This document shows positions 1-64,000 of a stretch of DNA of 64,000 nucleotides, piece after piece. The stretch lies in contig NZ_VIRL01000007.1 in assembly GCF_006874465.1 (NCBI RefSeq), forward strand, positions 186,001 through 250,000, written 5' to 3'. The notes under the pieces were generated by a model. The model was not told where the DNA came from, searched no databases, and worked only from the letters and a program-made list of their open reading frames with translations. Numbering within the stretch: position 1 is the stretch's first letter; each line of letters opens with the position of its first letter. The position numbers were made by a program, and so were the translations under genes. This DNA is from Microbispora bryophytorum (lineage in GTDB: Bacteria > Actinomycetota > Actinomycetes > Streptosporangiales > Streptosporangiaceae).

Positions 1-154
1 GGCCGTCCTTGCCGCCGAAGTGCTGGTAGAGCGACCGTCTGGCGACATCGGCCTGCTTGAGGATCGCGTCGACGCCCACCTGAACGCCCTGGCTGTAGGT
101 GAGCTCCCTGGCGGCGTCGAGCAGCCGCTCGCGGGGGCCGGGTCTCGTCGTCAC
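1..154 (-). CDS. TetR family transcriptional regulator (N-terminal part only)
   Basis: The reading frame starts at a GTG at 154 and runs off the left edge, so only about 51 residues are visible. They form a TetR-type DNA-binding domain: an opening helix (RERLLDAARELTYSQG) followed by the helix-turn-helix around residues 28-51 (VDAILKQADVARRSLYQHF). The YQHFGGKD ending is the classic TetR recognition-helix tail. The gene is divergent from an MFS exporter, and the 92-bp gap holds TetR-like operator repeats. The usual role for this layout is repression of the exporter, relieved by its substrate; that is inferred from arrangement. The ligand domain lies outside the window. Confidence 0.85.
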   Translation of the reverse strand, partial: MTTRPGPRERLLDAARELTYSQGVQVGVDAILKQADVARRSLYQHFGGKDG

Positions 155-181
155 GGGACGATTCTGGCACGCGCTTGACAG

Positions 182-231
182 TAGATCAATCGGTCTATCT
201 AATTGGGCGGCGTATACCGATCGTTCTATCT
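182..231. promoter_or_regulatory. Putative TetR operator region with repeated TCTATCTA boxes
   Basis: Between the divergent TetR and MFS genes, TAGAT at 182-186 pairs with ATCTA at 197-201 in an imperfect 20-bp inverted repeat. The related half-site CGTTCTATCTA recurs at 221-231. Sites mixing TAGA/TCTA arms with CGATCGG cores are typical of TetR regulators that control adjacent MFS exporters. Binding is inferred. Confidence 0.5.
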
Positions 232-246
232 ACCTCAGGAGTGCCA

Positions 247-1599
247 ATGGCCCGCGCCGGGACTCTCCCCACCGTGCTGACCGGCGTTTTCGTCGCCATC
301 CTCGATTTCTTCATCGTCAATGTGGCCATCCCCACCATGCAGCGGGACCTGCACGCCGGGCCGGCCGCGATCGAATGGGTGGTCGCCGGATACGCCCTGG
401 CGTACGGCTCGGGGCTGATCCTGGGCGGACGCCTCGGCGACGTGTTCGGCCGGCGGCGGATGTTCGCCCTGGGCCTCGCCCTGTTCACGCTCGCGTCGGT
501 CGCCTGCGGACTGGCCCCCGACGCGGGTTCGCTGGTGGCCGCCCGCGTCGTCCAGGGGGCCGCGGCCGCCGTCCTCGCCCCGCAGGTGCTCGCCGTCATC
601 CGCACCGCCTACAGCGGCGCCGCCCAGGCCAGAGCCGTCAACGCGTACGCGCTGACCATGGGGCTGGCGGCGGTGTTCGGCCAGCTCGTCGGGGGCCTGC
701 TCATCCAGGCCGACCTGTTCGGGCTCGGCTGGCGCGCCTGCTTCCTGATCAACCTGCCGATCGGCGCCGCCGCTCTGGCCGCTACCTGGCGGGTGATCCC
801 GGAGAGCCGCGCGGCCGGTGCCGTACGGCTCGACCTCGGCGGGGCCGCCCTGGTCACGCTCGCGCTGGCGGCCACGCTGCTGCCGCTGATCGAGGGCCGT
901 GAGCAGGGATGGCCGGTGTGGACCTGGGTGTCGTTCGCCCTTGCCGTCGCACTGCTGCTGGCCTACGCCCGGCGGCGGCACGATTCACCGCTGATCGACC
1001 TCACTCTGTTCCGCGAGCGCGCCGTCACTGCGGGGCTGCTCACCAACCTCGCGTTCTCCATGGGTATGGCGGCGTACTTCTTGATCTTCGCCATGTACTC
1101 CCAGGAGGGCCGGGGCCTGGACGCCCTGCACGCCGGCCTGGTCTTCACGCCGATCGGTGCGGGCTACCTCGCGGCGTCGCTGGCGGCGCCGCGCCTGGCC
1201 GCGCGCTTCGGCCGCCAGATCATCGCGTTCGGCGGCCTGACCAGGGCCGTCAGCCTGGCCGTCCTGCTGGTCGCGGTCGCACAGAACGCGCCGATCGGCT
1301 GGCTGGTGCCCGTGCTGGCCGTCGACGGCGCCGGCATGGGGCTGGTGCTGTCGCCCATCATGGGCACCGTCCTGTCGAGGGTCGCCCCACACCACGCCGG
1401 CGGCGCCGCGGGCGCCCTCACCACCGCCCAGCAGGTCGGCGGCGCGCTGGGCGTCGGCATCATCGGCATCGTCTTCTACGGCGCCCTGTCCGGCGGCGTC
1501 ACCGTGGCGTTCCAGCACGGGCTCGTCTACCTCATCGTCATCACCCTGGCCATCGCCGCTCTCGTCCAGTGGCTCCCCCGCGCCAGAGCCGCGGCCTGA
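247..1599 (+). CDS. MFS transporter, DHA2-like drug exporter
   Basis: A 450-residue integral membrane protein of the major facilitator superfamily. Its length and hydrophobic pattern suit the 14-helix DHA2 proton antiporters that export drugs or toxic metabolites. The loop between helices 2 and 3 carries the MFS motif GGRLGDVFGRRRM (about residues 61-73). Around residues 139-155 is a Gly-rich antiporter-like segment ending GQLVGGLL. The ATG at 247 is chosen because AGGAG lies six bases upstream; in-frame TTG or GTG starts further up would put the operator repeats inside the gene. The divergent TetR gene probably regulates it. The substrate cannot be predicted. An NTF2-like gene follows after 21 bp. 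Confidence 0.85.
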   Translation: MARAGTLPTVLTGVFVAILDFFIVNVAIPTMQRDLHAGPAAIEWVVAGYALAYGSGLILGGRLGDVFGRRRMFALGLALFTLASVACGLAPDAGSLVAARVVQGAAAAVLAPQVLAVIRTAYSGAAQARAVNAYALTMGLAAVFGQLVGGLLIQADLFGLGWRACFLINLPIGAAALAATWRVIPESRAAGAVRLDLGGAALVTLALAATLLPLIEGREQGWPVWTWVSFALAVALLLAYARRRHDSPLIDLTLFRERAVTAGLLTNLAFSMGMAAYFLIFAMYSQEGRGLDALHAGLVFTPIGAGYLAASLAAPRLAARFGRQIIAFGGLTRAVSLAVLLVAVAQNAPIGWLVPVLAVDGAGMGLVLSPIMGTVLSRVAPHHAGGAAGALTTAQQVGGALGVGIIGIVFYGALSGGVTVAFQHGLVYLIVITLAIAALVQWLPRARAAA

Positions 1600-1620
1600 C
1601 CGTTGTTCCGAAGGAGAATC

Positions 1621-1986
1621 ATGAACGACCTCAACGACCTGGCCCGCCGCTACGTCGCCGTGTGGAACGAGCCCGACGCCGCCGTACGCCGCGAGATGAT
1701 CGCCCAGCTGTTCGCCCCCGACGCCGCCCACTACACCCCGTCCGTGGAGGCCCACGGCCACGCGCAACTGGAGGTGCGCATCGCCACGTCGTACGACAAG
1801 TGGGTCGAGCCGGGCACGTACGTCTTCCGGGCCGTGGAGAACGCGAACGGCCACCACGACGCGGTCCGCTTCAACTGGGAGATGGTGCGGACCGCCTCCG
1901 GCGAGGTGGACTCGGTCGGGTTCGACTTCCTCACGCTCGGCGAGGACGGCCGGATCAGGACCGACCACCAGTTCATCGAGAGCTGA
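1621..1986 (+). CDS. SnoaL/NTF2-like fold protein
   Basis: A 121-residue soluble protein with the pattern of the NTF2/SnoaL superfamily: an opening helix (LARRYVAVWNEPDAAVRREMIAQLFAPDAAHYTP) and then a cone of strands ending in GFDFLTLGEDGRIRTDHQF. Such proteins act as small isomerases, cyclases or ligand-binding proteins. No catalytic pair can be assigned here. AAGGAG stands directly before the ATG, and the gene follows the MFS exporter by 21 bp, so the two are probably co-transcribed under the TetR regulator. It may bind or modify the exported compound, which is speculation. Confidence 0.75.
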   Translation: MNDLNDLARRYVAVWNEPDAAVRREMIAQLFAPDAAHYTPSVEAHGHAQLEVRIATSYDKWVEPGTYVFRAVENANGHHDAVRFNWEMVRTASGEVDSVGFDFLTLGEDGRIRTDHQFIES

Positions 1987-2082
1987 CCCCGCGCCCGGCC
2001 CTCGCGTACGGACCACCCCTGCGGGCGGCGTTCGTCTCGGCGGCGACCGCGCCGTCCGGGCGACGCCGGAACGCCAGGGTCG

Positions 2083-2439
2083 TCACGAGGTCAGCGGGGG
2101 CGCCTTCCTGGCGGAGCCGCGATAGGTCTCCGGGTCGTACCGGCGCTCACTGTCGTCCAGCTTGGCGTTCGCGGCCTCGGCGAGGTCGACTCCCAGCGCG
2201 TCGGCCAGCCTGACCAGATACAACGTCACGTCCCCGAGCTCGGCGCGGACCCTGCGCAGGGCGTCCTCGTCGAGGTTGCGCGACTCCTCGGCGGTCAGCC
2301 ACTGGAACTCGGCGACCAGCTCCCCCGCCTCACCGGCGAGGGCCATCGCCAGGTTCTTGGGCGTGTGGAACCTCTCCCAGTCCCGCACGCGTACGAACTC
2401 GCGCAGCCGGGCGGCCAGGTGCTCCAGTTCACCGCTCAC
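2083..2439 (-). CDS. MazG-like nucleotide pyrophosphohydrolase (dCTPase-like)
   Basis: A 118-residue all-alpha NTP pyrophosphohydrolase of the MazG/RS21-C6 (DCTPP1) superfamily, which cleaves dNTPs or modified nucleotides to the monophosphate and pyrophosphate. The metal-binding pair is visible: E37-A-G-E40 in AGEAGELVAEF and E67-L-G-D70 in AELGDVTLYL, the EXXE...EXXD signature. The WERFHTPKNLAMALAGE opening is typical of the dCTPase-like subgroup. The start is a GTG at 2439. The gene lies only 11 bp behind the HTH-methylase fusion on the same strand and is very probably co-transcribed with it. That pairing hints at a link between nucleotide-pool control and DNA modification. Confidence 0.85.
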   Translation of the reverse strand: MSGELEHLAARLREFVRVRDWERFHTPKNLAMALAGEAGELVAEFQWLTAEESRNLDEDALRRVRAELGDVTLYLVRLADALGVDLAEAANAKLDDSERRYDPETYRGSARKAPPLTS

Positions 2440-2450
2440 GGCACCCGACC

Positions 2451-4511
2451 CTACTCGTGCGGCCGTACGGCGCCGTGGGTGAGGCCGTCGGCCACCAGCC
2501 TGGACAGGTCCTCACCGAGCGCCGCCGCCTCGCGCAGGGCCGACCGGAAACCGGCCAGGCGCCGGAACACCTCGCCGTATCTGCGTTGGTCCTCCATCGG
2601 CAGCACCGGCAACTCCGCACGCCGTACGTCCACCCGATAGCGCGAGGACATGGCGGTGTAGTGGCGGACGTTGGCGGACGCGCAGAGGAAACCCGCGAGG
2701 AAGTCGGGGTCGAGCACCTCGGGATCGGGCCGCAGCAGAGACAGGTAGGGGCCGAGCAGGGCGCCGCCCTTCGTCAGCACCTGCGCGACCGGGGCGGTCA
2801 CGACCTGCGGCACCACGACGTCGCCAGGCCGCGTGACGATCGGTCTCGCCCCGGCGTGCTCGGAGGATCCCGTCGCGTCCCGGTCGTCGAGCACGTCCTC
2901 GACGGTGAGGACGGGCATCCCCCGAGGAGCCTCCTCTCCCGGCCGGGCCGGCGTCTGCTGCTCCACGGCGAGCATGCCGCGCCGCACCAGCTCGGGCAGC
3001 GGGACCAGGGCGAGCTCATCCGCGGGCGCAGCCGCGACGGACGGCAGCAGCCCGGCGACGGTCTCCAACAGCTCGGCGAGCCGGGACCGGGCTCCGGCGA
3101 TCCGCTCCGGCGACAGGTCGTCGGCCCCCGTGGACAGGTAGCGGGCGGGGGTGAGGTCCACGTCCTCGTCGAGCAGATCGACGAGCGGGACCGACCTGCT
3201 GACGCCGGGCTCGTCCAGCTCGCGCCCCGCGCCGAACTCCCGCCACGCCCCGACGGCCACCGCGGCGTAGTCGTCCGGCCTGCCGGAGGTGTCGACCATC
3301 AGCACATGGCTCGGCGTGCCGCCCTCGGACGGCTGGCACAGGATCCACAACGTCAGGCCGACCGCCACGTTGGGCACCGCGCCCTGCGGAAGCGCGATGA
3401 CCGCGCGCAACGCACCGCGCCGCAGCAGCTGGGACCTGATCCGGCGGCCCGACCTGCGGCTGGCGACGGCCGGGGGCATGAGGAGCACGGCCACGCCTCC
3501 CGGCGCGAGGTGGGCGAGCGCGTGCTGCACCCAGGCCAGCTCGGGCTCCACGCGCGGCGGCAGGCCGTACTCCCACCGGGGGTCGGCCGTCAGCTCCGCG
3601 TAGCCCCAGTTCCGGTCGTTGAAGGGGGGGTTGCACACCACGGCGTCCGCCAGCTCGCCGGGGAAGGCGTCCGCGCGCAGGGAGTCTCCCGGCCTGATCC
3701 GCGCGTTGTCGCAGCGCAGCGCGAGCCGTACGGCGGTGAGCCGGGCGGCCACCGGATCGACGTCCTGGCCGAGCAGCCGGGCCCCGGGCGCGCGCTCAAG
3801 CGCGCGGCCGAGCATGCGCCCCGAGCCGCAGGCCGGGTCGAGCACGGAGCCGAACCCGTCGCCCACGAGGTCGAGCGTGAGCGTGACGATCTCGGCGGGA
3901 GTGGAGTAGACCCGCCGGGTGTGCACCTCGAAGTACCGCTCACGCAGGAACTCGAAGGTGTCGCGAACGCCGCGTTCGGCGGCCAGCCGGGCGATGGAGC
4001 GGACCAGCGGCACCCTGGTCACCGGCACGGACTCGGGAAACGCCTCCGCGCTGACGGTCTTCGCGCACGTCGCGCGCACCCGGGCCGGAAGTCCCCGCGC
4101 CACCTCCTCGTCGGTCCCGGCCGAGAGCCTGCGCCAGTCGTCCGCCTCATGCCGCACGTACACGAGGAAGGCCCCGAGGTCGGCGATCAGGTCGGCGAGG
4201 TCGTCGTCGTCGACGGTGGTGCGCAGGTCCTGCCAGAGCCACTCGTCCGGAGGGAGGTCCCTGCCCTCGGCGTGGCCGCGCAGCCACTCCCGGATCTCCG
4301 CGAGGGAGAACGCCGGGCTGGTGGACGTGCCTCCCACGGGCTCGGGAAAGTCGTCGTGCCTGCGCCGCCAGTTGCTGACCGCCGCACGTCCCACGCCGGC
4401 CAGGCGGGCGATGTCCGCCGCGGTGACGTGTACGTCTCGCCGCACGCCGCTCCGCCTTCCGCCAGTTCTCCGATCAGACCGGACCATATCCGATGCCCCG
4501 GACATGGGCAA
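2451..4511 (-). CDS. HTH / N6-adenine DNA methylase / TRD-like fusion (paralogue A)
   Basis: A 686-residue protein. Residues about 28-60 (VTAADIARLAGVGRAAVSNWRRR) form a helix-turn-helix. A HsdM-type adenine methylase domain follows, with SAM motif I VLDPACGSG at 223-231 and catalytic motif IV NPPF at 294-297. The last 150 residues resemble a target-recognition domain of type I HsdS or type IIG enzymes (RPGDVVVPQV...DPDFLAGFLCAS...ELPVLPMEDQRRYGEVFRRL). The architecture is therefore regulator-M-S in one chain. No nuclease or helicase domain is present and no hsdR lies nearby. The gene is divergent from a NYN-domain gene and followed by a MazG-like gene. A paralogue lies at 56222-58438. Orphan epigenetic methylase or defence component are both possible. 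ATGs at 4505 and 4487 are alternative starts. Confidence 0.85.
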   Translation of the reverse strand: MPMSGASDMVRSDRRTGGRRSGVRRDVHVTAADIARLAGVGRAAVSNWRRRHDDFPEPVGGTSTSPAFSLAEIREWLRGHAEGRDLPPDEWLWQDLRTTVDDDDLADLIADLGAFLVYVRHEADDWRRLSAGTDEEVARGLPARVRATCAKTVSAEAFPESVPVTRVPLVRSIARLAAERGVRDTFEFLRERYFEVHTRRVYSTPAEIVTLTLDLVGDGFGSVLDPACGSGRMLGRALERAPGARLLGQDVDPVAARLTAVRLALRCDNARIRPGDSLRADAFPGELADAVVCNPPFNDRNWGYAELTADPRWEYGLPPRVEPELAWVQHALAHLAPGGVAVLLMPPAVASRRSGRRIRSQLLRRGALRAVIALPQGAVPNVAVGLTLWILCQPSEGGTPSHVLMVDTSGRPDDYAAVAVGAWREFGAGRELDEPGVSRSVPLVDLLDEDVDLTPARYLSTGADDLSPERIAGARSRLAELLETVAGLLPSVAAAPADELALVPLPELVRRGMLAVEQQTPARPGEEAPRGMPVLTVEDVLDDRDATGSSEHAGARPIVTRPGDVVVPQVVTAPVAQVLTKGGALLGPYLSLLRPDPEVLDPDFLAGFLCASANVRHYTAMSSRYRVDVRRAELPVLPMEDQRRYGEVFRRLAGFRSALREAAALGEDLSRLVADGLTHGAVRPHE

Positions 4512-4528
4512 CGTCGCACCAAGGGCTG

Positions 4529-4555
4529 GTTGATTGTGTCAACACATGCTCTAAT
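4529..4555. promoter_or_regulatory. Promoter/operator between methylase A and the NYN gene
   Basis: GTTGA (4529-4533) and TCAAC (4539-4543) form an inverted repeat with a 5-base spacer. It overlaps a second one, TGTGT (4535-4539) with ACACA (4542-4546). On the plus strand an extended -10 element, TGC followed by TCTAAT (4547-4555), would drive the NYN gene. The repeats are good candidates for the binding site of the methylase's own N-terminal HTH, which is an inference. Confidence 0.4.
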
Positions 4556-4591
4556 GGACGCCATAAGTCATCGTGGAAGGGAGCAAGGATC

Positions 4592-5071
4592 GTGAGCACT
4601 CCCATCACTCGCCTCAGGTCACTTCGCCGCGGCCGCGCGATCCACCTCCTGGACATCGAGAACCTGACCGGTTCCCCCCTTCCGACCACCCACGACGTAC
4701 GGCGGGTGATGGGCGCCTACCAACACAGGGTGCCGGTCGGGCCGCTGGACCAGTTCATCGTGGCGGTCAACCACAACGCGCTCGTCTCCGTGGGGATCGC
4801 GCTGCGCGGGGTGCAGTTGCTGGCCCGTTCGGGGCCGGACGGCGCCGACCACGCCCTCGACGAGGCGGCCCGCACGACCCGGGTGGACCTGCGGTTCGAG
4901 CGGGCGGTGATCGGCTCGGGCGACGGCTACTTCGCCGACCTGGCCCTCTGGCTGGCGGGCTGCGGCCTGCACGTCACCGTCGTCTCCCAGCGCACCTGCC
5001 TGAGCTGGCGGCTCTACACCGCGGTCCCCGACACCGTCACCTTCGAACTGCCCGTCCCCCAGGCCGCCTGA
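4592..5071 (+). CDS. NYN domain (PIN-like) putative ribonuclease
   Basis: A 159-residue protein with the layout of the NYN/PIN-like nuclease fold. An opening strand ends in a conserved acid patch, LLDIENL (D21, E23, N24). A mid acidic cluster follows (GPDGADHALDEAA), and then the late motif GSGDGYFADLALWLAGCGLHVTVVSQR with D111 and D116. These acids usually bind the metal of a single-strand RNase, although many family members have no tested activity. The GTG at 4592 is preceded by a GGAAGGGAG ribosome site, and the upstream in-frame extension lacks one. It is transcribed away from the HTH-methylase gene with 80 bp between starts, suggesting a shared control region and a functional link. Confidence 0.7.
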   Translation: MSTPITRLRSLRRGRAIHLLDIENLTGSPLPTTHDVRRVMGAYQHRVPVGPLDQFIVAVNHNALVSVGIALRGVQLLARSGPDGADHALDEAARTTRVDLRFERAVIGSGDGYFADLALWLAGCGLHVTVVSQRTCLSWRLYTAVPDTVTFELPVPQAA

Positions 5072-5111
5072 GGCCTACCGCTCGCCGCGGAGCCGGGGGC
5101 ACCATGAGGGC

Positions 5112-6710
5112 ATGATCGACTATTTGGTGATCGGAGCCGGGTCGGCCGGATGCGTCCTGGCCAACCGGCTCTCGGAGGATCCGGCCGTCCGCGTCCTGCT
5201 CGTCGAGGCGGGCGGCGCCGACCGCCACCCGCTCTACCACGTACCCAAGGGATTCGGAAGGCTCTTCGACGATCCGCGGAAGGTCTGGCACTACCGGACA
5301 CAGCCGTTCGGTCCCGACGGGCAGGCCGAGATATGGCCGCGCGGCCGGGTTCTCGGCGGGTCGAGCTCCATCAACGGCATGGTCTACAACCGCGGCCACC
5401 GCGCCGACTACGACGAACTCCTGCGACTCGGCAACCCCGGCTGGGGCTGGGAGACGATTCTGCCGATCTTCCGGGCGATGGAGGACAACGCGCTGGGCGC
5501 CACCGCGACCCGCGGGGCGGACGGGCCGCTGCACGTGTCCCCTCCGCGCGACCCCGATCCCCTCTGCGACGAGATGATCGCATCCGGGGCCGCGCTCGGC
5601 CTGACCGCGATGCCGGACGTCAACGAGTCCGACGACGAACGCGTCGGCCACGCGATGGCGACCATCAAGGACGGGCGGCGGTTCAGCGCGGCCCGGGCCT
5701 TCCTGCATCCCGTACGCCATCGGAGCAATCTCACCGTCGTGACCGGGACGACGGTGACCGGGCTGCTGTTCGACGGCGACAAGGTCGTCGGGGTCACCGC
5801 CCGGGACGCCGGCGGCGCCACCGTCGAATATCGCGCCACCCGGGAGGTCGTCCTGTCCCTGGGCAGCCTGGGCACGGTGAAGCTGCTGCAGTCGTCCGGC
5901 ATCGGCCCCGCGCAGGTGCTGCGGGCGGCCGGTGTGGAGGTCCGGCTGGACCGGCCGATGGTCGGCGCCCGCATGCGCGAGCACCGGTGCCTGGCGCTGA
6001 AGTTCCGGCTGAAGGAGGACCTCGGCTACAACCGCATGCTGTCCACGCCGCTGCGGCAGGGCGTCACCGCGCTGCGCTACCTGATGAACCGCGGGGGTCC
6101 GCTCGCCGCGCCGGCCTACGACGTGATCGCCTTCCTCAAGACCCGGCCCGAGCTGGACCGGCCGGACGCCCAACTGCTGATGGGGCCGTGGTCGGTCAGC
6201 ACGTACCGGGCAGGCGAGACGGTCGCCGTCGAGCGGCAGCCCGGGGTCTCGGTCGTCGCCGAGATCCTCCGCCCGACCTCGGAGGGCAGCGTGGCCATCA
6301 CCTCCGCCGACCCCGGCGCGCCGCTTCGCATCGAGCCCGACTACTTCGGTACGGAGCACGACCGGCGCGTCGGCGTCGACCTGTTCCGCCGGATGCGCGA
6401 ATACTTCGCCCAGGAGCCGATCGCGGGACGGCTGGCGTCCGAGACGTTCCCCGGTCCGGGGGTCGGCTCGGACGAGGAGATCATCGACGCGGCGCTGGGC
6501 GGCGGCTACTGCGGCTACCACGCCATGGGCACCTGCGCCATGGGCCCGGGCGACGACGACGTGGTCGACGCGCGACTGCGCGTGCGCGGTCTCGACAACC
6601 TGCGGATCGTTGACTGCTCGGTGCTGCCCACCATGGTCTCCGGCAACCTGAACGGCCCCATCATGGCGATGGCCTGGCACGCCGCCGACCTCATCCTCGA
6701 CAGAGCCTGA
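5112..6710 (+). CDS. GMC family FAD-dependent oxidoreductase (choline dehydrogenase-like)
   Basis: A 532-residue flavoenzyme of the glucose-methanol-choline family. The FAD-binding Rossmann motif GAGSAG is at residues 8-13, with the ribose-binding acid in LLVEAGG. The GMC signature GRVLGGSSSINGMVYNRG lies near residue 78. The active-site pair is present: H470 in GYHAMGTCAMG and N514 in SGNLNGPIM. The full family length is kept and no signal peptide is seen, so it should be cytosolic. It oxidises an alcohol to an aldehyde or ketone, but the substrate cannot be read from sequence. It stands alone and converges on treZ with a 4-bp gap. No betaine aldehyde dehydrogenase is adjacent, which argues against a dedicated choline pathway. 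Confidence 0.9.
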   Translation: MIDYLVIGAGSAGCVLANRLSEDPAVRVLLVEAGGADRHPLYHVPKGFGRLFDDPRKVWHYRTQPFGPDGQAEIWPRGRVLGGSSSINGMVYNRGHRADYDELLRLGNPGWGWETILPIFRAMEDNALGATATRGADGPLHVSPPRDPDPLCDEMIASGAALGLTAMPDVNESDDERVGHAMATIKDGRRFSAARAFLHPVRHRSNLTVVTGTTVTGLLFDGDKVVGVTARDAGGATVEYRATREVVLSLGSLGTVKLLQSSGIGPAQVLRAAGVEVRLDRPMVGARMREHRCLALKFRLKEDLGYNRMLSTPLRQGVTALRYLMNRGGPLAAPAYDVIAFLKTRPELDRPDAQLLMGPWSVSTYRAGETVAVERQPGVSVVAEILRPTSEGSVAITSADPGAPLRIEPDYFGTEHDRRVGVDLFRRMREYFAQEPIAGRLASETFPGPGVGSDEEIIDAALGGGYCGYHAMGTCAMGPGDDDVVDARLRVRGLDNLRIVDCSVLPTMVSGNLNGPIMAMAWHAADLILDRA

Positions 6711-6714
6711 CCAC

Positions 6715-8418
6715 TCAGACCTCCGCGATGGCCAGGGAGCGGCCCGGCAGGTCGAGCACGTCGCCGGAAAGGCGGGCGGACTCGTCGGAGGCGAGCAGGA
6801 TCCGCGACGCGGCCAGCCGTACGGGCACCGGGCCTTCGGCGAAGTTGGCGGCGATCCGCAGCGATCCGCGCTCGATCACCACGACGCGCCGGTCCTCGTC
6901 CACCTCGGCCCGCACCCGGTCCAGGCGCGGATCGGTGAGGTCGGGGCGCGACCGGCGCAGGGCGATGAGATCGCGATACCAGCCCAGCAGCGAGGCGTGC
7001 TCGTCCTTGGCCGTCTCCTCCCAGTCGAGCTTGGAGCTCAGGAAGGTCGTCTCCTCGCCCGGTTCGGGGGCCTTCCAGTCGTAGCCGAAGCCCTCGAACT
7101 CCTTCCTGCGCCGTTCGCCCTCGCCCTCGGCCAGGTGTGGCTCGAAATGGTCGGTGAAGAAGTAGAACGGGGTGGTCGCCCCCCACTCCTCGCCCATGAA
7201 CAGCATCGGGGTGAACGGCGAGGTCAGCAGCAGCCCCGAGGCGAGGCGGAGCTGCGCGGGCCGCATGCGGTCGCCTTCGGGCCGGTTGCCGATCTGGTCG
7301 TGGTTCTGCGCGCAGCAGACGAACCGGTGCGCCGGTATCCCGGTCGCCGGCCGGCCGTGGGAGCGCCCCCGGAACGACGAGTAGGCGCCGTCGTGGAAGT
7401 AGCCGGACGTCAGCACCTTGGCCAGGGACGACAGGGTGGCGAAGTCGCCGTAGTAGGCGTTGGCCTCCCCCGTGACGTTCGCGTGGATGGCGTGGTGGAC
7501 GTCGTCGTTCCAGCTCGCGTGCATGCCGAGTCCGCCGGCCTCGCGCGGGGTGACCATGCGGGGGTCGTTGAGGTCCGACTCGGCGATGAGCGTCAGCGGC
7601 CGGCCGACCGCGGCGGACAGCGCGTCGACCTCGGCCGACAGCTCCTCCAGGAAGTGGACGGCGCGCTTGTCGTGCAGGGCGTGCACGGCGTCGAGGCGCA
7701 GCCCGTCGATGTGGTAGTCGCGCAGCCACTGCAGGGCGTTGTCGATGAAGTAGCGCCGCACCCCGTCCGAGCCGGACCCGTCCAGGTTGACCGCGTCGCC
7801 CCAGTAGGACCCCTTCGCGTCGTGGAAGTAGGGTCCGAACCTGGCCAGGTAGTTGCCCGAAGGACCGAGGTGGTTGTAGACGACGTCGAGGATCACACCG
7901 AGACCGGCGCGGTGGCAGGCGTCCACCAGGTCCTTGAGCCCGTCCGGCCCGCCGTACTCCTCGAAGACCGCGTAGAGCTCCACGCCGTCGTAGCCCCAGT
8001 TGCGCTTTCCCGGCACGGGCGGCACCGGCATGATCTCGACGAAGTCGACCCCGAGATCCACCAGGTGCTCCAACCGGTCGGCCACCCCCCGGAAGGTGCC
8101 CTCGGGCGAGAACGTGCCGACGTGCAGCTCGTAGATCACCCCGCCGCGCAGGTCGCGGCCGTGCCAGCCCTGGTCCGTCCAGGCGAACCTGTCGTGGTGG
8201 TAGACGCGGCTCGGGCCGTTCACTCCGTACGGCTGCCGCCGCGTCCGGGGGTCGGGGAACGGCCCGTCGCCGTCCACGAAGAAGGCGTAGTCGAGGTCGT
8301 GCTCGTCGCCTGGGGCGGTCCACCGGCCGCCCTCGCCCCGCGTCATCTCGTGCCGGGCGCCCCCGTGCTCGACCTCGACCCGCGCCGCCTCCGGCGCCCA
8401 CACCTCGAACATGCGCAT
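6715..8418 (-). CDS. treZ: Malto-oligosyltrehalose trehalohydrolase
   Basis: A 567-residue GH13 enzyme that releases trehalose from maltooligosyl-trehalose, the second step of the TreY-TreZ route. The start is an E-set/CBM48-like domain (FEVWAPEAARVEVEH). The (beta/alpha)8 barrel follows with the nucleophile D243 in GLRLDAVHAL, the acid/base E280 in LIAESDLND and the third carboxylate D374 in CCAQNHDQIGN. The motif ELHVGTFSPEGTF near residue 97 is characteristic of TreZ. It starts 22 bp behind treY and is almost certainly in one operon with treY and glgX. The product trehalose serves as an osmoprotectant and spore reserve in actinomycetes. Confidence 0.95.
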   Translation of the reverse strand: MRMFEVWAPEAARVEVEHGGARHEMTRGEGGRWTAPGDEHDLDYAFFVDGDGPFPDPRTRRQPYGVNGPSRVYHHDRFAWTDQGWHGRDLRGGVIYELHVGTFSPEGTFRGVADRLEHLVDLGVDFVEIMPVPPVPGKRNWGYDGVELYAVFEEYGGPDGLKDLVDACHRAGLGVILDVVYNHLGPSGNYLARFGPYFHDAKGSYWGDAVNLDGSGSDGVRRYFIDNALQWLRDYHIDGLRLDAVHALHDKRAVHFLEELSAEVDALSAAVGRPLTLIAESDLNDPRMVTPREAGGLGMHASWNDDVHHAIHANVTGEANAYYGDFATLSSLAKVLTSGYFHDGAYSSFRGRSHGRPATGIPAHRFVCCAQNHDQIGNRPEGDRMRPAQLRLASGLLLTSPFTPMLFMGEEWGATTPFYFFTDHFEPHLAEGEGERRRKEFEGFGYDWKAPEPGEETTFLSSKLDWEETAKDEHASLLGWYRDLIALRRSRPDLTDPRLDRVRAEVDEDRRVVVIERGSLRIAANFAEGPVPVRLAASRILLASDESARLSGDVLDLPGRSLAIAEV

Positions 8419-8440
8419 ATCCCCCTAGAGGACGAAGCCG

Positions 8441-10651
8441 TCAGCCTTCGAGAATCGCGACCGGACACGCGGACAGCAGGTCGGCCATCCGCACCTCACC
8501 CGCGTGCTCGGCGCCGGTGAGCAGGTCGCGCCAGCGCCCCTGCGGCAGCGTCATCGTGTCGCTCCCCCATCCGCCCCTGCGCTCCAGCCCGACCGGCAAC
8601 CGGGTCGCGACCACGACGGCGGCCGTGCCCTGCCCGGGAACGCTCCGCGTGAACGCGACCGCGTGCTCCCCCGCCTCGATCGGCGCGTACGGCGCCTCGG
8701 GGTCGAGCCGCTGCCGCAGCCCGAGCGCGGCGGCGGTGACGCGGATCTTCTGGCCGTCCCAGCCGTCGTCGGGCTCGGCCAGCAGCCGGCGGCGCCGCTC
8801 GAAGTCCACCGGCCGGCGGTTGTCCGGGTCGACCAGCGAGAAATCGGTGATCTCGTTGCCCTGGTAGACGTCCGGAATGCCCGGCATGAGGAGCTGGACG
8901 GCCTTCTGCCCCAGCGAGTTGACCCGGGCATACCGGTCCACGACCTCGGTGAACGAGGCGACCGAGTAACCGCACGCCTCGATGGCCCGCCGGGCGAAGT
9001 CCCTGATCCCGTCCTCGTACGCCGGGTCGGGGTTCAGCCAGGAGATCGACGTCTTGGCCTCGCGCGCCGCCTTGAGCAGGTAGTCGGTGAAGCGGTCGAG
9101 GGAGATCGGCCAGGCCGCCATCAGCGACTGCCAGGCGAGGTAGTCGAGCTTGGGGTCGAACGACACGGCCGCGGCCCAGGAGTCGACGGCCATCGCCCAC
9201 TCCTCGGGCAGCTCCGACAGCACAGCGAGACGGGCGCGCACGTCCTCCGACCGCTTGGTGTCGTGGGTGGACAGCGTGGTCATCGTCCGCGGCGGCAGCC
9301 CGGCGCAGAACGCGTGGAACTCGGCGGGCGACACTCCGAACCTGTCGGGCTCCCCGCCCACCTCGTTGAGGCAGGCCAGCGGATACCACCGGTAGAGCGC
9401 GGTGTCCTCCACGCCCTTGGCCATCACCGGCCCGCAGGTCTGCTGGAAGCGGGTGATCGCCTCGGGCGTGCCGTACAGGACGAGCTTGGCGGCCTTGGCG
9501 ACCGCGCCGGGGTCGGTCCGGGTGGCGGCCAGCCCGGCCGCCTCCTGGACGATCGCCTCGGAGCCGGCGGACGGCTGCTCGCCCGGGTTCACGTACGCCC
9601 GGTAGACGGGCATCGCGGCCAGCAGCTCCACGACGGCCTCCCGCAGCTCCGGATCGCCGAGATCGTCGGTCAGCCGGTCGACCTCTCCCCCGAAGAACAG
9701 GTCGATGACGTGCTTCTTGGCGTCGTGCCGCACGGTCTCGTAGTCGTCGCGGACGCCGGTGTGGCGGCCGAACGTCTCGATCAGCGCGTCGCGGCCGGCC
9801 GGGTCGACGAACAGCCGGGTGATCATGTTGAGCGCGTCGTATCCGGTGGTGCCGTCGCACGGCCAGTCGGCGGGCAGCCGCTCCCCGTCGATGAGGATCT
9901 TCTCCACCCACAGCGGGCCGGGCACGTGCGGGCGCAGCCGCCGGAGGTAGCGACGGGGGTCGGCCAGGCCGTCCGGGTGGTCGACGCGCAGCCCGTGGAT
10001 CACCCCCTCCTCGATGAGGCGGAAGGTGACGGCGTGGGTGGCCTCGAAGACCTCGGGATCCTCCACTCTCAGGCCCATCAGCGACGACACGTCGAAGAAC
10101 CGCCGATAGCCGGGGCTCTCGCGCCAGTGGGCCAGCCGGTAGTGCTGGGCCTCCAGCAGTTCCGGCAGCGGCAGGTGCTCGGTGCCGGGCCTGATCGGGA
10201 ACGCGTGGTCGTGGTAGCGCAGCACCCTGCCGTCGACGCCGTCGTCCACGCGGAGCGCCCCGTCGGCGTCGTCGCCGAGCAGCGGCAGGGTGACGGGCCA
10301 CCGGAAGTCGAACCATCGGGAGGCCGGCGACCCCGGGCCGTCCCGCAGCGCCGCCCACAGCTGGGCGTTGTCCGACTCCGGCACCGGGACGGTCATGTGG
10401 TTGGGCACGATGTCGCAGATCAGCGGCATCCCCTTCGCCGCCAGCGCCCGAACGCCCTCCTCGCCGCCGAACTCCTCGCGTACGCGGCCGTGGTCGGTCA
10501 CGTCGTAGCCGTGCTGGGACTCCGGGCAGGCCTGGAGGATCGGCGACAGGTAGAGGTGGCCCACCCCCAGGTCGCGGAGATATCCGACGAGGCTCGCGGC
10601 CTGGGCGAATCCGAAGTCAGGCGTCAACTGCACCCGATAGGTAGAAGTCAC
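8441..10651 (-). CDS. treY: Malto-oligosyltrehalose synthase
   Basis: A 736-residue GH13 intramolecular transglycosidase. It converts the reducing-end alpha-1,4 bond of maltodextrins into an alpha,alpha-1,1 bond, giving maltooligosyl-trehalose for TreZ. The typical start STYRVQLTPDFGFAQAASLVGYLRDLGVGHLYLSPIL is present. Catalytic residues fit the family: D224 in GLRVDHPDG, E250 in EKILIDGE and D464 in STHDTKRSED. GTG 10651 is chosen because an AAAGGCGG ribosome site precedes it and homologues begin at this point; an upstream ATG at 10699 would add 16 unrelated residues. It sits between glgX and treZ. A strong hairpin precedes it, so it may use its own promoter or partial readthrough. Confidence 0.95.
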   Translation of the reverse strand: MTSTYRVQLTPDFGFAQAASLVGYLRDLGVGHLYLSPILQACPESQHGYDVTDHGRVREEFGGEEGVRALAAKGMPLICDIVPNHMTVPVPESDNAQLWAALRDGPGSPASRWFDFRWPVTLPLLGDDADGALRVDDGVDGRVLRYHDHAFPIRPGTEHLPLPELLEAQHYRLAHWRESPGYRRFFDVSSLMGLRVEDPEVFEATHAVTFRLIEEGVIHGLRVDHPDGLADPRRYLRRLRPHVPGPLWVEKILIDGERLPADWPCDGTTGYDALNMITRLFVDPAGRDALIETFGRHTGVRDDYETVRHDAKKHVIDLFFGGEVDRLTDDLGDPELREAVVELLAAMPVYRAYVNPGEQPSAGSEAIVQEAAGLAATRTDPGAVAKAAKLVLYGTPEAITRFQQTCGPVMAKGVEDTALYRWYPLACLNEVGGEPDRFGVSPAEFHAFCAGLPPRTMTTLSTHDTKRSEDVRARLAVLSELPEEWAMAVDSWAAAVSFDPKLDYLAWQSLMAAWPISLDRFTDYLLKAAREAKTSISWLNPDPAYEDGIRDFARRAIEACGYSVASFTEVVDRYARVNSLGQKAVQLLMPGIPDVYQGNEITDFSLVDPDNRRPVDFERRRRLLAEPDDGWDGQKIRVTAAALGLRQRLDPEAPYAPIEAGEHAVAFTRSVPGQGTAAVVVATRLPVGLERRGGWGSDTMTLPQGRWRDLLTGAEHAGEVRMADLLSACPVAILEG

Positions 10652-10724
10652 CGATCCGCCTTTCGCAGCGCGTTTCAGGAGGTCGTGTCCATAGTGCACA
10701 TCACGGGCGCGCCCCTGCCAGCAC

Positions 10725-10773
10725 CGCGCCGGGCAGGAGGAGCACAGAACCGGCTCCCCTCCTGCCCGGCGCG
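10725..10773 (-). terminator. Strong hairpin between glgX and treY
   Basis: CGCGCCGGGCAGGAGG (10725-10740) pairs perfectly over 16 bp with 10758-10773 across a 17-base loop. It lies just after the glgX stop. There is no long T-run, as is usual in actinomycetes, so it may end or attenuate glgX transcripts before treY. Confidence 0.6.
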
Positions 10774-10819
10774 ACGAGGACTAACGCCGAAGCGCACTCT
10801 ATTCGGGCATCGGCGCCGG

Positions 10820-12976
10820 TCAGAACCCCGGCACGGGCCGGACCCTGCGCAGCACCCGCACCGACCTGCCGCTCACGGGCACGGCCTCGCCGGCCCGGCA
10901 CACGCGCGACTCGCTCAGCACCGGCATCGCCGTGTCCAGCTCGGTCGCCCACAGCTCGCCGTAGTCGTCGGGGATCGTGAACTTGATGACCTCATGGTGG
11001 GCGTTGAACAGCAGCAGGAACGAGTCGTCGCCGATCCGCCGGCCGCGCCGGTCGGGCTCGGTGATGGCGTCGCCGTTCAGGAACACCGCCAGCGCCTTGG
11101 CGTAGCCGTTCGTCCAGTCGGCGTCGGCCATCTCCGTGCCGGACGGCGTGAGCCAGGCGATGTCGCTCAGCTCGTCGTGCGACCCGCGTACGGGCCGGCC
11201 GTAGAAGAAGCGGCGGCGGCGGAAGACCGGGTGGTCGCGGCGCAGCCGGGCCAGGCGCCGGGTGAAGTCGAGGAGCTGGCGCTTCTCCCTGGTGCCCGCC
11301 TCATCCCTCGCGTTGGCCTCCAGGATCGTGCCCCAGTCGACCCAGCTGATCTCGTTGTCCTGGCAGTAGGAGTTGTTGTTGCCCTGCTGGGTGCGGCCGA
11401 TCTCGTCGCCGTGCGACAGCATGGGCACGCCCTGCGACAGGAACAGCGTGGCCAGGAAGTTGCGCTTCTGCCGTTCGCGGAGCTGGGAGACCGGACCGGT
11501 GGCCGGGCCCTCCACCCCGCAGTTCCAGGAGCGGTTGTCGTCCGCGCCGTCGCGGTTGTCCTCGCCGTTGGCCTTGTTGTGCTTGTCGTTGTACGACACG
11601 AGGTCCTGCAGCGTGAAACCGTCGTGGCAGGTGACGAAGTTGATCGAGGCGGCCGGCCGGCGGCTGTCGTCCTGGTAGAGGTCGCTCGACCCGGTGAGGC
11701 GGCTGGCGAACTCCGGCAGCGCGGCGGGCTCTCCCCGCCACAGGTCGCGGATCGTGTCGCGGTAGCGGCCGTTCCACTCGGTCCAGCGGGCCGGGAAGTT
11801 GCCGACCTGGTAGCCGCCGGGCCCGACGTCCCACGGCTCGGCGATGAGCTTGACCTGCGACAGCACCGGGTCCTGCTGGACGAGGTCGAAGAACGCGCTC
11901 AGCCGGTCGACCTCGTGCAGCTCACGGGCGAGGGAGGCCGCGAGGTCGAAGCGGAAGCCGTCCACGTGCATGTCGCGCACCCAGTAGCGCAGCGAGTCCA
12001 TGATCAGCTGAAGTGCGTGCGGGCTGCGCATCAGCAGGCTGTTGCCGGTGCCGGTGGTGTCCATGTAGTAGCGCCGGTCGTCTTCGACCAGCCGGTAGTA
12101 GTTGGCGTTGTCGATGCCCCGCATGGACAGGGTGGGGCCCAGGTGGTTGCCCTCCGACGTGTGGTTGTAGACGACGTCGAGGATCACCTCGATGCCCGCC
12201 TCGTGCAGCGCCTTCACCATCGCCTTGAACTCCAGCACCTGCCCGCCGCGCTGCCCCGAGCTGGAGTACGCGTTGTGCGGCGCGAAGAAGCCGATCGTGT
12301 TGTAGCCCCAGTAGTTGGACAGCCCCCGCTTCTCCAGCATGTGGTCGGTCACGAACTGGTGGACCGGCATGAGCTCGATCGCGGTGACGCCGAGCGAGGT
12401 GAGGTGGTCGATGATCTCGGGGTGCCCCAGGGCGGCGTACGTGCCCCGGATCCGCTCGGGGATCTTCGGGTGGCTGATCGTGAGGCCGCGCACGTGCGCC
12501 TCGTAGAGCACCGTGTCGTGGTAGGGCGTGGCCGGCGGACGGTCGTGTCCCCATCCGAAGAACGGGTTGACGACGACCGACCTCGGCACGTACGGCGCCG
12601 AGTCGCTGTCGTCCCGGCTGTCCGGCTCGCCGAAACGGTAGCCGTACACCGCCTGGTCCCACTGCACCGAGCCCTCCACCGCCTTGGCGTACGGGTCGAG
12701 CAGCAGCTTGCTGGGGTTGCAGCGCAGGCCGTCGCCGGGCGAGTAGGGCCCGTGGACGCGGTAGCCGTACCGCTGGCCCGGCCCCACCCCGGGCAGGTAG
12801 CAGTGCCAGACGAAGCCGTCCACCTCGCTCAGCGAGACGCGCTCCTCGTTGCCGTCGTCGTCGAACAGGCACAGCTCGACGCGCTCGGCCACCTCGGAGA
12901 ACAGGGCGAAGTTGGTGCCCGCTCCGTCGTACGTCGCCCCGAGCGGATAGGAATCCCCCGGCCAGATCTCCCTCAC
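10820..12976 (-). CDS. glgX: Glycogen debranching protein GlgX (GH13 isoamylase type)
   Basis: A 718-residue isoamylase-type debranching enzyme that hydrolyses alpha-1,6 branches of glycogen and frees linear maltodextrins for TreY. An N-terminal CBM48 (GDSYPLGATYDGAGTNFALFSEVAERVELCLFD) precedes the catalytic barrel. D344 in GFRFDLAASLARE, E380 in LIAEPWDVG and D452 in TCHDGFTLQDLVSYN match the GH13 triad. In archaea and many actinomycetes this enzyme is named TreX when clustered with treYZ, as here. ATG 12976 gives the usual MREIWPGDSYPLG start. It is the first gene of the cluster; the 355 bp upstream hold its promoter. Confidence 0.95.
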   Translation of the reverse strand: MREIWPGDSYPLGATYDGAGTNFALFSEVAERVELCLFDDDGNEERVSLSEVDGFVWHCYLPGVGPGQRYGYRVHGPYSPGDGLRCNPSKLLLDPYAKAVEGSVQWDQAVYGYRFGEPDSRDDSDSAPYVPRSVVVNPFFGWGHDRPPATPYHDTVLYEAHVRGLTISHPKIPERIRGTYAALGHPEIIDHLTSLGVTAIELMPVHQFVTDHMLEKRGLSNYWGYNTIGFFAPHNAYSSSGQRGGQVLEFKAMVKALHEAGIEVILDVVYNHTSEGNHLGPTLSMRGIDNANYYRLVEDDRRYYMDTTGTGNSLLMRSPHALQLIMDSLRYWVRDMHVDGFRFDLAASLARELHEVDRLSAFFDLVQQDPVLSQVKLIAEPWDVGPGGYQVGNFPARWTEWNGRYRDTIRDLWRGEPAALPEFASRLTGSSDLYQDDSRRPAASINFVTCHDGFTLQDLVSYNDKHNKANGEDNRDGADDNRSWNCGVEGPATGPVSQLRERQKRNFLATLFLSQGVPMLSHGDEIGRTQQGNNNSYCQDNEISWVDWGTILEANARDEAGTREKRQLLDFTRRLARLRRDHPVFRRRRFFYGRPVRGSHDELSDIAWLTPSGTEMADADWTNGYAKALAVFLNGDAITEPDRRGRRIGDDSFLLLFNAHHEVIKFTIPDDYGELWATELDTAMPVLSESRVCRAGEAVPVSGRSVRVLRRVRPVPGF

Positions 12977-13332
12977 TGGACCTCCTCGCCCTCCGGCTCG
13001 GCGGTCGCGCCGGGAAGGTCCCGGAGCCCACCGGCTCTATGGTCGCGCTCGCCCACGGTCTGTACCCTTCCCGGAACTCCGCGTGCGAGATCGTGGTGCT
13101 GAGTGTCGTTCACAAGACATCGTGCCTGCCCAGAAAAGGCTTCGACAGTCTCGCCACGTTAACTGCGTGTATGGCAACGGGTTGAACCGCCCATCAACCG
13201 GCAAAGCACCGGTGACCTGGACCGACTCGCCGCGAACGGACGCGGGGGCCCACTCGGCCCGTCACTGTGCGTCCATGCCCCCCAGGCTCGGCGGACGGTC
13301 GTGTTCCGAGCTCGGCGCGGGCGCGCCGGGGG
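12977..13332. other. Intergenic region upstream of glgX
   Basis: No coding signal was found in these 356 bases, which lie between the glgX start and the stop of the HxlR gene on the same strand. They must contain the glgX promoter, but no convincing -35/-10 pair was identified. The only structure noted is an inverted repeat, GGTTGA (13180-13185) with TCAACC (13194-13199), spacer 8, which may be a regulator site. Confidence 0.5.
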
Positions 13333-13704
13333 TCAGCGTCCCTCGTGGCGCTCCCGGGCGGCGACGACCTCGGGCATGCGCTCCTCCGCCCAGGCGAGGA
13401 GGGGAAGCAGGCGCTCGGCGGCCTCGCGGCCGAGCGGGGTGAGGCTGTATTCAACCCGGGGCGGGATCGTGTGCTCGGCCTCCCGCAGCACCATGCCGTC
13501 GCGTTCCAGTGCCTGGAGGGTCTGGGACAGCATCTTCTCGCTCACCCCGTCCACGCGGCGGCGCAGGGCGTTGAAGCGGTAGGGCGCCTCGTACAGGGCC
13601 GCGAGCGCCAGGATCGCCCACCGGCCGGTGACGGTCTCCAGCACGGTGCGCGAGGTGCACTTCCGTGAGAAGACGTCGGCGACGAACCCCTCGAACTCCT
13701 CCAT
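13333..13704 (-). CDS. HxlR family winged-helix transcriptional regulator
   Basis: A 123-residue MarR-like regulator of the HxlR (YodB/QorR) family. The N-terminal SRKCTSRTVLETVTGRWAILALAALYEAPYRFNALRRRVDGVSEKMLSQTLQALERDGMVLREA is the full winged helix. The Cys in RKCTS matches the redox-sensing position used by YodB and QorR. ATG 13704 gives the normal family length; upstream in-frame codons run into the promoter. The gene is divergent from an NmrA/QorB-like reductase. The known QorR-QorB pairing suggests it represses that gene until quinone or diamide stress oxidises the Cys, an inference from family and layout. Confidence 0.85.
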   Translation of the reverse strand: MEEFEGFVADVFSRKCTSRTVLETVTGRWAILALAALYEAPYRFNALRRRVDGVSEKMLSQTLQALERDGMVLREAEHTIPPRVEYSLTPLGREAAERLLPLLAWAEERMPEVVAARERHEGR

Positions 13705-13731
13705 GACCGTCAGCTTACGACGCTTGAGGTA

Positions 13732-13767
13732 CTTTCTGATAGAAAGCACTAACCAAAGGAAAGCACT
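13732..13767. promoter_or_regulatory. HxlR-type operator between regulator and reductase
   Basis: The inverted repeat CTTTCT-GAT-AGAAAG occupies 13732-13746. The sequence GAAAGCACT then occurs twice, at 13742-13750 and 13759-13767, 17 bp apart. HxlR regulators bind such AT-rich dyads in the divergent promoter. The second copy lies just upstream of the reductase ribosome site (GGAGGAG at 13770-13776). Confidence 0.5.
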
Positions 13768-13781
13768 GTGGAGGAGAGACC

Positions 13782-14639
13782 ATGATTGTCGTGACCGGAG
13801 CCACCGGGCACCTCGGCAGGCTGGTCGTCGAGGAGCTCGCCGGCCGTGTGCCCGCCTCGCGGATCGTCGCGGCGGTGCGCAGCCCGGAGAAGGCGGCCGA
13901 CCTGGCCGAGCGCGGCATCCAGGTGCGCGAGGCCGACTACGACCGTCCCGCCACGCTGGGATCGGCGTTCGAGGGCGCCAGCAGGGTCCTGCTCGTCTCC
14001 GGCAGCGAGCCCGGCCGGCGGATCGACCAGCACAAGGCCGTGGTGGACGCCGCCCGGGCTGCCTGCGTCGAGCTGCTCGCCTACACGAGCATCCCGCGCG
14101 CCGACACCACTCCGCTGGGCCTCGCGCCCCACCACCAGGCGACCGAGGAGTACATCCGCGCGAGCGGGCTTGCCTTCGCCTTCCTCCGCAACGGCTGGTA
14201 CCACGAGAACTACATCGCGGCGGCCCGGCAGGGCGCGCAGAGCGGCGTCATCCTGGGCAGCGCCCGCGACGGCCGCGTCGCCTCGGCGGCGCGCGCCGAC
14301 TTCGCCGCCGCCGCGGCCGCCGTCCTGGCGGGTGAAGGGCACCGGAACGCGGTGTACGAGCTGACGGGCGACGTCGCCTGGAGCATGCCTGAGCTGGCCG
14401 CCGTGGTGTCCGAACTGTCCGGTGCTCCGGTCGAGTATCGGGACCTGCCCGTCGCGGAGTACGCCAAGGCACTGGAGGCGAGCGGCCTGCCCGAACCGGT
14501 CGCGGCCCTGTTCGCCCAGGTCGACGCCGGCATCGCCGACGGCTGGCTCGGCGACACCCCCGGCGACCTGTCCCGCCTCATCGGCCGGCCGACGACGCCG
14601 CTGCGCGACACCCTCGCGGAAGCCCTGAAGAACGGGTGA
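13782..14639 (+). CDS. NmrA/QorB-like NAD(P)-dependent quinone reductase
   Basis: A 285-residue atypical short-chain dehydrogenase of the NmrA/QorB group. The nucleotide-binding motif VTGATGHLGRL occupies residues 4-14. The chain then follows the QorB pattern: AYTSIPRADTTPLGLAPHHQATEEYIRASG, FLRNGWYHENY and a C-terminal VYELTGDVAWSMPELAAVVSE. Family members reduce quinones with NADPH or sense NADP(H). GGAGGAGAG precedes the ATG. Its divergent HxlR partner and the shared operator point to induction by electrophile or oxidative stress. Confidence 0.85.
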   Translation: MIVVTGATGHLGRLVVEELAGRVPASRIVAAVRSPEKAADLAERGIQVREADYDRPATLGSAFEGASRVLLVSGSEPGRRIDQHKAVVDAARAACVELLAYTSIPRADTTPLGLAPHHQATEEYIRASGLAFAFLRNGWYHENYIAAARQGAQSGVILGSARDGRVASAARADFAAAAAAVLAGEGHRNAVYELTGDVAWSMPELAAVVSELSGAPVEYRDLPVAEYAKALEASGLPEPVAALFAQVDAGIADGWLGDTPGDLSRLIGRPTTPLRDTLAEALKNG

Positions 14640-14691
14640 TCACACGCCCTTGAGCAGGGCGGCACAGTGGCAGCGACAGTGGCAGCGAGGG

Positions 14692-15815
14692 TCAGTGGCG
14701 CGAGCCGTGGGCACGAGTACGCCGCAGCAGACGGCGACGCGGGCCGGCCGCCCGGCCGTCGGTGTGCAGCCACAGGTTGACGCCGGTCCCTCCGAGCGCC
14801 GAGGGCTCGATGCGCACCCCGCCACCCGTCGACTCGGCCAGGCGCCGGGCGATGTCGAGGCCGAGCCCGGTCGAGCCGGCCCCGCTGTTGCCCCGCCGCA
14901 GCGCCCTCTCCGGATCGGGGATGCCCGGGCCCGCGTCCGCGACGAGGACGCCCACCATGCCGCTCCCCCGATGCAGGGTGACGCGGAAGGCCGTGCCCTG
15001 CGGCGTGTGGCGGAAGACGTTGCCGAGCAACGCGTCGACCACCGCGCCCAGGTCGGCCGCGGCGACCGGCACCGGGCTGGGCTCGTCCGCGCCGACGAGC
15101 TGCCAGAGCCGCGCCTGGTCCTCGGCCAGCGCCGACCAGAAGGCGAGCCGTTCCCGCAGCACGAGCGCGGCGTCGCAGCCCGCCGGCACGGCCCGGGACG
15201 GCCTCCTGGCGGCTTCGATGATCTCGTCCACGGCCTGTTCGAGCCGGTCGATGGCGAGCCCGCGCTGCCGAGGGCCGCCGCCGCCTGCCCGAGCCTGCGG
15301 GCCGACCGGACCACCCGGGCCCCGAGCCGGTCGGCGACCACCACCGATCCCACCACCAGGGTGACCGCGACGCCGGTCAGCACGGCCCAGGAGGTGGACA
15401 CGCCCTTCCTCGCGTCCGCCGCGGGCGCGTACACCTCGATGACGGCCCGCCGCCCGCCGCCCAGCGCGACCGGCCTGAGCAGCACGTATCCCTTGCCGAC
15501 CGGCACGGTCCTGGCGCTTTCGGCCGCGCCCGCGACGTCGGCGGGCGTGACCCGGGAGCGACCCGCCGTACGCCCGCCGGAGAGGTGGACGGCCAGGCGG
15601 GAGCTGCCCGCCGGGGTGCTGGCCAGCGCACGCTCCAGCGCGGCCGCGTCGTCGGTCACCACGAGGGCGGGCACGATCGTGGCGGCCTGGCGCTCGGCGT
15701 CGGCGAGCGCACGGCTCTCGGCGATCTCCTTGACCGCCACGGCCAGCGGGATGAGGAAGGCCAGCGCGACCATCGCCGTCACGGCCACCGCCACCAGGGC
15801 CAGGCTCCGTCTCAC
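14692..15815 (-). pseudogene. Sensor histidine kinase, frameshifted and lacking its H-box
   Basis: Two overlapping frames together spell an incomplete kinase. From GTG 15815 the first frame encodes a transmembrane helix (LALVAVAVTAMVALAFLIPLAVAV), an extracytoplasmic domain, a second helix (VLTGVAVTLVVGSVVVADRLG) and the start of a HAMP (RSARRLGQAAAALGS). Near 15255-15290 the sense passes to another frame: LAIDRLEQAVDEIIEAARR, then an ATPase domain with N-box LLGNVFRHTPQG and G-boxes DAGPGIPDP and GSTGLGLDIARRL, ending at 14692. The rest of the HAMP and the dimerisation helix with the phosphorylated His are absent, so an internal deletion has removed coding DNA and shifted the frame. No signalling kinase can be made. 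It lies 43 bp behind the response regulator gene. Confidence 0.75.
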
Positions 15816-15858
15816 CGCCGCTCCCGCTCCGGGCCTCGTGCCGCCCCGCTTCCGGGGC

Positions 15859-16542
15859 TCAGCTCTCGGCTGGGGGGCTGAGGCGCACGCCGACACCCCG
15901 CACGGTGTGCAGATACCGGGGACGGGACGCGCTCTCGCCGAGCTTGCGCCGCAGCCAGGACAGGTGGACGTCGATCGTCTGGTCGTCCCCGTACGACTGC
16001 CGCCACACCTCGGCCAGCAACTCCTTGCGCGAGATCACGCGGTCGGGACGGGCGGCGAGATAGGTCAGCAGGTCGAACTCCCGGCGGGTGAGGTCGAGCG
16101 GCGCGCCGTCCAGGCGGGCCTCCCTGCGGTCGGCGTCGACGACCAGGCCGCCGACCCTCGCGACCGACGACGGCGCCCCGGGCCTGGCCCGGCGCAGAAC
16201 GGCCTCCAGCCGGGCGTTGAGGTGGTCGCCGGAGAACGGCTTGACCAGGTAGTCGTCCGCGCCGTCGCGCAGCAGGCGGACGATCTCGGCTTCGTCGTCC
16301 CGCGCGGTGGCCACGATGACCGGCACGTCGGAGATCGCCCGGAGCATCTTCAGCGCCTCCGCGCCGTCGAGGTCAGGCAGCCCCAGATCGAGGACGACCA
16401 CGTCGGGGCCGACGTGGGCGATCTCCCGCAGCGCGTCGAGCGCCCGGCCCGCGCTGCGGACCGCATGGCCGCGCCCGGTCAGGTCGCGGATGATCGCGGA
16501 CCGCACGAACTCGTCGTCCTCAACCACCAGAACGGTCGCCAT
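15859..16542 (-). CDS. OmpR family response regulator
   Basis: A 227-residue two-component regulator. Its receiver domain (about 1-115) has the acid pair D9/D10, the phosphoacceptor D52 in VLDLGLPDLDG, T79 and K101 in YLVKPF. Its OmpR/PhoB winged helix (about 130-225) has LTRREFDLLTYLAARPDRVISRKELLAEVW and the DDQTIDVHLSWLRRKLGE signature. ATG 16542 begins MATVLVVEDDE and is preferred over an earlier ATG at 16572. The adjacent histidine kinase gene is broken, so this regulator is probably orphaned or served by another kinase. It is divergent from a predicted membrane-anchored protein at 16687 that may be its target. Confidence 0.9.
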   Translation of the reverse strand: MATVLVVEDDEFVRSAIIRDLTGRGHAVRSAGRALDALREIAHVGPDVVVLDLGLPDLDGAEALKMLRAISDVPVIVATARDDEAEIVRLLRDGADDYLVKPFSGDHLNARLEAVLRRARPGAPSSVARVGGLVVDADRREARLDGAPLDLTRREFDLLTYLAARPDRVISRKELLAEVWRQSYGDDQTIDVHLSWLRRKLGESASRPRYLHTVRGVGVRLSPPAES

Positions 16543-16686
16543 GGGGCAGAAACGTACACTCCCGGTCGGCACGGCGTCCCAGGAAAAGCCATCCGAAACA
16601 TGGGGATTTGCAGCTATTTAAGGCATGCACAAATCCGTAGAGCTTGACCGAAAAGGGTCGAGCGTGAATTCGAGTCGCGGGATAGA

Positions 16687-17250
16687 GTGAGCGGCCACAT
16701 GAGAAGGGCCGCCGGTTACCTGATCGCCTGGTGCGGAGCCACCGCGCTCGCCGTCGGCGTGTCCTGGCTCGGTGTGCGCGACGTGCTGCGCAGCGCGATC
16801 CTGGACGAGGCGCCCCTCGCTCCCGTGGTGGCCGTCGTCGCGCACCTGTCCGCCTCGCCGGGCGTCCCCACCCCCACTCCTCAGGGCACCTCGGGCGGCG
16901 GGGCCTCCAAGGAACCGACCGAGGAACCGCCCGAGGAGCCGTCCGGGGAACCGTCCGAAAAGCCGCACGGGCCGGCGGGATCGGCGGAGTCCTCTCCCGC
17001 CGCCCAGCAGCGCAAGGCCGCCGGAGGGGAGAGCCTGCACACGTTCACCCTGGAGGGCGGCCGGGCGACGATCGCGGTGACCTCCGCGGACTGCCGCGTG
17101 GTGACGGCGACCCCGAACGACGGCTACGAGGTCAAGGTCTGGGAGGCCGACCAGTGGCTGCGGGTCGCGTTCCTCCGGGACACCCACGAGTCGTCGGCGT
17201 TCTGCGTGTGGAACGCCCTGCCGCCCAGGCTCGACACGTACGAGAACTGA
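16687..17250 (+). CDS. Predicted membrane-anchored extracytoplasmic protein of unknown function
   Basis: A 187-residue protein of no recognised family. Residues about 8-30 form a hydrophobic signal anchor (AAGYLIAWCGATALAVGVSWLGV). A Pro/Glu/Ser-rich spacer follows (KEPTEEPPEEPSGEPSEKPHGPAG), and then a compact C-terminal domain (GESLHTFTLEGGRATIAVTSADCRVVTATPNDGYEVKVWEADQWLRVAFLRDTHESSAFCVWN). Two Cys residues could form a disulfide outside the membrane. The start could be GTG 16687 or ATG 16699; neither has a strong ribosome site. It is divergent from the response regulator, which suggests an envelope sensor or output protein, but this is a guess. Confidence 0.7.
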   Translation: MSGHMRRAAGYLIAWCGATALAVGVSWLGVRDVLRSAILDEAPLAPVVAVVAHLSASPGVPTPTPQGTSGGGASKEPTEEPPEEPSGEPSEKPHGPAGSAESSPAAQQRKAAGGESLHTFTLEGGRATIAVTSADCRVVTATPNDGYEVKVWEADQWLRVAFLRDTHESSAFCVWNALPPRLDTYEN

Positions 17251-17277
17251 GGGATCCCGGCCGTCCGGCGGGAGGAC

Positions 17278-18003
17278 TCAGTCGAGGAGGGCGCGGTACT
17301 TCTTGAGCTCCTTGACCTCGGCGCCCAGCGATGTGGTGGTGGCGACGGCGAGCGCCTTGGCCCCCTCGAACGCGCCGTCGGCCTGCTCGGCCCGGGCGAG
17401 CTTGATCGCGCCGTTGTCGTGCTCGATCATCAGCGTCACGTACTTGCGGTCGAAGGACGGGCCCTGCAGCTTGGCGAGCGCCTCAATCTCGGCCCGCGTC
17501 TGCGTGCCCGGCATCGCGTGGTCGCGTGGCAGCGGCTCCGCGCCCCACATGTCGAGCCAGCCCTTGAACGTGCGGATGTCGGTGTCGCGGGCCGTGGCGA
17601 CCTTCCCCGCGAACCCGCTGACCCACGGGTCGCCGGCCCGTGTCTGCGCGAGCCTCGCCATCTCCAGGGCCTGGAGGTGGTGCGGGACCATCTGCCGGGC
17701 GAACGCCACGTCGGCGGCGTCGCCCCCGGCGGACGGCGCGCCGGTCTCGTCCGGAGTGGCGCTGAGCGCGGAGTCGGGGGTCTGCGTGGCCTCGGAGCTC
17801 GGCGCGGCCTGCGAAGCGGGGGGCGTCTCGAAGGTGGCAGCGGGCGAGGCGACTACCGGAGCGGGCGAGGCGGCCCCGCTCGCCAGGTCCGGCGCGCCGC
17901 ATCCGGCGAGCAGGGCCATCGCGAGCACGCCCGTCAACGCGGCCGGTAACGCGGCCGTCACACGAGCCGGCACAGCGGGAAGCCGGCGGTTAGTGGTCGT
18001 CAC
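17278..18003 (-). CDS. DUF305 domain lipoprotein
   Basis: A 240-residue exported lipoprotein. The signal peptide ends in the lipobox LLAGC with the lipidated C35. A Ser/Ala/Pro-rich tether of about 60 residues follows, then a DUF305 domain of the ferritin-like type: DVAFARQMVPHHLQALEMARLAQ, a central WLDMWG and MIEHDNGAIKLARAE. DUF305 proteins are often linked to copper or metal stress. The His-rich motifs here (PHHLQA, EHDNGA) fit, though the second lacks the more usual HH pair. GTG 18003 is used because it gives a normal signal peptide; the longer frame to 18144 adds 47 charged residues. No metal transporter is adjacent. Confidence 0.85.
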   Translation of the reverse strand: MTTTNRRLPAVPARVTAALPAALTGVLAMALLAGCGAPDLASGAASPAPVVASPAATFETPPASQAAPSSEATQTPDSALSATPDETGAPSAGGDAADVAFARQMVPHHLQALEMARLAQTRAGDPWVSGFAGKVATARDTDIRTFKGWLDMWGAEPLPRDHAMPGTQTRAEIEALAKLQGPSFDRKYVTLMIEHDNGAIKLARAEQADGAFEGAKALAVATTTSLGAEVKELKKYRALLD

Positions 18004-18281
18004 TGGAGGGCCTTTCCGGTTCTGGCTGGCGGACGAACGCGACGGCCGCCGGGGCCGGGCACGATCGGATCCGTCCGCGATCCCTTGCCGCAGGACCCTA
18101 CCGCCGGACGGCGACTCCGGTCGCCTGGCACGGCGTTTCGGCATATTTACGGTGATTATCGGACAAGCTGGGCATCGCGTGTCAAAATTCCCATTCGCTT
18201 CCCTGGATCATCGCCGTGCTCTAGCCTCCAACTGTGCCAAACAGCAGCGAAACTCTACGAAAGGTTTCACACCGAGGAAAC

Positions 18282-18334
18282 CTCTGTTGACACGAGCGAA
18301 ACAGTGATACTTTCGCTTGGGAGCGCTCCCAAGC
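18282..18334 (+). promoter_or_regulatory. Promoter with a perfect CebR-type LacI operator
   Basis: GCTTGGGAGCGCTCCCAAGC at 18315-18334 is a perfect 20-bp palindrome. Its core TGGGAGCGCTCCCA (18318-18331) is the consensus bound by CebR-like LacI regulators of actinomycetes. A TTGACA hexamer lies at 18288-18293; no confident -10 was found. The core recurs at 20830-20843 behind the kinase gene, and the 10-mer CCTCTGTTGA occurs near both sites (18282-18291 and 20851-20860). Confidence 0.7.
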
Positions 18335-18363
18335 CGTGTGAACCTTCGGGCCGAGGAGACCGG

Positions 18364-19368
18364 ATGGCCGATCTTCCCACCCTCGCAGAGGTAGCCGCCG
18401 CAGCCGGCGTCTCCCCGGCAACAGCTTCCCGGGTCCTGACCGGCTCGGTACGCGTGACCACGTCGACCCGCCGACAAGTTCACGACGCCATGTCGCGTCT
18501 GGGCTATGTCCGGCGCCGCGCCCCCAGGGGATCCGCGGGCAGGCGGGCCGAGCAGATCATCGCCGCGGTCGTCTGCGAGCACAGTCCACGTCTTTTCACC
18601 GAGCCGTTCTACGCCAGGCTCCTGTCCGCGTGCGAGGAGGTGCTGACGACGCACGGGGTCCCCATGGTCGTAATGACCGCGACCCCTGCGACCGCCTCCA
18701 TCGCCGCGCCGCCGCTGGTCGCGGGCGCCGTCGACGGTGTCCTTCTGATCGGGGCACGGGCGCGGCACCCCCTCGCGGTCACGCTGGCCGCCTCGGGCGT
18801 CCCGGTGCGCTGTGCCGGGCGGCCGCCAGACGGCATCGACCTCCCGTTCGTCGACATGGACAACCGTGACGGCGGACGGCAGGCGGCCGAGCACCTGCTG
18901 CTCAACAACCGCAAGCACATCGCCACCATCGCCGGGCCGCCGACCCTGCCGGCCGCCCGCGACCGGCTGGAGGGCTTCCGGCAGACGCTCCGCGACGCCG
19001 GTGTGCTCGACATGCCCGTGGCGTACGGCGACTTCACCCACGCGTCGGGCGCGCACGCCATGCAGTGGCTGCTGCAGCGGGCGCCGCACCTCGACGCCGT
19101 GTTCGCGGCGTCGGACGTGATGGCGGCCGGGGCGATGCAGACGCTGCGCCGCGCCGGGCGGAAGGTGCCGGACGACGTGGCCGTCATCGGATACGACGAC
19201 GCGCCCGTGGCCAGGCACACCTCGCCGACGCTGACCACGGTCAGGCAGCCCGTCGAGGAAATGGCCACGCTCGCCGCACGACTGCTTCTCATGACACTCG
19301 GGGACGGGGACAATCCCAAGGGCAATCCGGTGCTGCCCACGGAACTGGTGGTTCGTGAATCGGCCTGA
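18364..19368 (+). CDS. LacI family transcriptional regulator (CebR-like DNA-binding domain)
   Basis: A 334-residue LacI/GalR regulator. The N-terminal helix-turn-helix TLAEVAAAAGVSPATASRVLTGSVRV is close to those of CebR-type repressors, in agreement with the perfect CebR-type operator 30 bp upstream, so autoregulation is likely. The periplasmic-binding-protein-like ligand domain is complete (VDGVLLIGARAR, ADVDMDNRDGGRQAAEHLL-type region, AVIGYDDAPVARHTSPTLTTVRQPVEEMA). Its 3-prime end overlaps the Ser/Thr kinase start at 19355 by 14 bp, so the two are translationally coupled. That partner is unusual, since LacI regulators normally accompany sugar transporters or glycosidases and none is here. 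The ligand is unknown. Confidence 0.88.
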   Translation: MADLPTLAEVAAAAGVSPATASRVLTGSVRVTTSTRRQVHDAMSRLGYVRRRAPRGSAGRRAEQIIAAVVCEHSPRLFTEPFYARLLSACEEVLTTHGVPMVVMTATPATASIAAPPLVAGAVDGVLLIGARARHPLAVTLAASGVPVRCAGRPPDGIDLPFVDMDNRDGGRQAAEHLLLNNRKHIATIAGPPTLPAARDRLEGFRQTLRDAGVLDMPVAYGDFTHASGAHAMQWLLQRAPHLDAVFAASDVMAAGAMQTLRRAGRKVPDDVAVIGYDDAPVARHTSPTLTTVRQPVEEMATLAARLLLMTLGDGDNPKGNPVLPTELVVRESA

Positions 19369-20827
19369 GCTTCGAGAAGGCGATGTCCTGACCCGTCGCT
19401 ATCTGCTCCAGGAGCGGATAGCGACGGGTGGGATGTCGGTCATCTGGCGTGCCTTCGACCAGTCACTCCAACGCGTGGTCGCGATCAAGGTGCTGGACGG
19501 CTCGCTCGACGACGACAACCCCGGACGGGAACTCATGCGCCGGGAGGCCAGAGCCACCGCCCGGCTGATCCACCCGGACGCGATCGAGGTCTACGACTAC
19601 GGCGAGACGGTCACGAACGGTGGCAGGCTGGCGTCCTTCGTGGTCATGCGCCTGCTGGAGGGCCGGTCGCTGGCCGACCGGATCGTCGAGGGCCCGTTGC
19701 CCTGGGCCGAGGCGGTGGAGATCGCCGCCGGGCTGGCGAAGGTGCTGACGGCGGCGCACGACCGGGGCATCGTCCACCGGGACGTCACCCCGGAGAACGT
19801 GCTGCTCGCCGAGGACGGGCCCAAGCTGCTCGACTTCGGCATCGCCGCGTTCGTCGGCGACGCCGACGACCACCTCGTCGCCGACTTCGGCACCCCGCCG
19901 TACGTCGCGCCGGAGCGGCTGAAGGGGACGACGGCCGACCCGGCCGTGGACGTCTACGCGCTCGGCGTGCTGCTGTTCGAGATGCTCACGGGCGCGCTGC
20001 CCTACCCGGAGAAGACCTGGGAGGCGATCGAGGCGGCGCGGCGGGAGGGTCCGCCGCCGGCGCCCGAGGGGGTGCCGGGCCTGCCGCAGGAGGTCACCGA
20101 CCTGTGCCGGCGCTGCCTGTGCCCCGATCCCGTGGACCGGCCGAGCGCGCGGGCCGTCGCCGCCGCCCTGACCACGATGAACAAGCCGCCAGGACCACGC
20201 GGAGCCGGCTGGGGCGCCGCCGCCGTCGGGGCCGCGGCCCTGGGCGGCATCCTCTGGTTCACCCAGACGCACGGTCCGGAGGTCGCAGCCGTCACCGTGC
20301 TGGCCAGCCCTTCGCCCACGCTCACGCAGACCATCGTCTCGCCGCCGCCGCAGGTCGAAGCCATCGCCGTACCCCGGCACACGGTCGCGCCCGTCGCGGA
20401 CCCCATGAGCACCGCCGCGCCGGCCCGGCGTCACCCCTCCCCCTCGATCAGCGTCAAGGCCGTCAAGAAGGACCGGCACACCGGGGACACCCTCCGGCGG
20501 CCGAAGACCTCGGCCACCTCCGAGTCCGACGTGGCGCCGCTGCCGCTGGCCCTCACGGCCGCACCGCTGCGGGTCGACACCGCTGTCCGGCAGTTCAACC
20601 TGCTCACGGACGGCGCGGAGGCCACCGACGACATCGACGACGACGTCGCGCTCGACCTCAAACAGGTGCTGCGCAACGCCGTCGCCAGCGGTGAGGGGCT
20701 GTCCGGCATCCGCACCAAGATCGAGGTCCGCTATCAGGAGGGACGGCTGCCCTCCACGCTGAAGGAGGAACTACTGGCCGCGCTCGATCGGGTCGAAGCC
20801 GCTCTCGCCGAGGCCAGCAACACCTGA
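19355..20827 (+). CDS. Membrane Ser/Thr protein kinase (Hanks type)
   Basis: A 490-residue PknB-like kinase. The cytosolic catalytic domain spans about 15-270: glycine loop IATGGMSVIWRAF, ATP-anchoring K45 in VVAIKVL, catalytic D143 in IVHRDVTPENVLL, metal-binding D160 in LLDFGIA, then APERLKG. Instead of the usual HRDxKPxN lysine the loop reads HRDVTPEN. A single transmembrane helix follows (about 281-303, WGAAAVGAAALGGILWF). The extracellular part is a Ser/Thr/Pro-rich stretch and a helical C-terminus (TDGAEATDDIDDDVALDLKQVLRNAVASGEGLSGIRTKIEVRYQEGRLPSTLKEELLAALDRVEAAL), with no PASTA repeats. It begins inside the LacI gene by overlap. Co-transcription with a LacI regulator suggests sugar-dependent kinase levels. 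Confidence 0.88.
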   Translation: MNRPELREGDVLTRRYLLQERIATGGMSVIWRAFDQSLQRVVAIKVLDGSLDDDNPGRELMRREARATARLIHPDAIEVYDYGETVTNGGRLASFVVMRLLEGRSLADRIVEGPLPWAEAVEIAAGLAKVLTAAHDRGIVHRDVTPENVLLAEDGPKLLDFGIAAFVGDADDHLVADFGTPPYVAPERLKGTTADPAVDVYALGVLLFEMLTGALPYPEKTWEAIEAARREGPPPAPEGVPGLPQEVTDLCRRCLCPDPVDRPSARAVAAALTTMNKPPGPRGAGWGAAAVGAAALGGILWFTQTHGPEVAAVTVLASPSPTLTQTIVSPPPQVEAIAVPRHTVAPVADPMSTAAPARRHPSPSISVKAVKKDRHTGDTLRRPKTSATSESDVAPLPLALTAAPLRVDTAVRQFNLLTDGAEATDDIDDDVALDLKQVLRNAVASGEGLSGIRTKIEVRYQEGRLPSTLKEELLAALDRVEAALAEASNT

Positions 20828-20829
20828 AG

Positions 20830-20877
20830 TGGGAGCGCTCCCAGAACAACCCTCTGTTGAGTTCGGTCAAGACCGAA
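20830..20877. promoter_or_regulatory. Second CebR-type operator and a 16-bp dyad after the kinase gene
   Basis: TGGGAGCGCTCCCA at 20830-20843 begins two bases after the kinase stop codon. It has no loop, so it is an operator shape and not a terminator. TTCGGTC-AA-GACCGAA follows at 20862-20877. The first site matches the operator upstream of the LacI gene, so the two-gene operon is bracketed by sites about 2.5 kb apart. Looping, a roadblock or a relic promoter are all possible. Confidence 0.6.
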
Positions 20878-20970
20878 AGTCCGAGTGCGTCCGTTAAGCG
20901 GCCACCCTGCGACCGAAATCATCTTCTAGTGCCGAGGGCCGGCCGACGACGTCCCGCCCTCGCCCGGCGG

Positions 20971-21630
20971 TCAGATCCGCCTGATCGTCGCAAGCCAGGC
21001 GGGTGCGCCGTCATCGTGATATCTCGTCCGAACCCGGTCCGGTTCGACGGCCACGACGCTCCATCCGCCGCCCGGAGCGAACGCCGCTCCGAGCTCTTCC
21101 CGGCCGACCGGGTGCGGCCCGGTGCCGGGACCCTGGTCGCTGAAGCACAACACGTACAGCGTTCCACCGCGTTCCGTCACCGACGCGAGACTCCTCACGT
21201 ATCGGGATCGCTCGTCGCCGTCGAAGGTGTGGAACAGCCCGCAGTCCAGCACCGTCCCGAACCCGCGCCCCAGACGATCCAGACGCAGGGCGTCGGCCGC
21301 GGCGAACTCAACCTGGACCCCACGGTCGCCGGCCTTCTCCCGGGCGATCGTCAACGCCGTCTCGGCCACGTCGACGCCCAGAACCGGCAGCCCCAGCGCG
21401 GCGAGGTGAAGCGCGTTCTCGCCGGTCCCGCAGCCCGCGTCGAGAACCGCCCCGGCGAATGCGCCTTCGGATGCGAGGCGCACTATCGCCGGCTGCGGCC
21501 GTTCGATGTCCCAAGGCGCGGGACCGTCGTGGTACGACGCGTCCCACGACAGTCCCGTCATCCGTTCATGACTGGTCGGTTTCCGCCCACCGAACGGATC
21601 GTCGGCGGGGCTTTTCGAGCGCTCCGGCAC
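20971..21630 (-). CDS. Class I SAM-dependent methyltransferase (small-molecule type)
   Basis: A 219-residue methyltransferase with the Rossmann fold seen in thiopurine/tellurite-type enzymes. The SAM motif VLDAGCGTGENALHLAALG begins near residue 63, the acidic strand-2 end is GVDVAETAL, and motif IV is FGTVLDCGLFHTF. The start WDASYHDGPAPWDIERPQPAIVRL is typical of this small-molecule group, whose substrates are mostly unknown; detoxification of thiols or metalloids is common. The start could be the ATG at 21630 or one at 21561. It is a single gene, divergent from mscL. Confidence 0.85.
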   Translation of the reverse strand: MPERSKSPADDPFGGRKPTSHERMTGLSWDASYHDGPAPWDIERPQPAIVRLASEGAFAGAVLDAGCGTGENALHLAALGLPVLGVDVAETALTIAREKAGDRGVQVEFAAADALRLDRLGRGFGTVLDCGLFHTFDGDERSRYVRSLASVTERGGTLYVLCFSDQGPGTGPHPVGREELGAAFAPGGGWSVVAVEPDRVRTRYHDDGAPAWLATIRRI

Positions 21631-21719
21631 CTTCTTCTCCTTCCTCCCCGATTCCTACGGTCCACTGTCCGGGTCACGCCCTTGCACAGGAAAGGCAGAA
21701 CCGGATAGATCGTTGTCTC

Positions 21720-22148
21720 ATGAGCGGATTCAAGAAGTTCCTCATGCGGGGCAATCTGGTGGAGCTCGCCGTCGCCGTGGTCGTGGGCGCGACGTTCAGC
21801 GGGCTCATCCAGGCCCTCGTGCAGGACCTGGTCACCCCCCTGATCGCGGCCGTCACCGGCGGGAGGCAACCCGACTTCTCCAGCTACAAGTTCACCGTCA
21901 ACGGCGCCGTGTTCAAGTACGGCGACTTCGTCAACCACCTGCTGACGTTCCTCATCGTCGCCGCCGTGATCTACTGGCTGGTCGTCCTGCCGATGACCCG
22001 CTTCCTGAGCCACTTCGACACCAAAAAGGAGGCTGCCGAGAAGAAGTGCCCCGAGTGCCTGTCGGACATCCCCGTCGACGCCCGCCGCTGTGCCTTCTGC
22101 ACGGTCGAACTGTCCCCCGTCCCCGCCGCCGACAAGCCCCCTGCCTGA
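21720..22148 (+). CDS. mscL: Large-conductance mechanosensitive channel MscL with zinc-ribbon tail
   Basis: A 142-residue pentameric tension-gated channel that releases solutes on osmotic downshock. The N-terminal helix MSGFKKFLMRGNLVELAVAVVVGATFSGLIQALVQDLVTPLI matches MscL S1 and TM1 with the pore-lining GAT. TM2 is LLTFLIVAAVIYWLVVLPM. After the usual DTKKEAAEKK the tail continues KKCPECLSDIPVDARRCAFCTVEL: two CxxC knuckles that should bind one zinc. Model MscL proteins from E. coli and mycobacteria lack this tail, but related ribbons occur in actinomycete homologues. The ATG at 21720 gives the exact family start. It is likely monocistronic. Confidence 0.93.
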   Translation: MSGFKKFLMRGNLVELAVAVVVGATFSGLIQALVQDLVTPLIAAVTGGRQPDFSSYKFTVNGAVFKYGDFVNHLLTFLIVAAVIYWLVVLPMTRFLSHFDTKKEAAEKKCPECLSDIPVDARRCAFCTVELSPVPAADKPPA

Positions 22149-22173
22149 CCTCTCCGCAGGCCCGCCCTCCTGG

Positions 22174-22767
22174 TCAGGGCCGGAATCGGGTCAGCGTCCG
22201 CTCCCCCGCCTCCGCCGACTCCGAGGGGACGGGGCGGTTAGTGCGCCGCAGCACGTCCACGATGACGAGCGACGTCCGCTGAGGATCCCTGGTGATCCGC
22301 ACCCCTTGGGCCAGCCAGCACGCGGCGGCGATCATGTCCCGGGCCCGTTCGAGGTCGCCCGGGCTGGTCCCCGCCCTGCACCACACCCACAGGCGCTCGC
22401 CGAACGGCTCCGGCCTCGTACGGAGGATCATGGGCAGCTTGCCCCGCCGGTTGACGATCAACGCCTCGGCGCAGGCCTTCCGTACACGGTGGGGCGTCAC
22501 CACGCACCAGAAGCGGGCCGCCACCTCCCGGCGGGCCTGCGGCCACAGCAGAACGAGCAGGCAGACCAGGGAACCGGTGACGATCGTGACGGCCGGGCCC
22601 GCCGTCCGTACAGCGATGATCACGACCGCCGGCCCTCCAACCACCAGCACCGCCTCGTAACGCCACCTCCACAGCACCAACAGCGGTCCCGGCCGTGCGA
22701 CGGGAGAGGTCTCCCGCTCGATGAAACGCAGGACCAGGTGCGGGTTCCGTCGGACCTGGTGCCTCAT
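22174..22767 (-). CDS. Membrane protein resembling the N-terminal part of FtsK/TraB-type conjugation proteins
   Basis: A 197-residue protein. Residues about 1-30 are basic (MRHQVRRNPHLVLRFIERET) and two hydrophobic helices follow (YEAVLVVGGPAVVIIAVRTAGPAVTIVTGSLVCLLVLLW). The C-terminal half (MILRTRPEPFGERLWVWCRAGTSPGDLERARDMIAAACWLAQGVRITRDPQRTSLVIVDVLRRTNRP) resembles the region before the ATPase in FtsK/SpoIIIE-like proteins of actinomycete integrative elements. The ATPase itself is missing: the gene stops at 22174 just after mscL. It may be a truncated element gene or a stand-alone relative. Its start overlaps the upstream zinc-ribbon gene as ATGA, so the two are coupled. The resemblance is from memory and needs a profile search. 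Confidence 0.6.
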   Translation of the reverse strand: MRHQVRRNPHLVLRFIERETSPVARPGPLLVLWRWRYEAVLVVGGPAVVIIAVRTAGPAVTIVTGSLVCLLVLLWPQARREVAARFWCVVTPHRVRKACAEALIVNRRGKLPMILRTRPEPFGERLWVWCRAGTSPGDLERARDMIAAACWLAQGVRITRDPQRTSLVIVDVLRRTNRPVPSESAEAGERTLTRFRP

Positions 22768-23042
22768 GACCGGCCGCCCGAGGGTCGCTCGGGCCGGCGG
22801 GAGGCCGGCGGTTCGAGCAGATTGACCCGCCCGGTGCCCCGGCATCGGCGGCACGGCAGCCCCGTGGGGCACCGCCCCTTGGCGGAACAGACCTTGCAGG
22901 CGGTGAGCGCGTCGAACCGCGTGTCGCGGTAGGTATGCGTGTGCCAGGTGCGCCGGATCTCCCAGCGCTGCACCCACGCGAACGCGTCGATCTCGGCGAA
23001 CGCCTCCTCGCCCGCCTTCCAAAGGAGGGCGATGATGCGCAT
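22764..23042 (-). CDS. Small zinc-ribbon protein of integrative-element type
   Basis: A 92-residue protein. Residues about 47-72 hold a DnaJ-like zinc ribbon, CKVCSAKGRCPTGLPCRRCRGTGRV, with four or more metal-ligand Cys. The N-terminal half (MRIIALLWKAGEEAFAEIDAFAWVQRWEIRRTWHTHTYRDTRFDAL) is helical. The 3-prime end overlaps the next gene by four bases (ATGA). Small genes of this kind often precede the transfer gene of actinomycete integrative elements. The ATG at 23042 has only a weak ribosome site; ATG 23072 is an alternative. Function is unknown; nucleic-acid binding is plausible. Confidence 0.6.
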   Translation of the reverse strand: MRIIALLWKAGEEAFAEIDAFAWVQRWEIRRTWHTHTYRDTRFDALTACKVCSAKGRCPTGLPCRRCRGTGRVNLLEPPASRRPERPSGGRS

Positions 23043-23398
23043 CCGTAACCCTGGAGGGGAAGGAACGCGCATGTTCTTGTTGTTACAGTGCACGGGATCA
23101 TCCCTTTGCTGATCAGGCAGGTTGGATGGTCGTCTGCGCTGGGTCGATGTGCCACCATCGGCCCAGCAGCGCGTTTCAGGGGATAGGGGCCGAAAGACAA
23201 GGCCCCGATGCGCATCGCCTCCCTCCGGGAACCGGCCGGTCCAGCCGCCACGTTGAGGCTTATGCCGTGTTTCGTACCCCTCCTTTGCCGTTGGCAATCG
23301 CATTTTGGCAATTACCATTGGCATTCCCCGGCGGTACTTGCCAGCTGCGTGGTAACGTGCGGATCTACACGCTTCACGGGCTCAGAAGGTGACCGCTC
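23043..23398. promoter_or_regulatory. Divergent control region with three TTGGCAAT-type repeats
   Basis: These 356 bases carry no gene. They separate the zinc-ribbon gene (minus) from the XRE regulator (plus). TTGGCAAT occurs at 23291-23298 and 23305-23312 and TTGGCATT at 23318-23325, a spacing of 13-14 bp. The GC content drops locally here. The repeats are candidate binding sites of the XRE protein. AGAAGGTGA at 23384-23392 is the ribosome site of the XRE gene. Confidence 0.45.
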
Positions 23399-24262
23399 AT
23401 GGCCGGGACGAACGTGACACTTCGCCGGCGCCAGCTGGCCAGCCGGTTGAGAGAACTGCGGCACGCCGCCGACCTGACGGTGGAGCAGGCAGCCGAGGAA
23501 CTGCTGTGCAGCCCAGCCAAGATCAGTCGAATGGAGACGGCGCAACGGGGCGTCAGTCAGCGAGATGTGCGCGACTTGTGCCGTATTTACCGGGTGTCGG
23601 ACGAGAACCTCGTCCGGCAACTGATGAACTGGGCGAGGGAATCCCGCCTTCCCGGCCTACGCCAGGAGTACGGCGACCTCGGCTACGACGCGATCTACAC
23701 CTTCATGGATCTGGAGGCGGCCGCATCCTCCATCACCGAGTTGCAGATTAATTACCTGCCCGCCCTGTTCCAGACCGAGGAGTACGCCCGCGCTCTGATC
23801 CGCGGCCTACTCCCAGGCATCGAGCAGGAAGTGCTGGAACGACGGGTCGAAGCCCGCATGAGTCGTCAAAATCTCCTGCTGCGCAATGATCCACCCCGCT
23901 ACCGGACCTTCATCGATGAGGCGGCACTGCGCCGGGTGACGGGAGATCCCGCGATCATGGAGGCGCAACTGGAGCGCCTGCTCGTCCTGGGACAGGCACC
24001 GCATGTGACGGTACAGGTGATCCCATTCACCGCCGGGCCATACATGTGCGCGGACGACCCGTTCGTGATGTTCAAGTTCAAGGACCAGAGCCTGCCGGAC
24101 GTCGTCTACCGGGAGTCGCTGGACCGGGTCGAGTATCTGGAGAGGCCGAACGAGTTAGCCGTTTATCGGGAAGGGGTCGACCGCCTGCGCGCGGTGGCGC
24201 TCTCCCCCAACGAGTCCCTCAAGCACATTGCCGGTGCGAAAACGGACTTCAGCACCACCTGA
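23399..24262 (+). CDS. XRE family regulator with DUF5753 domain
   Basis: A 287-residue helix-turn-helix protein. Residues about 10-65 form the XRE domain (RRRQLASRLRELRHAADLTVEQAAEELLCSPAKISRMETAQRGV). The remainder is DUF5753 (YLPALFQTEEYARALIRGLLPG, VEARMSRQNLL, FIDEAALRRVTGDPAIMEAQLERLL, VTVQVIPFTAGPYMCADDPFVMFKF). This family, related to WhiJ of Streptomyces, is encoded next to DUF397 partners and modulates development or antibiotic production. Here two DUF397 genes follow on the same strand after 62 and 108-bp gaps, so the set is a typical regulator/partner group. Confidence 0.9.
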   Translation: MAGTNVTLRRRQLASRLRELRHAADLTVEQAAEELLCSPAKISRMETAQRGVSQRDVRDLCRIYRVSDENLVRQLMNWARESRLPGLRQEYGDLGYDAIYTFMDLEAAASSITELQINYLPALFQTEEYARALIRGLLPGIEQEVLERRVEARMSRQNLLLRNDPPRYRTFIDEAALRRVTGDPAIMEAQLERLLVLGQAPHVTVQVIPFTAGPYMCADDPFVMFKFKDQSLPDVVYRESLDRVEYLERPNELAVYREGVDRLRAVALSPNESLKHIAGAKTDFSTT

Positions 24263-24324
24263 AATATTGACCACTCAGGAGCGCCTACGTCTCTGCGGAC
24301 ACTCTAGCCGAGAGACATGAACAG

Positions 24325-24540
24325 ATGAAACTATCCGACGAGTTGCCGGCCACCGAGCCGGAATGGCGCATCTCCTCGCGTTGCAGCGGTGGGAACTGCG
24401 TACAGTTTTCCCAGGTCAACGGAGGGGTTGCTCTGCGGGATTCGAAGAATCCCAACGCGGGCACGCTCTTCTATTCAGCGCAGGAATGGCACGCTTTCCT
24501 GGCGGCTGCGAAGGCGGGTGCCTACGACGTGACGAAGTGA
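24325..24540 (+). CDS. DUF397 domain protein
   Basis: A 71-residue protein made entirely of a DUF397 domain: EWRISSRCSGGNCVQFSQVNGGVALRDSKNPNAGTLFYSAQEWHAFLAAAKAGAYDV. The C-x-x-x-x-C, RDSK and EW-F motifs are all present. Such proteins pair with XRE/DUF5753 regulators as in the WhiJ system and may act as their antagonists. The ribosome site GAGAGAC precedes the ATG by eight bases. It sits directly downstream of the XRE gene. Confidence 0.9.
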   Translation: MKLSDELPATEPEWRISSRCSGGNCVQFSQVNGGVALRDSKNPNAGTLFYSAQEWHAFLAAAKAGAYDVTK

Positions 24541-24648
24541 CCTGCTCACTGGCCACTATGCGCGTAAGGCCTCCGAAGGTACATTTAGCGTAACTAGGTA
24601 CTTTCGCGGTTAATCACGCAGCCTGCGGGTGAGCATTCGGGAGGGTGA

Positions 24649-24852
24649 ATGGCCGGCCGACCCACGTTCAGCGAGGTGACATGGCGGCGGGCATGCGGCG
24701 GCGGAAACTGCGTCGAAGTGGCCTTCCAGGATGGACACGTGGGCGTACGTGACGGAAAGCGAGGCGGCGAGGGCCCGATCCTCACCTTCACGGCCGAGGA
24801 ATGGCAGACCTTCGTCGAGGACGTCAAGGACGGCCGCTTCGACCTGCCCTGA
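24649..24852 (+). CDS. Second DUF397 domain protein
   Basis: A 67-residue DUF397 protein (TFSEVTWRRACGGGNCVEVAFQDGHVGVRDGKRGGEGPILTFTAEEWQTFVEDVKDGRFDLP) with a good GGAGGGTGA ribosome site. It differs clearly from its neighbour: RDGK replaces RDSK and the C-terminus is more acidic. A perfect terminator hairpin follows 22 bases after the stop. Two DUF397 partners for one XRE gene is a common but unexplained arrangement. Confidence 0.88.
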   Translation: MAGRPTFSEVTWRRACGGGNCVEVAFQDGHVGVRDGKRGGEGPILTFTAEEWQTFVEDVKDGRFDLP

Positions 24853-24873
24853 GGTTCCGCGCGAACGGACGAA

Positions 24874-24903
24874 GGGCTTCCCCGGCCGGAGCCGGGGAAG
24901 CCC
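24874..24903. terminator. Perfect hairpin between the DUF397 and GH87 genes
   Basis: GGGCTTCCCCGGC (24874-24886), the tetraloop CGGA and GCCGGGGAAGCCC (24891-24903) form a 13-bp perfect stem between two converging genes. It probably terminates both transcripts. Confidence 0.8.
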
Positions 24904-24924
24904 TCTACCCCTACGAGCGTTCCG

Positions 24925-26901
24925 TCACCAGGGGGACGGGGCGGGTGGGGGGACGACCGGTGGGCGGTCGTCGCAGGTGATGGTGTTGGGCAGCATCCAA
25001 GGAGCGAGCCAGCCGCCGTCGTTGCCGCCGAGGTCGGTCACGGAGAACTCCGATCCCGTGGGCGGGAAGTTGAAGGACCCGCAGTTGTTGACGCCCACCG
25101 CGCCGACGTTGCGGGCGTCCACGTTCGCGAAGGACGCCGAACCCTTCACGCGGGCGCTGACCACGGAGGTGCCCGTGCCGTCGACCCGGATGTCCTTGAA
25201 GCGGACCTTCGGGATCGCGTACTGGTCCTTCACCGACCACTCGCTGACCAGCATGATCGCGTTGTAGGTGCTGTCCAGGTAGTGGTCGCCGCTGACCTCG
25301 ATGTCGGCGTCGATGTCCTTCTCCAGGGCGTAGAACCAGATGGCCCCCAGGCCGATGTTCCAGTTCAGCTCGTACGTGCCGGCGCGGGCAGTGGTGTTGC
25401 CGGTGATGCGGAGCTTGCCGGCGAACGGCTCGGCGCCGAACCGGGAGCCGACCTGGATGGCGCTGCCCTCTCTGATCGGGTCGGCGATCAGGTTGTTCGA
25501 GACCGTGTTGTCCGTGCCGCCGTAGATCGCGATGCCGTTGGCCAGCACGGGCGTCTGGATCGTGTTGTGGTCGACCGTGTTGCCCGCGTTAACGATCTTC
25601 TCGGACCACATGGCGAGGGCGTCGTCACCGGTGTTGCGGAAGAAGTTGTTCGACACGACGGAGCCCGTCACGCCGGTGTGGAAGTTGAGCCCGTCCGCGA
25701 TCTGGTCGACGATCACGTTGTTGGTGATCTTGAGGTTGCGCATGGGGCCGTCGAACCACATGCCGACCTTGGTGTGGCGGATGTGGAGCCCGTCGATGGT
25801 CGAGTCGCTCATCGCGCCGCCGACGCCGTTGACCTGGTCGGTGTCGATCCGCTCGCGGACGTCGCCCTCGACGGCGAAACCGGACAGGTGGACGTTGCGG
25901 CTGCCGCCCGCCGAGGCGTCCTTGCCGTAGAAGCCGACACCGGTGTGCACCGAGCCGTCCGGGGCCGGTGTGTCCAGGTCGACCTGGCGGCCCTTGATGG
26001 TCGTGTACCAGCTTCCGGCACCGGTGATCGTCACGTCGTCCACGACGATGTGGCGGTTCACCTGGTAGGTGCCCGGCGGGATGTAGACCTTCAGGTGCGT
26101 GCGCTTCGCGAACGCGATCGCCTTGTCGATCGCCTCTGCGGAGTCGCGCCTACCCGTCGGGTCGGCGCCGAAGAGCAGCACGTTCGCCGCCAGGACCTCG
26201 ACGTGCGGCAGCCCGACGAGGTGCGAGTCGAGCAGGTCGACGACCGTCCACGCGGCGTTGCTCCCCGCCGGGACCGTCAGCCGCACCGTGTCGCCCGCCC
26301 GGTACGTACGGCCGAGCAGGAGACGCTGCTCGTCGTAGAAGTGGTTCGGCCGGTACGGCTTGGCGATCTCCGGGGCCGGCGTGGTGGCGTCCGGCACGCA
26401 GGAGCACTCGGTGATCCACCAGTCGGGGTGCAGCAGCCCGGCGTTCGGATCGTTGGAGAACGGATACTGGTTGTAGAGCCAGGCGTACTGCGACGTGAGG
26501 GTCATGCCGGCCCGCTTGTGGCCGTTCACCGAGACGTCGAGCGGCGCGGTGATGCCGCCGCCCCCGGGAGCGTCCGGGATGCTGTATCGCACGGTGATCG
26601 CGTTGGCGGCCCTGGGCAGTGTGAACTCGACGTACTGCCCGGGGGTCAGCTTGACCGCCTTGCGGCCGGACGCCTCCGCGGGCAGCGTGTACGCGTCGCG
26701 GCCGGGGCCGATGACCGTGCCGTTCGTGGTCGCGTTCTCCGCCTCCTGCTCGGCGAAGTCGACGTCGGCCCCGCGCCCGGCGACGAGCGCCGGGTCGAGG
26801 GCGGCCCGCGTCACGACGGGGGGCTTCGCCGTGGCGGACGCCGGGGCCTGCAGCGCCATGAGCCCGGTGACGGCGACGGCCGCCGCCAGCAGGATTCTCA
26901 T
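24925..26901 (-). CDS. Secreted GH87 glucanase (alpha-1,3-glucanase or mycodextranase)
   Basis: A 658-residue exported enzyme. A signal peptide (MRILLAAAVAVTGLMALQAPASA) and an N-terminal beta-sandwich (about 45-215) precede a right-handed beta-helix of the GH87 type. The family acid motifs are visible: ADGLNFHTG (D near 403) and NTGDDALAMW (Asp pair near 426-427). GH87 members cut alpha-1,3-glucan or the alternating alpha-1,3/1,4-glucan nigeran, polymers of fungal walls and dental mutan. Unlike the enzyme at 33885 it has no C-terminal binding domains and ends in a short Pro-rich tail. Its ATG overlaps the alpha-glucosidase stop (ATGA), making it the last gene of the ABC-glucosidase operon. 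Confidence 0.85.
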   Translation of the reverse strand: MRILLAAAVAVTGLMALQAPASATAKPPVVTRAALDPALVAGRGADVDFAEQEAENATTNGTVIGPGRDAYTLPAEASGRKAVKLTPGQYVEFTLPRAANAITVRYSIPDAPGGGGITAPLDVSVNGHKRAGMTLTSQYAWLYNQYPFSNDPNAGLLHPDWWITECSCVPDATTPAPEIAKPYRPNHFYDEQRLLLGRTYRAGDTVRLTVPAGSNAAWTVVDLLDSHLVGLPHVEVLAANVLLFGADPTGRRDSAEAIDKAIAFAKRTHLKVYIPPGTYQVNRHIVVDDVTITGAGSWYTTIKGRQVDLDTPAPDGSVHTGVGFYGKDASAGGSRNVHLSGFAVEGDVRERIDTDQVNGVGGAMSDSTIDGLHIRHTKVGMWFDGPMRNLKITNNVIVDQIADGLNFHTGVTGSVVSNNFFRNTGDDALAMWSEKIVNAGNTVDHNTIQTPVLANGIAIYGGTDNTVSNNLIADPIREGSAIQVGSRFGAEPFAGKLRITGNTTARAGTYELNWNIGLGAIWFYALEKDIDADIEVSGDHYLDSTYNAIMLVSEWSVKDQYAIPKVRFKDIRVDGTGTSVVSARVKGSASFANVDARNVGAVGVNNCGSFNFPPTGSEFSVTDLGGNDGGWLAPWMLPNTITCDDRPPVVPPPAPSPW

Positions 26902-28466
26902 CGGGCCTCCATGATCCACACCGCGGTGTCGGGCGGGAGCAGTTCGCCGTCGAGGGGACCGCTGGCCAGCAGCACAGAACCCGGCTCCGGGAGCGCGACC
27001 GGCTCGGCGCCGAGGTTGACCAGGCAGACCAGGCCGGAATCGCGGCGGAACGCGACGACCTCGTCCGCGTACGGCAGCCAGGTCAGCGTGCCGTCGCCGA
27101 GGAGTTCGCGGCGCAGGCGCAGGGCCGAGCGGTAGAGGCAGAGCATCGAGCCCGGATCGGCCTCCTGCGCCTCCACGGTGAGGCCACGCCAGCCGGCCGG
27201 CTGCGGCAGCCAGGGCTCGCCGGTGCTGTAGCCGAACGGCGGCTCGGCACCCGACCACGGCAGCGGCACCCGGCAGCCGTCGCGGCCGCGGACCGTGTGG
27301 CCGGAACGCTCCCACATCGGGTCGTCGATGAGCTCCTCGGGGATGTCCTCGACCTCGTTCAGGCCGAGCTCCTCCCCCTGGTAGACGTAGACGCTCCCGG
27401 GCAGCGCCATCGCGAGCAGCGCCGCCGCCCGCGCCCGGCGGCGGCCGAGCTCCAGGTCGGACGGCATGCCGTCCCGGCGTTCGGCGTTGTCCCAGGACGT
27501 GACGGCCCGGCCGTAGCGCGTGACCGGACGGGCGACGTCGTGGTTGGACAGCACCCAGGTGGCGGGCGCGCCGATCGGCACGTGGGTGGCGAGGGTCAGG
27601 TCGATGCTGGCGCGCAGCGCGGCCGGCTCCCACGCGCTCGACAGGAAGTCGAAGTTGAACGCGGTGTGGAGCTCGTCGGGGCGCAGGTAGTTGGCGAACC
27701 GCTCCTGGTCGGGCAGCCACACCTCCCCGATGAGGATCCGCCCGCCGTAGGAGTCGGACACCCGCCGCCACTCGCGGTAGATCTCGTGGACCCCGTCGTG
27801 GTCGGTGTACGACTCCTCCACACTGTCGAGGTCCTTGACGAGCACAGCCGCGGAGTCGATGCGTACGCCGTCCACGCCCCGGTCGAACCAGAACCGCAGC
27901 ACGTCCAGGAACTCCTGACGGACGGCCGGGTTGTTCCAGTTGAAGTCGGGCTGTTCGGGGGCGAACAGGTGCAGATACCACTCACCGTCCGGCACCTGCG
28001 TCCAGGCCGGGCCGCCGAAGATCGACTGCCAGCCGTTGGGCGGGCCGTCGCCGACGCCGGGGCGGAACCAGAACCGCTCCCGGGCCTCCGAACCGGGACC
28101 GGCCGCGAGGGCCTCCTGGAACCAGGCGTTCTGGTCGGACGCGTGGTTGGGGACGACGTCGACGATCGTACGGATGCCCAGGTCGTGGGCTTCCTCGATC
28201 AGCTTCTCCGCCTCGGCCAGGGTGCCGAAGACCGGCTCGATGCTGCGGTAGTCGGCGACGTCGTAGCCGCCGTCGGCCATGGGTGAGGGATACCACGGGT
28301 TCAGCCAGATGGCGTCGACGCCGAGATCCGCCAGGTAGGGCAGGCGTGACCGCAGCCCCGCCAGGTCACCCGTCCCGTCGCCGTTCCCGTCGGCGAAGCT
28401 GCGCAGGTAGACCTGGTAGATCGCGGCCCCGCGCCACCAATCGAGGGTCGAGGTGTTGCCGGGCAT
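26898..28466 (-). CDS. GH13 alpha-glucosidase
   Basis: A 522-residue cytosolic alpha-glucosidase of the oligo-1,6-glucosidase/maltase branch of GH13. The nucleophile is D204 in DGVRIDSAAV, the acid/base E248 in LIGEVW and the stabiliser D310 in VLSNHD. The N-terminal calcium-type loop DGNGDGTGDL spans 26-35. No signal peptide is present, which fits hydrolysis of imported oligosaccharides. It follows the two ABC permease genes by 49 bp and overlaps the GH87 gene. The context suggests that it splits nigero- or maltooligosaccharides made outside by GH87; bond specificity cannot be read from sequence. Confidence 0.92.
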   Translation of the reverse strand: MPGNTSTLDWWRGAAIYQVYLRSFADGNGDGTGDLAGLRSRLPYLADLGVDAIWLNPWYPSPMADGGYDVADYRSIEPVFGTLAEAEKLIEEAHDLGIRTIVDVVPNHASDQNAWFQEALAAGPGSEARERFWFRPGVGDGPPNGWQSIFGGPAWTQVPDGEWYLHLFAPEQPDFNWNNPAVRQEFLDVLRFWFDRGVDGVRIDSAAVLVKDLDSVEESYTDHDGVHEIYREWRRVSDSYGGRILIGEVWLPDQERFANYLRPDELHTAFNFDFLSSAWEPAALRASIDLTLATHVPIGAPATWVLSNHDVARPVTRYGRAVTSWDNAERRDGMPSDLELGRRRARAAALLAMALPGSVYVYQGEELGLNEVEDIPEELIDDPMWERSGHTVRGRDGCRVPLPWSGAEPPFGYSTGEPWLPQPAGWRGLTVEAQEADPGSMLCLYRSALRLRRELLGDGTLTWLPYADEVVAFRRDSGLVCLVNLGAEPVALPEPGSVLLASGPLDGELLPPDTAVWIMEAR

Positions 28467-28515
28467 GCTGAATACAACTCCTTACGGGTGACGAGTGAAC
28501 AGCGACGGGGGGCGG

Positions 28516-29493
28516 TCAGCCCTTGAGGCTGCCGGCGGTGAGACCGGCCATGATGTGCCGCTGGAACAGGAAGAAGACGACGATGGTCGGGATGCTCGCG
28601 ATCACCAGGGAGGCGACCAGCACGTTCTGCGGCATCTGGGAGGACAGCGAGGCGATGCCGATGCTCACCGACATCTTGTCGCTGTCCGGCAGGACCAGCA
28701 GGGGCCAGACGAAGTCGCGCCAGACGTTGACCACGGTGAGGATGGACACCACACCGAGGATGGGCCGGGAGATCGGTATCACCACCGACCACAGGATGCG
28801 GCCCGGTGACGCGCCGTCGATCTCCGCGGCTTCGAGCAGCTCCCTGGGGATCGAGTCGAAGAACCGCTTGAGCAGGAAGACGTTGAAACCGTTGGCCGCG
28901 GCCGGCAGCCAGATCGCCCATGGCGTATTGAGCAGGTTCCAGTGGAAGAACGGCACGTCCTGCACCGTCAGGTACGCCGGGAGCATGATGACCATGGGCG
29001 GGATCATCAGCGTCGACAACATCAGGGCCAGCACGACCTTGCCAAGCGCCGGGCGGAGCTTCGACAGGGCGTAGGCCGCCGAGACGTCCACCGCGAGCGT
29101 CAGCAGCCAGGCGCCCCCGGCGTACAGGGCCGTGTTGCCGAGCAGCGTGCCGAGACCCAGCAGGTCCCACGCCTCCAGGTAGCCGTCCAGAGAGAAGTGC
29201 GACGGCAGGAAGGTCGGCGGGATCGCGTTGAGTTCCTCGGTCGACTTCATCGCACCGGTGATCATCCAGTAGAGCGGGAAGACGAACGCGGCGGTGAAGC
29301 TCACCACCACGATCACCAGCACGATCCAGTAGATGATCCGGCCACGCGCCGTGTTGAGCTGGTGCGGCGAGACGGCCGTGCGGAACTGCGTGTTCATCGG
29401 CTTGCGCGGCCGCCACTGCCCGCGGCGCTCGTGCCGGGCCGGGGAGGCCGGCGTCTCCGCCGAGCGGTCGGGCATGACCGTGGTGTCGGACAT
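28516..29493 (-). CDS. Carbohydrate ABC transporter permease (MalG type)
   Basis: A 325-residue inner-membrane subunit of a sugar importer. After an unusually long hydrophilic N-terminus of about 50 residues come six helices (first IIYWIVLVIVVVSFTAAFVFPLYW). The cytoplasmic EAA loop reads EAAEIDGASPGRILWSVVIPISRPILG and would dock the ATPase. GGGGAGCG precedes the ATG. It starts 11 bp after the MalF-type permease. No ATPase gene lies in the operon, so a shared MsiK-type ATPase is expected from elsewhere in the genome, as is normal for actinomycete sugar importers. Confidence 0.93.
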   Translation of the reverse strand: MSDTTVMPDRSAETPASPARHERRGQWRPRKPMNTQFRTAVSPHQLNTARGRIIYWIVLVIVVVSFTAAFVFPLYWMITGAMKSTEELNAIPPTFLPSHFSLDGYLEAWDLLGLGTLLGNTALYAGGAWLLTLAVDVSAAYALSKLRPALGKVVLALMLSTLMIPPMVIMLPAYLTVQDVPFFHWNLLNTPWAIWLPAAANGFNVFLLKRFFDSIPRELLEAAEIDGASPGRILWSVVIPISRPILGVVSILTVVNVWRDFVWPLLVLPDSDKMSVSIGIASLSSQMPQNVLVASLVIASIPTIVVFFLFQRHIMAGLTAGSLKG

Positions 29494-29504
29494 GGTCGCT
29501 CCCC

Positions 29505-30428
29505 TCACACCGTGTTGTCGCGCGAGACGCGCAGGTAGATCGCGGAGAACACCATGAGCAGGAGCATGAGCATCAGGCCGAGCGCGTTGCCCGCGTTGAG
29601 GTTTCCGAAGTTGAAGGCGTACTGGTACATGAGGTAGACGACGCTGACCGTGGCGTTCTCGGGGCCGCCGCCGGTGAGCAGGTAGGGCTCGATGAAGACC
29701 TGCATGGTCGCCACGATCTGGAGCAGCAGCATCACCAGCAGGATCAGCTTGGTCTGCGGGATCGTGACGTGCCGGATCCGCTTGAACAGGCCCGCGCCGT
29801 CGAGCTCCGCGGCCTCGTACAGCTCGCTCGGGATCGTCTGCAGGGCGGCGAGGTAGATCAGCGTGCCGCTGCCCATGTTCATCCAGGTGGAGACGATGAC
29901 CAGCGAGATCAGCGCGGTGCTCGTCGAGTTGAGCCACTGCAGGCCGGGCAGGTGGAACAGGTCCAGGACCTGGTTGAACAGCCCGTAGTCCGGGTTGTAG
30001 AACCACTGGAACAGCAGGACGCTCACCGCGGGCGGCAGCATGACCGGCAGGTAGACCACGAAGCGCAGGTAGGCGCGGGCGTGCCGCAGCTCGTTCAGGA
30101 CGATCGCGGCGACGAAGGGGATCCCGTAGCCGCACACCAGGGCGAGCACCGTGAACAGCGCGGTGTTGACCCAGGCCGGTCCGAAGGTCGGGTCGTTGAC
30201 GACGGTACGGAAGTTCTCCAGCCCCACCCATCTGGGCGGATCCACGAAGTTGGTCTTCTGGAAGCTGAGGATGACCTCCCGGACCATCGGATACCAGGAG
30301 AAGAACCCGAAACAGATCAGAGCTCCGCACAGGAAGCCGTATGCGGTCACGTTGCGCCGCACGGCGCGCCGCAGTCTCGTCGGCTGCCGCCGCCCGCCGC
30401 CCGCCGCCGGGATGCTCGCTGTGGTCAT
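29505..30428 (-). CDS. Carbohydrate ABC transporter permease (MalF type)
   Basis: A 307-residue permease with six helices, beginning NVTAYGFLCGALICFGFFSWYPMVREVILSF. Its EAA loop is EAAELDGAGLFKRIRHVTIPQTKLILL, typical of the CUT1 family for di- and oligosaccharides. ATG 30428 (MTTASIPAAGG) is preferred over an upstream GTG because it gives the normal short N-terminus. It forms the channel with the next gene and receives substrate from the lipoprotein encoded upstream. Operon position: second of five. Confidence 0.93.
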   Translation of the reverse strand: MTTASIPAAGGGRRQPTRLRRAVRRNVTAYGFLCGALICFGFFSWYPMVREVILSFQKTNFVDPPRWVGLENFRTVVNDPTFGPAWVNTALFTVLALVCGYGIPFVAAIVLNELRHARAYLRFVVYLPVMLPPAVSVLLFQWFYNPDYGLFNQVLDLFHLPGLQWLNSTSTALISLVIVSTWMNMGSGTLIYLAALQTIPSELYEAAELDGAGLFKRIRHVTIPQTKLILLVMLLLQIVATMQVFIEPYLLTGGGPENATVSVVYLMYQYAFNFGNLNAGNALGLMLMLLLMVFSAIYLRVSRDNTV

Positions 30429-30527
30429 CGTTGTGAATCCGATCTCGACGTGATTGCCGGGGCGCCGGCCACACGTGTCCAACGGTGGCGGGCGGCGCCC
30501 CGGGTTAGGCCCGGATTATCAGGGCGG

Positions 30528-31907
30528 TCAGCCCTTCGAGGCCAGCAGGGAGTTGACCTTCGACTCGGCGTCGGACAGGAGCTGGTCGATGTTCGCGTCC
30601 TTGCGGGTCAGCACGGCCGACATCGGAGTGTCGAGGATCTTGTAGATCTCCTGGGCGTACGGCCCCGGCTCCGCCTTCGCCGGGATGCCCTTGGAGCCCT
30701 CCACCCAGCCGGCGAACTGCGCGGCGTCGATGTTCGCGTTCGCCTTACGCAGGTCGTTCACGGCCTGGCCGGCCGGTGTGTCCGCGCCGTACAGATCGGG
30801 GTACGGCTGGCCGACGGTGAGGTCCGCACCCTTGGCCCGCACGTAGTCGAACTGTCCCTTGCCGGGAGTGAGGAACTTGTACTCGATCCACTTGAGGCCG
30901 GCCTTGATCTGCTCGGGCGTGGCCTTGGGATTGATCATGTATCCGGCGCCGCCGTTGAACAGGGCCTTGGCCTCGGGCTGGGCCGCGATGGCGTAGTTCT
31001 CGAACTTGCCGCCGAAGTCGTTGCGGAGCGAGATGAGCACGTCGGGCGCGCCCAGCATCATGCCCATCTTGCCGCCGGCCATGGCCTTCATCAGGGCCGG
31101 CCAGTCGATGTAGAGCTGGGAGCCCATGCTGTTGTCGGCCCACCGCATCTGCTGGAGGTTCTCCAGCACGGCCTTGCCCTCAGGGGTGTTGAAGGCGGCC
31201 TTCTTGCCGTCGTCGGTGATGACCGATCCGCCGCGGCCGTAGATGGAGGCGGTGAAGTGCCAGCCGCCGACGTTGTTGCCGCTGTACTCGCCGTATCCGA
31301 CGTAGCCGGGACCGAGCCCCGCGATCTTCTTGGCGGCGGCCTGCACGTCGGCCCAGGTCGTGGGCGGGCTGTTCGGGTCGAGACCGGCCTTGGTGAAGAC
31401 CTCCTTGTTGTAGACGAGGCCCATGCCGTAGCCGTCGGTCGGCAGGCCGTAGATCTTGCCGTCCTTCTTGAACAGGTCGATCGAGTTGTTGTAGTCCGCG
31501 AACGTCTTGATCTCGTTGACGTACGGCGTGAGGTCGGCGGCCTGGCCGCTCTCGATCAGGCGGCCCACGTTGGGGAAGTTGACGTAGAACACCGTTTCGA
31601 GCTCGCCGCTGGCGAGCTTGGGCTCGAAGGTCCGCGGGTCGTAGCAGGGAAACGCGTCGGTGACCTTCGAGACCTTGATGTTGGGGTTCAGCTGCTGGAA
31701 GGCCGCCAGGTCCTCCTCGAAGGTCGCACGCTCCGCCTTGTTCGTCTTCGGCGGCTCGCAGTTGACCGAGATCGACACCGGCCCGGCACTGCTGGGCGCC
31801 GCGCCTGCCTTGTCACCGCCGTTACCGCTGTCGTCGGTGCCGCACGCCGCGGCCGCTGCAATGGCAAGTCCCGAGACCAGCAGTATCGAGAGCTTGTGGG
31901 ATTTCAT
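30528..31907 (-). CDS. Extracellular sugar-binding lipoprotein of the ABC importer
   Basis: A 459-residue solute-binding protein of the CUT1 family. The signal peptide MKSHKLSILLVSGLAIAAAAAC ends in a lipidated C22, followed by a Gly/Asp-rich linker. The mature protein has the maltose-binding-protein-like order (FEEDLAAFQQLNPNIKV, GKIYGLPTDGYGMGLVYNKEVFTKAGLDPNSPPTTWADVQAAAKKI, and the aromatic ligand cleft around WHFTASIYGRGG and YIDWPALMKAMAGGKMGMMLG). GAAGGGAACGAGG is the ribosome site. It is the first gene of the operon. Nigerooligosaccharides or other alpha-glucan fragments are the likely ligand by context. Confidence 0.93.
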   Translation of the reverse strand: MKSHKLSILLVSGLAIAAAAACGTDDSGNGGDKAGAAPSSAGPVSISVNCEPPKTNKAERATFEEDLAAFQQLNPNIKVSKVTDAFPCYDPRTFEPKLASGELETVFYVNFPNVGRLIESGQAADLTPYVNEIKTFADYNNSIDLFKKDGKIYGLPTDGYGMGLVYNKEVFTKAGLDPNSPPTTWADVQAAAKKIAGLGPGYVGYGEYSGNNVGGWHFTASIYGRGGSVITDDGKKAAFNTPEGKAVLENLQQMRWADNSMGSQLYIDWPALMKAMAGGKMGMMLGAPDVLISLRNDFGGKFENYAIAAQPEAKALFNGGAGYMINPKATPEQIKAGLKWIEYKFLTPGKGQFDYVRAKGADLTVGQPYPDLYGADTPAGQAVNDLRKANANIDAAQFAGWVEGSKGIPAKAEPGPYAQEIYKILDTPMSAVLTRKDANIDQLLSDAESKVNSLLASKG

Positions 31908-32104
31908 CCTCGTTCCCTTCTGGAACCGCGCACCACGACCCGTCGAAGCACACGTCTCGGGGCCGACTGGAGCGCCCCGATCCGCTCGGTTGCGAGAAAC
32001 ATACAGAGGCATGCAGGACTGAGCAATAGTCCGTCATTAACTCTGCAAAAAAGTGACAGTGATCGGTCTGCCGCTGGCATGCCACGAGCGGGCTTTGAAG
32101 CCGG

Positions 32105-32244
32105 GGACGCGCTCACGAGCGGGCGGGTGCTCCGGCCGGCCGTGACAGTCGCGCTCTGGTGAGCCTCGGGAGCGGCCATCGCGGGCGCGGTGGTACAGGG
32201 CACGGTCTTACGCCGGCCTCCGCACCCGCCCGCCCCCGGCGCTC
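32105..32244 (+). repeat. Copy A of a 140-bp inverted repeat bracketing the second GH87 module
   Basis: This stretch matches the reverse complement of 38362-38502 with two substitutions and one single-base indel in about 140 columns. Inside it GGGCGGGTGC-TCC-GGCCGGC (32121-32140) faces its near-complement at 32212-32231 (17 of 20 positions). The unit is thus a 111-bp body with 20-bp terminal inverted repeats, like a MITE or a structured RNA element. Reading frames inside it are chance products of its GC content. Confidence 0.85.
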
Positions 32245-32402
32245 CGCGCGCTGTTCGACGGGACGGGAACGCCGCCCAAGACATCGGGGTGGAGGGAGCG
32301 GAGCGGAAGGGAGCGAGGACCGCAGCGAAGGCCCAGCGGAGCGGGCTTCGCGAGGACCGGAGTTTCCTTCCGGCGCAGTGACCGACTTGCCCAGGTCCAA
32401 CG

Positions 32403-32467
32403 CGCTCACCGATCCCGCCAAGGTCCAGCACGCTCACCGATCCGCTCACCGATCCCGCGAAGGTCCA
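32403..32467. repeat. Short tandem direct repeats CGCTCACCGATC
   Basis: CGCTCACCGATCCCG-C/G-[C/G]AAGGTCCA occurs twice with a partial third copy (CGCTCACCGATC) between. They lie 50 bases after the LacI gene stop on the complementary strand. The purpose is unknown; they could be slipped-replication products or regulator sites. Confidence 0.6.
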
Positions 32468-32517
32468 TGACGCGGCCCAAGCGCGCCGAGGTTCGTGGCG
32501 GTGACCAGCGCAGCCCG

Positions 32518-33528
32518 TCAGGAGCGGGGGGCGGGGGCGGTCGAGGCGCGTACCACCAGCTCGGGCTCGAACAACAGCTCGTCCCCCGGCACCACGGCCG
32601 CGTCGATCTGGGCCACCAGCAGCTCGACGGCCGCCCTGCCCATCGCGTCGATGGGCTGGCGGACCGTGGTCAGCGGCGGGTCCACGCAGTTCATCAGCGC
32701 CGAGTCGTCATAGCCGATGACGGAGACGTCCTCGGGCACCGACAGCCCCGCCCGGCGGGCCGCCCTGATCGCGCCGAGGGCGAGCACGTCGCTGGCGCAG
32801 ATGATGCCGGTCACGCCCGCGGCCACCATGCGGGCGGCGGCGGCGTGCCCGCCTTCCAGCGAGAACATGGTGTGCTCGACGTGGTCGGGGCCGAGCTCCA
32901 GGCCGTTGGCGGCGGCGTACGCGCGGAACGCGGCGAGCTTGCGCTGGGACGGCACGTGGTCGGGCGGGCCGAGCAGCATCGCGACCTGACGGTGCCCGAG
33001 GGCCATGAGGTGGGCCAGCGCGATCTCGGCTGCGGCGACGTCGTCGCACGACACCTGCGGGAACCCGAGATGCTCGACCGCGGCGTTCACGAGCACGGTC
33101 GGCAGCTTGCGTTCGAGGACCCTGCGGTAGTGGCTGTGGGAGGCGTCCCCCTGGGCGTACAGGCCGCCGGCGAAGACCATGCCGGAGACGTGCTGCTGGA
33201 GGAGCAGGTCCACGTAGTCGGCCTCGGAGACGCCGCCCACGGTCCGGGTGCACAGCACGGACGTGAACCCCTGCTGGGCCAGCGCACCCCCGACGACCTC
33301 GGCGAACGCCGGGAAGATGGGATTTTGCAGCTCCGGGAGGACCAGGCCGACGAGCCTGCCGCGGTCACCGCGCAACTGGGTGGGCCGCTCGTATCCCAGC
33401 ACGTCGAGCGCGGTGAGCACCGCCTCTCTGGTGGCGTCGGAGACCCCCGGCTTGCCGTTGAGCACGCGGCTCACGGTCGCCTCGCTCACGCCCACCTTCT
33501 TGGCCACTTCCGCAAGCCGTCGTGTCAT
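32518..33528 (-). CDS. LacI family transcriptional regulator (first of two paralogues)
   Basis: A 336-residue LacI/GalR regulator: helix-turn-helix TRRLAEVAKKVGVSEATVSRVLNGKPGVSDATREAVLTALDVLGYERP, hinge, then a sugar-binding domain with PELQNPIFPAFAEVVGGALAQQGF and YDDSALMNCVDPPLTTVRQPIDAMG. It is strongly similar along its length to the protein of 36837-37829. The gene lies between the ABC/GH87 operon, transcribed in the same direction, and the divergent second GH87 gene. It probably represses both in the absence of an alpha-glucan fragment. The ATG at 33528 starts directly at the HTH. Dyads upstream (33551-33576 and 33752-33770) are candidate targets. Confidence 0.93.
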   Translation of the reverse strand: MTRRLAEVAKKVGVSEATVSRVLNGKPGVSDATREAVLTALDVLGYERPTQLRGDRGRLVGLVLPELQNPIFPAFAEVVGGALAQQGFTSVLCTRTVGGVSEADYVDLLLQQHVSGMVFAGGLYAQGDASHSHYRRVLERKLPTVLVNAAVEHLGFPQVSCDDVAAAEIALAHLMALGHRQVAMLLGPPDHVPSQRKLAAFRAYAAANGLELGPDHVEHTMFSLEGGHAAAARMVAAGVTGIICASDVLALGAIRAARRAGLSVPEDVSVIGYDDSALMNCVDPPLTTVRQPIDAMGRAAVELLVAQIDAAVVPGDELLFEPELVVRASTAPAPRS

Positions 33529-33884
33529 GGCCGCAACTATACGACAACGAGCGCAAGCACTTTCATACGCTTGCGCACACGCTCACGAACAGCAGGTCAG
33601 GCCCCCACCACACTCGGGGCCGACGTCGGCGGGCCCTTCGCACCCGAGGGTGATCGGCACGGCGCCACCCCGCCCGTCCTCCGGCCGGTATGCGGAGCGG
33701 TCCAGAGGCCCCGTGGCTGGGATTACGTCTCGTCGTAATGTGCATGTCATCTTGCGACTTTTCGTCGCAATATTGCAGAAGGATGTTTGCCAACTTATCG
33801 TGTGGGCCACTCACCTTCTTCGGAGGTGTGGCGGTTCAGCGTCCACGCCGCATCTCCCGGGTCTCGCATGCAGAAAGGAACCTC
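33529..33884. promoter_or_regulatory. Divergent promoter region of LacI-1 and GH87-2 with three dyads
   Basis: These 356 bases have no gene. GCGCAAGC (33551-33558) pairs with GCTTGCGC (33569-33576), near the LacI start. ATTACG (33722-33727) pairs with CGTAAT (33734-33739). TTGCGACTTTTCGTCGCAA at 33752-33770 is a dyad with perfect 7-base arms. The last two sit 115-165 bp upstream of the GH87 gene and share TTGCG-type half-sites with the first. LacI binding is inferred. AAAGGAA at 33874-33880 is the GH87 ribosome site. Confidence 0.5.
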
Positions 33885-36755
33885 ATGAGAAGATCCGGAA
33901 CCGCCGTCGCGGTGGCGGGGGCGCTGATCGCTGTGGGGAGTGTGGTGGCCTTCCCCGGCACGTCGTCGGCCGCGGCCTCGCCGTCGCCCTTCTCCGTCCC
34001 GGGACGAGGCGCGACCGTGCCGTTCACGGAGATCGAGGCCGAGGCCGCCGCGACCAACGGCGAGCAGATCGGCCCGGACCGCGTCTACACCCACCTGCCG
34101 TCCGAGGCGTCGGGCCGCCGGGCCGTACGCCTCGACGCCCCGGGAGAGTACGTCGAGTTCACCCTGCCCAAGCCCGCCAACGCCATGACCGTGCGCTACA
34201 GCGTGCCGGACAACGCGGCCGGAACGGGCATCACGGCACCGGTCGATCTGCGGATCAACGGGACCAAGCTCAAGGACCTGCAGTTCACCTCCCGGTACGG
34301 CTGGTTCTACGGCGGCTACCCGTTCGGCAACACCCCCGGCGACAAGCCGCACCACTTCTACGACGAGACCCGGACGATGTTCGGATCGACCCTGGCGGCG
34401 GGCACCAAGGTGCGGATCCAGGTGGCCTCCACCTCGGTCGCGCCGTGGGTCGTCGTGGACCTGGCCGATTTCGAGCTCGTGCCGGACCCGATCTCCCGGC
34501 CCGCCGGGTCGCTGTCGGTCGACGACTTCGGCGCCGACCGCAACGGCACGAGCGACTCCACCGCCGCCTTCCAGGCCGCCGTCGACGCCGGGAAGGCCCA
34601 GGGCAAGGAGGTCTACATCCCGGCCGGGACCTACACCCTGTGGGACCACGTGGTCGTCGACGGGGTCACGCTGCGCGGCGCCGGCCCCTGGTACAGCGTG
34701 CTCACCGGCCGCCATCCCACCCAGCGCAACCGGGCCGTCGGCGTCTACGGCAAGTACGTCAGCGGCGGCGGCTACACCGGGCCGATCCGGTCCCACGAGG
34801 CGGGCGGGCCGAGCCGGGGCGTCACCCTGCGGGACTTCGCGATCATCGGCGACATCACGGAGCGGGTGGACGAGGACCAGGTCAACGCCCTCGGGGGCGC
34901 GATGACCGATTCGGTGGTCGACAACCTGTGGATCCAGCACACCAAGGTCGGGGCCTGGATGGACGGCCCGATGGACGACTTCACGTTGAAGAACAGCCGC
35001 ATCCTCGACCAGACGGCCGACGGCGTGAACTTCCACACCGGTGTCACCGACTCCACGGTGACCAACACGTTCGTCCGCAACAGCGGTGACGACGGCCTGG
35101 CGATGTGGCCCGACCGGATCGCCAACGTGAACAACGCGTTCACGTCCAACACCGTGGTCGCGCCGGTCCTGGCCAACAACATCGTGACGTACGGCGGCCG
35201 GGACATAAAGATCACCGACAACGTGGTGAGCGACACGGTCACCAACGGCGGCGGCATCCACGTCGCCAACCGCTATCCGGGGGTGAACTCCGGCCAGGGC
35301 ACGGCGGTCGCCGGCACGATCACGGTCGCCCGCAACACCCTCATCCGGGCCGGCAACAGCGACTACAACTGGAACTTCGGCGTCGGCGCGATCTGGTTCG
35401 ACGGCCTCAACGAGCCGGTCAACGCGACGATCAACGTGACCGACACCGACGTCATCGACAGTTCCTACGAGGCCGTCCAGTTCATCGAGGGCAGCACCCA
35501 GACCGTCAACTTCTCGAACGTGAACATCGACGGCACCGGGACGTACATGATCCAGGCGCAGTCGGCGGCGAAGGCGAGCTTCACCAACGTCCGGGCGGCG
35601 CACATCGGCGCGGGCGTCGCGATCCACAACTGCGTCGGCACCGGATTCGCCCCCACCTACGGCACGGGCAACTCCGGCTGGAGCCCGGCCTCCACCGTCT
35701 GCACCGGCCAGTGGCCCGCGCCGAACTACGTCTACGACGGCAGCGACCCCAGCCCGAGCCCGTCGCCGTCCACCTCGCCCTCCTCGTCGCCCTCCCCCTC
35801 CCCCTCGCCCAGCCCGACGGCATGCGCTCCCGGCAGCGGCGACCTCGCCCGGGGCAAGACGGTCACGGCGACGAGCAGCACCCAGTCGTACGTCGCGGCC
35901 AACACCGTGGACGGCGACGCCGGCACCTACTGGGAGTCGGCAAACAACGCCTTCCCACAGTCGATCACCGTGGACCTGTGCGCGGTGACTCCGGTCCAGC
36001 GAGTGGTGCTCAAGCTGCCGCCGAGCGCGGCCTGGGCCACCCGCACCCAGACCCTTGCGGTCCTCGGCAGCACGGACGGCACGAACTACACCCCGCTGTC
36101 CCCCTCTGCGGGCCGTACGTTCGACCCGGCCACCGGGAACACGGCGAGCATCTCCTTCACCGGCGCGAGCGTCCGCCACGTCCGGGTGACGGTCACCGGC
36201 AACACCGGCTGGCCCGCCGCGCAGTTGTCGGCCTTCGAGGTGTACGGCACCGGCGGCACCCCCAGCCCATCACCCAGCCCGTCGCCCAGCCCGTCACCGA
36301 GCGCCTCCCCCAGCCCGTCGCCCAGCCCGCTGCCCACGGGCAACCTCGCCCGGGGCAAGGCGGTCGGCGCGAGCAGCCACGCCGACGTGTACGTCGCGGC
36401 CAACACCGTGGACGGCAACGCCGGCACCTACTGGGAGTCGGCCAACAACGCCTTCCCGCAGTCGATCACTGTGGACCTCGGCGCGTCCGTCACGGTCGGC
36501 AGGGTGGTGCTCAAGCTGCCGCCGAGCACCGCCTGGGGCGCCCGCACCCAGACGCTGTCGATCCTCGGCAGCACGGACGGCACGAACTACACCACGATCG
36601 CCGGATCCGCCGGATACACGTTCGACCCGGCGACCGGCAACACCGTCACCGTCGCCGTGCCCGCCGCCGCCCGGCGCTACCTGCGGCTGAACGTCACCGG
36701 CAACACCGGCTGGCCGGCCGCCCAGATCTCCGAGTTCGAGGCGTACGCCTCGTAA
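33885..36755 (+). CDS. Modular secreted GH87 glucanase with two discoidin-type (F5/8C, CBM32-like) domains
   Basis: A 956-residue exported enzyme. It comprises a signal peptide (1-31), an N-terminal beta-sandwich (about 40-205) and a GH87 beta-helix with ADGVNFHTG (D near 379) and NSGDDGLAMWPD (Asp pair near 402-403). A Pro/Ser linker (about 623-645) leads to one discoidin-type domain, a second Pro/Ser linker and a second discoidin-type domain. The two domains are nearly identical (VAANTVDG-AGTYWESANNAFPQSITVDL...RTQTL-ILGSTDGTNYT), which implies a recent tandem duplication. The extra domains should bind insoluble polymer such as fungal cell wall. ATG 33885 has AAAGGAA upstream. It lies between two LacI genes and inside the 140-bp inverted repeats. 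Confidence 0.88.
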   Translation: MRRSGTAVAVAGALIAVGSVVAFPGTSSAAASPSPFSVPGRGATVPFTEIEAEAAATNGEQIGPDRVYTHLPSEASGRRAVRLDAPGEYVEFTLPKPANAMTVRYSVPDNAAGTGITAPVDLRINGTKLKDLQFTSRYGWFYGGYPFGNTPGDKPHHFYDETRTMFGSTLAAGTKVRIQVASTSVAPWVVVDLADFELVPDPISRPAGSLSVDDFGADRNGTSDSTAAFQAAVDAGKAQGKEVYIPAGTYTLWDHVVVDGVTLRGAGPWYSVLTGRHPTQRNRAVGVYGKYVSGGGYTGPIRSHEAGGPSRGVTLRDFAIIGDITERVDEDQVNALGGAMTDSVVDNLWIQHTKVGAWMDGPMDDFTLKNSRILDQTADGVNFHTGVTDSTVTNTFVRNSGDDGLAMWPDRIANVNNAFTSNTVVAPVLANNIVTYGGRDIKITDNVVSDTVTNGGGIHVANRYPGVNSGQGTAVAGTITVARNTLIRAGNSDYNWNFGVGAIWFDGLNEPVNATINVTDTDVIDSSYEAVQFIEGSTQTVNFSNVNIDGTGTYMIQAQSAAKASFTNVRAAHIGAGVAIHNCVGTGFAPTYGTGNSGWSPASTVCTGQWPAPNYVYDGSDPSPSPSPSTSPSSSPSPSPSPSPTACAPGSGDLARGKTVTATSSTQSYVAANTVDGDAGTYWESANNAFPQSITVDLCAVTPVQRVVLKLPPSAAWATRTQTLAVLGSTDGTNYTPLSPSAGRTFDPATGNTASISFTGASVRHVRVTVTGNTGWPAAQLSAFEVYGTGGTPSPSPSPSPSPSPSASPSPSPSPLPTGNLARGKAVGASSHADVYVAANTVDGNAGTYWESANNAFPQSITVDLGASVTVGRVVLKLPPSTAWGARTQTLSILGSTDGTNYTTIAGSAGYTFDPATGNTVTVAVPAAARRYLRLNVTGNTGWPAAQISEFEAYAS

Positions 36756-36836
36756 CCCGGAACGGGACGCCCGGAGGAGGAGTGGACGCCTCCTCCTCCG
36801 GGCTCCCCCACACAGCATGGCCCCCTCAGCGGGCCG

Positions 36837-37829
36837 TCAGGCGACGGGGACGCCGACGCGGCCGGTGGAGGAGCGGACGACCAGCTCCGGCTCGAACAAC
36901 AGCTCACCCGTCGCGACCGCGGCGCCCTCGATCTGGCTGACCAGCAGCTCCACCGCGGCCCGGCCCATCGCCTCGATCGGCTGACGCACCGTCGTCAGCG
37001 GCGGGTCCACACACGTCATGAGCGCGGAATCGTCGTATCCGACGACGGACACGTCCTGGGGCACGCGCCGACCGGCCCGCCGCGCCGCGCGGATGGCCCC
37101 GAGGGCCAGCGGGTCGCTGCCGCAGACGATCCCGGTGACGTCCTGCCGCACGAGCTTCAGCGCCGCCGCGTGGCCGCCCTCCAGCGAGTGCATCGTGTGC
37201 TCGACCAGCTCGCCGCCCGCGGCCCGGAACGCCTCCAGCTTCCGTATGGACGGCATGTGGTCGGCGGGGCCGACGACGAGGCCGATCCGCTGGTGGCCGA
37301 GCGCGCGCAGGTGGCCCAGCGCCTGCTCCAGCGCGATCGTGTCGTCGCAGGAGACTCGGGGGAAGTCCCAGTGATCGGCGGCCGCGTTGACCAGCACGGT
37401 GGGCAGCCGCCGCTCGACCAGCCGCACGTAGTGCCCGTGGACGACGCCGGTCTGGGTGTAGAGCCCCCCGGCGAAGACCACTCCGGACACCTGCTGCTGT
37501 AACAACAGGTCCACGTAGTCGGCCTCGGAGATCCCGCCGACCGTACGCGTGCACAGCACGGGGGTGAACCCCTGCTGGGCCAGCGCCCCACCGACGACCT
37601 CGGCGAACGCCGGGAAGATCGGGTTCTGCAGCTCGGGCAGGACGAGCCCGACCAGGCGGGCGCGCTCGCCGCGCAGTTGCGTGGGCCGCTCGTAGCCGAG
37701 CACGTCGAGAGCCGTCAGCACGGCCTCCCGGGTGGCCTCGGAGACCCCGGCCTTGCCGTTGAGGACGCGACTCACCGTGGCCTCACTGACCCCGACCTTC
37801 TTCGCAACCTCCGCAAGCCGTCGCGTCAT
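36837..37829 (-). CDS. LacI family transcriptional regulator (second paralogue)
   Basis: A 330-residue LacI regulator whose first 60 residues are almost the same as those of the gene at 32518 (TRRLAEVAKKVGVSEATVSRVLNGKAGVSEATREAVLTALDVLGYERPTQLRGERARLVGLVLPELQNPIFPAFAEVVGGALAQQGF). The ligand domain is similar too, but differs around the effector region (HGHYVRLVERRLPTVLVNAAADHWDFPRVSCDD). The two proteins should therefore read similar operators while answering to different or altered sugars. It converges on the modular GH87 gene and is divergent from a small lipoprotein gene. ATG 37829 begins at the HTH. Confidence 0.92.
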   Translation of the reverse strand: MTRRLAEVAKKVGVSEATVSRVLNGKAGVSEATREAVLTALDVLGYERPTQLRGERARLVGLVLPELQNPIFPAFAEVVGGALAQQGFTPVLCTRTVGGISEADYVDLLLQQQVSGVVFAGGLYTQTGVVHGHYVRLVERRLPTVLVNAAADHWDFPRVSCDDTIALEQALGHLRALGHQRIGLVVGPADHMPSIRKLEAFRAAGGELVEHTMHSLEGGHAAALKLVRQDVTGIVCGSDPLALGAIRAARRAGRRVPQDVSVVGYDDSALMTCVDPPLTTVRQPIEAMGRAAVELLVSQIEGAAVATGELLFEPELVVRSSTGRVGVPVA

Positions 37830-37959
37830 GGCGGCAAGCATACGACGCGGAGCGGCCGGGCCAAGGATCTTCGACGACACGGTTGCAAGCGGGCTGAAAG
37901 CACTGTGAAAGAGGCGATTCCTAGTGTCTGACGCGTTGCAAATCACCCAGGAAGGCACC

Positions 37960-38331
37960 ATGAACATCCTCAGGAACAGCCTCGCCGTCGTCGCGGCGTC
38001 CGCCCTTCTCGGTCTGACCGCCGCCTGCAGCGGGGGCCAGACGGCCGTCTGCGAGGAGGCGACCAAGGCGTTCACCGACTACAGCTCCAAGGCCGCCGCC
38101 GCGGCCGGCGACATCAAGGGCATCAACACCGCGACCGGCGACCTTGCCGCGCAGCTCAAGGACCTGTCCGGCAAGGCGGACGGCGACCTGCAGGTGGCGC
38201 TCGCCGGCATGGCCGACTCGTGGGGGTCCTTCACGATCGACCTTTCTGACCCGGCCGCCGCAACCAAGCTCGCCGAGTTCGGCCAGAAGGCCACCCAGGC
38301 GACGCAGCAGCTCGCCTCCGCCTGCTCCTGA
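37960..38331 (+). CDS. Small lipoprotein of unknown function
   Basis: A 123-residue exported protein. The signal peptide MNILRNSLAVVAASALLGLTAAC ends in a lipobox with C23. The mature part is almost entirely helical and Ala/Lys/Asp-rich (CEEATKAFTDYSSKAAAAAGDIKGINTATGDLAAQLKDLSGKADGDLQVALAGMADSWGSF...LASACS), with a Cys near each end that could pair. AGGAAGG precedes the ATG. It is divergent from LacI-2 across 130 bp and lies inside the inverted-repeat bracket. No known family was recognised; a link with glucan binding is only positional. Confidence 0.8.
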   Translation: MNILRNSLAVVAASALLGLTAACSGGQTAVCEEATKAFTDYSSKAAAAAGDIKGINTATGDLAAQLKDLSGKADGDLQVALAGMADSWGSFTIDLSDPAAATKLAEFGQKATQATQQLASACS

Positions 38332-38352
38332 CCTCCGCCGCCCGCCTCGCCG

Positions 38353-38370
38353 CCGGCGCGCGAGCGCCGG
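38353..38370 (+). terminator. Short hairpin after the lipoprotein gene
   Basis: CCGGCGC-GCGA-GCGCCGG forms a 7-bp GC stem with a tetraloop 21 bases after the lipoprotein stop. It overlaps the edge of repeat copy B. Confidence 0.5.
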
Positions 38371-38502
38371 GGGCGGGCGGGGTGCGGAGGCCGGCGTAAG
38401 ACCGTGCCCTGTACCACCGCGCCCGCGATGGCCGCTCCCGAGGCTCACCAGAGCGCGACTATCACGGCCGGCCGGAGCACCCGCCCGCCCGTGAGCGCGT
38501 CC
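38362..38502 (-). repeat. Copy B of the 140-bp inverted repeat
   Basis: The reverse complement of this stretch equals 32105-32244 except for two substitutions and one extra C. Just beyond it a 20-bp direct repeat, CCCGCCCG-TGAGCGCGTCCG, occurs at 38484-38503 and, with one extra base, at 38522-38542. That suggests duplication at the border. Copies A and B enclose 6.1 kb. Confidence 0.85.
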
Positions 38503-38556
38503 GCTCAGTGGTGGAGCAAAGCCCGCCCGTTGAGCGCGTCCGGCCCGGCCGGGCCG

Positions 38557-38823
38557 TCAGTATTCGAGCCCCCAGTCGTGGGTGCCGAGAGTGTAGGCGT
38601 CGCCCTTGGGCACCAGCCTGCCGCCTTCGGCCAGGCTGGTGAGGCACCGCCGTACGTCGTCCTCCGGAAGGCCGGTCATCGCGGCGACGTCGGCGGCGGT
38701 CGCGGGCCGTTCCTTTGTGTTGAGGGCGGCGACGGCCTCGTAGACCGTCATGTCCGCCGCCGTCATCTGCTGGACGTCTTCCAGGCGTTCCTCGTCAGGC
38801 ACTGCGCTGTCTCGCCCCCTCAC
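38557..38823 (-). CDS. Small winged-helix-like protein
   Basis: An 88-residue protein whose core MTVYEAVAALNTKERPATAADVAAMTGLPEDDVRRCLTSLAEGGRLVPKGDAYTLG looks like a compact winged helix-turn-helix. It ends in an aromatic tail, THDWGLEY. GTG 38823 has GGAG seven bases upstream; GTG 38802 is an alternative. The start overlaps the DUF6158 gene, so the two are coupled. A DNA-binding role is inferred only from the fold pattern. Confidence 0.65.
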   Translation of the reverse strand: MRGRDSAVPDEERLEDVQQMTAADMTVYEAVAALNTKERPATAADVAAMTGLPEDDVRRCLTSLAEGGRLVPKGDAYTLGTHDWGLEY

Positions 38824-39022
38824 GCAGCCGCTCCGGATCGACCTGCCGGTCCGGGAAGCGCGCGAGGTATTCGCCTTCCAGCTCCTGCGTCCGCGAGGTG
38901 TGGCGCTCCAGCGCGTCGTCCGATCCGTGGAAAAACGTCTCCGTGCGGGTCTCGTGCAGGTGGCGCAACTCGCGGAGCAGGTCCTCGTCGCCCAGGTCCC
39001 GCGGGTCGACTCCCATGGTCAT
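38795..39022 (-). CDS. DUF6158-like protein
   Basis: A 75-residue, highly charged helical protein: MGVDPRDLGDEDLLRELRHLHETRTETFFHGSDDALERHTSRTQELEGEYLARFPDRQVDPERLREG. It matches the pattern of DUF6158, a small family common in Streptosporangiales and Streptomyces with no known function. GGGAGG precedes the ATG at six bases. It follows a 48-residue acidic protein by 12 bp and overlaps the winged-helix gene, forming a cluster of three small genes. Confidence 0.8.
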   Translation of the reverse strand: MTMGVDPRDLGDEDLLRELRHLHETRTETFFHGSDDALERHTSRTQELEGEYLARFPDRQVDPERLREGARQRSA

Positions 39023-39034
39023 AACGGTCCTCCC

Positions 39035-39181
39035 TCACACCTCTGTGGGCTTGTCCCAGCGCTCGTCGGGGTTCTTGTCGTCCGGCTCCGCGTTCGGCGG
39101 GTCCGTTTCGGACGGAGCCCACTCACCGGCGATGTCCGGCTCGTCCTCGGTATCGATGAATCTGTCGTCTTCCCTTCGCAT
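39035..39181 (-). CDS. Small acidic protein of 48 residues
   Basis: MRREDDRFIDTEDEPDIAGEWAPSETDPPNAEPDDKNPDERWDKPTEV is extremely acidic and Pro-rich and is likely disordered. A good ribosome site (GGAGACC) precedes the ATG at 39181. The gene stops 12 bp before the DUF6158 start on the same strand, which supports it as a real gene. Function is unknown. Confidence 0.6.
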   Translation of the reverse strand: MRREDDRFIDTEDEPDIAGEWAPSETDPPNAEPDDKNPDERWDKPTEV

Positions 39182-39267
39182 GCCAGGTCTCCTGCCCGGT
39201 GAAGCGCCCGCCATTCCGGACCGGCCGAACCGGACCGGCCCGCGATGCCGTACGGGGACAGGAGGTT

Positions 39268-39489
39268 TCAGGACAGGTCGAACTCCCCGCCCTTGACCCC
39301 GTCGACGAACGCCTCCCACTCGCCGGGGGTGAACATCAGCCGCGGCCCCTGGGGATCCTTCGAGTCGCGCACGGCGACGCCGTCGCGCAGGCGCGCGACC
39401 TCCACACACTGGTTGCCGACGGTGTTCGAGCGCGCCGCCTTGCGCCAGACCGCGCACGCCAGGTCATCCGCCGCTACGAGTCCCCTCAT
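39268..39489 (-). CDS. DUF397 domain protein
   Basis: A 73-residue DUF397 protein (AVWRKAARSNTVGNQCVEVARLRDGVAVRDSKDPQGPRLMFTPGEWEAFVDGVKGGEFDLS) with the RDSKDP and EW-F motifs. Its ATG overlaps the stop of the upstream XRE/DUF5753 gene (ATGA), so the pair is translationally coupled. This is the second such pair in the window. Confidence 0.9.
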   Translation of the reverse strand: MRGLVAADDLACAVWRKAARSNTVGNQCVEVARLRDGVAVRDSKDPQGPRLMFTPGEWEAFVDGVKGGEFDLS

Positions 39490-40337
39490 CGTCCAGCCAT
39501 CTCCTTCTCGACCGAAATAATCATTTCCATGGACTTCTCCGGGCCGAGCGCGGCGGCACGAAGATGATCGAAGACCTGGACATATCCGCGGATCTCCGCC
39601 GGATCCTCCAGGTAGAGCTCGCCGCTCATGTTCTCCAGCAGCACCACGTCGGCGTCGCCGGGATCGGGGAAGGCCAGGATGGCCGTCGAGTTGCCCATGC
39701 CGAGGTAGGCGCCCGCGTCGAACGGCACCACCTGCACGGTGACGTTCGGCTGGACGGCCGTCTCCCGCAGTCTGCGCAGCTGCTCGGCCATCACGGGCGG
39801 GCCGCCCACGGGCCGGCGCAACGCCGCCTCGTCGAGGACGGCCCACAGCTCCAGTGGGGCGGGCCCGGTCAGGCGCCGCTGGCGCTCCATCCGGGCGGCC
39901 GCCCGCCGCTCGATCTCCGCCGGGTCCTTGACCAGGGCGGCGCCGATGACCGCGCGGGCGTAGTCCTCCGTCTGCAGCAGCCCGGGGACCAGCAGCGGCT
40001 CGTAGTTGCGCACCGACGACGCCTCGGCCTCCAGCCCGACGTACGGCCCGGGCAGGACGTCGTCGTAGGCGCGCCACCATCCCCGCCGGGCGGCGTCCCT
40101 GGCCAGCTCGACCAGCGCGTCCCGCGCCGAGCCCTCCACGCCGTAGAGGTCGAGCAGGTCGCGGATGGTCCGGGTGTGCGGGCGGGTGCGGCCGGCCTCG
40201 ATGCGGTAGACGGTGGAGGCCGCCACGCCGAGCCGCCGGGCGACCTCCTCGCGGACGAACCCCGCCTCACGCCGCAGACGCGTCAGCTCACCGGAAAGCC
40301 GGCGAAGCCGGACTGTAGGGCCACCCACTCCCCTCAT
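39486..40337 (-). CDS. XRE family regulator with DUF5753 domain
   Basis: A 283-residue protein with an N-terminal helix-turn-helix (LSGELTRLRREAGFVREEVARRLGVAASTVYRIEAGRTRP). DUF5753 follows (YEPLLVPGLLQTEDYARAVIG, ARMERQRRL, AVLDEAALRRPVGGPPVMAEQLRRL, VTVQVVPFDAGAYLGMGNSTAILAF). It is coupled to the DUF397 gene downstream and divergent from an ATPase-fold gene at 40489. This three-gene grouping is typical of WhiJ-like loci, where the DUF397 partner modulates the regulator. Start ATG 40337. Confidence 0.9.
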   Translation of the reverse strand: MRGVGGPTVRLRRLSGELTRLRREAGFVREEVARRLGVAASTVYRIEAGRTRPHTRTIRDLLDLYGVEGSARDALVELARDAARRGWWRAYDDVLPGPYVGLEAEASSVRNYEPLLVPGLLQTEDYARAVIGAALVKDPAEIERRAAARMERQRRLTGPAPLELWAVLDEAALRRPVGGPPVMAEQLRRLRETAVQPNVTVQVVPFDAGAYLGMGNSTAILAFPDPGDADVVLLENMSGELYLEDPAEIRGYVQVFDHLRAAALGPEKSMEMIISVEKEMAGR

Positions 40338-40488
40338 GAGCCGAACTCTCCCTTTCGCCGCAAAAGGAAACTATGCCATCGTGCATTCGCCATATTGCGT
40401 AGCCGTTTTGCAAAGTGCAGGATGAACGCAGTCTTGCACGGACCTCGAATCGCCATCCGCAGACGGGTGCACAGGGAGTTATCACGGG

Positions 40489-40932
40489 ATGACAATTCTC
40501 AACCTCTTGGGGAGAATCGCGATCTCACGCCCCTTCTCGGGAGACCCGTCCCAGGTGCGGGCCGCCCGGCGGTTCGTGGCGAGCCGTCTCGGCGACGACC
40601 ACCCCTGCCGCGACGACGCCGTGCAACTGATCGGCGAGCTGGCCGCCGAGTCGCTCCGGCACGCGGCCTCCTGCGGGCGCCCGCCGGGGTACGGCGTGTC
40701 GGTCCTGGCCACGCCCGCCGCGGTCCGCGTCACGCTGTCGACACAGGGGTGCGGGTGCTGGACGTCTCCCGAGCTGACGCCAGGCCGCGGCGTCCACCTG
40801 GTGGACCTTTTCACCCGCCGGTGGGGCGTGTCGGCCACCCGCACCGGGGTCTGCGTGTGGTTCGAGCTCGGACACGACACCGCCGTACCGCCACCAAGGG
40901 GCGTGGAGAGCGGGAGCACGAGGACGGCCTGA
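40489..40932 (+). CDS. HATPase-fold (RsbW-like) protein with degenerate ATP-binding motifs
   Basis: A 147-residue protein with the GHKL/anti-sigma kinase-like layout found beside XRE/DUF397 pairs. It reads FSGDPSQVRAARRFVASRLGDDHPCRDDAVQLIGELAAESLRHA, a central strand pair and a final GRGVHLVDLFTRRWGVSATRTGVCVWFEL. The N-box reads ELAAESLRHA where ELVxNAxxHA is normal, so the metal-binding Asn is absent. The G1 box (STQGCGCW) lacks its Asp. ATP binding is therefore doubtful. It is divergent from the XRE gene across 151 bp. It may be a binding partner and not a kinase. Confidence 0.75.
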   Translation: MTILNLLGRIAISRPFSGDPSQVRAARRFVASRLGDDHPCRDDAVQLIGELAAESLRHAASCGRPPGYGVSVLATPAAVRVTLSTQGCGCWTSPELTPGRGVHLVDLFTRRWGVSATRTGVCVWFELGHDTAVPPPRGVESGSTRTA

Positions 40933-41035
40933 ACACCGCTCCGCGCCACCACGGCCGAGGCCGTTGAGAAGCAGAACGAATTTCCAGCCGGATCCGGGGT
41001 AGACGGGCGCCATATCTTCCGAAGAAGGGGACGAT

Positions 41036-42475
41036 ATGGCGCAAATAAGCACCGACATTCCCGCGCGGCTGGATCGGCTCCCCTGGGCCCGCTGGCACTG
41101 GCTCGTGCTCATCGGACTCGGCACCGTCTGGATCCTCGACGGGCTCGAAGTGACCATCGTCGGGGTCATCGGGCCCCGGATCACGGACCCGAGCAGCGGG
41201 CTGGGTCTCACCGACAGCGAGGTCGGGATCGCCGCCGGCGTGTACGTCGCGGGAGCCTGTCTCGGCGCTCTCTTCTTCGGCCACCTGACGGACCGGTTCG
41301 GGCGCAAGAAGCTCTTCCTGGTGACGCTCGCCGTCTACCTCGCCGCCACCGTGGCCACGGCGTTCTCGCACGACGCCTGGTACTTCTACCTGTGCCGGTT
41401 CTTCACCGGCGCCGGCATCGGAGGCGAGTACGCCGCGATCAACTCGGCGATCGACGAGCTCATCCCGGCCCGCGTGCGCGGCACGGTGGACCTGGTGGTG
41501 AACGGCTCCTTCTGGCTGGGCACCGCGCTCGGCGCGCTCATCGCGATCCCGGCGCTCGACACCAGCCTGCTGTCGGCCGACCTCGGCTGGCGCCTGCTGT
41601 TCGGCCTGGGCGCCATCCTCGGCGTGGCGATCCTGCTGGTCCGCCGCACGGTGCCGGAGAGCCCACGCTGGCTGTTCATCCACGGCCGTGAACGCGAGGC
41701 CGAGGAGATCGTGACGCAGATCGAGACGAAGGTCCGCGAGGAGAGCGGCAAGACGCTCGAACCCGCCCAGGGGGAGATCCGGATCAACCAGCGGACGCAC
41801 ACCCCGCTCGCGGAGGTGGCGGCCACGCTGCTGCGCCGCTATCCCAAGCGCACGACCGTCGGCCTTTCGCTGTTCATCGGTCAGGCGTTCCTGTACAACT
41901 CGATCTTCTTCACGTACGCGCTGGTGCTGTCGAAGTTCTATAAGGTGCCGGACGGCAGCACGCCGTGGTACCTCGTTCCGATCGCGATCGGGAACTTCCT
42001 CGGCCCGGTCCTGCTCGGCCGGTTCTTCGACACGGTCGGCCGCCGGACGATGATCGCGGGCAGCTACGTGCTGTCCGGCCTGCTCCTGCTGGGCACCGCC
42101 GCGCTGTTCGACGCGCGCGTGCTGACGCCGGTGACCCTTACCGCCTGCTGGATGGTGGTCTTCTTCTTCGCCTCGGCGGGGGCGAGCAGCGCCTACCTGA
42201 CGGTCTCGGAGATCTTCCCCATGGAGACCAGAGCGCTGGCGATCGCCCTGTTCTACGCGGTCGGCACCGGGCTCGGCGGCATCATCGGGCCCGTGCTGTT
42301 CGGCCGCCTGGTGGAGAGCGGGGTCGTCGGCAACGTCGTGGTCGGTTACGTCGTCGGCGCCGTCCTGATGATGGCGGCCGGGCTGGTGCAGTGGTTCATG
42401 GGCGTGGAGGCGGCCCGGCGCTCGCTGGAGGACATCGCGGCCCCGCTCAGCGCCGAGCAGCGCCAGATGGTCTGA
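41036..42475 (+). CDS. MFS transporter of the sugar/metabolite symporter type
   Basis: A 479-residue 12-helix transporter. The loop 2-3 motif GHLTDRFGRKKLF is at residues 82-94, PESPRWLFIHGR sits in the central loop near 207, and RFFDTVGRRTMIAG is in loop 8-9. These fit the sugar porter and metabolite:H+ symporter groups. GAAGAAGGGGACG precedes the ATG. It stands alone and ends in a strong terminator, so the substrate cannot be taken from context; aromatic acids, polyols and sugars are all known for such proteins. Confidence 0.88.
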   Translation: MAQISTDIPARLDRLPWARWHWLVLIGLGTVWILDGLEVTIVGVIGPRITDPSSGLGLTDSEVGIAAGVYVAGACLGALFFGHLTDRFGRKKLFLVTLAVYLAATVATAFSHDAWYFYLCRFFTGAGIGGEYAAINSAIDELIPARVRGTVDLVVNGSFWLGTALGALIAIPALDTSLLSADLGWRLLFGLGAILGVAILLVRRTVPESPRWLFIHGREREAEEIVTQIETKVREESGKTLEPAQGEIRINQRTHTPLAEVAATLLRRYPKRTTVGLSLFIGQAFLYNSIFFTYALVLSKFYKVPDGSTPWYLVPIAIGNFLGPVLLGRFFDTVGRRTMIAGSYVLSGLLLLGTAALFDARVLTPVTLTACWMVVFFFASAGASSAYLTVSEIFPMETRALAIALFYAVGTGLGGIIGPVLFGRLVESGVVGNVVVGYVVGAVLMMAAGLVQWFMGVEAARRSLEDIAAPLSAEQRQMV

Positions 42476-42484
42476 CCGGACGCA

Positions 42485-42523
42485 CCGGTACGGCTCGCAC
42501 CTTGGAGGCGCGAGCCGTACCGG
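42485..42523 (+). terminator. Hairpin after the MFS symporter gene
   Basis: CCGGTACGGCTCGC (42485-42498) pairs perfectly with GCGAGCCGTACCGG (42510-42523) across an 11-base loop, ten bases after the stop codon. Confidence 0.8.
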
Positions 42524-42602
42524 CCGGGTGTCTCACGCCTCACTTGGGTATCAATCCCCACAGATGTGCACATAAGGCGCATCTCGTACATTCGGGGGAA
42601 TC

Positions 42603-42734
42603 ATGGCTGACGACGCTCAGAAGAAGAAGCCCGCGAAGTCCACCGGCAAGGCGAAGAGGACGGCCATCAAGGAAGCCCGCTCGGCGAAGCAGGCGAAGAA
42701 GGCCAACCGCCCCGCCGAGGGCGCGAGCGAGTGA
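42603..42734 (+). CDS. 43-residue Lys/Ala-rich basic protein
   Basis: From ATG 42603 the frame encodes a 43-residue protein. Its core KKKPAKSTGKAKRTAIKEAR and SAKQAKKANRP resemble histone-tail or HU C-terminal repeats. GGGGG lies five bases upstream and a perfect terminator hairpin follows 30 bases after the stop, so the transcription unit is complete. The high Lys content is unusual in a genome that prefers Arg. It may bind nucleic acid or be a small stress peptide; neither is shown. No homologue was recognised. Confidence 0.6.
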   Translation: MADDAQKKKPAKSTGKAKRTAIKEARSAKQAKKANRPAEGASE

Positions 42735-42763
42735 CGGCCGAACGGCCGGTGCCACCATGATCC

Positions 42764-42789
42764 GGGCCGGGCCCACCGTGGCCCGGCCC
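42764..42789 (+). terminator. Hairpin after the small basic gene
   Basis: GGGCCGGGCC (42764-42773), loop CACCGT, GGCCCGGCCC (42780-42789), followed by TCCTCTTCC. A perfect 10-bp stem. Confidence 0.75.
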
Positions 42790-42886
42790 TCCTCTTCCGC
42801 CCCCCGCCCCCGCGTGTGACGCCTGTCCCCGTCATGGATACTCGGGAGGCAACAGAGCCGATCTCGCTTGTTCCGGAGGGCCGCCC

Positions 42887-43726
42887 GTGAGGCTTGGAGT
42901 CGTCTTCGACCGCGATCTGCCGCCGGAGTCGCTTCCGTCGTTCGCCAGGGAGCTCGACGGCACGGCGGTCTCCGACCTGTGGGTGGTGGAGGATCTCGGC
43001 TGGACGGGCGCGATCTCCTCGGCCGCGACGGCACTGGCCGCGACCTCGCGCCTGCGCGTCGGCATCGGCATCACTCCGGCGCCCCTGCGCAATCCGATGC
43101 TGCTGGCGATGGAGCTGGCCAACCTGGCCCGCCTCCACCCGGGGCGGCTGGCCGCGGGAATCGGGCACGGCGTGCAGGCGTGGATGCGCCAGGTGGGCGC
43201 CGCCGCCGCCTCGCCGCTGTCGCTGCTGGAGGAGACGATCACGTCCGTACGGGCGCTGCTGCGCGGCGAGACCGTCACCCTGCACGGACGCGAGGTGAGC
43301 CTGGACGGCGTCCGCCTCGTCCACCCGCCGGCCGAGCCGCCGCCCGTCCTCGCCGGAGTGGTGAACCCGCGCTCGCTGGCCCTTTCGGGACGGGTCGCCC
43401 AGGGCACCATCCTTCCCGAGGGCCTCGCCCCGGAGCGGCTGCGGTCCATGATCGAGGGAATCGGCGCGACCGGCGATCATGAAGTGGTGGCGTTCGTCCA
43501 CCTCTACGTCGGCGACGACGCGGGCACGGCCATGCGGCGGGCGGCGGAGGAGCAGGCGGGGTTCCTCCAGGTGGCGCCGGAGGAGGTCGTCATGGCGGCG
43601 GGCTCGCCGGAGGAGGCATCCGCGCAGGTCAGGGCGCTGTGGGAGGCGGGCGTGTCCACGGTCGCCGTCCGCCCGGTGGGCGCCGATCCGCTCTCCCACG
43701 TCCACAGGCTGCTGTCCGCCCTCTGA
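42887..43726 (+). CDS. Luciferase-like (LLM) flavin-dependent oxidoreductase
   Basis: A 279-residue TIM-barrel monooxygenase of the bacterial luciferase/F420-dependent superfamily. It reads MRLGVVFDRDLPPESLPSFARELDGTAVSDLWVVEDLGWTGAISSAATALAATSRLRVGIGITPAPLRNPMLLAMELANLARLHPGRLAAGIGHGV, the usual strand order with RNPxLLAMELANLA and GIGHG. Later PVLAGVVNPRSLALSGRVAQGTILPEGLAPE fits the family. Actinomycete members mostly use F420 or FMN; which one is not clear. GTG 42887 has GGAGGG upstream. It is probably monocistronic and its substrate is unknown. Confidence 0.85.
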   Translation: MRLGVVFDRDLPPESLPSFARELDGTAVSDLWVVEDLGWTGAISSAATALAATSRLRVGIGITPAPLRNPMLLAMELANLARLHPGRLAAGIGHGVQAWMRQVGAAAASPLSLLEETITSVRALLRGETVTLHGREVSLDGVRLVHPPAEPPPVLAGVVNPRSLALSGRVAQGTILPEGLAPERLRSMIEGIGATGDHEVVAFVHLYVGDDAGTAMRRAAEEQAGFLQVAPEEVVMAAGSPEEASAQVRALWEAGVSTVAVRPVGADPLSHVHRLLSAL

Positions 43727-43820
43727 CCCGCCCTGCGGCGCCGGGACATGACATTTGTCCCGGGAGAACCCGGATCGGCCTCACTACACCAGGACGCGCG
43801 GGATCGGGCAGAGTTGAGGC

Positions 43821-44324
43821 GTGGACACCCCGACCCTCCGATCTCCTCAGCACCGCGTGAGCCGTACCGCCGTCTGGTACTGGACCGCACGGGCCGCCCT
43901 CGGCTGGCTGGTCCTCCTCGCGGCCCAGGTCGTCTGGCTCGTGGCCGACGGCGACGGTGACAAGTGGCCCGCCACCACTCACGTGACCGTTCTCGTCGTC
44001 ACCGCCGTCGCCGCGGTGGCGCACGTCACCGTCATGCCGCAGTGGCGTTACCGGGTACACCGCTGGGAGGCCACGTCCGCGGCCGTCTTCACCCAGTCGG
44101 GCTGGTTCAAGCAGGAGTGGCGCATCGCACCCGTCTCCCGCATCCAGACCGTGGACAGCGAGCGCGGCCCGCTGGAGCAGATCTTCCGCCTGGCCAACGT
44201 CACCGTCACCACCGCCTCCGCGGCCGGCCCGATCAAGGTCAGCGGTCTCGACCGGGACACGGCCCAGCGCCTGGTCGCCGAGCTCACCGCGACCGCGCAG
44301 GCGACGGCGGGTGACGCGACGTGA
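43821..44324 (+). CDS. Bacterial PH-domain membrane protein (YdbS-like)
   Basis: A 167-residue protein with two hydrophobic helices (TARAALGWLVLLAAQVVWLVADG and HVTVLVVTAVAAVAHVTVMP). A bPH2 domain follows (YRVHRWEATSAAVFTQSGWFKQEWRIAPVSRIQTVDSERGPLEQIFRLANVTVTTASAAGPIKVSGLDRDTAQRLVAEL). It overlaps the next, larger PH-domain gene by four bases (GTGA), so the two are coupled, like YdbS and YdbT of Bacillus. That pair has been connected with resistance to membrane-active compounds. Start GTG 43821. Confidence 0.88.
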   Translation: MDTPTLRSPQHRVSRTAVWYWTARAALGWLVLLAAQVVWLVADGDGDKWPATTHVTVLVVTAVAAVAHVTVMPQWRYRVHRWEATSAAVFTQSGWFKQEWRIAPVSRIQTVDSERGPLEQIFRLANVTVTTASAAGPIKVSGLDRDTAQRLVAELTATAQATAGDAT

Positions 44325-45976
44325 TCGACGTCATCGAGACGACCTTGGCCTGGCGGCGGCTGAGCCCGCGCATGCTGGTGATCCACCCGTTCCAGGAGGT
44401 CGTACGGGCCGCCCCGGCGCTGCTCGGCCTGCTGGTCGCGGGAACGAGCAGCGGCGGGCAGGGCCAGTGGTGGAGCATCGGGGGCGTCGGCCTCATGGTC
44501 GTGCTCGGCATGCTCCGCTGGTTCACCACGACCTATCGCATCACCCCCGAGCACGTGCAGGTCCGCCGCGGCCTGCTGACCCGCAAGGTGGTGACCGTGC
44601 CCCGCGACCGGGTCCGCACGGTGGACGTCACCTCCCACGTGCTGCACCGCGTGCTCGGCCTGGCCCGGGTGGAGGTGGGGACGGGCACGTCGGAGCGCAG
44701 GCGCGAGGGCCGGCTCAAGCTCGACGCGCTGACCGCCGCCGAGGCCGCGCGCCTGCGGGTGGAGCTGCTGCACCGCTCCCCCGCCGCCCCCGTCACCCCT
44801 TCCGAGGGGGCTCCGGTGGCCGAGGGGGCTCCGGTGGCAGCGCCCGTGGCGCCCCCCGCCGGGAGCACGCCGGCCGCGGAGACCGAACTCGCGCGGATGC
44901 GTCCCGCGTGGGTGAGGTTCGGGCCGTTCACGATGTCCGGGCTCGTCACCGTGGGCGTCATCGCCGGCTTCGCGTCCCGCCTGGTCTCGGAGGGCAACGT
45001 CGACCTCGGCAGGGTCGGGCCGGTCCAGGAGACCTGGCGGTGGTTCAGCGCGATGTCGCTCCTGCTGGAGATCGCGACCGTGGTGCTCGTGCTGGCGGTG
45101 TTCGTGAGCGTCGCCTCCACGCTCGGCTACGTCCTGGCCTTCGGCAACTTCCGGCTGACCCGGCACACCGAGGGCACCCTGCACGTGACCCGGGGACTGC
45201 TGACCACCCGGGCCACCACCATCGAGGAACGGCGACTGCGCGGGGTCGAGGTGAGTGAGCCGCTGCTGCTGCGCGCCGTACGCGGGGCCCGGCTGTCCGC
45301 GGTGACGACCGGGCTGCGGACGGCGCAGGGCTCCCAGCGCGGCGGGTCGATGCTGCTGCCGCCCGCGCCGCGCGCGGACGCCGTGTCGGTTGCCCGGCTC
45401 GTGCTCCCCCGCGCTGCCGGCACCCCCTCCGCCGCCCCTGCCACCCCTGCCTCCCCGGCCACCTCTGCCTCTGTCGCCTCCTCCGCCGTGGAGGCCTCGC
45501 CGGTCACCGCGGACCTGACCGCGCACGGCCCGGCCGCGCTGCGCCGCAGGTTCACCCGGGCGTACGGCGTGCACGCGCTGGTGCTGGCCGTGCTACTCGC
45601 GCTGTGGTGGTGGGCCGGGCTGCCCTCGTGGACGTGGCTCACCGCCGCCGCCCTGCTGCCGCTGACCGCCCTGCTGGCGGCCGACCGCTACCGCTCGCTC
45701 GGCCACGCTCTGACGTCCGGCTATCTGGTCACCCGCTGGGGCTCGCTCTCCCGCCGCCGGGTGGCGCTGGAGTGCGACGGCGTCATCGGCTGGAACATCG
45801 AGCGGTCGTTCTTCCAGCGCCGGGCCCGCCTGGCGACGCTGACGGCGACCACCGCGGCGGGCAAGCAGGGCTACCAGGTGCCCGACGTGGACCTCGCCGA
45901 GGCGCTGCGCCTGGCCGCCGCGGGCACCCCGGGCCTGCTCGACCCGTTCCTCGTCAAAGCGCAGCATGTCAGCTAA
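44321..45976 (+). CDS. Large multi-PH-domain membrane protein (YdbT-like)
   Basis: A 551-residue membrane protein with repeated bPH2 domains separated by helix pairs. The first is near residues 67-150 (TTYRITPEHVQVRRGLLTRKVVTVPRDRVRTVDVTSHVLHRVLGLARVEVGTGTSERRREGRLKLDALTAAEAARLRVELL). The second is near 285-350 (GNFRLTRHTEGTLHVTRGLLTTRATTIEERRLRGVEVSEPLLLRAVRGARLSAVTTGL) and the third near 465-540 (GYLVTRWGSLSRRRVALECDGVIGWNIERSFFQRRARLATLTATTAAGKQGYQVPDVDL). Ala/Pro-rich spacers lie between. It is translationally coupled to the small PH-domain gene and stops nine bases before the agmatinase-like gene. Confidence 0.88.
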   Translation: MIDVIETTLAWRRLSPRMLVIHPFQEVVRAAPALLGLLVAGTSSGGQGQWWSIGGVGLMVVLGMLRWFTTTYRITPEHVQVRRGLLTRKVVTVPRDRVRTVDVTSHVLHRVLGLARVEVGTGTSERRREGRLKLDALTAAEAARLRVELLHRSPAAPVTPSEGAPVAEGAPVAAPVAPPAGSTPAAETELARMRPAWVRFGPFTMSGLVTVGVIAGFASRLVSEGNVDLGRVGPVQETWRWFSAMSLLLEIATVVLVLAVFVSVASTLGYVLAFGNFRLTRHTEGTLHVTRGLLTTRATTIEERRLRGVEVSEPLLLRAVRGARLSAVTTGLRTAQGSQRGGSMLLPPAPRADAVSVARLVLPRAAGTPSAAPATPASPATSASVASSAVEASPVTADLTAHGPAALRRRFTRAYGVHALVLAVLLALWWWAGLPSWTWLTAAALLPLTALLAADRYRSLGHALTSGYLVTRWGSLSRRRVALECDGVIGWNIERSFFQRRARLATLTATTAAGKQGYQVPDVDLAEALRLAAAGTPGLLDPFLVKAQHVS

Positions 45977-45985
45977 TAGCATGTG

Positions 45986-47035
45986 ATGGCCGATAAGACC
46001 GGTTCGATCTCAGGAGTTGGATTGTCCCGCTACGGCCAGATGTTCGGTCCCGACATCACGTTCCTCGGCGTCGAGCGGTGCGACCTCGACGACCCGGCCG
46101 GCTACGCGGACGCCGACGTCGTCATCCTGGGCGCGCCGTTCGACGGCGGCACCTCCCACCGCCCGGGCGCGCGCTTCGGCCCGAACGCCATCCGCCAGAC
46201 CTGCTATCTCCCCCACGACGGCTCCCGCCCCAGCCTGGCGCTGCGCGTGGACGCCCTCAAGGACCTGCGGGTGCTGGACGCCGGAGACGTGGAGACCTAC
46301 GCCGGGGACATCGAGGGCAGCCTGCGCGCGATCGAGGACGCGGTCGCCAGGATCGCGGCCTCCGGGGCGATCCCCGTCGTCCTCGGCGGCGACCACACGA
46401 TCGCCCTGCCCGACGCGACCGGCGTGGCCCGCCACCACGGCTTCGGCCGGATCTCGATGGTCCACTTCGACGCGCACGCCGACACCGGCGACATCGAGTT
46501 CGGCCACCTGCACGGCCACGGGCAGCCGATGCGGCGGCTCATCGAGTCGGGGGCCGTCCGCGGCGACCGCTTCCTGCAGATCGGCCTGCGCGGCTACTGG
46601 CCGGGGCCGGAGATCCTCGACTGGATGGCCGGGCAGCGCATGCGGTCGTACGAGATGACCGAGATCGTCACCAGAGGCCTCGACGAGTGCCTCGCCGAGG
46701 CCTACGCGATCGCGCTCGACGACTGCGACGGGGTCTACCTGTCGGTCGACGTGGACGTCTGCGACCCGGGCCACGCGCCGGGCACCGGCACGCCCGAACC
46801 GGGCGGCCTGTCGGCCCGCCAGCTCCTCGACGCCGTACGCAGGACCTGTTACGAGCTGCCCGTCGTCGGCCTGGAGATCGTCGAGGTGGCCCCGCCGTAC
46901 GACCACGCGGACATCACGGCGTACCTGGGCAACCGGGTCGTGCTGGAGGCGCTGTCGGCGATCGCCCGCCGCCGCAGGGACGCCGCCGACGGCACCCGCT
47001 GGGACCCCGCGCAGCCCCTCCTCGACGGCCGCTGA
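45986..47035 (+). CDS. speB: Agmatinase / ureohydrolase family enzyme
   Basis: A 349-residue ureohydrolase. All Mn-binding motifs are intact: H137 in LGGDHTIALP, D162-A-H164-A-D166 in HFDAHADTG and D255-V-D257 in YLSVDVDVCDPGHAPGTGTPEPGG. The last segment and the LGAPFDGGTSHRPGARFGPNAIR start put it in the agmatinase/guanidinobutyrase group, not arginase. It would release urea from agmatine or a related guanidino acid. GTG 45983 and ATG 45986 are both possible starts. It is only nine bases after the PH-domain gene, and no polyamine or arginine genes are near. The substrate is thus not certain. Confidence 0.85.
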   Translation: MADKTGSISGVGLSRYGQMFGPDITFLGVERCDLDDPAGYADADVVILGAPFDGGTSHRPGARFGPNAIRQTCYLPHDGSRPSLALRVDALKDLRVLDAGDVETYAGDIEGSLRAIEDAVARIAASGAIPVVLGGDHTIALPDATGVARHHGFGRISMVHFDAHADTGDIEFGHLHGHGQPMRRLIESGAVRGDRFLQIGLRGYWPGPEILDWMAGQRMRSYEMTEIVTRGLDECLAEAYAIALDDCDGVYLSVDVDVCDPGHAPGTGTPEPGGLSARQLLDAVRRTCYELPVVGLEIVEVAPPYDHADITAYLGNRVVLEALSAIARRRRDAADGTRWDPAQPLLDGR

Positions 47036-47108
47036 CCCGCATCGGGCAACCATCGTTCGCCTGACATTTCCGGCCCAGGCCGCGAGCCCGTCTGGTAGGC
47101 ATGGTCGC

Positions 47109-48101
47109 GTGACTCGATCGAGAACCGCCGCCGTCCTGGCCGCCGCCGCCATGCTCCCGGCGCTCCTGACCGGCTGTTCCGACACGAATCCCGGCTCCTC
47201 CCGGCCGCCCGCGCGGCCCGAGGGCACCTCCACGGGAGCGGACGCGACGCGCGAGACGACCCGGGAAGCAGCGCGGGAAACGTCCAGGAAGACGGCGCGC
47301 AGGACGGTCCCGGCGCGGCGGGCGGCCCCCGCGCCGGTGCGGGTGCCGGCCGGGGTGACGGCGGGGTACGCCGTGGTCGACGTGACCACGGGCAAGACGG
47401 TCGCCCAACGGCAGGCGCACCACCGGTTCCGGTCGGCGTCGGTGGTGAAGATCCTCATCGCCACCGACTATCTGGAGCGGCACAGGGGGACGATCCCGGC
47501 CCGGGACATGGCGCTGCTGACGCCCATGCTCCGCGGCAGCGACGACGACGCGGCGACGGCCCTGTGGCGGCGCGGCGGCCAGGGCGAGATCGTGCGACGG
47601 ATGGCGCGCAGGATCGGCCTGACCGAAACGTCCCCGCCACCCGCGGCCAAACCCGGTTTCTGGGGCTACACCGCCATCAGCGCGGCCGACATCGCGCTCG
47701 TCTACCGGTATCTGCTGCGGCGGGCCGATCCTCGCGTCCGCGACTTCGTCCTCGGCAATCTACGCAAGGCGTCCCAGTGCGCTCGCGACGGTTTCGACCA
47801 GTTCTTCGGCATCCCCCGCGCCGTTCCCCGGCCCTGGGCGATCAAGCAGGGATGGTCCGGATATGGCGCGGTTCCTCCCGTCCGGTGCACCCGTGCGAAG
47901 GCGACGTCGTTCCGTATCGGGGCAGTCACAATGGGCGGCAACCCGGTTGATTTCGGCCGTCCGGTGCTCCACACTACTGGCGTGATCGGCGACCGGCTGA
48001 TCATGGTGGTGCTCACCCTGCAGCCCTCGGGGGCGTCCTTCACGCAATCGGCCGAGCGGGTGACGAAGCTGGCGAGAGACCTCTACCTCAGCGTCGCCTA
48101 G
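47109..48101 (+). CDS. Beta-lactamase-fold serine hydrolase lipoprotein
   Basis: A 330-residue exported protein. The lipoprotein signal peptide ends LLTGC (C23). A Thr/Arg/Glu-rich tether (about 35-75) follows, then a class A beta-lactamase-like domain. The SxxK motif is S111-V-V-K114 in FRSASVVKILIATDYLE, the SDN-like site reads LRGSDDDAATALW, and the KTG-like strand is AIKQGWSGYG. The usual KTG and Omega-loop Glu are not clear, so beta-lactam hydrolysis is unlikely. Many actinomycetes carry such proteins with unknown wall-linked roles. It precedes the mre operon on the same strand with about 100 bp between. Confidence 0.8.
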   Translation: MTRSRTAAVLAAAAMLPALLTGCSDTNPGSSRPPARPEGTSTGADATRETTREAARETSRKTARRTVPARRAAPAPVRVPAGVTAGYAVVDVTTGKTVAQRQAHHRFRSASVVKILIATDYLERHRGTIPARDMALLTPMLRGSDDDAATALWRRGGQGEIVRRMARRIGLTETSPPPAAKPGFWGYTAISAADIALVYRYLLRRADPRVRDFVLGNLRKASQCARDGFDQFFGIPRAVPRPWAIKQGWSGYGAVPPVRCTRAKATSFRIGAVTMGGNPVDFGRPVLHTTGVIGDRLIMVVLTLQPSGASFTQSAERVTKLARDLYLSVA

Positions 48102-48199
48102 CGGTCCGCTTCGCACGGGGAAGGACCGTTCCGTTTAGAGGCGGGGCCGCCGGGCAGCGATCACGCGTGCTCTCCCTCCTCTCTGAAAGCTGGTCGGCG

Positions 48200-49234
48200 A
48201 TGGGTTTCCCGTGGGGATTGCTCGGCCGGGACATGGCGGTCGATCTCGGCACGGCCAACACCCTCGTGTACGTGCGCAAGAAGGGGGTCGTCCTCGACGA
48301 GCCGTCGGTGGTGGCGATCAACCTGCACACGGACAGGATCGTGGCGGTCGGGACCGCGGCGAAGGAGATGATCGGGCGGACCCCGCCGCACATCGCCACG
48401 CTGCGCCCGCTCAAGGACGGCGTGATCGCCGACCTCGACGCGGCCGAGCGCATGCTGCGGCACTTCATCCAGGTGGCGCACAAGAACCGCTACCTGGCCA
48501 GGCCCCGGGTCGTCGTCGCCGTGCCGAGCGGCACCACGAGCGTCGAGCAGCGCGCGGTCAGGGAGGCGGCGTACGAGGCGGGCGCCCGCCGCGTCCACAT
48601 CATCGAGGAGCCGATGGCCGCAGCGATCGGCGCGGGACTCAACGTGGGTGACACGACCGGCAACATGGTCGTGGACATCGGCGGCGGCACGACGGAGGTC
48701 GCGATCGTCTCGCTCGGCGGGGTGGTCGTGTCGAAGTCCGTACGGGTCGGCGGCGACGAGCTCGACGAGGCGATCGTCAACTACGTCAAGAAGGAGCACT
48801 CCCTGATGCTCGGCGAGCGCACGGCCGAGCACATCAAGATCAAGATGGGCACCGCGCAGCCGGGTGGCGACGACGAGGTCTCGCTGCCGATCCGGGGCCG
48901 CGACCTGGTGACCGGCCTGCCCAAGACCGCGACGATCAATCGGGCGCAGGTCAGGGAGGCGATCGAGGACCAGGTCCAGACGATCGTCGACGCCGTGCAG
49001 AGCACGCTGGACCAGTGCCCGGCCGAGCTGGCGGGCGACCTGATCGACAACGGCATCGTGCTGACCGGCGGCGGCGCGCTGCTCGACGGGCTGGCCGAAC
49101 GGCTCGAAAAGGCCGTCGGCATGCCGATCCACCTCGTCGACCAGCCGCTCCAGTCGGTGGTGCTGGGCGCGGGCCGGTGCGTCGAGCGCTTCGACGACAT
49201 GCAGGACGTGTTCCTCCCCGAAACGCGTCGATGA
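48200..49234 (+). CDS. mreB: Rod shape-determining protein MreB
   Basis: A 344-residue bacterial actin. Nucleotide-binding motifs are present: phosphate-1 LGRDMAVDLGTANTLVYV, VVVAVPSGTTSVEQRAVREAA, phosphate-2 MVVDIGGGTTEVAIVSLGG, and adenosine GIVLTGGGALLDGLAERL. MreB forms membrane filaments that guide the wall-elongation complex; in sporulating actinomycetes it is mostly needed for spore-wall thickening. ATG 48200 gives the family start MGFPWGLLGRDMAV; GTG 48167 would add eleven residues. It is first of five genes, mreB-mreC-mreD-mrdA-rodA, and overlaps mreC by four bases. Confidence 0.96.
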   Translation: MGFPWGLLGRDMAVDLGTANTLVYVRKKGVVLDEPSVVAINLHTDRIVAVGTAAKEMIGRTPPHIATLRPLKDGVIADLDAAERMLRHFIQVAHKNRYLARPRVVVAVPSGTTSVEQRAVREAAYEAGARRVHIIEEPMAAAIGAGLNVGDTTGNMVVDIGGGTTEVAIVSLGGVVVSKSVRVGGDELDEAIVNYVKKEHSLMLGERTAEHIKIKMGTAQPGGDDEVSLPIRGRDLVTGLPKTATINRAQVREAIEDQVQTIVDAVQSTLDQCPAELAGDLIDNGIVLTGGGALLDGLAERLEKAVGMPIHLVDQPLQSVVLGAGRCVERFDDMQDVFLPETRR

Positions 49235-50139
49235 GGGCCGCCGGTCGCCGGGCGCCCGCGCTGCTGGCGCTCGTCTCCGTCGCCCTGATCGCGGCCGACA
49301 CCCTCACCCCGCTCGAACCGCTGCGTGCGTTCGGGTCGGCGGTGTACGGCGGGCTGGAGGACGCGGCGTCCGCCGGTGTCCGCTGGGCGTCGGGCGAGCG
49401 CCGTCTGGAGGAGCTCGAACGGGAGAACACCCGGCTGCGCGCCGACCTGCTGGCCGCCCGCCGCACGGTCCCGTCCCCCGCTCAGGCGGACGGCTACCGG
49501 GTCGCGCCGGCCCACGTCATCGGCTTCGGCCGGGACGGCACGATCACCGTCGACACCGGTTCCGACAGCGGCGTGGACCGTGACATGACCGTGTTCGACG
49601 GCGACGGGCTGGTCGGCCGGATCCTGCGGTCCGGTCCCGGCACGGCGACGGTCCAGCTCGCCACGGCCTCCGGCGCCTCGATCGGGGCCAGGCTCGAGGG
49701 CTCGCGGGAGGTCGGCCTGGTGACCGGCGTCCCCGAGCGCGGCCTGCTGCGGCTGAGCCTGCTCAACCCCTCCGCCGGGGTGAAGCCCGGCGACCGGGTG
49801 GTGACGCTGGGCTCGCGCGACATGCGGCCGTACGTGCCGGACGTGCCGATCGGCACGGTGGCCACGGTCGAGCCCGCGCCGGACGCGCTGACCAGGACCG
49901 CGCTCGTGCGTCCTTTCGCCCGGTTCACCGCGCTCGATCTCGTCACCGTGGTGCTGGGACCGCAGGCGGACGGGGACGCGGTGGACGCGTCCGCCGGCAG
50001 GGGCGCGACCACGGCCCGGACCGCGGAGGGCGACGCGGACGAGGACACGGACGGGGACGCGGACGCGGACGCGGACGCCCCGAAGGGCGGCCCGAAGAGC
50101 GGCTCGAAGAGCGGCTCGAAGAAGGCGAAGGCGGCGTGA
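49231..50139 (+). CDS. mreC: Rod shape-determining protein MreC
   Basis: A 302-residue bitopic protein. An N-terminal helix (ALLALVSVALIAADTLTPL) and a short coiled coil (GERRLEELERENTRLRADLLAARR, about 50-74) precede the beta-barrel domain: AHVIGFGRDGTITVDTGSDSGVDRDMTVFDGDGLVGRILRSGPGTATVQLATASGASIGARL and VTLGSRDMRPYVPDVPIGTVATVE. The C-terminal 50 residues are odd: an acidic run (DADEDTDGDADADADA), then a basic Gly/Ser/Lys tail (KSGSKSGSKKAKAA). MreC links MreB to PBP2 outside the membrane. ATG 49231 overlaps the mreB stop. Confidence 0.94.
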   Translation: MRAAGRRAPALLALVSVALIAADTLTPLEPLRAFGSAVYGGLEDAASAGVRWASGERRLEELERENTRLRADLLAARRTVPSPAQADGYRVAPAHVIGFGRDGTITVDTGSDSGVDRDMTVFDGDGLVGRILRSGPGTATVQLATASGASIGARLEGSREVGLVTGVPERGLLRLSLLNPSAGVKPGDRVVTLGSRDMRPYVPDVPIGTVATVEPAPDALTRTALVRPFARFTALDLVTVVLGPQADGDAVDASAGRGATTARTAEGDADEDTDGDADADADAPKGGPKSGSKSGSKKAKAA

Positions 50140-50732
50140 TGAAGGCGATCGTCCTGTCCGTGCTCGTCGTCCTCGTCGCGCCGGTGCTCCAGGTCGCCGT
50201 GGTCAACGGGCTGTCGCTGCCCGGCGGCCACCCCGACATCGTGCTGGTCGCCGTCATCGCGCTCGCGCCGCATCTGCGGCCCGGGCCGGAGGCCGGGGGT
50301 CTGCCGGAGCGGGGCGCCGCGAGGGGCGGGGCGGGCGCCTTCCTGGGGTTCGCCGCGGGCCTGGCCGCCGACATCGCGCCGCCCGCCGACCACACCATAG
50401 GGCGGCTCGCCCTGGTCATGTGCCTTGCCGGGTGGGTGTGCGCCCGTGCCGCCGCGGACGGCACCGCCGGGCGGCGCGCCGCCGTCGCCGCCGTCGTGGC
50501 CCTGGGCGCGACGCTCGCCGGAGGCGTGCTCGCGGCCCTGCTCGACGGCACGCCGTGGGGCGCCGCCCTCGCGCCCGGCGCCGCCGCCTGGACCGTCGGC
50601 CTGGCCGCGCTCGTGGCGGCGGCGTTCGCCCTGCGGCCCCGCCGCCGGCCGTTCGGGCGGATGCCGAGATCACGGGGTGGATCACGGGGTGGATCACGTG
50701 ACCCGTACGCGCGGGGGAGGCGCCTTGCGTAG
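50139..50732 (+). CDS. mreD: Rod shape-determining protein MreD
   Basis: A 197-residue membrane protein with five to six helices (MKAIVLSVLVVLVAPVLQVAVVNGLSLPGGHPDIVLVAVIALA is the MreD start). It completes the MreBCD scaffold. The start overlaps the mreC stop (TGATG); GTG 50136 is possible. Its 3-prime end carries a 12-bp tandem repeat ATCACGGGGTGG (50669-50692, plus a partial third copy), giving RGGSRGGSRD, and overlaps the PBP2 start region by about 35 bases. Confidence 0.9.
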   Translation: MKAIVLSVLVVLVAPVLQVAVVNGLSLPGGHPDIVLVAVIALAPHLRPGPEAGGLPERGAARGGAGAFLGFAAGLAADIAPPADHTIGRLALVMCLAGWVCARAAADGTAGRRAAVAAVVALGATLAGGVLAALLDGTPWGAALAPGAAAWTVGLAALVAAAFALRPRRRPFGRMPRSRGGSRGGSRDPYARGRRLA

Positions 50733-52821
50733 GAGCGTCGGGCGGCCCCCGCTGGTTCGGGGCCGTACCCGGCCCCAGAGCCGCCTCACGCTCGTGTTCG
50801 TGGTGGTGACCGCGCTCATGCTGACCCTGCTCGGACGGCTGTGGTACCTGCAGATCGTCACCGGCCCGTCGTACGTCCGGGCGGCCACGGAGTCACGGGC
50901 GCGCTCGGTCGTCCTGCCGCCGGTGCGGGGGCAGATCCTCGACGTGCGCGGCCGGCCGCTGGTGGCCAACGAGACCAAACCGCAGGTGTCGGTGGACTAC
51001 ATGGCCCTGATCCACCAGCCCGACGGCGGGAAGGACGTGCTGACCCGGCTCGCCCGGGCCCTGGGACGGCCCTACCAGGAGATCGCCGACCGGGCCCGGC
51101 TGTGCGCCGGGGACATGCCCCGGCCGTGCTGGCCCGGCTCGCCGTACCAGCCGATCGTCGTCGCGGACGACGTGAGCGTGCGCACGGCGCTGTGGATCGC
51201 GGAGCGGCAGGACGAGTTCCCCGGCGTCAGCACCGCGTTACGGCCGGTCAGGACCTATCCGCTCGGCTCGGCCGCGGCGCACGTGCTCGGCTACCTGCAG
51301 CCGCCCTCCCCCGACGACCCCGCGGGCGGCCCGGAGCTGATCGGCCGCGACGGCCTCGAAGCGCAGTACGACCGCGAGCTGGCCGGGCGCACCGGGATCA
51401 GGGAGGTGGCGGTGGACAGCACGGGCAAGGTCACCGGACTGATCCGCGAGGAGGCCGCCGTGGCCGGGGACACGCTGGTGACCAGCATCGACGCCCGCAT
51501 CCAGGAGCTGGCCGAACGGGCGCTGGCCCGGGCCGTGACCGCCGCGCGCAAGCGGGGCGAGCCCGCCGACAGCGGCGCGGTGGTGGTGCTGGAGGCCAAG
51601 ACCGGGCGGGTGACGGCGATCGCCGACTATCCCTCCTACGACCCGGGCGTGTGGACCGGGGGCATCTCCCAGCACGACTACGAGGACCTGCCGCTGGTCA
51701 GCGCCGCCGTGCAGGGGCAGTGGCCGCCGGGCTCCACCTGGAAGGTGACCTCGACGGCCGCGGCCGCCAAGGCGGGCTACTCGCTGCGGGCCTCCTACGA
51801 CTGCCCGGGCGGCTACACGATCGGCGGCCGGGTGTTCCACAACTTCGAGAGCGCCGAACTGGGCCGGATGGACATGCACCGGGCCCTGGTGGTGTCCTGT
51901 GACACGATCTTCTACCGCTTCGCGGAGAAGATGTGGCAGCGCGACGGCGGGCTCAAGCCGGTCAAACACCCGAAGGACCCGATGCAGGCGATGGCCGGGG
52001 AGTTCGGGTTCGGCACGCCCACCGGCGTCGACCTGCCGCACGAGGCTCAGGGACGGGTGCCCGGCCGCGCCTGGAAGAAGGCCAACTGGGAGCGGACCAA
52101 GGCGGACTCCTGCCGCCGCGCCAAGACCGGCTATCCGGAGATGTCCGACCGCAAGCGGGCGGCCTACCTCAGGGCGCTCGCCGCCGATAACTGCGGCTCC
52201 GGCGGGGTCTGGTGGGCCGGCGACGCGGCCAACTTCTCGATCGGCCAGGGTGACGTGCTGGTGACGCCGCTCCAGCTCGCCCGGGGCTACGCCGCGCTCG
52301 CCAACGGCGGCACGGTCTTCAGCCCCAGGATCGGCAAGCGGGTCGTACGCCCCGACGGCGCCGTGGTCCGCGCGATCACCCCGCCCGTGGCGGGGAAGAT
52401 CGACGTCTCGCGCAAGACGCTGCGGTTCATCCGCGACTCGCTCGCCGACGTGCCGCGCACGGGCACGGCGGCGGGCGCGTTCGAGGGCTACCCGTTCGGG
52501 CGCCTGCCGGTCGCCGGGAAGACCGGCACCGCCGAGGCGTACGGCAGGCAGGACACCTCGTGGTTCGCCTCCTTCGGCCCGGTGAACAAGCCCAAGTATG
52601 TGGTGGTGGTCGTCGTCTCGCAGGGCGGCACGGGCGCGGCCACGGCGGCCCCCGCCGCCCGCGACATCTGGGAGGGCATCGCCGCCCTCACCCATGACGC
52701 GAAGAAGCACGACGAAAAGAAGCACGACAAGAAGAGCAAGAAGGATAAGAAGGACGGCGGGAGGACGCGATCCGCCTCCCTGCCTCCGGTCGCGTTCGCC
52801 GGGGCGGGTGGCGCGCGATGA
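50698..52821 (+). CDS. mrdA: Penicillin-binding protein 2 (elongation transpeptidase)
   Basis: A 707-residue class B PBP. A membrane anchor near residues 30-52 (LTLVFVVVTALMLTLLGRLWYLQIV) leads to the dimerisation/pedestal domain (RSVVLPPVRGQILDVRGRPLVAN) and the transpeptidase domain. The latter has S346-T-W-K349 in PPGSTWKVTSTAAAA, SCD in VVSCDTIFYRFAE and K608-T-G in VAGKTGTAEAYG. It cross-links peptidoglycan with RodA. The tail is unusually Lys-rich (HDAKKHDEKKHDKKSKKDKKDGG) and should lie outside the membrane. GTG 50698 and TTG 50725 are both possible starts; the latter has a stronger GGGGGAGG site. Confidence 0.94.
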   Translation: MTRTRGGGALRRSVGRPPLVRGRTRPQSRLTLVFVVVTALMLTLLGRLWYLQIVTGPSYVRAATESRARSVVLPPVRGQILDVRGRPLVANETKPQVSVDYMALIHQPDGGKDVLTRLARALGRPYQEIADRARLCAGDMPRPCWPGSPYQPIVVADDVSVRTALWIAERQDEFPGVSTALRPVRTYPLGSAAAHVLGYLQPPSPDDPAGGPELIGRDGLEAQYDRELAGRTGIREVAVDSTGKVTGLIREEAAVAGDTLVTSIDARIQELAERALARAVTAARKRGEPADSGAVVVLEAKTGRVTAIADYPSYDPGVWTGGISQHDYEDLPLVSAAVQGQWPPGSTWKVTSTAAAAKAGYSLRASYDCPGGYTIGGRVFHNFESAELGRMDMHRALVVSCDTIFYRFAEKMWQRDGGLKPVKHPKDPMQAMAGEFGFGTPTGVDLPHEAQGRVPGRAWKKANWERTKADSCRRAKTGYPEMSDRKRAAYLRALAADNCGSGGVWWAGDAANFSIGQGDVLVTPLQLARGYAALANGGTVFSPRIGKRVVRPDGAVVRAITPPVAGKIDVSRKTLRFIRDSLADVPRTGTAAGAFEGYPFGRLPVAGKTGTAEAYGRQDTSWFASFGPVNKPKYVVVVVVSQGGTGAATAAPAARDIWEGIAALTHDAKKHDEKKHDKKSKKDKKDGGRTRSASLPPVAFAGAGGAR

Positions 52822-52882
52822 CAGTCTCGGCACAGACAGGCAAGGCTCAGACAAGCGTGGCTCGACTCCTTGGAGGCGCGCG

Positions 52883-54049
52883 GTGACGGCGCTCGGCCCC
52901 CTGTCCGTACGGCTGCCGGCGAGCCGGACGACCAGGCGCAGGGCGTTGGCGCGCCTCGCCTTCTTCCCCGCCTGGGGGCTGGTGCTGCCCGCGGCCGCGT
53001 TGTCGGCGATCGGGCTGCTGCTCGTGTGGTCGGCCACCCGCGGCGAACCGGGCTCGACGCTGCCGCAGCGGCAGGCGCTCAGCGTGGCCATCGGCTTCGT
53101 GCTCATGTGGGCCGTCTCACGGATCGGCCTGCGGGTCCTGCGGGCCTACGTCCCGGTGCTCTACCTGCTCGGGCTGGCCGGGCTGGTCGCCGTGCTGACC
53201 CCGCTGGGCCGCACGATCAACGGCTCGCACGCCTGGATCGTGCTCGGCGACGGGCTGCAGTTCCAGCCGTCCGAGTTCGCCAAGGGGGCCACGATCCTCG
53301 CGGTCGCGACGGCGCTGGGCGAGCCGCGCGACGGCGAGCGCAGGCCGGGCGCCGGGGCCGTGCTGCTCGCCCTTGGCCTCGCCGCGTTGCCGGTGGGGCT
53401 GATCGCACTGCAGCCCGACTACGGCACCGCGCTCGTCTTCCTGGTGCTGACCATCGGAATGATCGTGGTGGCCGGCGCGCCCAAAAGGTGGTTCGCGGCG
53501 TTCGCCGCCGCCGGGGCCGCCGGGCTGCTCCTGGTGTGGCGGCTCGACCTCATCCGGCCCTACCAGCTCCAGCGCCTGATGGTGCTGGCCGACCCGGACG
53601 CCGACCCGATGGGCATGGGCTACAACGCCACCCAGGCCAGGATCGCGATCGGTTCCGGGGGCCTGCTCGGCAAGGGCCTGTTCCACGGCGAGCAGACGGC
53701 GGGCCACTTCGTGCCCGAGCAGCACACCGACTTCATCTTCACGGTCGCCGGCGAGGAGCTCGGCTTCCTGGGCGCCGCCTGCGTGATCCTGCTGATGCTC
53801 GCCCTGCTCTGGCGCGGCCTGTGGATCGCGGCCAAGAGCCCCTCGCCGTTCGGCAGGCCGGTGGCCGGTGGGGTGGTGTGCTGGCTGGCGTTCCAGACGT
53901 TCGTGAACGTGGGGATGACCATGGGCCTGCTGCCGGTCGCGGGGCTGCCGCTGCCGTTCGTGTCGTACGGCGGGTCGGCCACGATCTCCAGCCTGGCGGC
54001 CGTGGGGCTGCTGGCCGCCGTGAACCGGCGTACGCGCACGCCGGCATAG
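52883..54049 (+). CDS. rodA: RodA (SEDS peptidoglycan polymerase)
   Basis: A 388-residue SEDS-family glycosyltransferase with about ten helices. Conserved segments include GSHAWIVLGDGLQFQPSEFAKGATIL, LIALQPDYGTALVFLVLTIGM with the catalytic-site Asp of the family, GLLGKGLFHGEQTAGHFVPEQHTDFIFTVAGEELGFLGA and the C-terminal GLLPVAGLPLPFVSYGGSATISSLAAVGLL. RodA polymerises lipid II and works with the PBP encoded 61 bp upstream. GTG 52883 has GGAGG at seven bases. It is the last gene of the mre operon. Confidence 0.95.
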   Translation: MTALGPLSVRLPASRTTRRRALARLAFFPAWGLVLPAAALSAIGLLLVWSATRGEPGSTLPQRQALSVAIGFVLMWAVSRIGLRVLRAYVPVLYLLGLAGLVAVLTPLGRTINGSHAWIVLGDGLQFQPSEFAKGATILAVATALGEPRDGERRPGAGAVLLALGLAALPVGLIALQPDYGTALVFLVLTIGMIVVAGAPKRWFAAFAAAGAAGLLLVWRLDLIRPYQLQRLMVLADPDADPMGMGYNATQARIAIGSGGLLGKGLFHGEQTAGHFVPEQHTDFIFTVAGEELGFLGAACVILLMLALLWRGLWIAAKSPSPFGRPVAGGVVCWLAFQTFVNVGMTMGLLPVAGLPLPFVSYGGSATISSLAAVGLLAAVNRRTRTPA

Positions 54050-54064
54050 GGCAGTCTTGGAGGA

Positions 54065-55108
54065 ATGCGCAGCAAGCTCGGCGGACGGGTGGCCCAGGCG
54101 GCGGAGATCGCCCTGGCCACCCGCAAGTACGTGACCCCGATCGACGTCCTCACCGGCCTGCGGTGGCTGCACGACCGCCATGTGGAGACCTGGCGGCAGG
54201 GCCGCGCCGACAGCCTGGAACGGCTGGCCGCCGTGGACACCGGCCGGATGGCCGAGGCCCTGTCGCATCTGCGCGCGTGGGCCCTGTCGCGCGATCTGGT
54301 GGAGAGCGAGGCGGTTTACACGGCGGGCACCCGCGACCGGCGGCCGCTGCGCTTCACGGCGGCGGGCGAGGAGGACCTGGAGCGCGCGTTCCGCGTCCAC
54401 TGGCTGTCTCCGGAGCTGAGCGAGGCGCGGCGGCGGCAGATCACCGAACGGCACAGCAAGGCCCCCGACCTCGTGGCGGTCGCGCCACTGGATCCGTGGA
54501 CCTGCGCCGACTGCGGGGAGACCGGGCCGTATCTGATCATGGAGGACGACCGGCCACACTGCCTGACCTGCGCCGACATGGACCACCTGTGCTTCCTCCC
54601 GGCGGGAAACGCGGCGCTGAGCCGCCGCGCCAAGAAGGAGAGCGGCCTGTCCGCGGTGGTGGTCCGCTTCAACCGGCGGCGCAAGAGATACGAGCGGCTG
54701 GGCGTCCTGGTCGAGGAGGAGGCACTGACGCGGGCGGAGGAGCAGTGCCTGGCCGACGAGGAGGCGCGGCTGCGCCGCCGCGAACGCGACCGCGAGCGCC
54801 GCGCCGACGAGGACGCCGAGTTCCAGACGAGGATGGCCGCGCAGATCCGCCGTCTGTTTCCCCGTTGCCCGGCCGAGCGGGCCGAGGCCATCGCCGCGCA
54901 CGCCGCCGTACGCGGCAGCGGGCGGGTGGGCCGCACCGCCGCCGCCCGCGTGCTGGACGAGAACGCCATCACGCTCGCGGTGATCGCGAGTGTGCGTCAC
55001 CTGGACACCGACTATGACGAGCTGCTGATGGCCGGGACGCCGCGGATGACGGCCCGCGAGCGGATCCGCCCCCGGGTCGAGGAGGTCCTGACGGCCTGGC
55101 GCGCGTGA
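54065..55108 (+). CDS. DUF2293 domain protein with zinc-binding Cys motifs
   Basis: A 347-residue soluble protein. A Cys motif, WTCADCGETGPYLIMEDDRPHCLTCADMDHLCFL (about 140-174), should hold a metal. The middle is a charged helix (EEEALTRAEEQCLADEEARLRRRERDRERRADED). The C-terminus IRRLFPRCPAERAEAIAAHAAVRGSGRVGRTAAARVLDENAITLAVIASVRHLDTDYDELLM is a DUF2293 domain, whose function is unknown. It follows rodA by 15 bp on the same strand, so it may be part of the same transcript, but nothing ties it to wall synthesis. Confidence 0.85.
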   Translation: MRSKLGGRVAQAAEIALATRKYVTPIDVLTGLRWLHDRHVETWRQGRADSLERLAAVDTGRMAEALSHLRAWALSRDLVESEAVYTAGTRDRRPLRFTAAGEEDLERAFRVHWLSPELSEARRRQITERHSKAPDLVAVAPLDPWTCADCGETGPYLIMEDDRPHCLTCADMDHLCFLPAGNAALSRRAKKESGLSAVVVRFNRRRKRYERLGVLVEEEALTRAEEQCLADEEARLRRRERDRERRADEDAEFQTRMAAQIRRLFPRCPAERAEAIAAHAAVRGSGRVGRTAAARVLDENAITLAVIASVRHLDTDYDELLMAGTPRMTARERIRPRVEEVLTAWRA

Positions 55109-55211
55109 GCTCGTCGAGCGGACCCTTGGCCGGCCGTGCGGGGGACCTCTCAGGGGCTCCCTTCAGTGGCCCTTCAGGAACCCCTTTCGGCGGGCCCTTT
55201 CTGCGGGCTTC

Positions 55212-56114
55212 TCAGCAGACGCGGCCGACCATCTGGGCGTACATGCGCCCGGGGCTGGGGACCGACGCCGGGTTGAGGAAGCCGGGCAGCGGGGGCAGGT
55301 CGACCGCGAACGGCTGCAGCCGTTCGAACAGCGTGTGCGCGTCGGGCGGCCGGTTGTCCGGCTCCTTCTCCAGCAGTTCGGCGATGAGACGGTCCAGCTC
55401 GGCGGGGACGCCGGGAACCCGGGGCGGCCGTTCCTTCACCTGCTTGTCGAACACGGCGTACTCCGTGGGCCCGGTGAACAGCTGGTTGCCGGTCAGCATC
55501 TCGTGCAGCACGCAGCCGAGGGAGTACAGATCGCTCTTCGGCCCGGCGACACCCCGCTGAATCTGCTCGGGGGACATGTACGCCGGAGTGCCGAGGATCT
55601 GCCCGATCCGGGTGAACTGCGCCGCCAATCCTGCGACGTCCGCCTCGCGCAGCATGGCGAGCCCGAAGTCGAGCAGCTTCACGCTGCCGTCCGGGCAGAG
55701 CATGAGGTTGGTCGGCTTGAGGTCGCGATGGCAGATCGACAACTCGTGGGCGGCGGTCAGCACGGCGCACGCCTGGGCGGCGATCGCCGCGGCCCACGGC
55801 ACCGGCAGCGGGCCGTGCTCGCTCAGCAGATCGGCGACCGTCACACCGTCGATGAACTGCATGACCTGGAAGAGCCGCTGCTCGTAGGTGCCGAAGTCGT
55901 ACAGCACGGGCGCGCCCGGATGGTCGAGCTTCGCGAGGATCCGCGCCTCACGGATGAAGCGACGCTGCAACTCCTCGTCCGGGCCGTCGGGCAGCCGCAG
56001 GAACTTCACCGCCACCTTGCGGTCGAGCCGCCGATCGTGCCCGCCGTACACGGCGCCCATGCCGCCCTGCCCCAGAGGGAGGTCGTCCAGCTCATACCGG
56101 TCGCCGATGACCAT
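55212..56114 (-). CDS. Soluble Ser/Thr protein kinase
   Basis: A 300-residue Hanks-type kinase. The glycine loop is LGQGGMGAVYGG, then come K37 in KVAVKFL, catalytic D131 in CHRDLKPTNLML, D149 in LLDFGLAML and the activation segment TRIGQILGTPAYMSPEQIQRG. All catalytic motifs are intact. There is no transmembrane helix: the protein stops soon after the domain (LPPLPGFLNPASVPSPGRMYAQMVGRVC), so it is cytosolic. It follows the HTH-methylase fusion by 107 bp on the same strand. A PP2C phosphatase sits on the far side of the methylase. The trio suggests reversible phosphorylation of the methylase or its HTH domain (inference). Confidence 0.92.
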   Translation of the reverse strand: MVIGDRYELDDLPLGQGGMGAVYGGHDRRLDRKVAVKFLRLPDGPDEELQRRFIREARILAKLDHPGAPVLYDFGTYEQRLFQVMQFIDGVTVADLLSEHGPLPVPWAAAIAAQACAVLTAAHELSICHRDLKPTNLMLCPDGSVKLLDFGLAMLREADVAGLAAQFTRIGQILGTPAYMSPEQIQRGVAGPKSDLYSLGCVLHEMLTGNQLFTGPTEYAVFDKQVKERPPRVPGVPAELDRLIAELLEKEPDNRPPDAHTLFERLQPFAVDLPPLPGFLNPASVPSPGRMYAQMVGRVC

Positions 56115-56221
56115 GCGCCCTCCAGTCGGCCTATCGGGGAAAAGCTACCGGATCCGCCCGCGACGTCGGGCTCGGCGGCCGGATGGACAGGACTCTCTCA
56201 GCCAGGAAGCTCCCGGCCGCG

Positions 56222-58438
56222 TCATCCACGAGGGCGGAGGCGTCCGTCGATCAGCCCCTCGACGCCGAGCCGCGCGAGCGCCTCCCCCATGGCGGCCACC
56301 TCGCGCAGGCCGTCCTCCAGCGCGAGCAGCCGCCGGAAGGCCGCGCCGTACGCCCGCTGAACGGCCAGGGGAAGCTGGGGGACGCGGGCCCGGCGGGCCT
56401 CCACGCGGCTGCTGCCCAGATGCGGCCGGCCGCCGCCCGCCGCGTAGCGCAGGAAACCGGCCAGGAACTCGGGATCCACCTTGCCGGGATCGACGCGGAA
56501 AAGGCTGAGATGGGGGCCCAGGACCGCCCCCTCCCCCGCAACCACCCGGGCGGTGACGGCCGACGCCACGACGTCTCCCGGTCGCACGACGACCAGGCCG
56601 GGGGCACGCGGGATCCGCCGCGACGGCGCCGTCCCGGCCGCGACGTCGTCGGCCGTCAGCACGGGCACACCACCCTCGGCCACCTCGCCGTCAGGGGCGT
56701 CGGCGGGCACACCACCTTCGCGCACGCCGCCCTCGGGAACACCGCCCTCGAGAACACCGCCCTCGCGCGCACCACCCTCGGGCACGCCACCCTCGGGCAC
56801 CTCGCCGTCGGAGGCGTCGGCGGGTAGCGCCCGCAGCGTCGAGTGCCTGATGGTGACCAGCCCGGATCTGGCCATCTCGGCCACGGTCGCCCACGACGCG
56901 TCCCAGCCCGCCGCGCCGCCGGTGAGCACCTCCAGGTCGGGCACGTCGTCGGCCAGCGCCGCGATCGCGTACCGGAAGCGCTCCCTGTCCGCCGGAAAGC
57001 CCTGTGTGTCGACCCGGGGCGACAGGTGCCGCGCCGGGCTCACGTCCACCTCGTCGTCGAGGATGTCGATGATCCTGACCGTGCGGCCGCCAGGTGGCAG
57101 CTCGGCCTTCGCGAGGTGGGCCCGCCAGACCGCCTCGGCGGAGGCCGGGTCGTCCCCCGCGTCGGCCACCAGGATCGCGCCGGGCTGCCGCTCCCCGGGC
57201 TCGGGACGGCGCAGCAGCCACAGGTCGGGGCCTCCGGGCGCCAGCGTGAAGACCGCGCGCAACGCGCCCGTCCGCAGCAGGTTCGCCCGGACGCGGCGTC
57301 CCGGGCGGCGGCTCGCGGCGGCGCCCGGCATCAGGACGGCCACCAGCCCGCCGGGCCGCACGTGGGCCAGGCAGTGCTGCACCCAGGCCAGCTCCGGCTC
57401 ACCCCGCGGGGGCATGCCGTACTGCCAGCGGGGATCGCCGACGAGGTCCTCGTGGCCCCAGGCCCGCTCGTTGAACGGCGGGTCGCACACCACCGCGTCC
57501 ACGAGCGTGTCCACGAGCGCGTCCACGAGCCCGTCCCCCGGCGCGTTTCCCAGCGTGTCCGCCGGCCGGTCCGGAGAGAACGCGTCGTGCCGCAGCGCGT
57601 CCCCGGGGACGACCCGGGCGTCCCGCCCGCGCAGCAGCAGCCGCAGCGCCGCGAGCAGCGCGACCGTCTCGTTGGCGTCCTGGCCGAGCAGCCGCGCCTT
57701 GTCTCCCGCCCCACCGGCCCCGGCGGCGTCCAGCAGGAGCGTGCCCATGCCGCACGCCGGGTCGAGCACCGTACGCGCCCCCGGGCAGGCCAGCCGGGTC
57801 ATCAGGGCGGCCACGTCGGGCCGGGTCAGTGCCAGCCTGCGGCTGTGCGCCTCGGCGTACCGCTCGCAGAGGAATTCGAACGTGCCGGCCGCGCCGTTCC
57901 GCTCGGCCATCCCGGCGACCAGCCGGAGCAGGCCGGGCTCGACCGGCGTCGTGTCCCCCGCGCGCCGGGGCAGGTCGGCGGTCGCCTCGGCCACCGCGCC
58001 CGGGAGCCGTGCGGCGAATCCGGGGGTGGCGGACAGCCGCTTCCAGCCGACGGGATCGCGGAGCGTGTAGAGCAGGAACGCCCCGACCTCACCCAGCACC
58101 TCGCCCAGGCGCAGGTCGTCGGCCGAGGCGCGCAGCCGCTGCCAGACGCGGTCGCCCTGGGACACCTCGAACGACTTGCCGTTCCTGCGCAGCCACGCCT
58201 CCACTTCGGGGAGCGAGAAAAGCGGGCTGGAGGCGGTACCTCCGACCGGTTGGGGGAAGTCCTCGTACCGGCGGCGCCAGTTGCTGACCGCGGCCCTGCC
58301 GACATCGGCGAGCCGGGCGATGTCACCCGCGTTCACGGTCGCTTCGACCGCCGCTTCGACGGCCGCCTCGAGCGGGCTCGCGGCGGCCGGGCGCGCCGTC
58401 GCGTCCGTCGTGTCGTCCGCCTGGGCGTCGTGGCTCAT
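56222..58438 (-). CDS. HTH / N6-adenine DNA methylase / TRD-like fusion (paralogue B)
   Basis: A 738-residue paralogue of the 2451-4511 product. The helix-turn-helix NAGDIARLADVGRAAVSNWRRRYEDFPQPVGGT matches that of A almost residue for residue. The methylase domain has motif I VLDPACGMGTLL (224-235) and motif IV D319-P-P-F322, where A has NPPF; both forms are accepted in N6-adenine methylases. The C-terminal TRD-like domain (RPGDVVASAVTARVVAGEGAVLGPHLSLFRVDPGKVDPEFLAGFLRYA...VPQLPLAVQRAYGAAFRRLLALEDGLREVAAMGEALARLGVEGL) is close to A but differs where specificity would lie. A five-residue repeat tract fills the linker between the two domains. No nuclease domain is present. Neighbours are a kinase downstream and a divergent PP2C gene. 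Confidence 0.85.
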   Translation of the reverse strand: MSHDAQADDTTDATARPAAASPLEAAVEAAVEATVNAGDIARLADVGRAAVSNWRRRYEDFPQPVGGTASSPLFSLPEVEAWLRRNGKSFEVSQGDRVWQRLRASADDLRLGEVLGEVGAFLLYTLRDPVGWKRLSATPGFAARLPGAVAEATADLPRRAGDTTPVEPGLLRLVAGMAERNGAAGTFEFLCERYAEAHSRRLALTRPDVAALMTRLACPGARTVLDPACGMGTLLLDAAGAGGAGDKARLLGQDANETVALLAALRLLLRGRDARVVPGDALRHDAFSPDRPADTLGNAPGDGLVDALVDTLVDAVVCDPPFNERAWGHEDLVGDPRWQYGMPPRGEPELAWVQHCLAHVRPGGLVAVLMPGAAASRRPGRRVRANLLRTGALRAVFTLAPGGPDLWLLRRPEPGERQPGAILVADAGDDPASAEAVWRAHLAKAELPPGGRTVRIIDILDDEVDVSPARHLSPRVDTQGFPADRERFRYAIAALADDVPDLEVLTGGAAGWDASWATVAEMARSGLVTIRHSTLRALPADASDGEVPEGGVPEGGAREGGVLEGGVPEGGVREGGVPADAPDGEVAEGGVPVLTADDVAAGTAPSRRIPRAPGLVVVRPGDVVASAVTARVVAGEGAVLGPHLSLFRVDPGKVDPEFLAGFLRYAAGGGRPHLGSSRVEARRARVPQLPLAVQRAYGAAFRRLLALEDGLREVAAMGEALARLGVEGLIDGRLRPRG
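56668..56824 (-). repeat. Tandem 15-bp repeats in the linker of methylase B
   Basis: On the coding strand this encodes repeated E-G-G-V-P-like pentapeptides (six or more, with A/R/L variants). Two copies of ADA[P/S]DGEV, exactly 117 bp apart, flank the run. The tract is absent from paralogue A, whose linker at this point is short. It is in frame and looks like slippage expansion. Confidence 0.8.
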
Positions 58439-58459
58439 GGCACGAGCCTAGCACTGTGC

Positions 58460-58495
58460 TTGTGAAGTGACTCAACCAATGGTTTACTCAAAACC
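58460..58495 (+). promoter_or_regulatory. Promoter of the PP2C gene, probably leaderless, with an embedded dyad
   Basis: TTGTGA (58460-58465) and TTTACT (58483-58488) are separated by exactly 17 bases. Only seven bases lie between the -10 and the ATG at 58496, and no ribosome site exists, so transcription should begin at the start codon. GGTTT (58481-58485) and AAACC (58491-58495) form a 5-5-5 dyad, and ACTCAA occurs twice (58470, 58486). The region also serves methylase B on the other strand. Confidence 0.65.
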
Positions 58496-59230
58496 ATGAC
58501 GCACAACCGTATTCGGTACGCCGCTGGGTCGGATGTCGGGCGCTCGCGTGCCAACAACGAGGATTCGGTGCACGCCGGCGAGCGCCTGCTCGCCATCGCC
58601 GACGGGATGGGCGGACACGGACACGGCGAGGTCGCCAGTGCGGCCGTCATCTCCACACTGGCCAGGCTGGAGGACGGTCCGGCTCCGGCCGACCCCGCCG
58701 CCGTCCTCGCGGACGCCGTGCGGGAGGCGGGGCAGCACCTGGGTGACCTCGCCGCGCAGGACCCGGCGCTCGAACGGATGGGCACCACCGTCACCGCGAT
58801 GCTGTGGGACGGGCACGGAAAGTTCGCCCTGGCCCATGTCGGCGACTCTCGGGCGTACATGCTGCGTGACGGCGCGCTCTACCAGATCACGCGCGACCAC
58901 ACCCTGGTGCAGTCGCTGGTGGACGACGGGCGGATGAGCCCCGACCAGGCCGCCCGCCATCCACGCCGTTCCCTGCTGCTGCGGGCGCTGGAGACCAGCG
59001 GCCTGGCCGAGCCCGACCTGTCGCTACGCGAGGCGCTCCCGGGCGACCGCTACCTGCTGTGCTCCGACGGGCTCACCTCCGTCCTCGAACCCGAGGCGCT
59101 GCACCACGTGCTCACCACCGTCGCCGATCCGCAGGAGACGGTCCACCGGCTCATCGAGCTGGCCAACGAGGGCGGCGGGCCCGACAACATCTCGTGCGTG
59201 GTCGCCGACGTCGAAGCCGCCGACGCCTGA
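58496..59230 (+). CDS. PP2C family Ser/Thr phosphatase
   Basis: A 244-residue metal-dependent phosphatase. All PPM motifs are present: RSRANNEDSVHAG with metal-ligand Asp, LLAIADGMGGHGHGEVASA, MGTTVTAMLWDGHGKFALAHVGDSRAYML, DHTLVQSLVDDGRM, RYLLCSDGLTSVLE and GGGPDNISCVVADV. It has no transmembrane segment. It is divergent from the HTH-methylase gene, with 57 bp between starts, and a cytosolic Ser/Thr kinase lies beyond the methylase. It is the natural antagonist of that kinase by position. Start ATG 58496, apparently leaderless. Confidence 0.93.
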   Translation: MTHNRIRYAAGSDVGRSRANNEDSVHAGERLLAIADGMGGHGHGEVASAAVISTLARLEDGPAPADPAAVLADAVREAGQHLGDLAAQDPALERMGTTVTAMLWDGHGKFALAHVGDSRAYMLRDGALYQITRDHTLVQSLVDDGRMSPDQAARHPRRSLLLRALETSGLAEPDLSLREALPGDRYLLCSDGLTSVLEPEALHHVLTTVADPQETVHRLIELANEGGGPDNISCVVADVEAADA

Positions 59231-59315
59231 GACCTCACCTTCCCGGCCCGCGAAAGCGCTCTTGTTCGCCTCGAGATTCCGCAGAATATGCCGAGCGGTG
59301 CGCCCCGGGCGGACG

Positions 59316-60077
59316 TCAGACGGCCCAGCCGCCGTCGACGTTGATCGTCGCGCCGGTGACGTAGCGCCCGCCGTCGCCCGCCAGGTGGGCCACGGTCTCG
59401 GCGATGTCACCGGGCTGCGCGTAGCGGCCGAGGACCGTCAGTCCCCGGACGGTGTCGGCCATGGGGCTGTCTGCCGGGTTGGAGGCCGTGTCGGTCGGGC
59501 CGGGGTTGACGAGGTTGACCGTGATGCCGCGCGGCCCGAGGTCGCGGGCGAGCCCCTTGGTCATTCCGGTCATGGCCGTCTTGCTCATGGCGTACAGGGC
59601 GAAACCCGGGAAGACGGTCCGCTCGGCGACGTTGCTCCCGATCGTGATGATCCGGCCGCCCTCGGTCATGTGGCCCGCCGCCGCCCGCGCGGCCAGGAAC
59701 GGCCCGCGCACGTTGGCCGCGAGCGTACGGTCGACCTCGTCCGGCCCCAGATCCTCGATCGGCGCGACGTGGAAGACCGCCGCGTTGTTGACGAGGACGT
59801 CGAGCCGGCCGAACTCCGCGGCGGCCTCGTCCACGGCGGCGGCGACCGCCGGGGCGTCGCCGTTGTCGGCCCGGATGACCAGCGCCCGCCGGCCCATCGC
59901 CTTCACCTTCTCGGCCACGGCGGCCGCGCTGTCGTCGTCGCGCTCGTAGGTCAGCGCCACGTCCGCGCCGCGCTCGGCCAGCTTGAGGACGACCGCCGCG
60001 CCGATTCCCCGGCCACCCCCGGTGACCAGGGCCGCCTTGCCGTTCATGTCGTTGAGCTCGTTCATGGGGTCGAGCAT
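59316..60077 (-). CDS. Short-chain dehydrogenase/reductase
   Basis: A 253-residue classical SDR. The cofactor motif TGGGRGIG lies near residue 19, followed by NNAAVFH, the catalytic Ser in TIGSNVAE, Y-x-x-x-K in FALYAMSKTAMTGM and the C-terminal GRYVTGATINVDGGWAV. The acid/basic pattern after strand 2 (TYERDDDSAA) does not settle NADH versus NADPH. The family includes 3-oxoacyl-ACP reductase-like enzymes and many secondary-alcohol oxidoreductases; the substrate is unknown. Starts at ATG 60065 or 60047 are also possible. Confidence 0.88.
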   Translation of the reverse strand: MLDPMNELNDMNGKAALVTGGGRGIGAAVVLKLAERGADVALTYERDDDSAAAVAEKVKAMGRRALVIRADNGDAPAVAAAVDEAAAEFGRLDVLVNNAAVFHVAPIEDLGPDEVDRTLAANVRGPFLAARAAAGHMTEGGRIITIGSNVAERTVFPGFALYAMSKTAMTGMTKGLARDLGPRGITVNLVNPGPTDTASNPADSPMADTVRGLTVLGRYAQPGDIAETVAHLAGDGGRYVTGATINVDGGWAV

Positions 60078-60149
60078 GGCGACAACGGCGCCGGGAGGTC
60101 CGGCGGCGATCGGACCTGTCGTTCGGGCCCCGCGAGGCCCTGTGAGCGG

Positions 60150-60719
60150 TCAGGCGCCGCGCGCCCGGAATGCGGCCGTCTTGACCCGGTTCTGGCAGGC
60201 CGTGGAGCAGAAGCGGCGGGTGCCGTTGCGGGAGGTGTCCACGTACACGCGGTCGCAGTGCGGCGCGGTGCACACGCCGAGCCGGTCGTGCAGCTCGCCG
60301 CCGAGCACCACGGCGAGGCCGGTCGCGCAACTGGCCGCGTAGTTTCCGGCCAGGGTGCCGCCCGCGGCGTGGAAGTGCAGGTGCCAGGGCTCCCCGTCGT
60401 GCCGGTCGAGGTGCGGGCGCGCGTCGGTCTCCGCCAGCAGGCGGTTCACGGTGAGCGCCGCCGTGTCCACGTCGCCGCGCGTCACGGCCTCGAACACGCC
60501 GCGCAGCCGCCCGGCGACCTCGGCGAGCGCGTCCGCCTCCGCCTCGGTGACCGCGGGCGCCCGCCTGTCGCCGGCCGCGAGGACATCGGCGACCGCGGCG
60601 GCCCGCGCCTTTCCCGTGGGCGGCTCGTACGACCGGCCCCGTGCCTCACCTTCGGTCAGCGCGTTGACCAGGCCGACGGCGACCGCCACCACACCATCGG
60701 TGTGACTGTTGAAGTTCAC
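60150..60719 (-). CDS. CGNR zinc-finger (ABATE domain) transcriptional regulator
   Basis: A 189-residue protein. The N-terminal ABATE-type stress-sensing domain (NFNSHTDGVVAVAVGLVNALTEGEARGRSYEPP...) leads to a C-terminal zinc finger, LGVCTAPHCDRVYVDTSRNGTRRFCSTACQNRVKTAAFRAR. The family CGNR tetrapeptide is CQNR here, and the four metal Cys are kept. Members are putative DNA-binding regulators. GTG 60719 is preferred because codons further upstream run through the promoter. It is divergent from a methyltransferase gene with repeated CAGTTAC boxes in between. Confidence 0.85.
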   Translation of the reverse strand: MNFNSHTDGVVAVAVGLVNALTEGEARGRSYEPPTGKARAAAVADVLAAGDRRAPAVTEAEADALAEVAGRLRGVFEAVTRGDVDTAALTVNRLLAETDARPHLDRHDGEPWHLHFHAAGGTLAGNYAASCATGLAVVLGGELHDRLGVCTAPHCDRVYVDTSRNGTRRFCSTACQNRVKTAAFRARGA

Positions 60720-60723
60720 TTGA

Positions 60724-60780
60724 CCAGTTACACCTTTGCGCTCTACGTTTGTAACTGCCGAAAGCATACACGCCAGTTAC
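60724..60780. promoter_or_regulatory. Three CAGTTAC/GTAACTG boxes between CGNR regulator and methyltransferase
   Basis: CCAGTTAC at 60724-60731 and 60773-60780 and the opposite orientation GTAACTG at 60751-60757 give three related sites with a TTGTAACTG core. They overlap both start regions and are the obvious candidate operator of the CGNR protein. AAGGAG at 60781-60786 serves the methyltransferase. Confidence 0.5.
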
Positions 60781-60791
60781 AAGGAGACGGC

Positions 60792-61556
60792 ATGCTCACG
60801 TTCGACGTGGCCACCCGGTGGATCGACCGTTGGGACCGCCAGCAGGAGGGCTACCTTCCCGACCGGGAGGAGCGCTTCACCGCGCTGATCGACGCCGTCG
60901 AGGCCGGCGTGGGCCGCCCGGACCCCCTCGTGATCGACCTCGGCTGTGGCCCCGGCTCGCTGTCGGCCCGCCTGCTGGACCGCCTTCCCGGGGCCAGGAT
61001 CGTCGCGGTCGACGCCGATCCCCTGCTGCTGTCGCTCGCCCGGGCCGCGTACGGCGACCGCCACGGCCTGCGCCTCGCCGACCTGGACCTGCGCGAACCG
61101 GGATGGAGTCAGGCGCTCGGCCTCGACCGTCCGGCGGACGCGGCGGTGAGCACGACCGCGTTGCACTGGCTGGCCGAGCACGACCTGCGCGCCGTGTACG
61201 CCGAGCTCGCGGCCGTGCTGCGACCGGGCGGGCTGTTCCTCGACGGCGACCACTTCAGCTCCGAGGACACCACTCCTGAGCTGGCGCGCCTGGAGCGGGC
61301 CATTCACGAGAGCGAGGAGCGGCGGCGCTTCGCCGGCGGCCGTCCCGAGGACTGGCGCGAGTGGTGGGACGCGATCGCCGCCGACCCCGAGCTCGCCGGT
61401 GTCGCGGCTCCCCGGCCGGCCACCGCGGCTCACCACGGCTCGGAGTCGCTCCACCTGTCCACTCACGTCGAGGCCCTGCGCGCGGCGGGCTTCGCCGAGA
61501 TCGGGACGCTGTGGCAGCGCGGCGACAACCGCCTGCTCTGCGCCGTGCGTCCCTGA
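60792..61556 (+). CDS. Class I SAM-dependent methyltransferase
   Basis: A 254-residue methyltransferase. The SAM-binding motif LVIDLGCGPGSLSARLLDRLPGARIVAVDADPLLLSLAR starts near residue 48, motif IV is ADAAVSTTALHWLAEHDLRAVYAEL and the post-motif is AAVLRPGGLFLDGDHF. It resembles trans-aconitate and small-molecule methyltransferases. The neighbouring CGNR gene and the shared boxes suggest that it is regulated by that protein. The substrate is unknown. Confidence 0.88.
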   Translation: MLTFDVATRWIDRWDRQQEGYLPDREERFTALIDAVEAGVGRPDPLVIDLGCGPGSLSARLLDRLPGARIVAVDADPLLLSLARAAYGDRHGLRLADLDLREPGWSQALGLDRPADAAVSTTALHWLAEHDLRAVYAELAAVLRPGGLFLDGDHFSSEDTTPELARLERAIHESEERRRFAGGRPEDWREWWDAIAADPELAGVAAPRPATAAHHGSESLHLSTHVEALRAAGFAEIGTLWQRGDNRLLCAVRP

Positions 61557-61633
61557 CCTCCCCGGCCCGCCGGTCTCCCCGACCGCCCTGTCCGGCGGGG
61601 TTTGCCCGCCGCGTCGCCGGAAAGACGGACGCC

Positions 61634-62752
61634 ATGACACCGACCGTGCTCACCGTCAACGCCGGCTCCAGCAGCCTCCAGCTGCATCTGGTGCGGGACG
61701 GCCGCGTGCTGCGGGCCGAGCACAGCGAACACAGCCCGGACCCCGCCGAGGCGGAGCGTACGCTGACGGACTTCCTGTCCGAGGCCGGCGCCGACGTGAC
61801 CGCGGCCGGTCACCGGCTCGTCCACGGCGGCGAGGCCGTCCGCGCTCCGACGGTCGCCGACGACGACGTGGTGGAGGCCGTGCGCGGATACGCCGGCCTC
61901 GCGCCGTCGCACGTGCCGCCCGCGCTCGCGCTGGTCGAGGCGGCCCGGCGGGTGCTGCCGTCCGTGCCGCACGTGCTGTGTCCCGACACCGCCTTCCACG
62001 CCGGGCTGCCCGCCGCCGCCGCGACCTACGCCCTGCCCGCCGGATGGCGGCGCCGCTGGGGCCTGCGCCGCTACGGCTTCCACGGGCTGTCGTACGCCTG
62101 GGCGGCCCGCCGGGCGGCCGAGCTGCTCGGGCGCCCGGCCGGAGAGGTCAACCTGATCCTCACGCATCTCGGCGGCGGCTGCTCGGTCTGCGCCGTGCGC
62201 GACGGCCGCAGCGTGGACACCTCGATGGGGTTCACGCCGCTGGAGGGCGTGCCCATGAGCAGGCGTTCGGGCAGCGTCGATCCCGGCATGCTCCTGTGGC
62301 TGCTGTCCGGCTCGCGCCTCACGCTGGAGGAGCTGCGCGACGGGCTGGAGCACGGCTCCGGCCTGCTCGGGCTCTCCGACGGCCTGTCCGGCGACACCCG
62401 CGACCTGGTCGCCTCGTCCGAGGAGGCCGCCGCCTTGGCGCTCGATGTGTTCGCCTACCGGGTGAGCCGGGAGATCGCCGCCTCGACCGCCGCCCTCGAC
62501 CGGCTCGACGCGCTCGTGTTCACCGGCGAGATCGGCTGGGACCAGCCCGAGGTGCGCGAGGCCGTGTGCGGCAGGCTGTCCCTCCTCGGCGTCGAGCCGC
62601 CCGCCGTCGACGACGTGGACCGGGACGGCGTCGTCAGCCCGAGTGGCGCCCGCCTGCCGGTCCTCGTCGTACGGCCCCGAGAGGAGCTCCAGGTCGCCCG
62701 GGAGACCCTCGCCGCGCTCGGCCGTCCCGCCGGTGAAGGCGGGCGGCCGTAG
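61634..62752 (+). CDS. ackA: Acetate kinase
   Basis: A 372-residue acetate/propionate kinase of the ASKHA fold. It carries VLTVNAGSSSLQLHLV, GHRLVHGGEAVRAP, CPDTAFHAGLP, RRYGFHGLSYAW, LILTHLGGGCSVCAVRDGRSVDTSMGFTPLEGVPMSRRSGSVDPGMLLWLL and VFTGEIGWDQPEVRE. It forms acetyl phosphate from acetate and ATP. It is shorter than the usual 395-405 residues, and the region RSGSVDPG differs slightly from the common RSGDIDP. No phosphotransacetylase gene is adjacent, which is uncommon. It may work with an unlinked pta or a phosphoketolase. Confidence 0.9.
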   Translation: MTPTVLTVNAGSSSLQLHLVRDGRVLRAEHSEHSPDPAEAERTLTDFLSEAGADVTAAGHRLVHGGEAVRAPTVADDDVVEAVRGYAGLAPSHVPPALALVEAARRVLPSVPHVLCPDTAFHAGLPAAAATYALPAGWRRRWGLRRYGFHGLSYAWAARRAAELLGRPAGEVNLILTHLGGGCSVCAVRDGRSVDTSMGFTPLEGVPMSRRSGSVDPGMLLWLLSGSRLTLEELRDGLEHGSGLLGLSDGLSGDTRDLVASSEEAAALALDVFAYRVSREIAASTAALDRLDALVFTGEIGWDQPEVREAVCGRLSLLGVEPPAVDDVDRDGVVSPSGARLPVLVVRPREELQVARETLAALGRPAGEGGRP

Positions 62753-62763
62753 AATCCGCAGGC

Positions 62764-63546
62764 ATGCGCATCTTCACCGTGGACTCCTTCACCGACCGGC
62801 CGTTCCGGGGCAATCCCGCCGCGGTCTGCCTCCTCGACGAGACCGTGCCGGACGAGTGGATGCAGGCGGTGGCCGCCGAGATGCGCCATTCGGAGACGGC
62901 CTTCGTGCTGCCGCACGGCGACGGGCCGTGCTCGCTGCGCTGGTTCACCCCCGCCGTCGAGGTCGCGCTGTGCGGGCACGCCACCCTGGCGACCGCGCAC
63001 GTCCTCTACTCCCTCGGGGAGTCGGGCCGGCTGGAGTTCGACACGAAGAGCGGCGTGCTCGCGACCGAGCAGGCGGACGGCGGGCTGATCGCGATGGACT
63101 TCCCGGCGAAGCAGGCCACCCCGTGCCCGCCGCCGGACGGCCTCGTCGAGGCTCTCGGCGTCACGCCGGTGTGGACCGGCCGCAGCGAGTTCGACCTGCT
63201 GGTCGAGGTCGCCTCGGCCGGGGAGGTCCGGGCCGCCGACCCCGACATGGCGCGGCTGGCCGAGGTCGATGCCCGGGGCGTCATCGTGACGGCGTCCGGC
63301 GAGGGCACCTCCGCCGACTACGTCTCCCGGTTCTTCGGCCCTCGGGTGGGCGTGCCGGAGGACCCGGTCACCGGTTCGGCCCACTGCGTGCTCGCGCCGC
63401 ACTGGTCGGGCAGACTCGGCCGGGACGCGCTCGTCGGGGAGCAGGTGTCGAGCCGCGGCGGGACCGTGCGCACGACCCTGCGCGGCGACCGCGTCGAGCT
63501 CGCCGGGCACGCCGTGACCATCTGGTCCGGCGAGCTGGAGGTCTGA
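62764..63546 (+). CDS. PhzF family isomerase
   Basis: A 260-residue protein of the diaminopimelate-epimerase-like PhzF fold. The pattern is exact: MRIFTVDSFTDRPFRGNPAAVCLLDE, the catalytic E44 in RHSETAFVLP, LRWFTPAVEVALCGHATLATAHVL and SRFFGPRVGVPEDPVTGSAHCVLAPHWSGRLGR. Most family members outside phenazine clusters have unknown substrates, and no other phenazine gene is here, so a role in phenazine synthesis should not be assumed. It starts 11 bp after ackA on the same strand. Confidence 0.92.
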   Translation: MRIFTVDSFTDRPFRGNPAAVCLLDETVPDEWMQAVAAEMRHSETAFVLPHGDGPCSLRWFTPAVEVALCGHATLATAHVLYSLGESGRLEFDTKSGVLATEQADGGLIAMDFPAKQATPCPPPDGLVEALGVTPVWTGRSEFDLLVEVASAGEVRAADPDMARLAEVDARGVIVTASGEGTSADYVSRFFGPRVGVPEDPVTGSAHCVLAPHWSGRLGRDALVGEQVSSRGGTVRTTLRGDRVELAGHAVTIWSGELEV

Positions 63547-63627
63547 CCTCCTCCCCCTGCGGTCGCCCGCTCGTCACCCCCGGCCGTACGCAGGTCCGCA
63601 CGGGATCCTCGTCCCGGGCGCCCGGTG

Positions 63628-64000
63628 TCAGGAGACCGGCACGGCGAGGGCGGCCTCGATCCGCCGGACGGCGGTGATCGCCCCGAACGCCAGCAGCCGC
63701 ACGAGGTCGGCGTCGGACCGTCCGCCCCCGGCCTCCCGCCAGGCGGCGACGTCGGCGTCGGTCACCCGATAGGGCGCGAGGGCGGCCAGCAGGGCGAGCC
63801 TGGCGGCCGGGCGCTGCGCGGGTGCGACGTCCTCCAGCGGACCGGCCGGCCAGCCGGACAACGACGGGTGTTCGCCGTCCCAGCCGGCGACGGCCTCCAC
63901 GACCGCGTCCCTGGCCGTGTCGTCCAGCAGATGGCCTCCCTCCCCCGCCGCCGCCCGCAGCGCGGTGAACGCGGTCCCGGCGGGGGTGCCCGCCGCCCAG
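63628..64000 (-). CDS. Unrecognised helical protein, incomplete at the window edge
   Basis: The frame is open from the right edge to the stop at 63628, giving about 124 C-terminal residues. They are Ala-rich and helical: AGTPAGTAFTALRAAAGEGGHLLDDTARDAVVEAVAGWDGEHPSLSGWPAGPLEDVAPAQRPAARLALLAALAPYRVTDADVAAWREAGGGRSDADLVRLLAFGAITAVRRIEAAL. The part PAARLALLAALAPYRVTDADVAAWR recalls the end of AhpD/carboxymuconolactone decarboxylase-like proteins, but no CxxC is in view, so this is tentative. The gene converges on the PhzF gene. Confidence 0.6.
   Translation of the reverse strand, partial: WAAGTPAGTAFTALRAAAGEGGHLLDDTARDAVVEAVAGWDGEHPSLSGWPAGPLEDVAPAQRPAARLALLAALAPYRVTDADVAAWREAGGGRSDADLVRLLAFGAITAVRRIEAALAVPVS

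What the first reader, a model, noticed from the sequence alone, without database searches (positions are those of the whole stretch)
55212..59230. Candidate phospho-regulated DNA modification module: kinase, HTH-methylase-TRD fusion, divergent PP2C
A cytosolic Ser/Thr kinase with all motifs intact follows an HTH/N6-adenine methylase/TRD-like fusion, and a PP2C phosphatase is divergent from it by 57 bp. The Pgl and BREX type 2 systems also combine a kinase (PglW) with an adenine methylase (PglX), but their PglY and PglZ partners are missing here. This may be a minimal kinase-methylase-phosphatase switch for epigenetic control or phage defence. The role is inferred from composition and layout only.
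Basis: partly seen in the sequence, partly recalled or inferred. Interest (0 to 1): 0.8.

Follow-up and report, generated by a model that had tools for sequence, protein, structure and literature searches.

The report
Kinase–phosphatase pair around a DNA methylase
Three neighbouring genes (a DNA-binding methylase, a protein kinase and a protein phosphatase) have stayed together in many soil actinobacteria and look like a phosphorylation switch descended from virus-defence operons but without their DNA-cutting parts.

Summary
In detail: kinase 55212-56114 (-), HTH/N6-methylase/TRD-like fusion 56222-58438 (-), divergent PP2C 58496-59230 (+), 57 bp apart. The three genes are a conserved module: 15 of 15 examined genomes of the window's genus and 41 of the 80 best named relatives, including Nonomuraea, Actinomadura, Kutzneria and Amycolatopsis. 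Methylases with PP2C form one clade. Their kinases are short (41 of 41, 294-308 aa from match start), and 0 of 45 loci shows any of eight tested restriction/DISARM-type genes in the flanks held. Methylases without PP2C mostly have longer kinases (29 of 30), and 27 of 35 lie near HsdR/YgjP, Drm or UvrD-like genes. The divergent promoter carries an imperfect palindrome, GTGAA-N5-TCAAC; such sites precede 54 of 80 family members against 2 of 2842 background stretches. The HTH is the most constrained part. Best reading: a domesticated, nuclease-free piece of a defence operon in which the HTH-methylase binds its own divergent promoter and kinase and phosphatase set its state. Binding, phosphorylation and methylation are inferred. 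It is not BREX/Pgl; phage defence has no direct support.

The parts
55212..56114 (-). Ser/Thr kinase, 300 aa, PknB-like catalytic domain
   Evidence: Pfam Pkinase 2.2e-46; catalytic residues invariant; model pLDDT 88.6
55218..55313 (-). Conserved C-terminal tail of the kinase (LPPLPGF...PSPGRMYAQMVGRV), helix at residues 288-296; possible docking peptide (inference)
   Evidence: Y292 invariant in 35 aligned kinases; tail mean identity to the window 79% in 19 PP2C-clade rows, 40% in 15 others; helix
56222..58438 (-). HTH / N6-adenine methylase / TRD-like fusion, 738 aa
   Evidence: Pfam N6_Mtase 4.5e-25; fold closest to type I HsdM, 3lkd Z 29.4, rmsd 3.4 over 351 residues
58184..58345 (-). N-terminal HTH (residues 32-85), the most constrained part
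   Evidence: mean identity 86% in 26 PP2C-clade rows, 79% in 21 others; dN 0-0.027 against dS 0.11-0.58 in four genus comparisons
57473..57484 (-). Catalytic motif IV, DPPF (residues 319-322)
   Evidence: D/N-PP-F in 40 of 43 PP2C-clade rows and in 25 of 36 other rows
56704..56800 (-). 15-bp tandem repeat coding a variable, disordered linker between methylase and TRD-like parts
   Evidence: TRF 6.5 copies; pLDDT under 50 at residues 542-587
56225..56677 (-). TRD-like C-terminal part with long helix (residues 588-738)
   Evidence: model strands then helix 691-730; residues 588-690 60% mean identity in the PP2C clade; no Pfam hit
58439..58495 (.). 57-bp divergent promoter region
   Evidence: conserved block across genera
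58458..58488 (+). Conserved 31-bp element GCTTGTGAAGTGACTCAACCAATGGTTTACT; by eye it spans a -35/-10 pair (TTGTGA-17-TTTACT) 7 bp before the PP2C ATG, suggesting a leaderless transcript
   Evidence: its pattern matches in 17 of 37 genomes, 18 sites, 0 control sites; the sigma-70 scan found no consensus promoter, so the promoter reading is by eye
58462..58476 (.). Operator-like core, imperfect palindrome GTGAA-N5-TCAAC
   Evidence: strict site set in 54 of 80 loci, 2 of 2842 background stretches; only two such sites in the 64-kb window, here and at 4529
58496..59230 (+). PstP-like PP2C phosphatase, 244 aa
   Evidence: Pfam PP2C_2 1e-12; PstP 2cm1 9.6e-70 and 1txo (there called putative bacterial enzyme) 5.8e-70
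2451..4511 (-). Second HTH-methylase of the same family in the window, no kinase or PP2C match beside it
   Evidence: 47-48% identity; neighbours; operator-like core at 4529-4543, a perfect palindrome

Best explanation
A three-gene regulatory module domesticated from an actinobacterial restriction-type defence operon. Shown by comparison: the HTH-methylase and its kinase belong to families that elsewhere sit in type I-like (HsdR-YgjP-methylase-kinase) and DISARM-like (DrmABC-methylase-kinase) operons; in one clade the kinase lacks the long C-terminal extension, no tested nuclease or helicase gene is nearby, a PstP-like phosphatase is present, and the set keeps a conserved operator-like element in the shared promoter. 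Inferred: the HTH-methylase, probably as a dimer, binds GTGAA-N5-TCAAC and controls its own gene and the phosphatase gene; the kinase phosphorylates it (or a partner) on an unknown signal, changing DNA binding and/or methylation; the phosphatase resets it. With the phosphatase under the methylase's operator the loop would be closed. Methylation at TRD-defined sites probably persists in this clade but may be secondary to DNA binding.
For: Linkage kept over long distances and after rearrangement: PP2C divergent in 40 and codirectional in 5 of 80 loci, kinase kept in 41 of those 45. One clade for PP2C-linked methylases: SH-aLRT 100 on 79 rows, still one change with the three left-out loci added, 82 rows. 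Their kinases (18 rows) are one clade nested among longer kinases in an outgroup-rooted tree, nesting supports 86-93. Short kinase 41 of 41 against 473-544 aa in 29 of 30. Tested effector-type genes 0 of 45 against 27 of 35. Operator-like element: 54 of 80 against 2 of 2842. None of the 13 methylases inside drm/hsdR operons has it within 330 bp upstream, and all 14 non-PP2C methylases that have it lie outside such operons, as expected if it belongs to a promoter of the methylase's own. Strongest purifying selection on HTH and kinase. 8 of 11 relatives with a broken motif IV still have a kinase. Precedent for a kinase that releases an autoregulatory repressor from a palindrome: CapK/CapS (PMC13373217, abstract, outline and passages).
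Against: No experiment shows phosphorylation, binding or methylation. 4 of 45 PP2C-linked loci have no kinase beside them (L106 and the Actinomadura loci L113, L119, L167), nor has L047, so the kinase is dispensable or elsewhere. Nesting of the kinases has only moderate support and long outgroup branches. Descent is not purely vertical: the record named Nocardia aurea (L103) falls among Nonomuraea, a transfer or a mislabelled record; no species tree was compared. The element could be an ordinary promoter or the site of another protein. Its 10-letter core occurs 21-27 times per genome against 1-4 for the reversed control; of 30 sampled sites 25 lie inside called ORFs, 22 of these in one reading frame, so coding sequence explains most, but 5 do not. 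Window motif IV is intact, so methylation may be the main function.
Confidence: 0.5

Rival explanations
1. A compact phage-defence system: the kinase senses infection, phosphorylates the methylase or host proteins and stops growth, as proposed for Pgl; the phosphatase is the safety catch.
For: Kinase matches PADLOC PD-T4-6 models (best 3e-94) and mad6 (1.3e-65); methylase matches MTase_I (1.2e-79), and mad2 and mad1 weakly; relatives lie in RM and DISARM-like operons.
Against: Same place in 15 of 15 genus genomes beside DUF2293/FtsW/PBP genes; none of eight tested defence-type genes in 45 of 45 loci; kinase more conserved than the neighbouring FtsW in the two most distant genus members (91 and 90% against 82 and 78%); no phage hit. 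25 of the 35 kinase hits shown are a broad set of kinase models, so the PADLOC name is weak evidence.
Confidence: 0.2
2. A solitary epigenetic methylase like CamA: it methylates a conserved motif genome-wide and affects development; kinase and PP2C modulate it or act elsewhere.
For: Motif I and IV intact in the window; D/N-PP-F in 40 of 43 clade rows; TRD-like part 60% identical in the clade, not much less than the methylase core at 67%; CamA structures at Z about 20.
Against: HTH and operator-like element are more conserved than the methylase core; relatives with a broken motif IV keep the kinase in 8 of 11 cases.
Confidence: 0.2
3. A modification-only remnant of a restriction system, kept as protection, with kinase and PP2C as neighbours of no joint function.
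For: Relatives with HsdR exist; fold is type I HsdM.
Against: Three genes kept together in many genera, strong purifying selection on the kinase, and still linked after rearrangement in two Actinomadura loci (L118, L127).
Confidence: 0.07

Closest known systems
Type I restriction-like operons HsdR - YgjP - HTH-methylase - kinase (e.g. L131)
   Same: Homologous HTH-methylase followed by homologous kinase
   Different: No HsdR or YgjP found here; kinase lacks the C-terminal extension; PP2C present
DISARM-like operons DrmA - DrmB - DrmC - HTH-methylase - kinase (e.g. L140, L168)
   Same: Homologous HTH-methylase followed by homologous kinase
   Different: No Drm genes found here; motif IV is degenerate in most of those methylases
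BREX type 2 / Pgl
   Same: Kinase plus adenine methylase; PglW is proposed to activate PglX, probably by phosphorylation (passage of PMC9739823)
   Different: PglZ model finds nothing in the window's genome; kinase and methylase are not of the PglW and PglX families
MADS
   Same: HTH, methylase and Ser/Thr kinase with weak to moderate similarity to MAD1, MAD2, MAD6
   Different: Kinase 135.6 bits on the NCBIfam MAD6 model against a cut-off of 460; the rest of MADS was not searched for. MADS itself is recalled; its paper was not seen
CapK/CapS (PMC13373217, passages)
   Same: Works alike in the proposed sense: a kinase controls a palindrome-binding, self-regulating HTH protein
   Different: CapK is a GHKL kinase and CapS a STAS-HTH repressor; no methylase or phosphatase in the pair in the passages read
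CamA orphan methylase
   Same: Similar methylase fold (Z about 20)
   Different: CamA's role in sporulation is recalled, not looked up; I know of no HTH, kinase or PP2C partner for it (recall)

Membership tests
BREX type 2 / Pgl | PglZ | tested here: not met
   PF08665 has no match in the window's genome; 5 of 8 searched genomes have weak matches (best 33.1 bits, cut-off 25), those of genus members G001 and G010 far from the module
BREX type 2 / Pgl | Kinase of the PglW family | tested here: not met
   48.7 bits, cut-off 990; 300 aa
BREX type 2 / Pgl | Methylase of the PglX family | tested here: not met
   no PglX model among the PADLOC or NCBIfam hits; PglX/BrxX structures appear only as distant folds
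BREX type 2 / Pgl | PglY/BrxC ATPase | not tested
   -
MADS | MAD6 kinase | tested here: not met
   135.6 bits, cut-off 460
MADS | Remaining MAD genes in the operon | tested here: inconclusive
   neighbours are PBP, FtsW, DUF2293 and SDR genes; no dedicated search for other MAD genes
Type I restriction-modification | HsdM-like methylase fold | tested here: met
   3lkd Z 29.4, rmsd 3.4, 351 aligned; 3khk Z 28.6. By sequence the NCBIfam hsdM model gives 22.9 bits against 242.75
Type I restriction-modification | HsdR beside it | tested here: not met
   none in 45 of 45 PP2C-clade loci with one query HsdR; 10 of the 45 have shortened flanks
DISARM | DrmA/DrmB/DrmC beside it | tested here: not met
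   none in 45 of 45 PP2C-clade loci, one query each
Ser/Thr kinase (Hanks type) | Catalytic residues intact | tested here: met
PP2C phosphatase, PstP-like | Similarity to the PstP catalytic domain over the full length | tested here: met
   2cm1, query residues 6-239
Active N6-adenine methylase | Motifs I and IV | tested here: met
   DPACGMG and DPPF in the window
Active N6-adenine methylase | Methylation activity | not testable with these tools
   -
Anti-phage system (PD-T4-6 or other) | Phage phenotype | not testable with these tools
   -

The most novel reading that the evidence does not exclude
A new kind of epigenetic phospho-switch: a kinase and a phosphatase jointly control a DNA methylase that is also its own transcription factor, and the promoter element GTGAA-N5-TCAAC, which has the shape of an interrupted methylase target with an adenine in each half, is both operator and methylation site, giving a heritable on/off state.
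Probability: 0.15. Interest if true: 0.85.

Novelty: new variant of a known kind. Interest (0 to 1): 0.6.

Why it matters
Kinase-methylase pairs are known from defence systems such as Pgl, but here one stands without effectors, has its own phosphatase and keeps a fixed place in many actinobacterial genomes. If it works as proposed, it links Ser/Thr phosphorylation to DNA methylation and transcription, and shows how part of a defence operon can become a cellular regulator. The conserved operator-like element and the fixed gene set make it testable in laboratory actinomycetes.

Tried and rejected
BREX/Pgl membership: rejected. Mobile element or phage origin: no phage hit; 3 plasmid records, best an 11.9-Mb replicon of Nonomuraea gerenzanensis that looks like a chromosome, the others Streptomyces replicons of 2.8 and 1.0 Mb; the first has no annotation in the region. 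RNA element in the locus: no Rfam match in window 50000-62000. Regulon search with the bare 10-letter core: 21-27 sites per genome in 6 genomes against 1-4 for the reversed control; of the 30 sites fetched, 25 lie in called ORFs, 22 of them in one frame, 5 outside, so no regulon is claimed, nor excluded. Promoter scan: no consensus sigma-70 site and no terminator. Pfam on the TRD-like part: nothing. Absence of a family from the fold list is not used as evidence.

Paper searches, all in the PMC library. Searches gave no paper; in the listings of the others (capped at 12 of 15, 12 of 112 and 12 of 26) I saw no description of this module. Passages read, no whole paper: PMC12839542, PMC7159879, PMC9739823, PMC10273834, PMC10853773, PMC13373217. 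This does not show that it is unpublished.

Rows dropped: L106, L145 and L167 were left out of the 79-row tree (L106 because its matched range holds a stop, which lies before the likely start codon; its ORF 6031-7992 is open). With all three added (82 rows) the PP2C label still needs one change. All three are in the 80-locus counts. In one search a kinase counted only at 42% identity or more; L163, counted as none, has a 38% kinase match 110 bp downstream. The 40 regions were picked by me from the hits, and the 14.

Full report
What is there. The window holds a 300-aa Ser/Thr kinase (55212-56114, -), a 738-aa HTH/N6-methylase/TRD-like fusion (56222-58438, -) and a 244-aa PP2C (58496-59230, +). 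The methylase and PP2C start codons are 57 bp apart. On the lower side lie PBP, FtsW and DUF2293 genes on the + strand, on the upper side an SDR gene on the - strand. Kinase motifs are intact and closest to PknB. The PP2C matches PstP (2cm1, 9.6e-70). The methylase model (mean pLDDT 85) is closest to type I HsdM (3lkd Z 29.4, rmsd 3.4; PacII M1M2S 7vru Z 28.3). Motif I (DPACGMG) and IV (DPPF) are present.

The neighbourhood is conserved. In the window's genus, 15 of 15 examined genomes (the window and L031-L044) have kinase, methylase and PP2C in the same order beside DUF2293 and FtsW (the PP2C of L040 is cut by a contig end). In four further genomes of the family (L045, L046, L049, L059) the three genes are there, in three of them without PBP/FtsW/DUF2293; L047 has methylase and PP2C but no adjacent kinase. 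Of the 80 best named relatives, 67 have a kinase of 42% identity or more within 400 bp downstream on the same strand, 3 within 1.7 kb, 1 upstream, 9 none (one of these, L163, has a 38% match there); 45 have a PP2C upstream, 40 divergent and 5 codirectional (all Actinomadura); all three genes occur in 41. In a class-wide sample 63 of 394 genomes have a methylase match at 1e-45; of 22 newly fetched loci with 1.5-kb flanks, 7 have PP2C and all 7 have the kinase.

One clade, two life styles. On a 79-row tree the PP2C-linked methylases (43 rows) are one side of a branch with SH-aLRT 100, one change against a shuffled mean of 26.3; with three left-out loci added (46 of 82 rows) it is still one change. 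One member named Nocardia aurea (L103) sits among Nonomuraea, a transfer or a mislabelled record. Counted from the start of the match, kinases of the PP2C loci are 294-308 aa in 41 of 41; the others are 473-544 aa in 29 of 30, the exception being L139 at 295. Of three long kinases tested, two have TPR hits above Pfam's cut-off and one below. I searched the loci with eight proteins taken from relatives (DrmA, DrmB, DrmC, HsdR, YgjP, a UvrD-like helicase, HsdM, a DUF262 protein): 0 of 45 PP2C loci match any, while of 35 others 5 have HsdR plus YgjP, 8 have Drm genes and 14 only the UvrD-like helicase. Flanks are up to 6 kb; 10 of the 45 are shorter on one or both sides. PADLOC names the query genes DrmA, DrmB, DrmC and type I REase, Pfam names YgjP. 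Kinases of the same type without this methylase beside them also lie near HsdR-, DrmB- or DUF262-like genes by my reading of translations. In a kinase tree rooted on other actinobacterial kinases the 18 sampled PP2C-module kinases form one clade (100) nested among the rest (supports 86-93; long outgroup branches). This suggests, without proving, that the module derives from defence operons.

The promoter. The 31-bp block GCTTGTGAAGTGACTCAACCAATGGTTTACT changes by only a few letters across genera whose methylases are about 53-60% identical. Its pattern matches in 17 of 37 genomes, 18 sites, with 0 control hits; by coordinates 17 sites lie before this methylase and one before a paralogue in G011. 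A strict palindrome set (GTGAA or GTTGA, N5, TTCAC or TCAAC) occurs within 330 bp upstream of 54 of 80 methylases and in 2 of 2842 random 330-bp stretches of the same loci: 40 of 45 PP2C loci and 14 of 35 others. The five PP2C exceptions are L137, L150, L155, L160 (near variants by eye) and L167. None of the 13 methylases inside drm or hsdR operons has it; a wider search over those whole loci found only one distant site, in L134. In the 64-kb window it occurs twice, at 58462 and 4529, each directly before one of the two HTH-methylases. Thirteen Actinomadura loci have two copies 67-68 bp apart. The loose 10-letter core alone is more frequent than its reversed control, mostly inside ORFs. By eye the block also spans a -35/-10 pair for a leaderless PP2C transcript; the consensus scan found no promoter.

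Where selection acts. In four comparisons within the genus the HTH has dN 0-0.027 at dS 0.11-0.58; dN/dS is about 0.07-0.11 for the kinase, 0.13-0.22 for PP2C, 0.28-0.37 for the methylase core and 0.14-0.41 for the TRD part. In the clade mean identities to the window are HTH 86%, methylase core 67%, TRD 60%, kinase 83%, kinase tail 79%. Motif IV is D/N-PP-F in 40 of 43 clade rows (the others EPPF, HPPF and DPPV) and in 25 of 36 other rows; 8 of the 11 others with a broken motif still have a kinase. So DNA binding and the kinase are better kept than catalysis.

Mechanism. The data fit a phospho-controlled, self-regulating HTH-methylase. Supported by comparison: linkage, common origin of the PP2C set, absence of tested effectors, conserved element, constraint. 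Inferred: that the HTH binds the element; that kinase and phosphatase act on the methylase; that this changes transcription or methylation; the signal is unknown. CapK/CapS gives a precedent for kinase-controlled release of a self-regulating repressor (PMC13373217, abstract, outline and passages), with different protein families. An orphan epigenetic methylase and a compact defence system remain open.

Known or new. It is not BREX/Pgl, its kinase misses the MAD6 cut-off, and it lacks the tested effectors of type I RM and DISARM. It is a new variant of the known kinase-methylase theme. My paper searches showed no description of the three-gene module, in a library that lacks most subscription papers and with capped listings.

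Noticed in passing
window 2083-5071: Second HTH-methylase (2451-4511, -) with a MazG-like gene downstream (2083-2439, Pfam MazG-like 1.4e-6) and a divergent gene (4493-5071, +) with a very weak NYN hit; a like divergent gene is beside the orthologues in L061, L063 and L064.
   Followed up: partly
L122, L124, L125, L131, L134: HsdR and YgjP-like metallopeptidase genes with the HTH-methylase and the long kinase; TPR found in L131, the one tested. A protease and a kinase inside a type I-like restriction operon looks unusual.
   Followed up: partly
L133, L140, L152, L159, L161, L166, L168: DISARM-like DrmA, DrmB, DrmC genes with an HTH-methylase and a kinase; motif IV is intact (NPPF) only in L140 of these seven, so the methylase may be inactive in the others.
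   Followed up: partly
L135, L136, L138, L141-L144, L146, L149, L154, L156, L157, L162: These 13 Actinomadura methylases carry two operator-like cores 67-68 bp apart upstream.
   Followed up: no
L229-L232, L234: In these class members the operator-like core lies about 75-160 bp before the methylase match, and a gene of about 190-225 aa with hydrophobic stretches follows the methylase (called in L231, L232, L234); in L229-L231 and L234 the start of a kinase follows 660-880 bp after the methylase.
   Followed up: no
L046, L049, L096: A second PP2C relative lies 1.3-2.1 kb or less from the module's PP2C.
   Followed up: no
window 56704-56800 and 57494-57536: Two short tandem repeats inside the methylase gene; the first codes the disordered linker, the second lies just before motif IV in a stretch partly of low confidence.
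   Followed up: no
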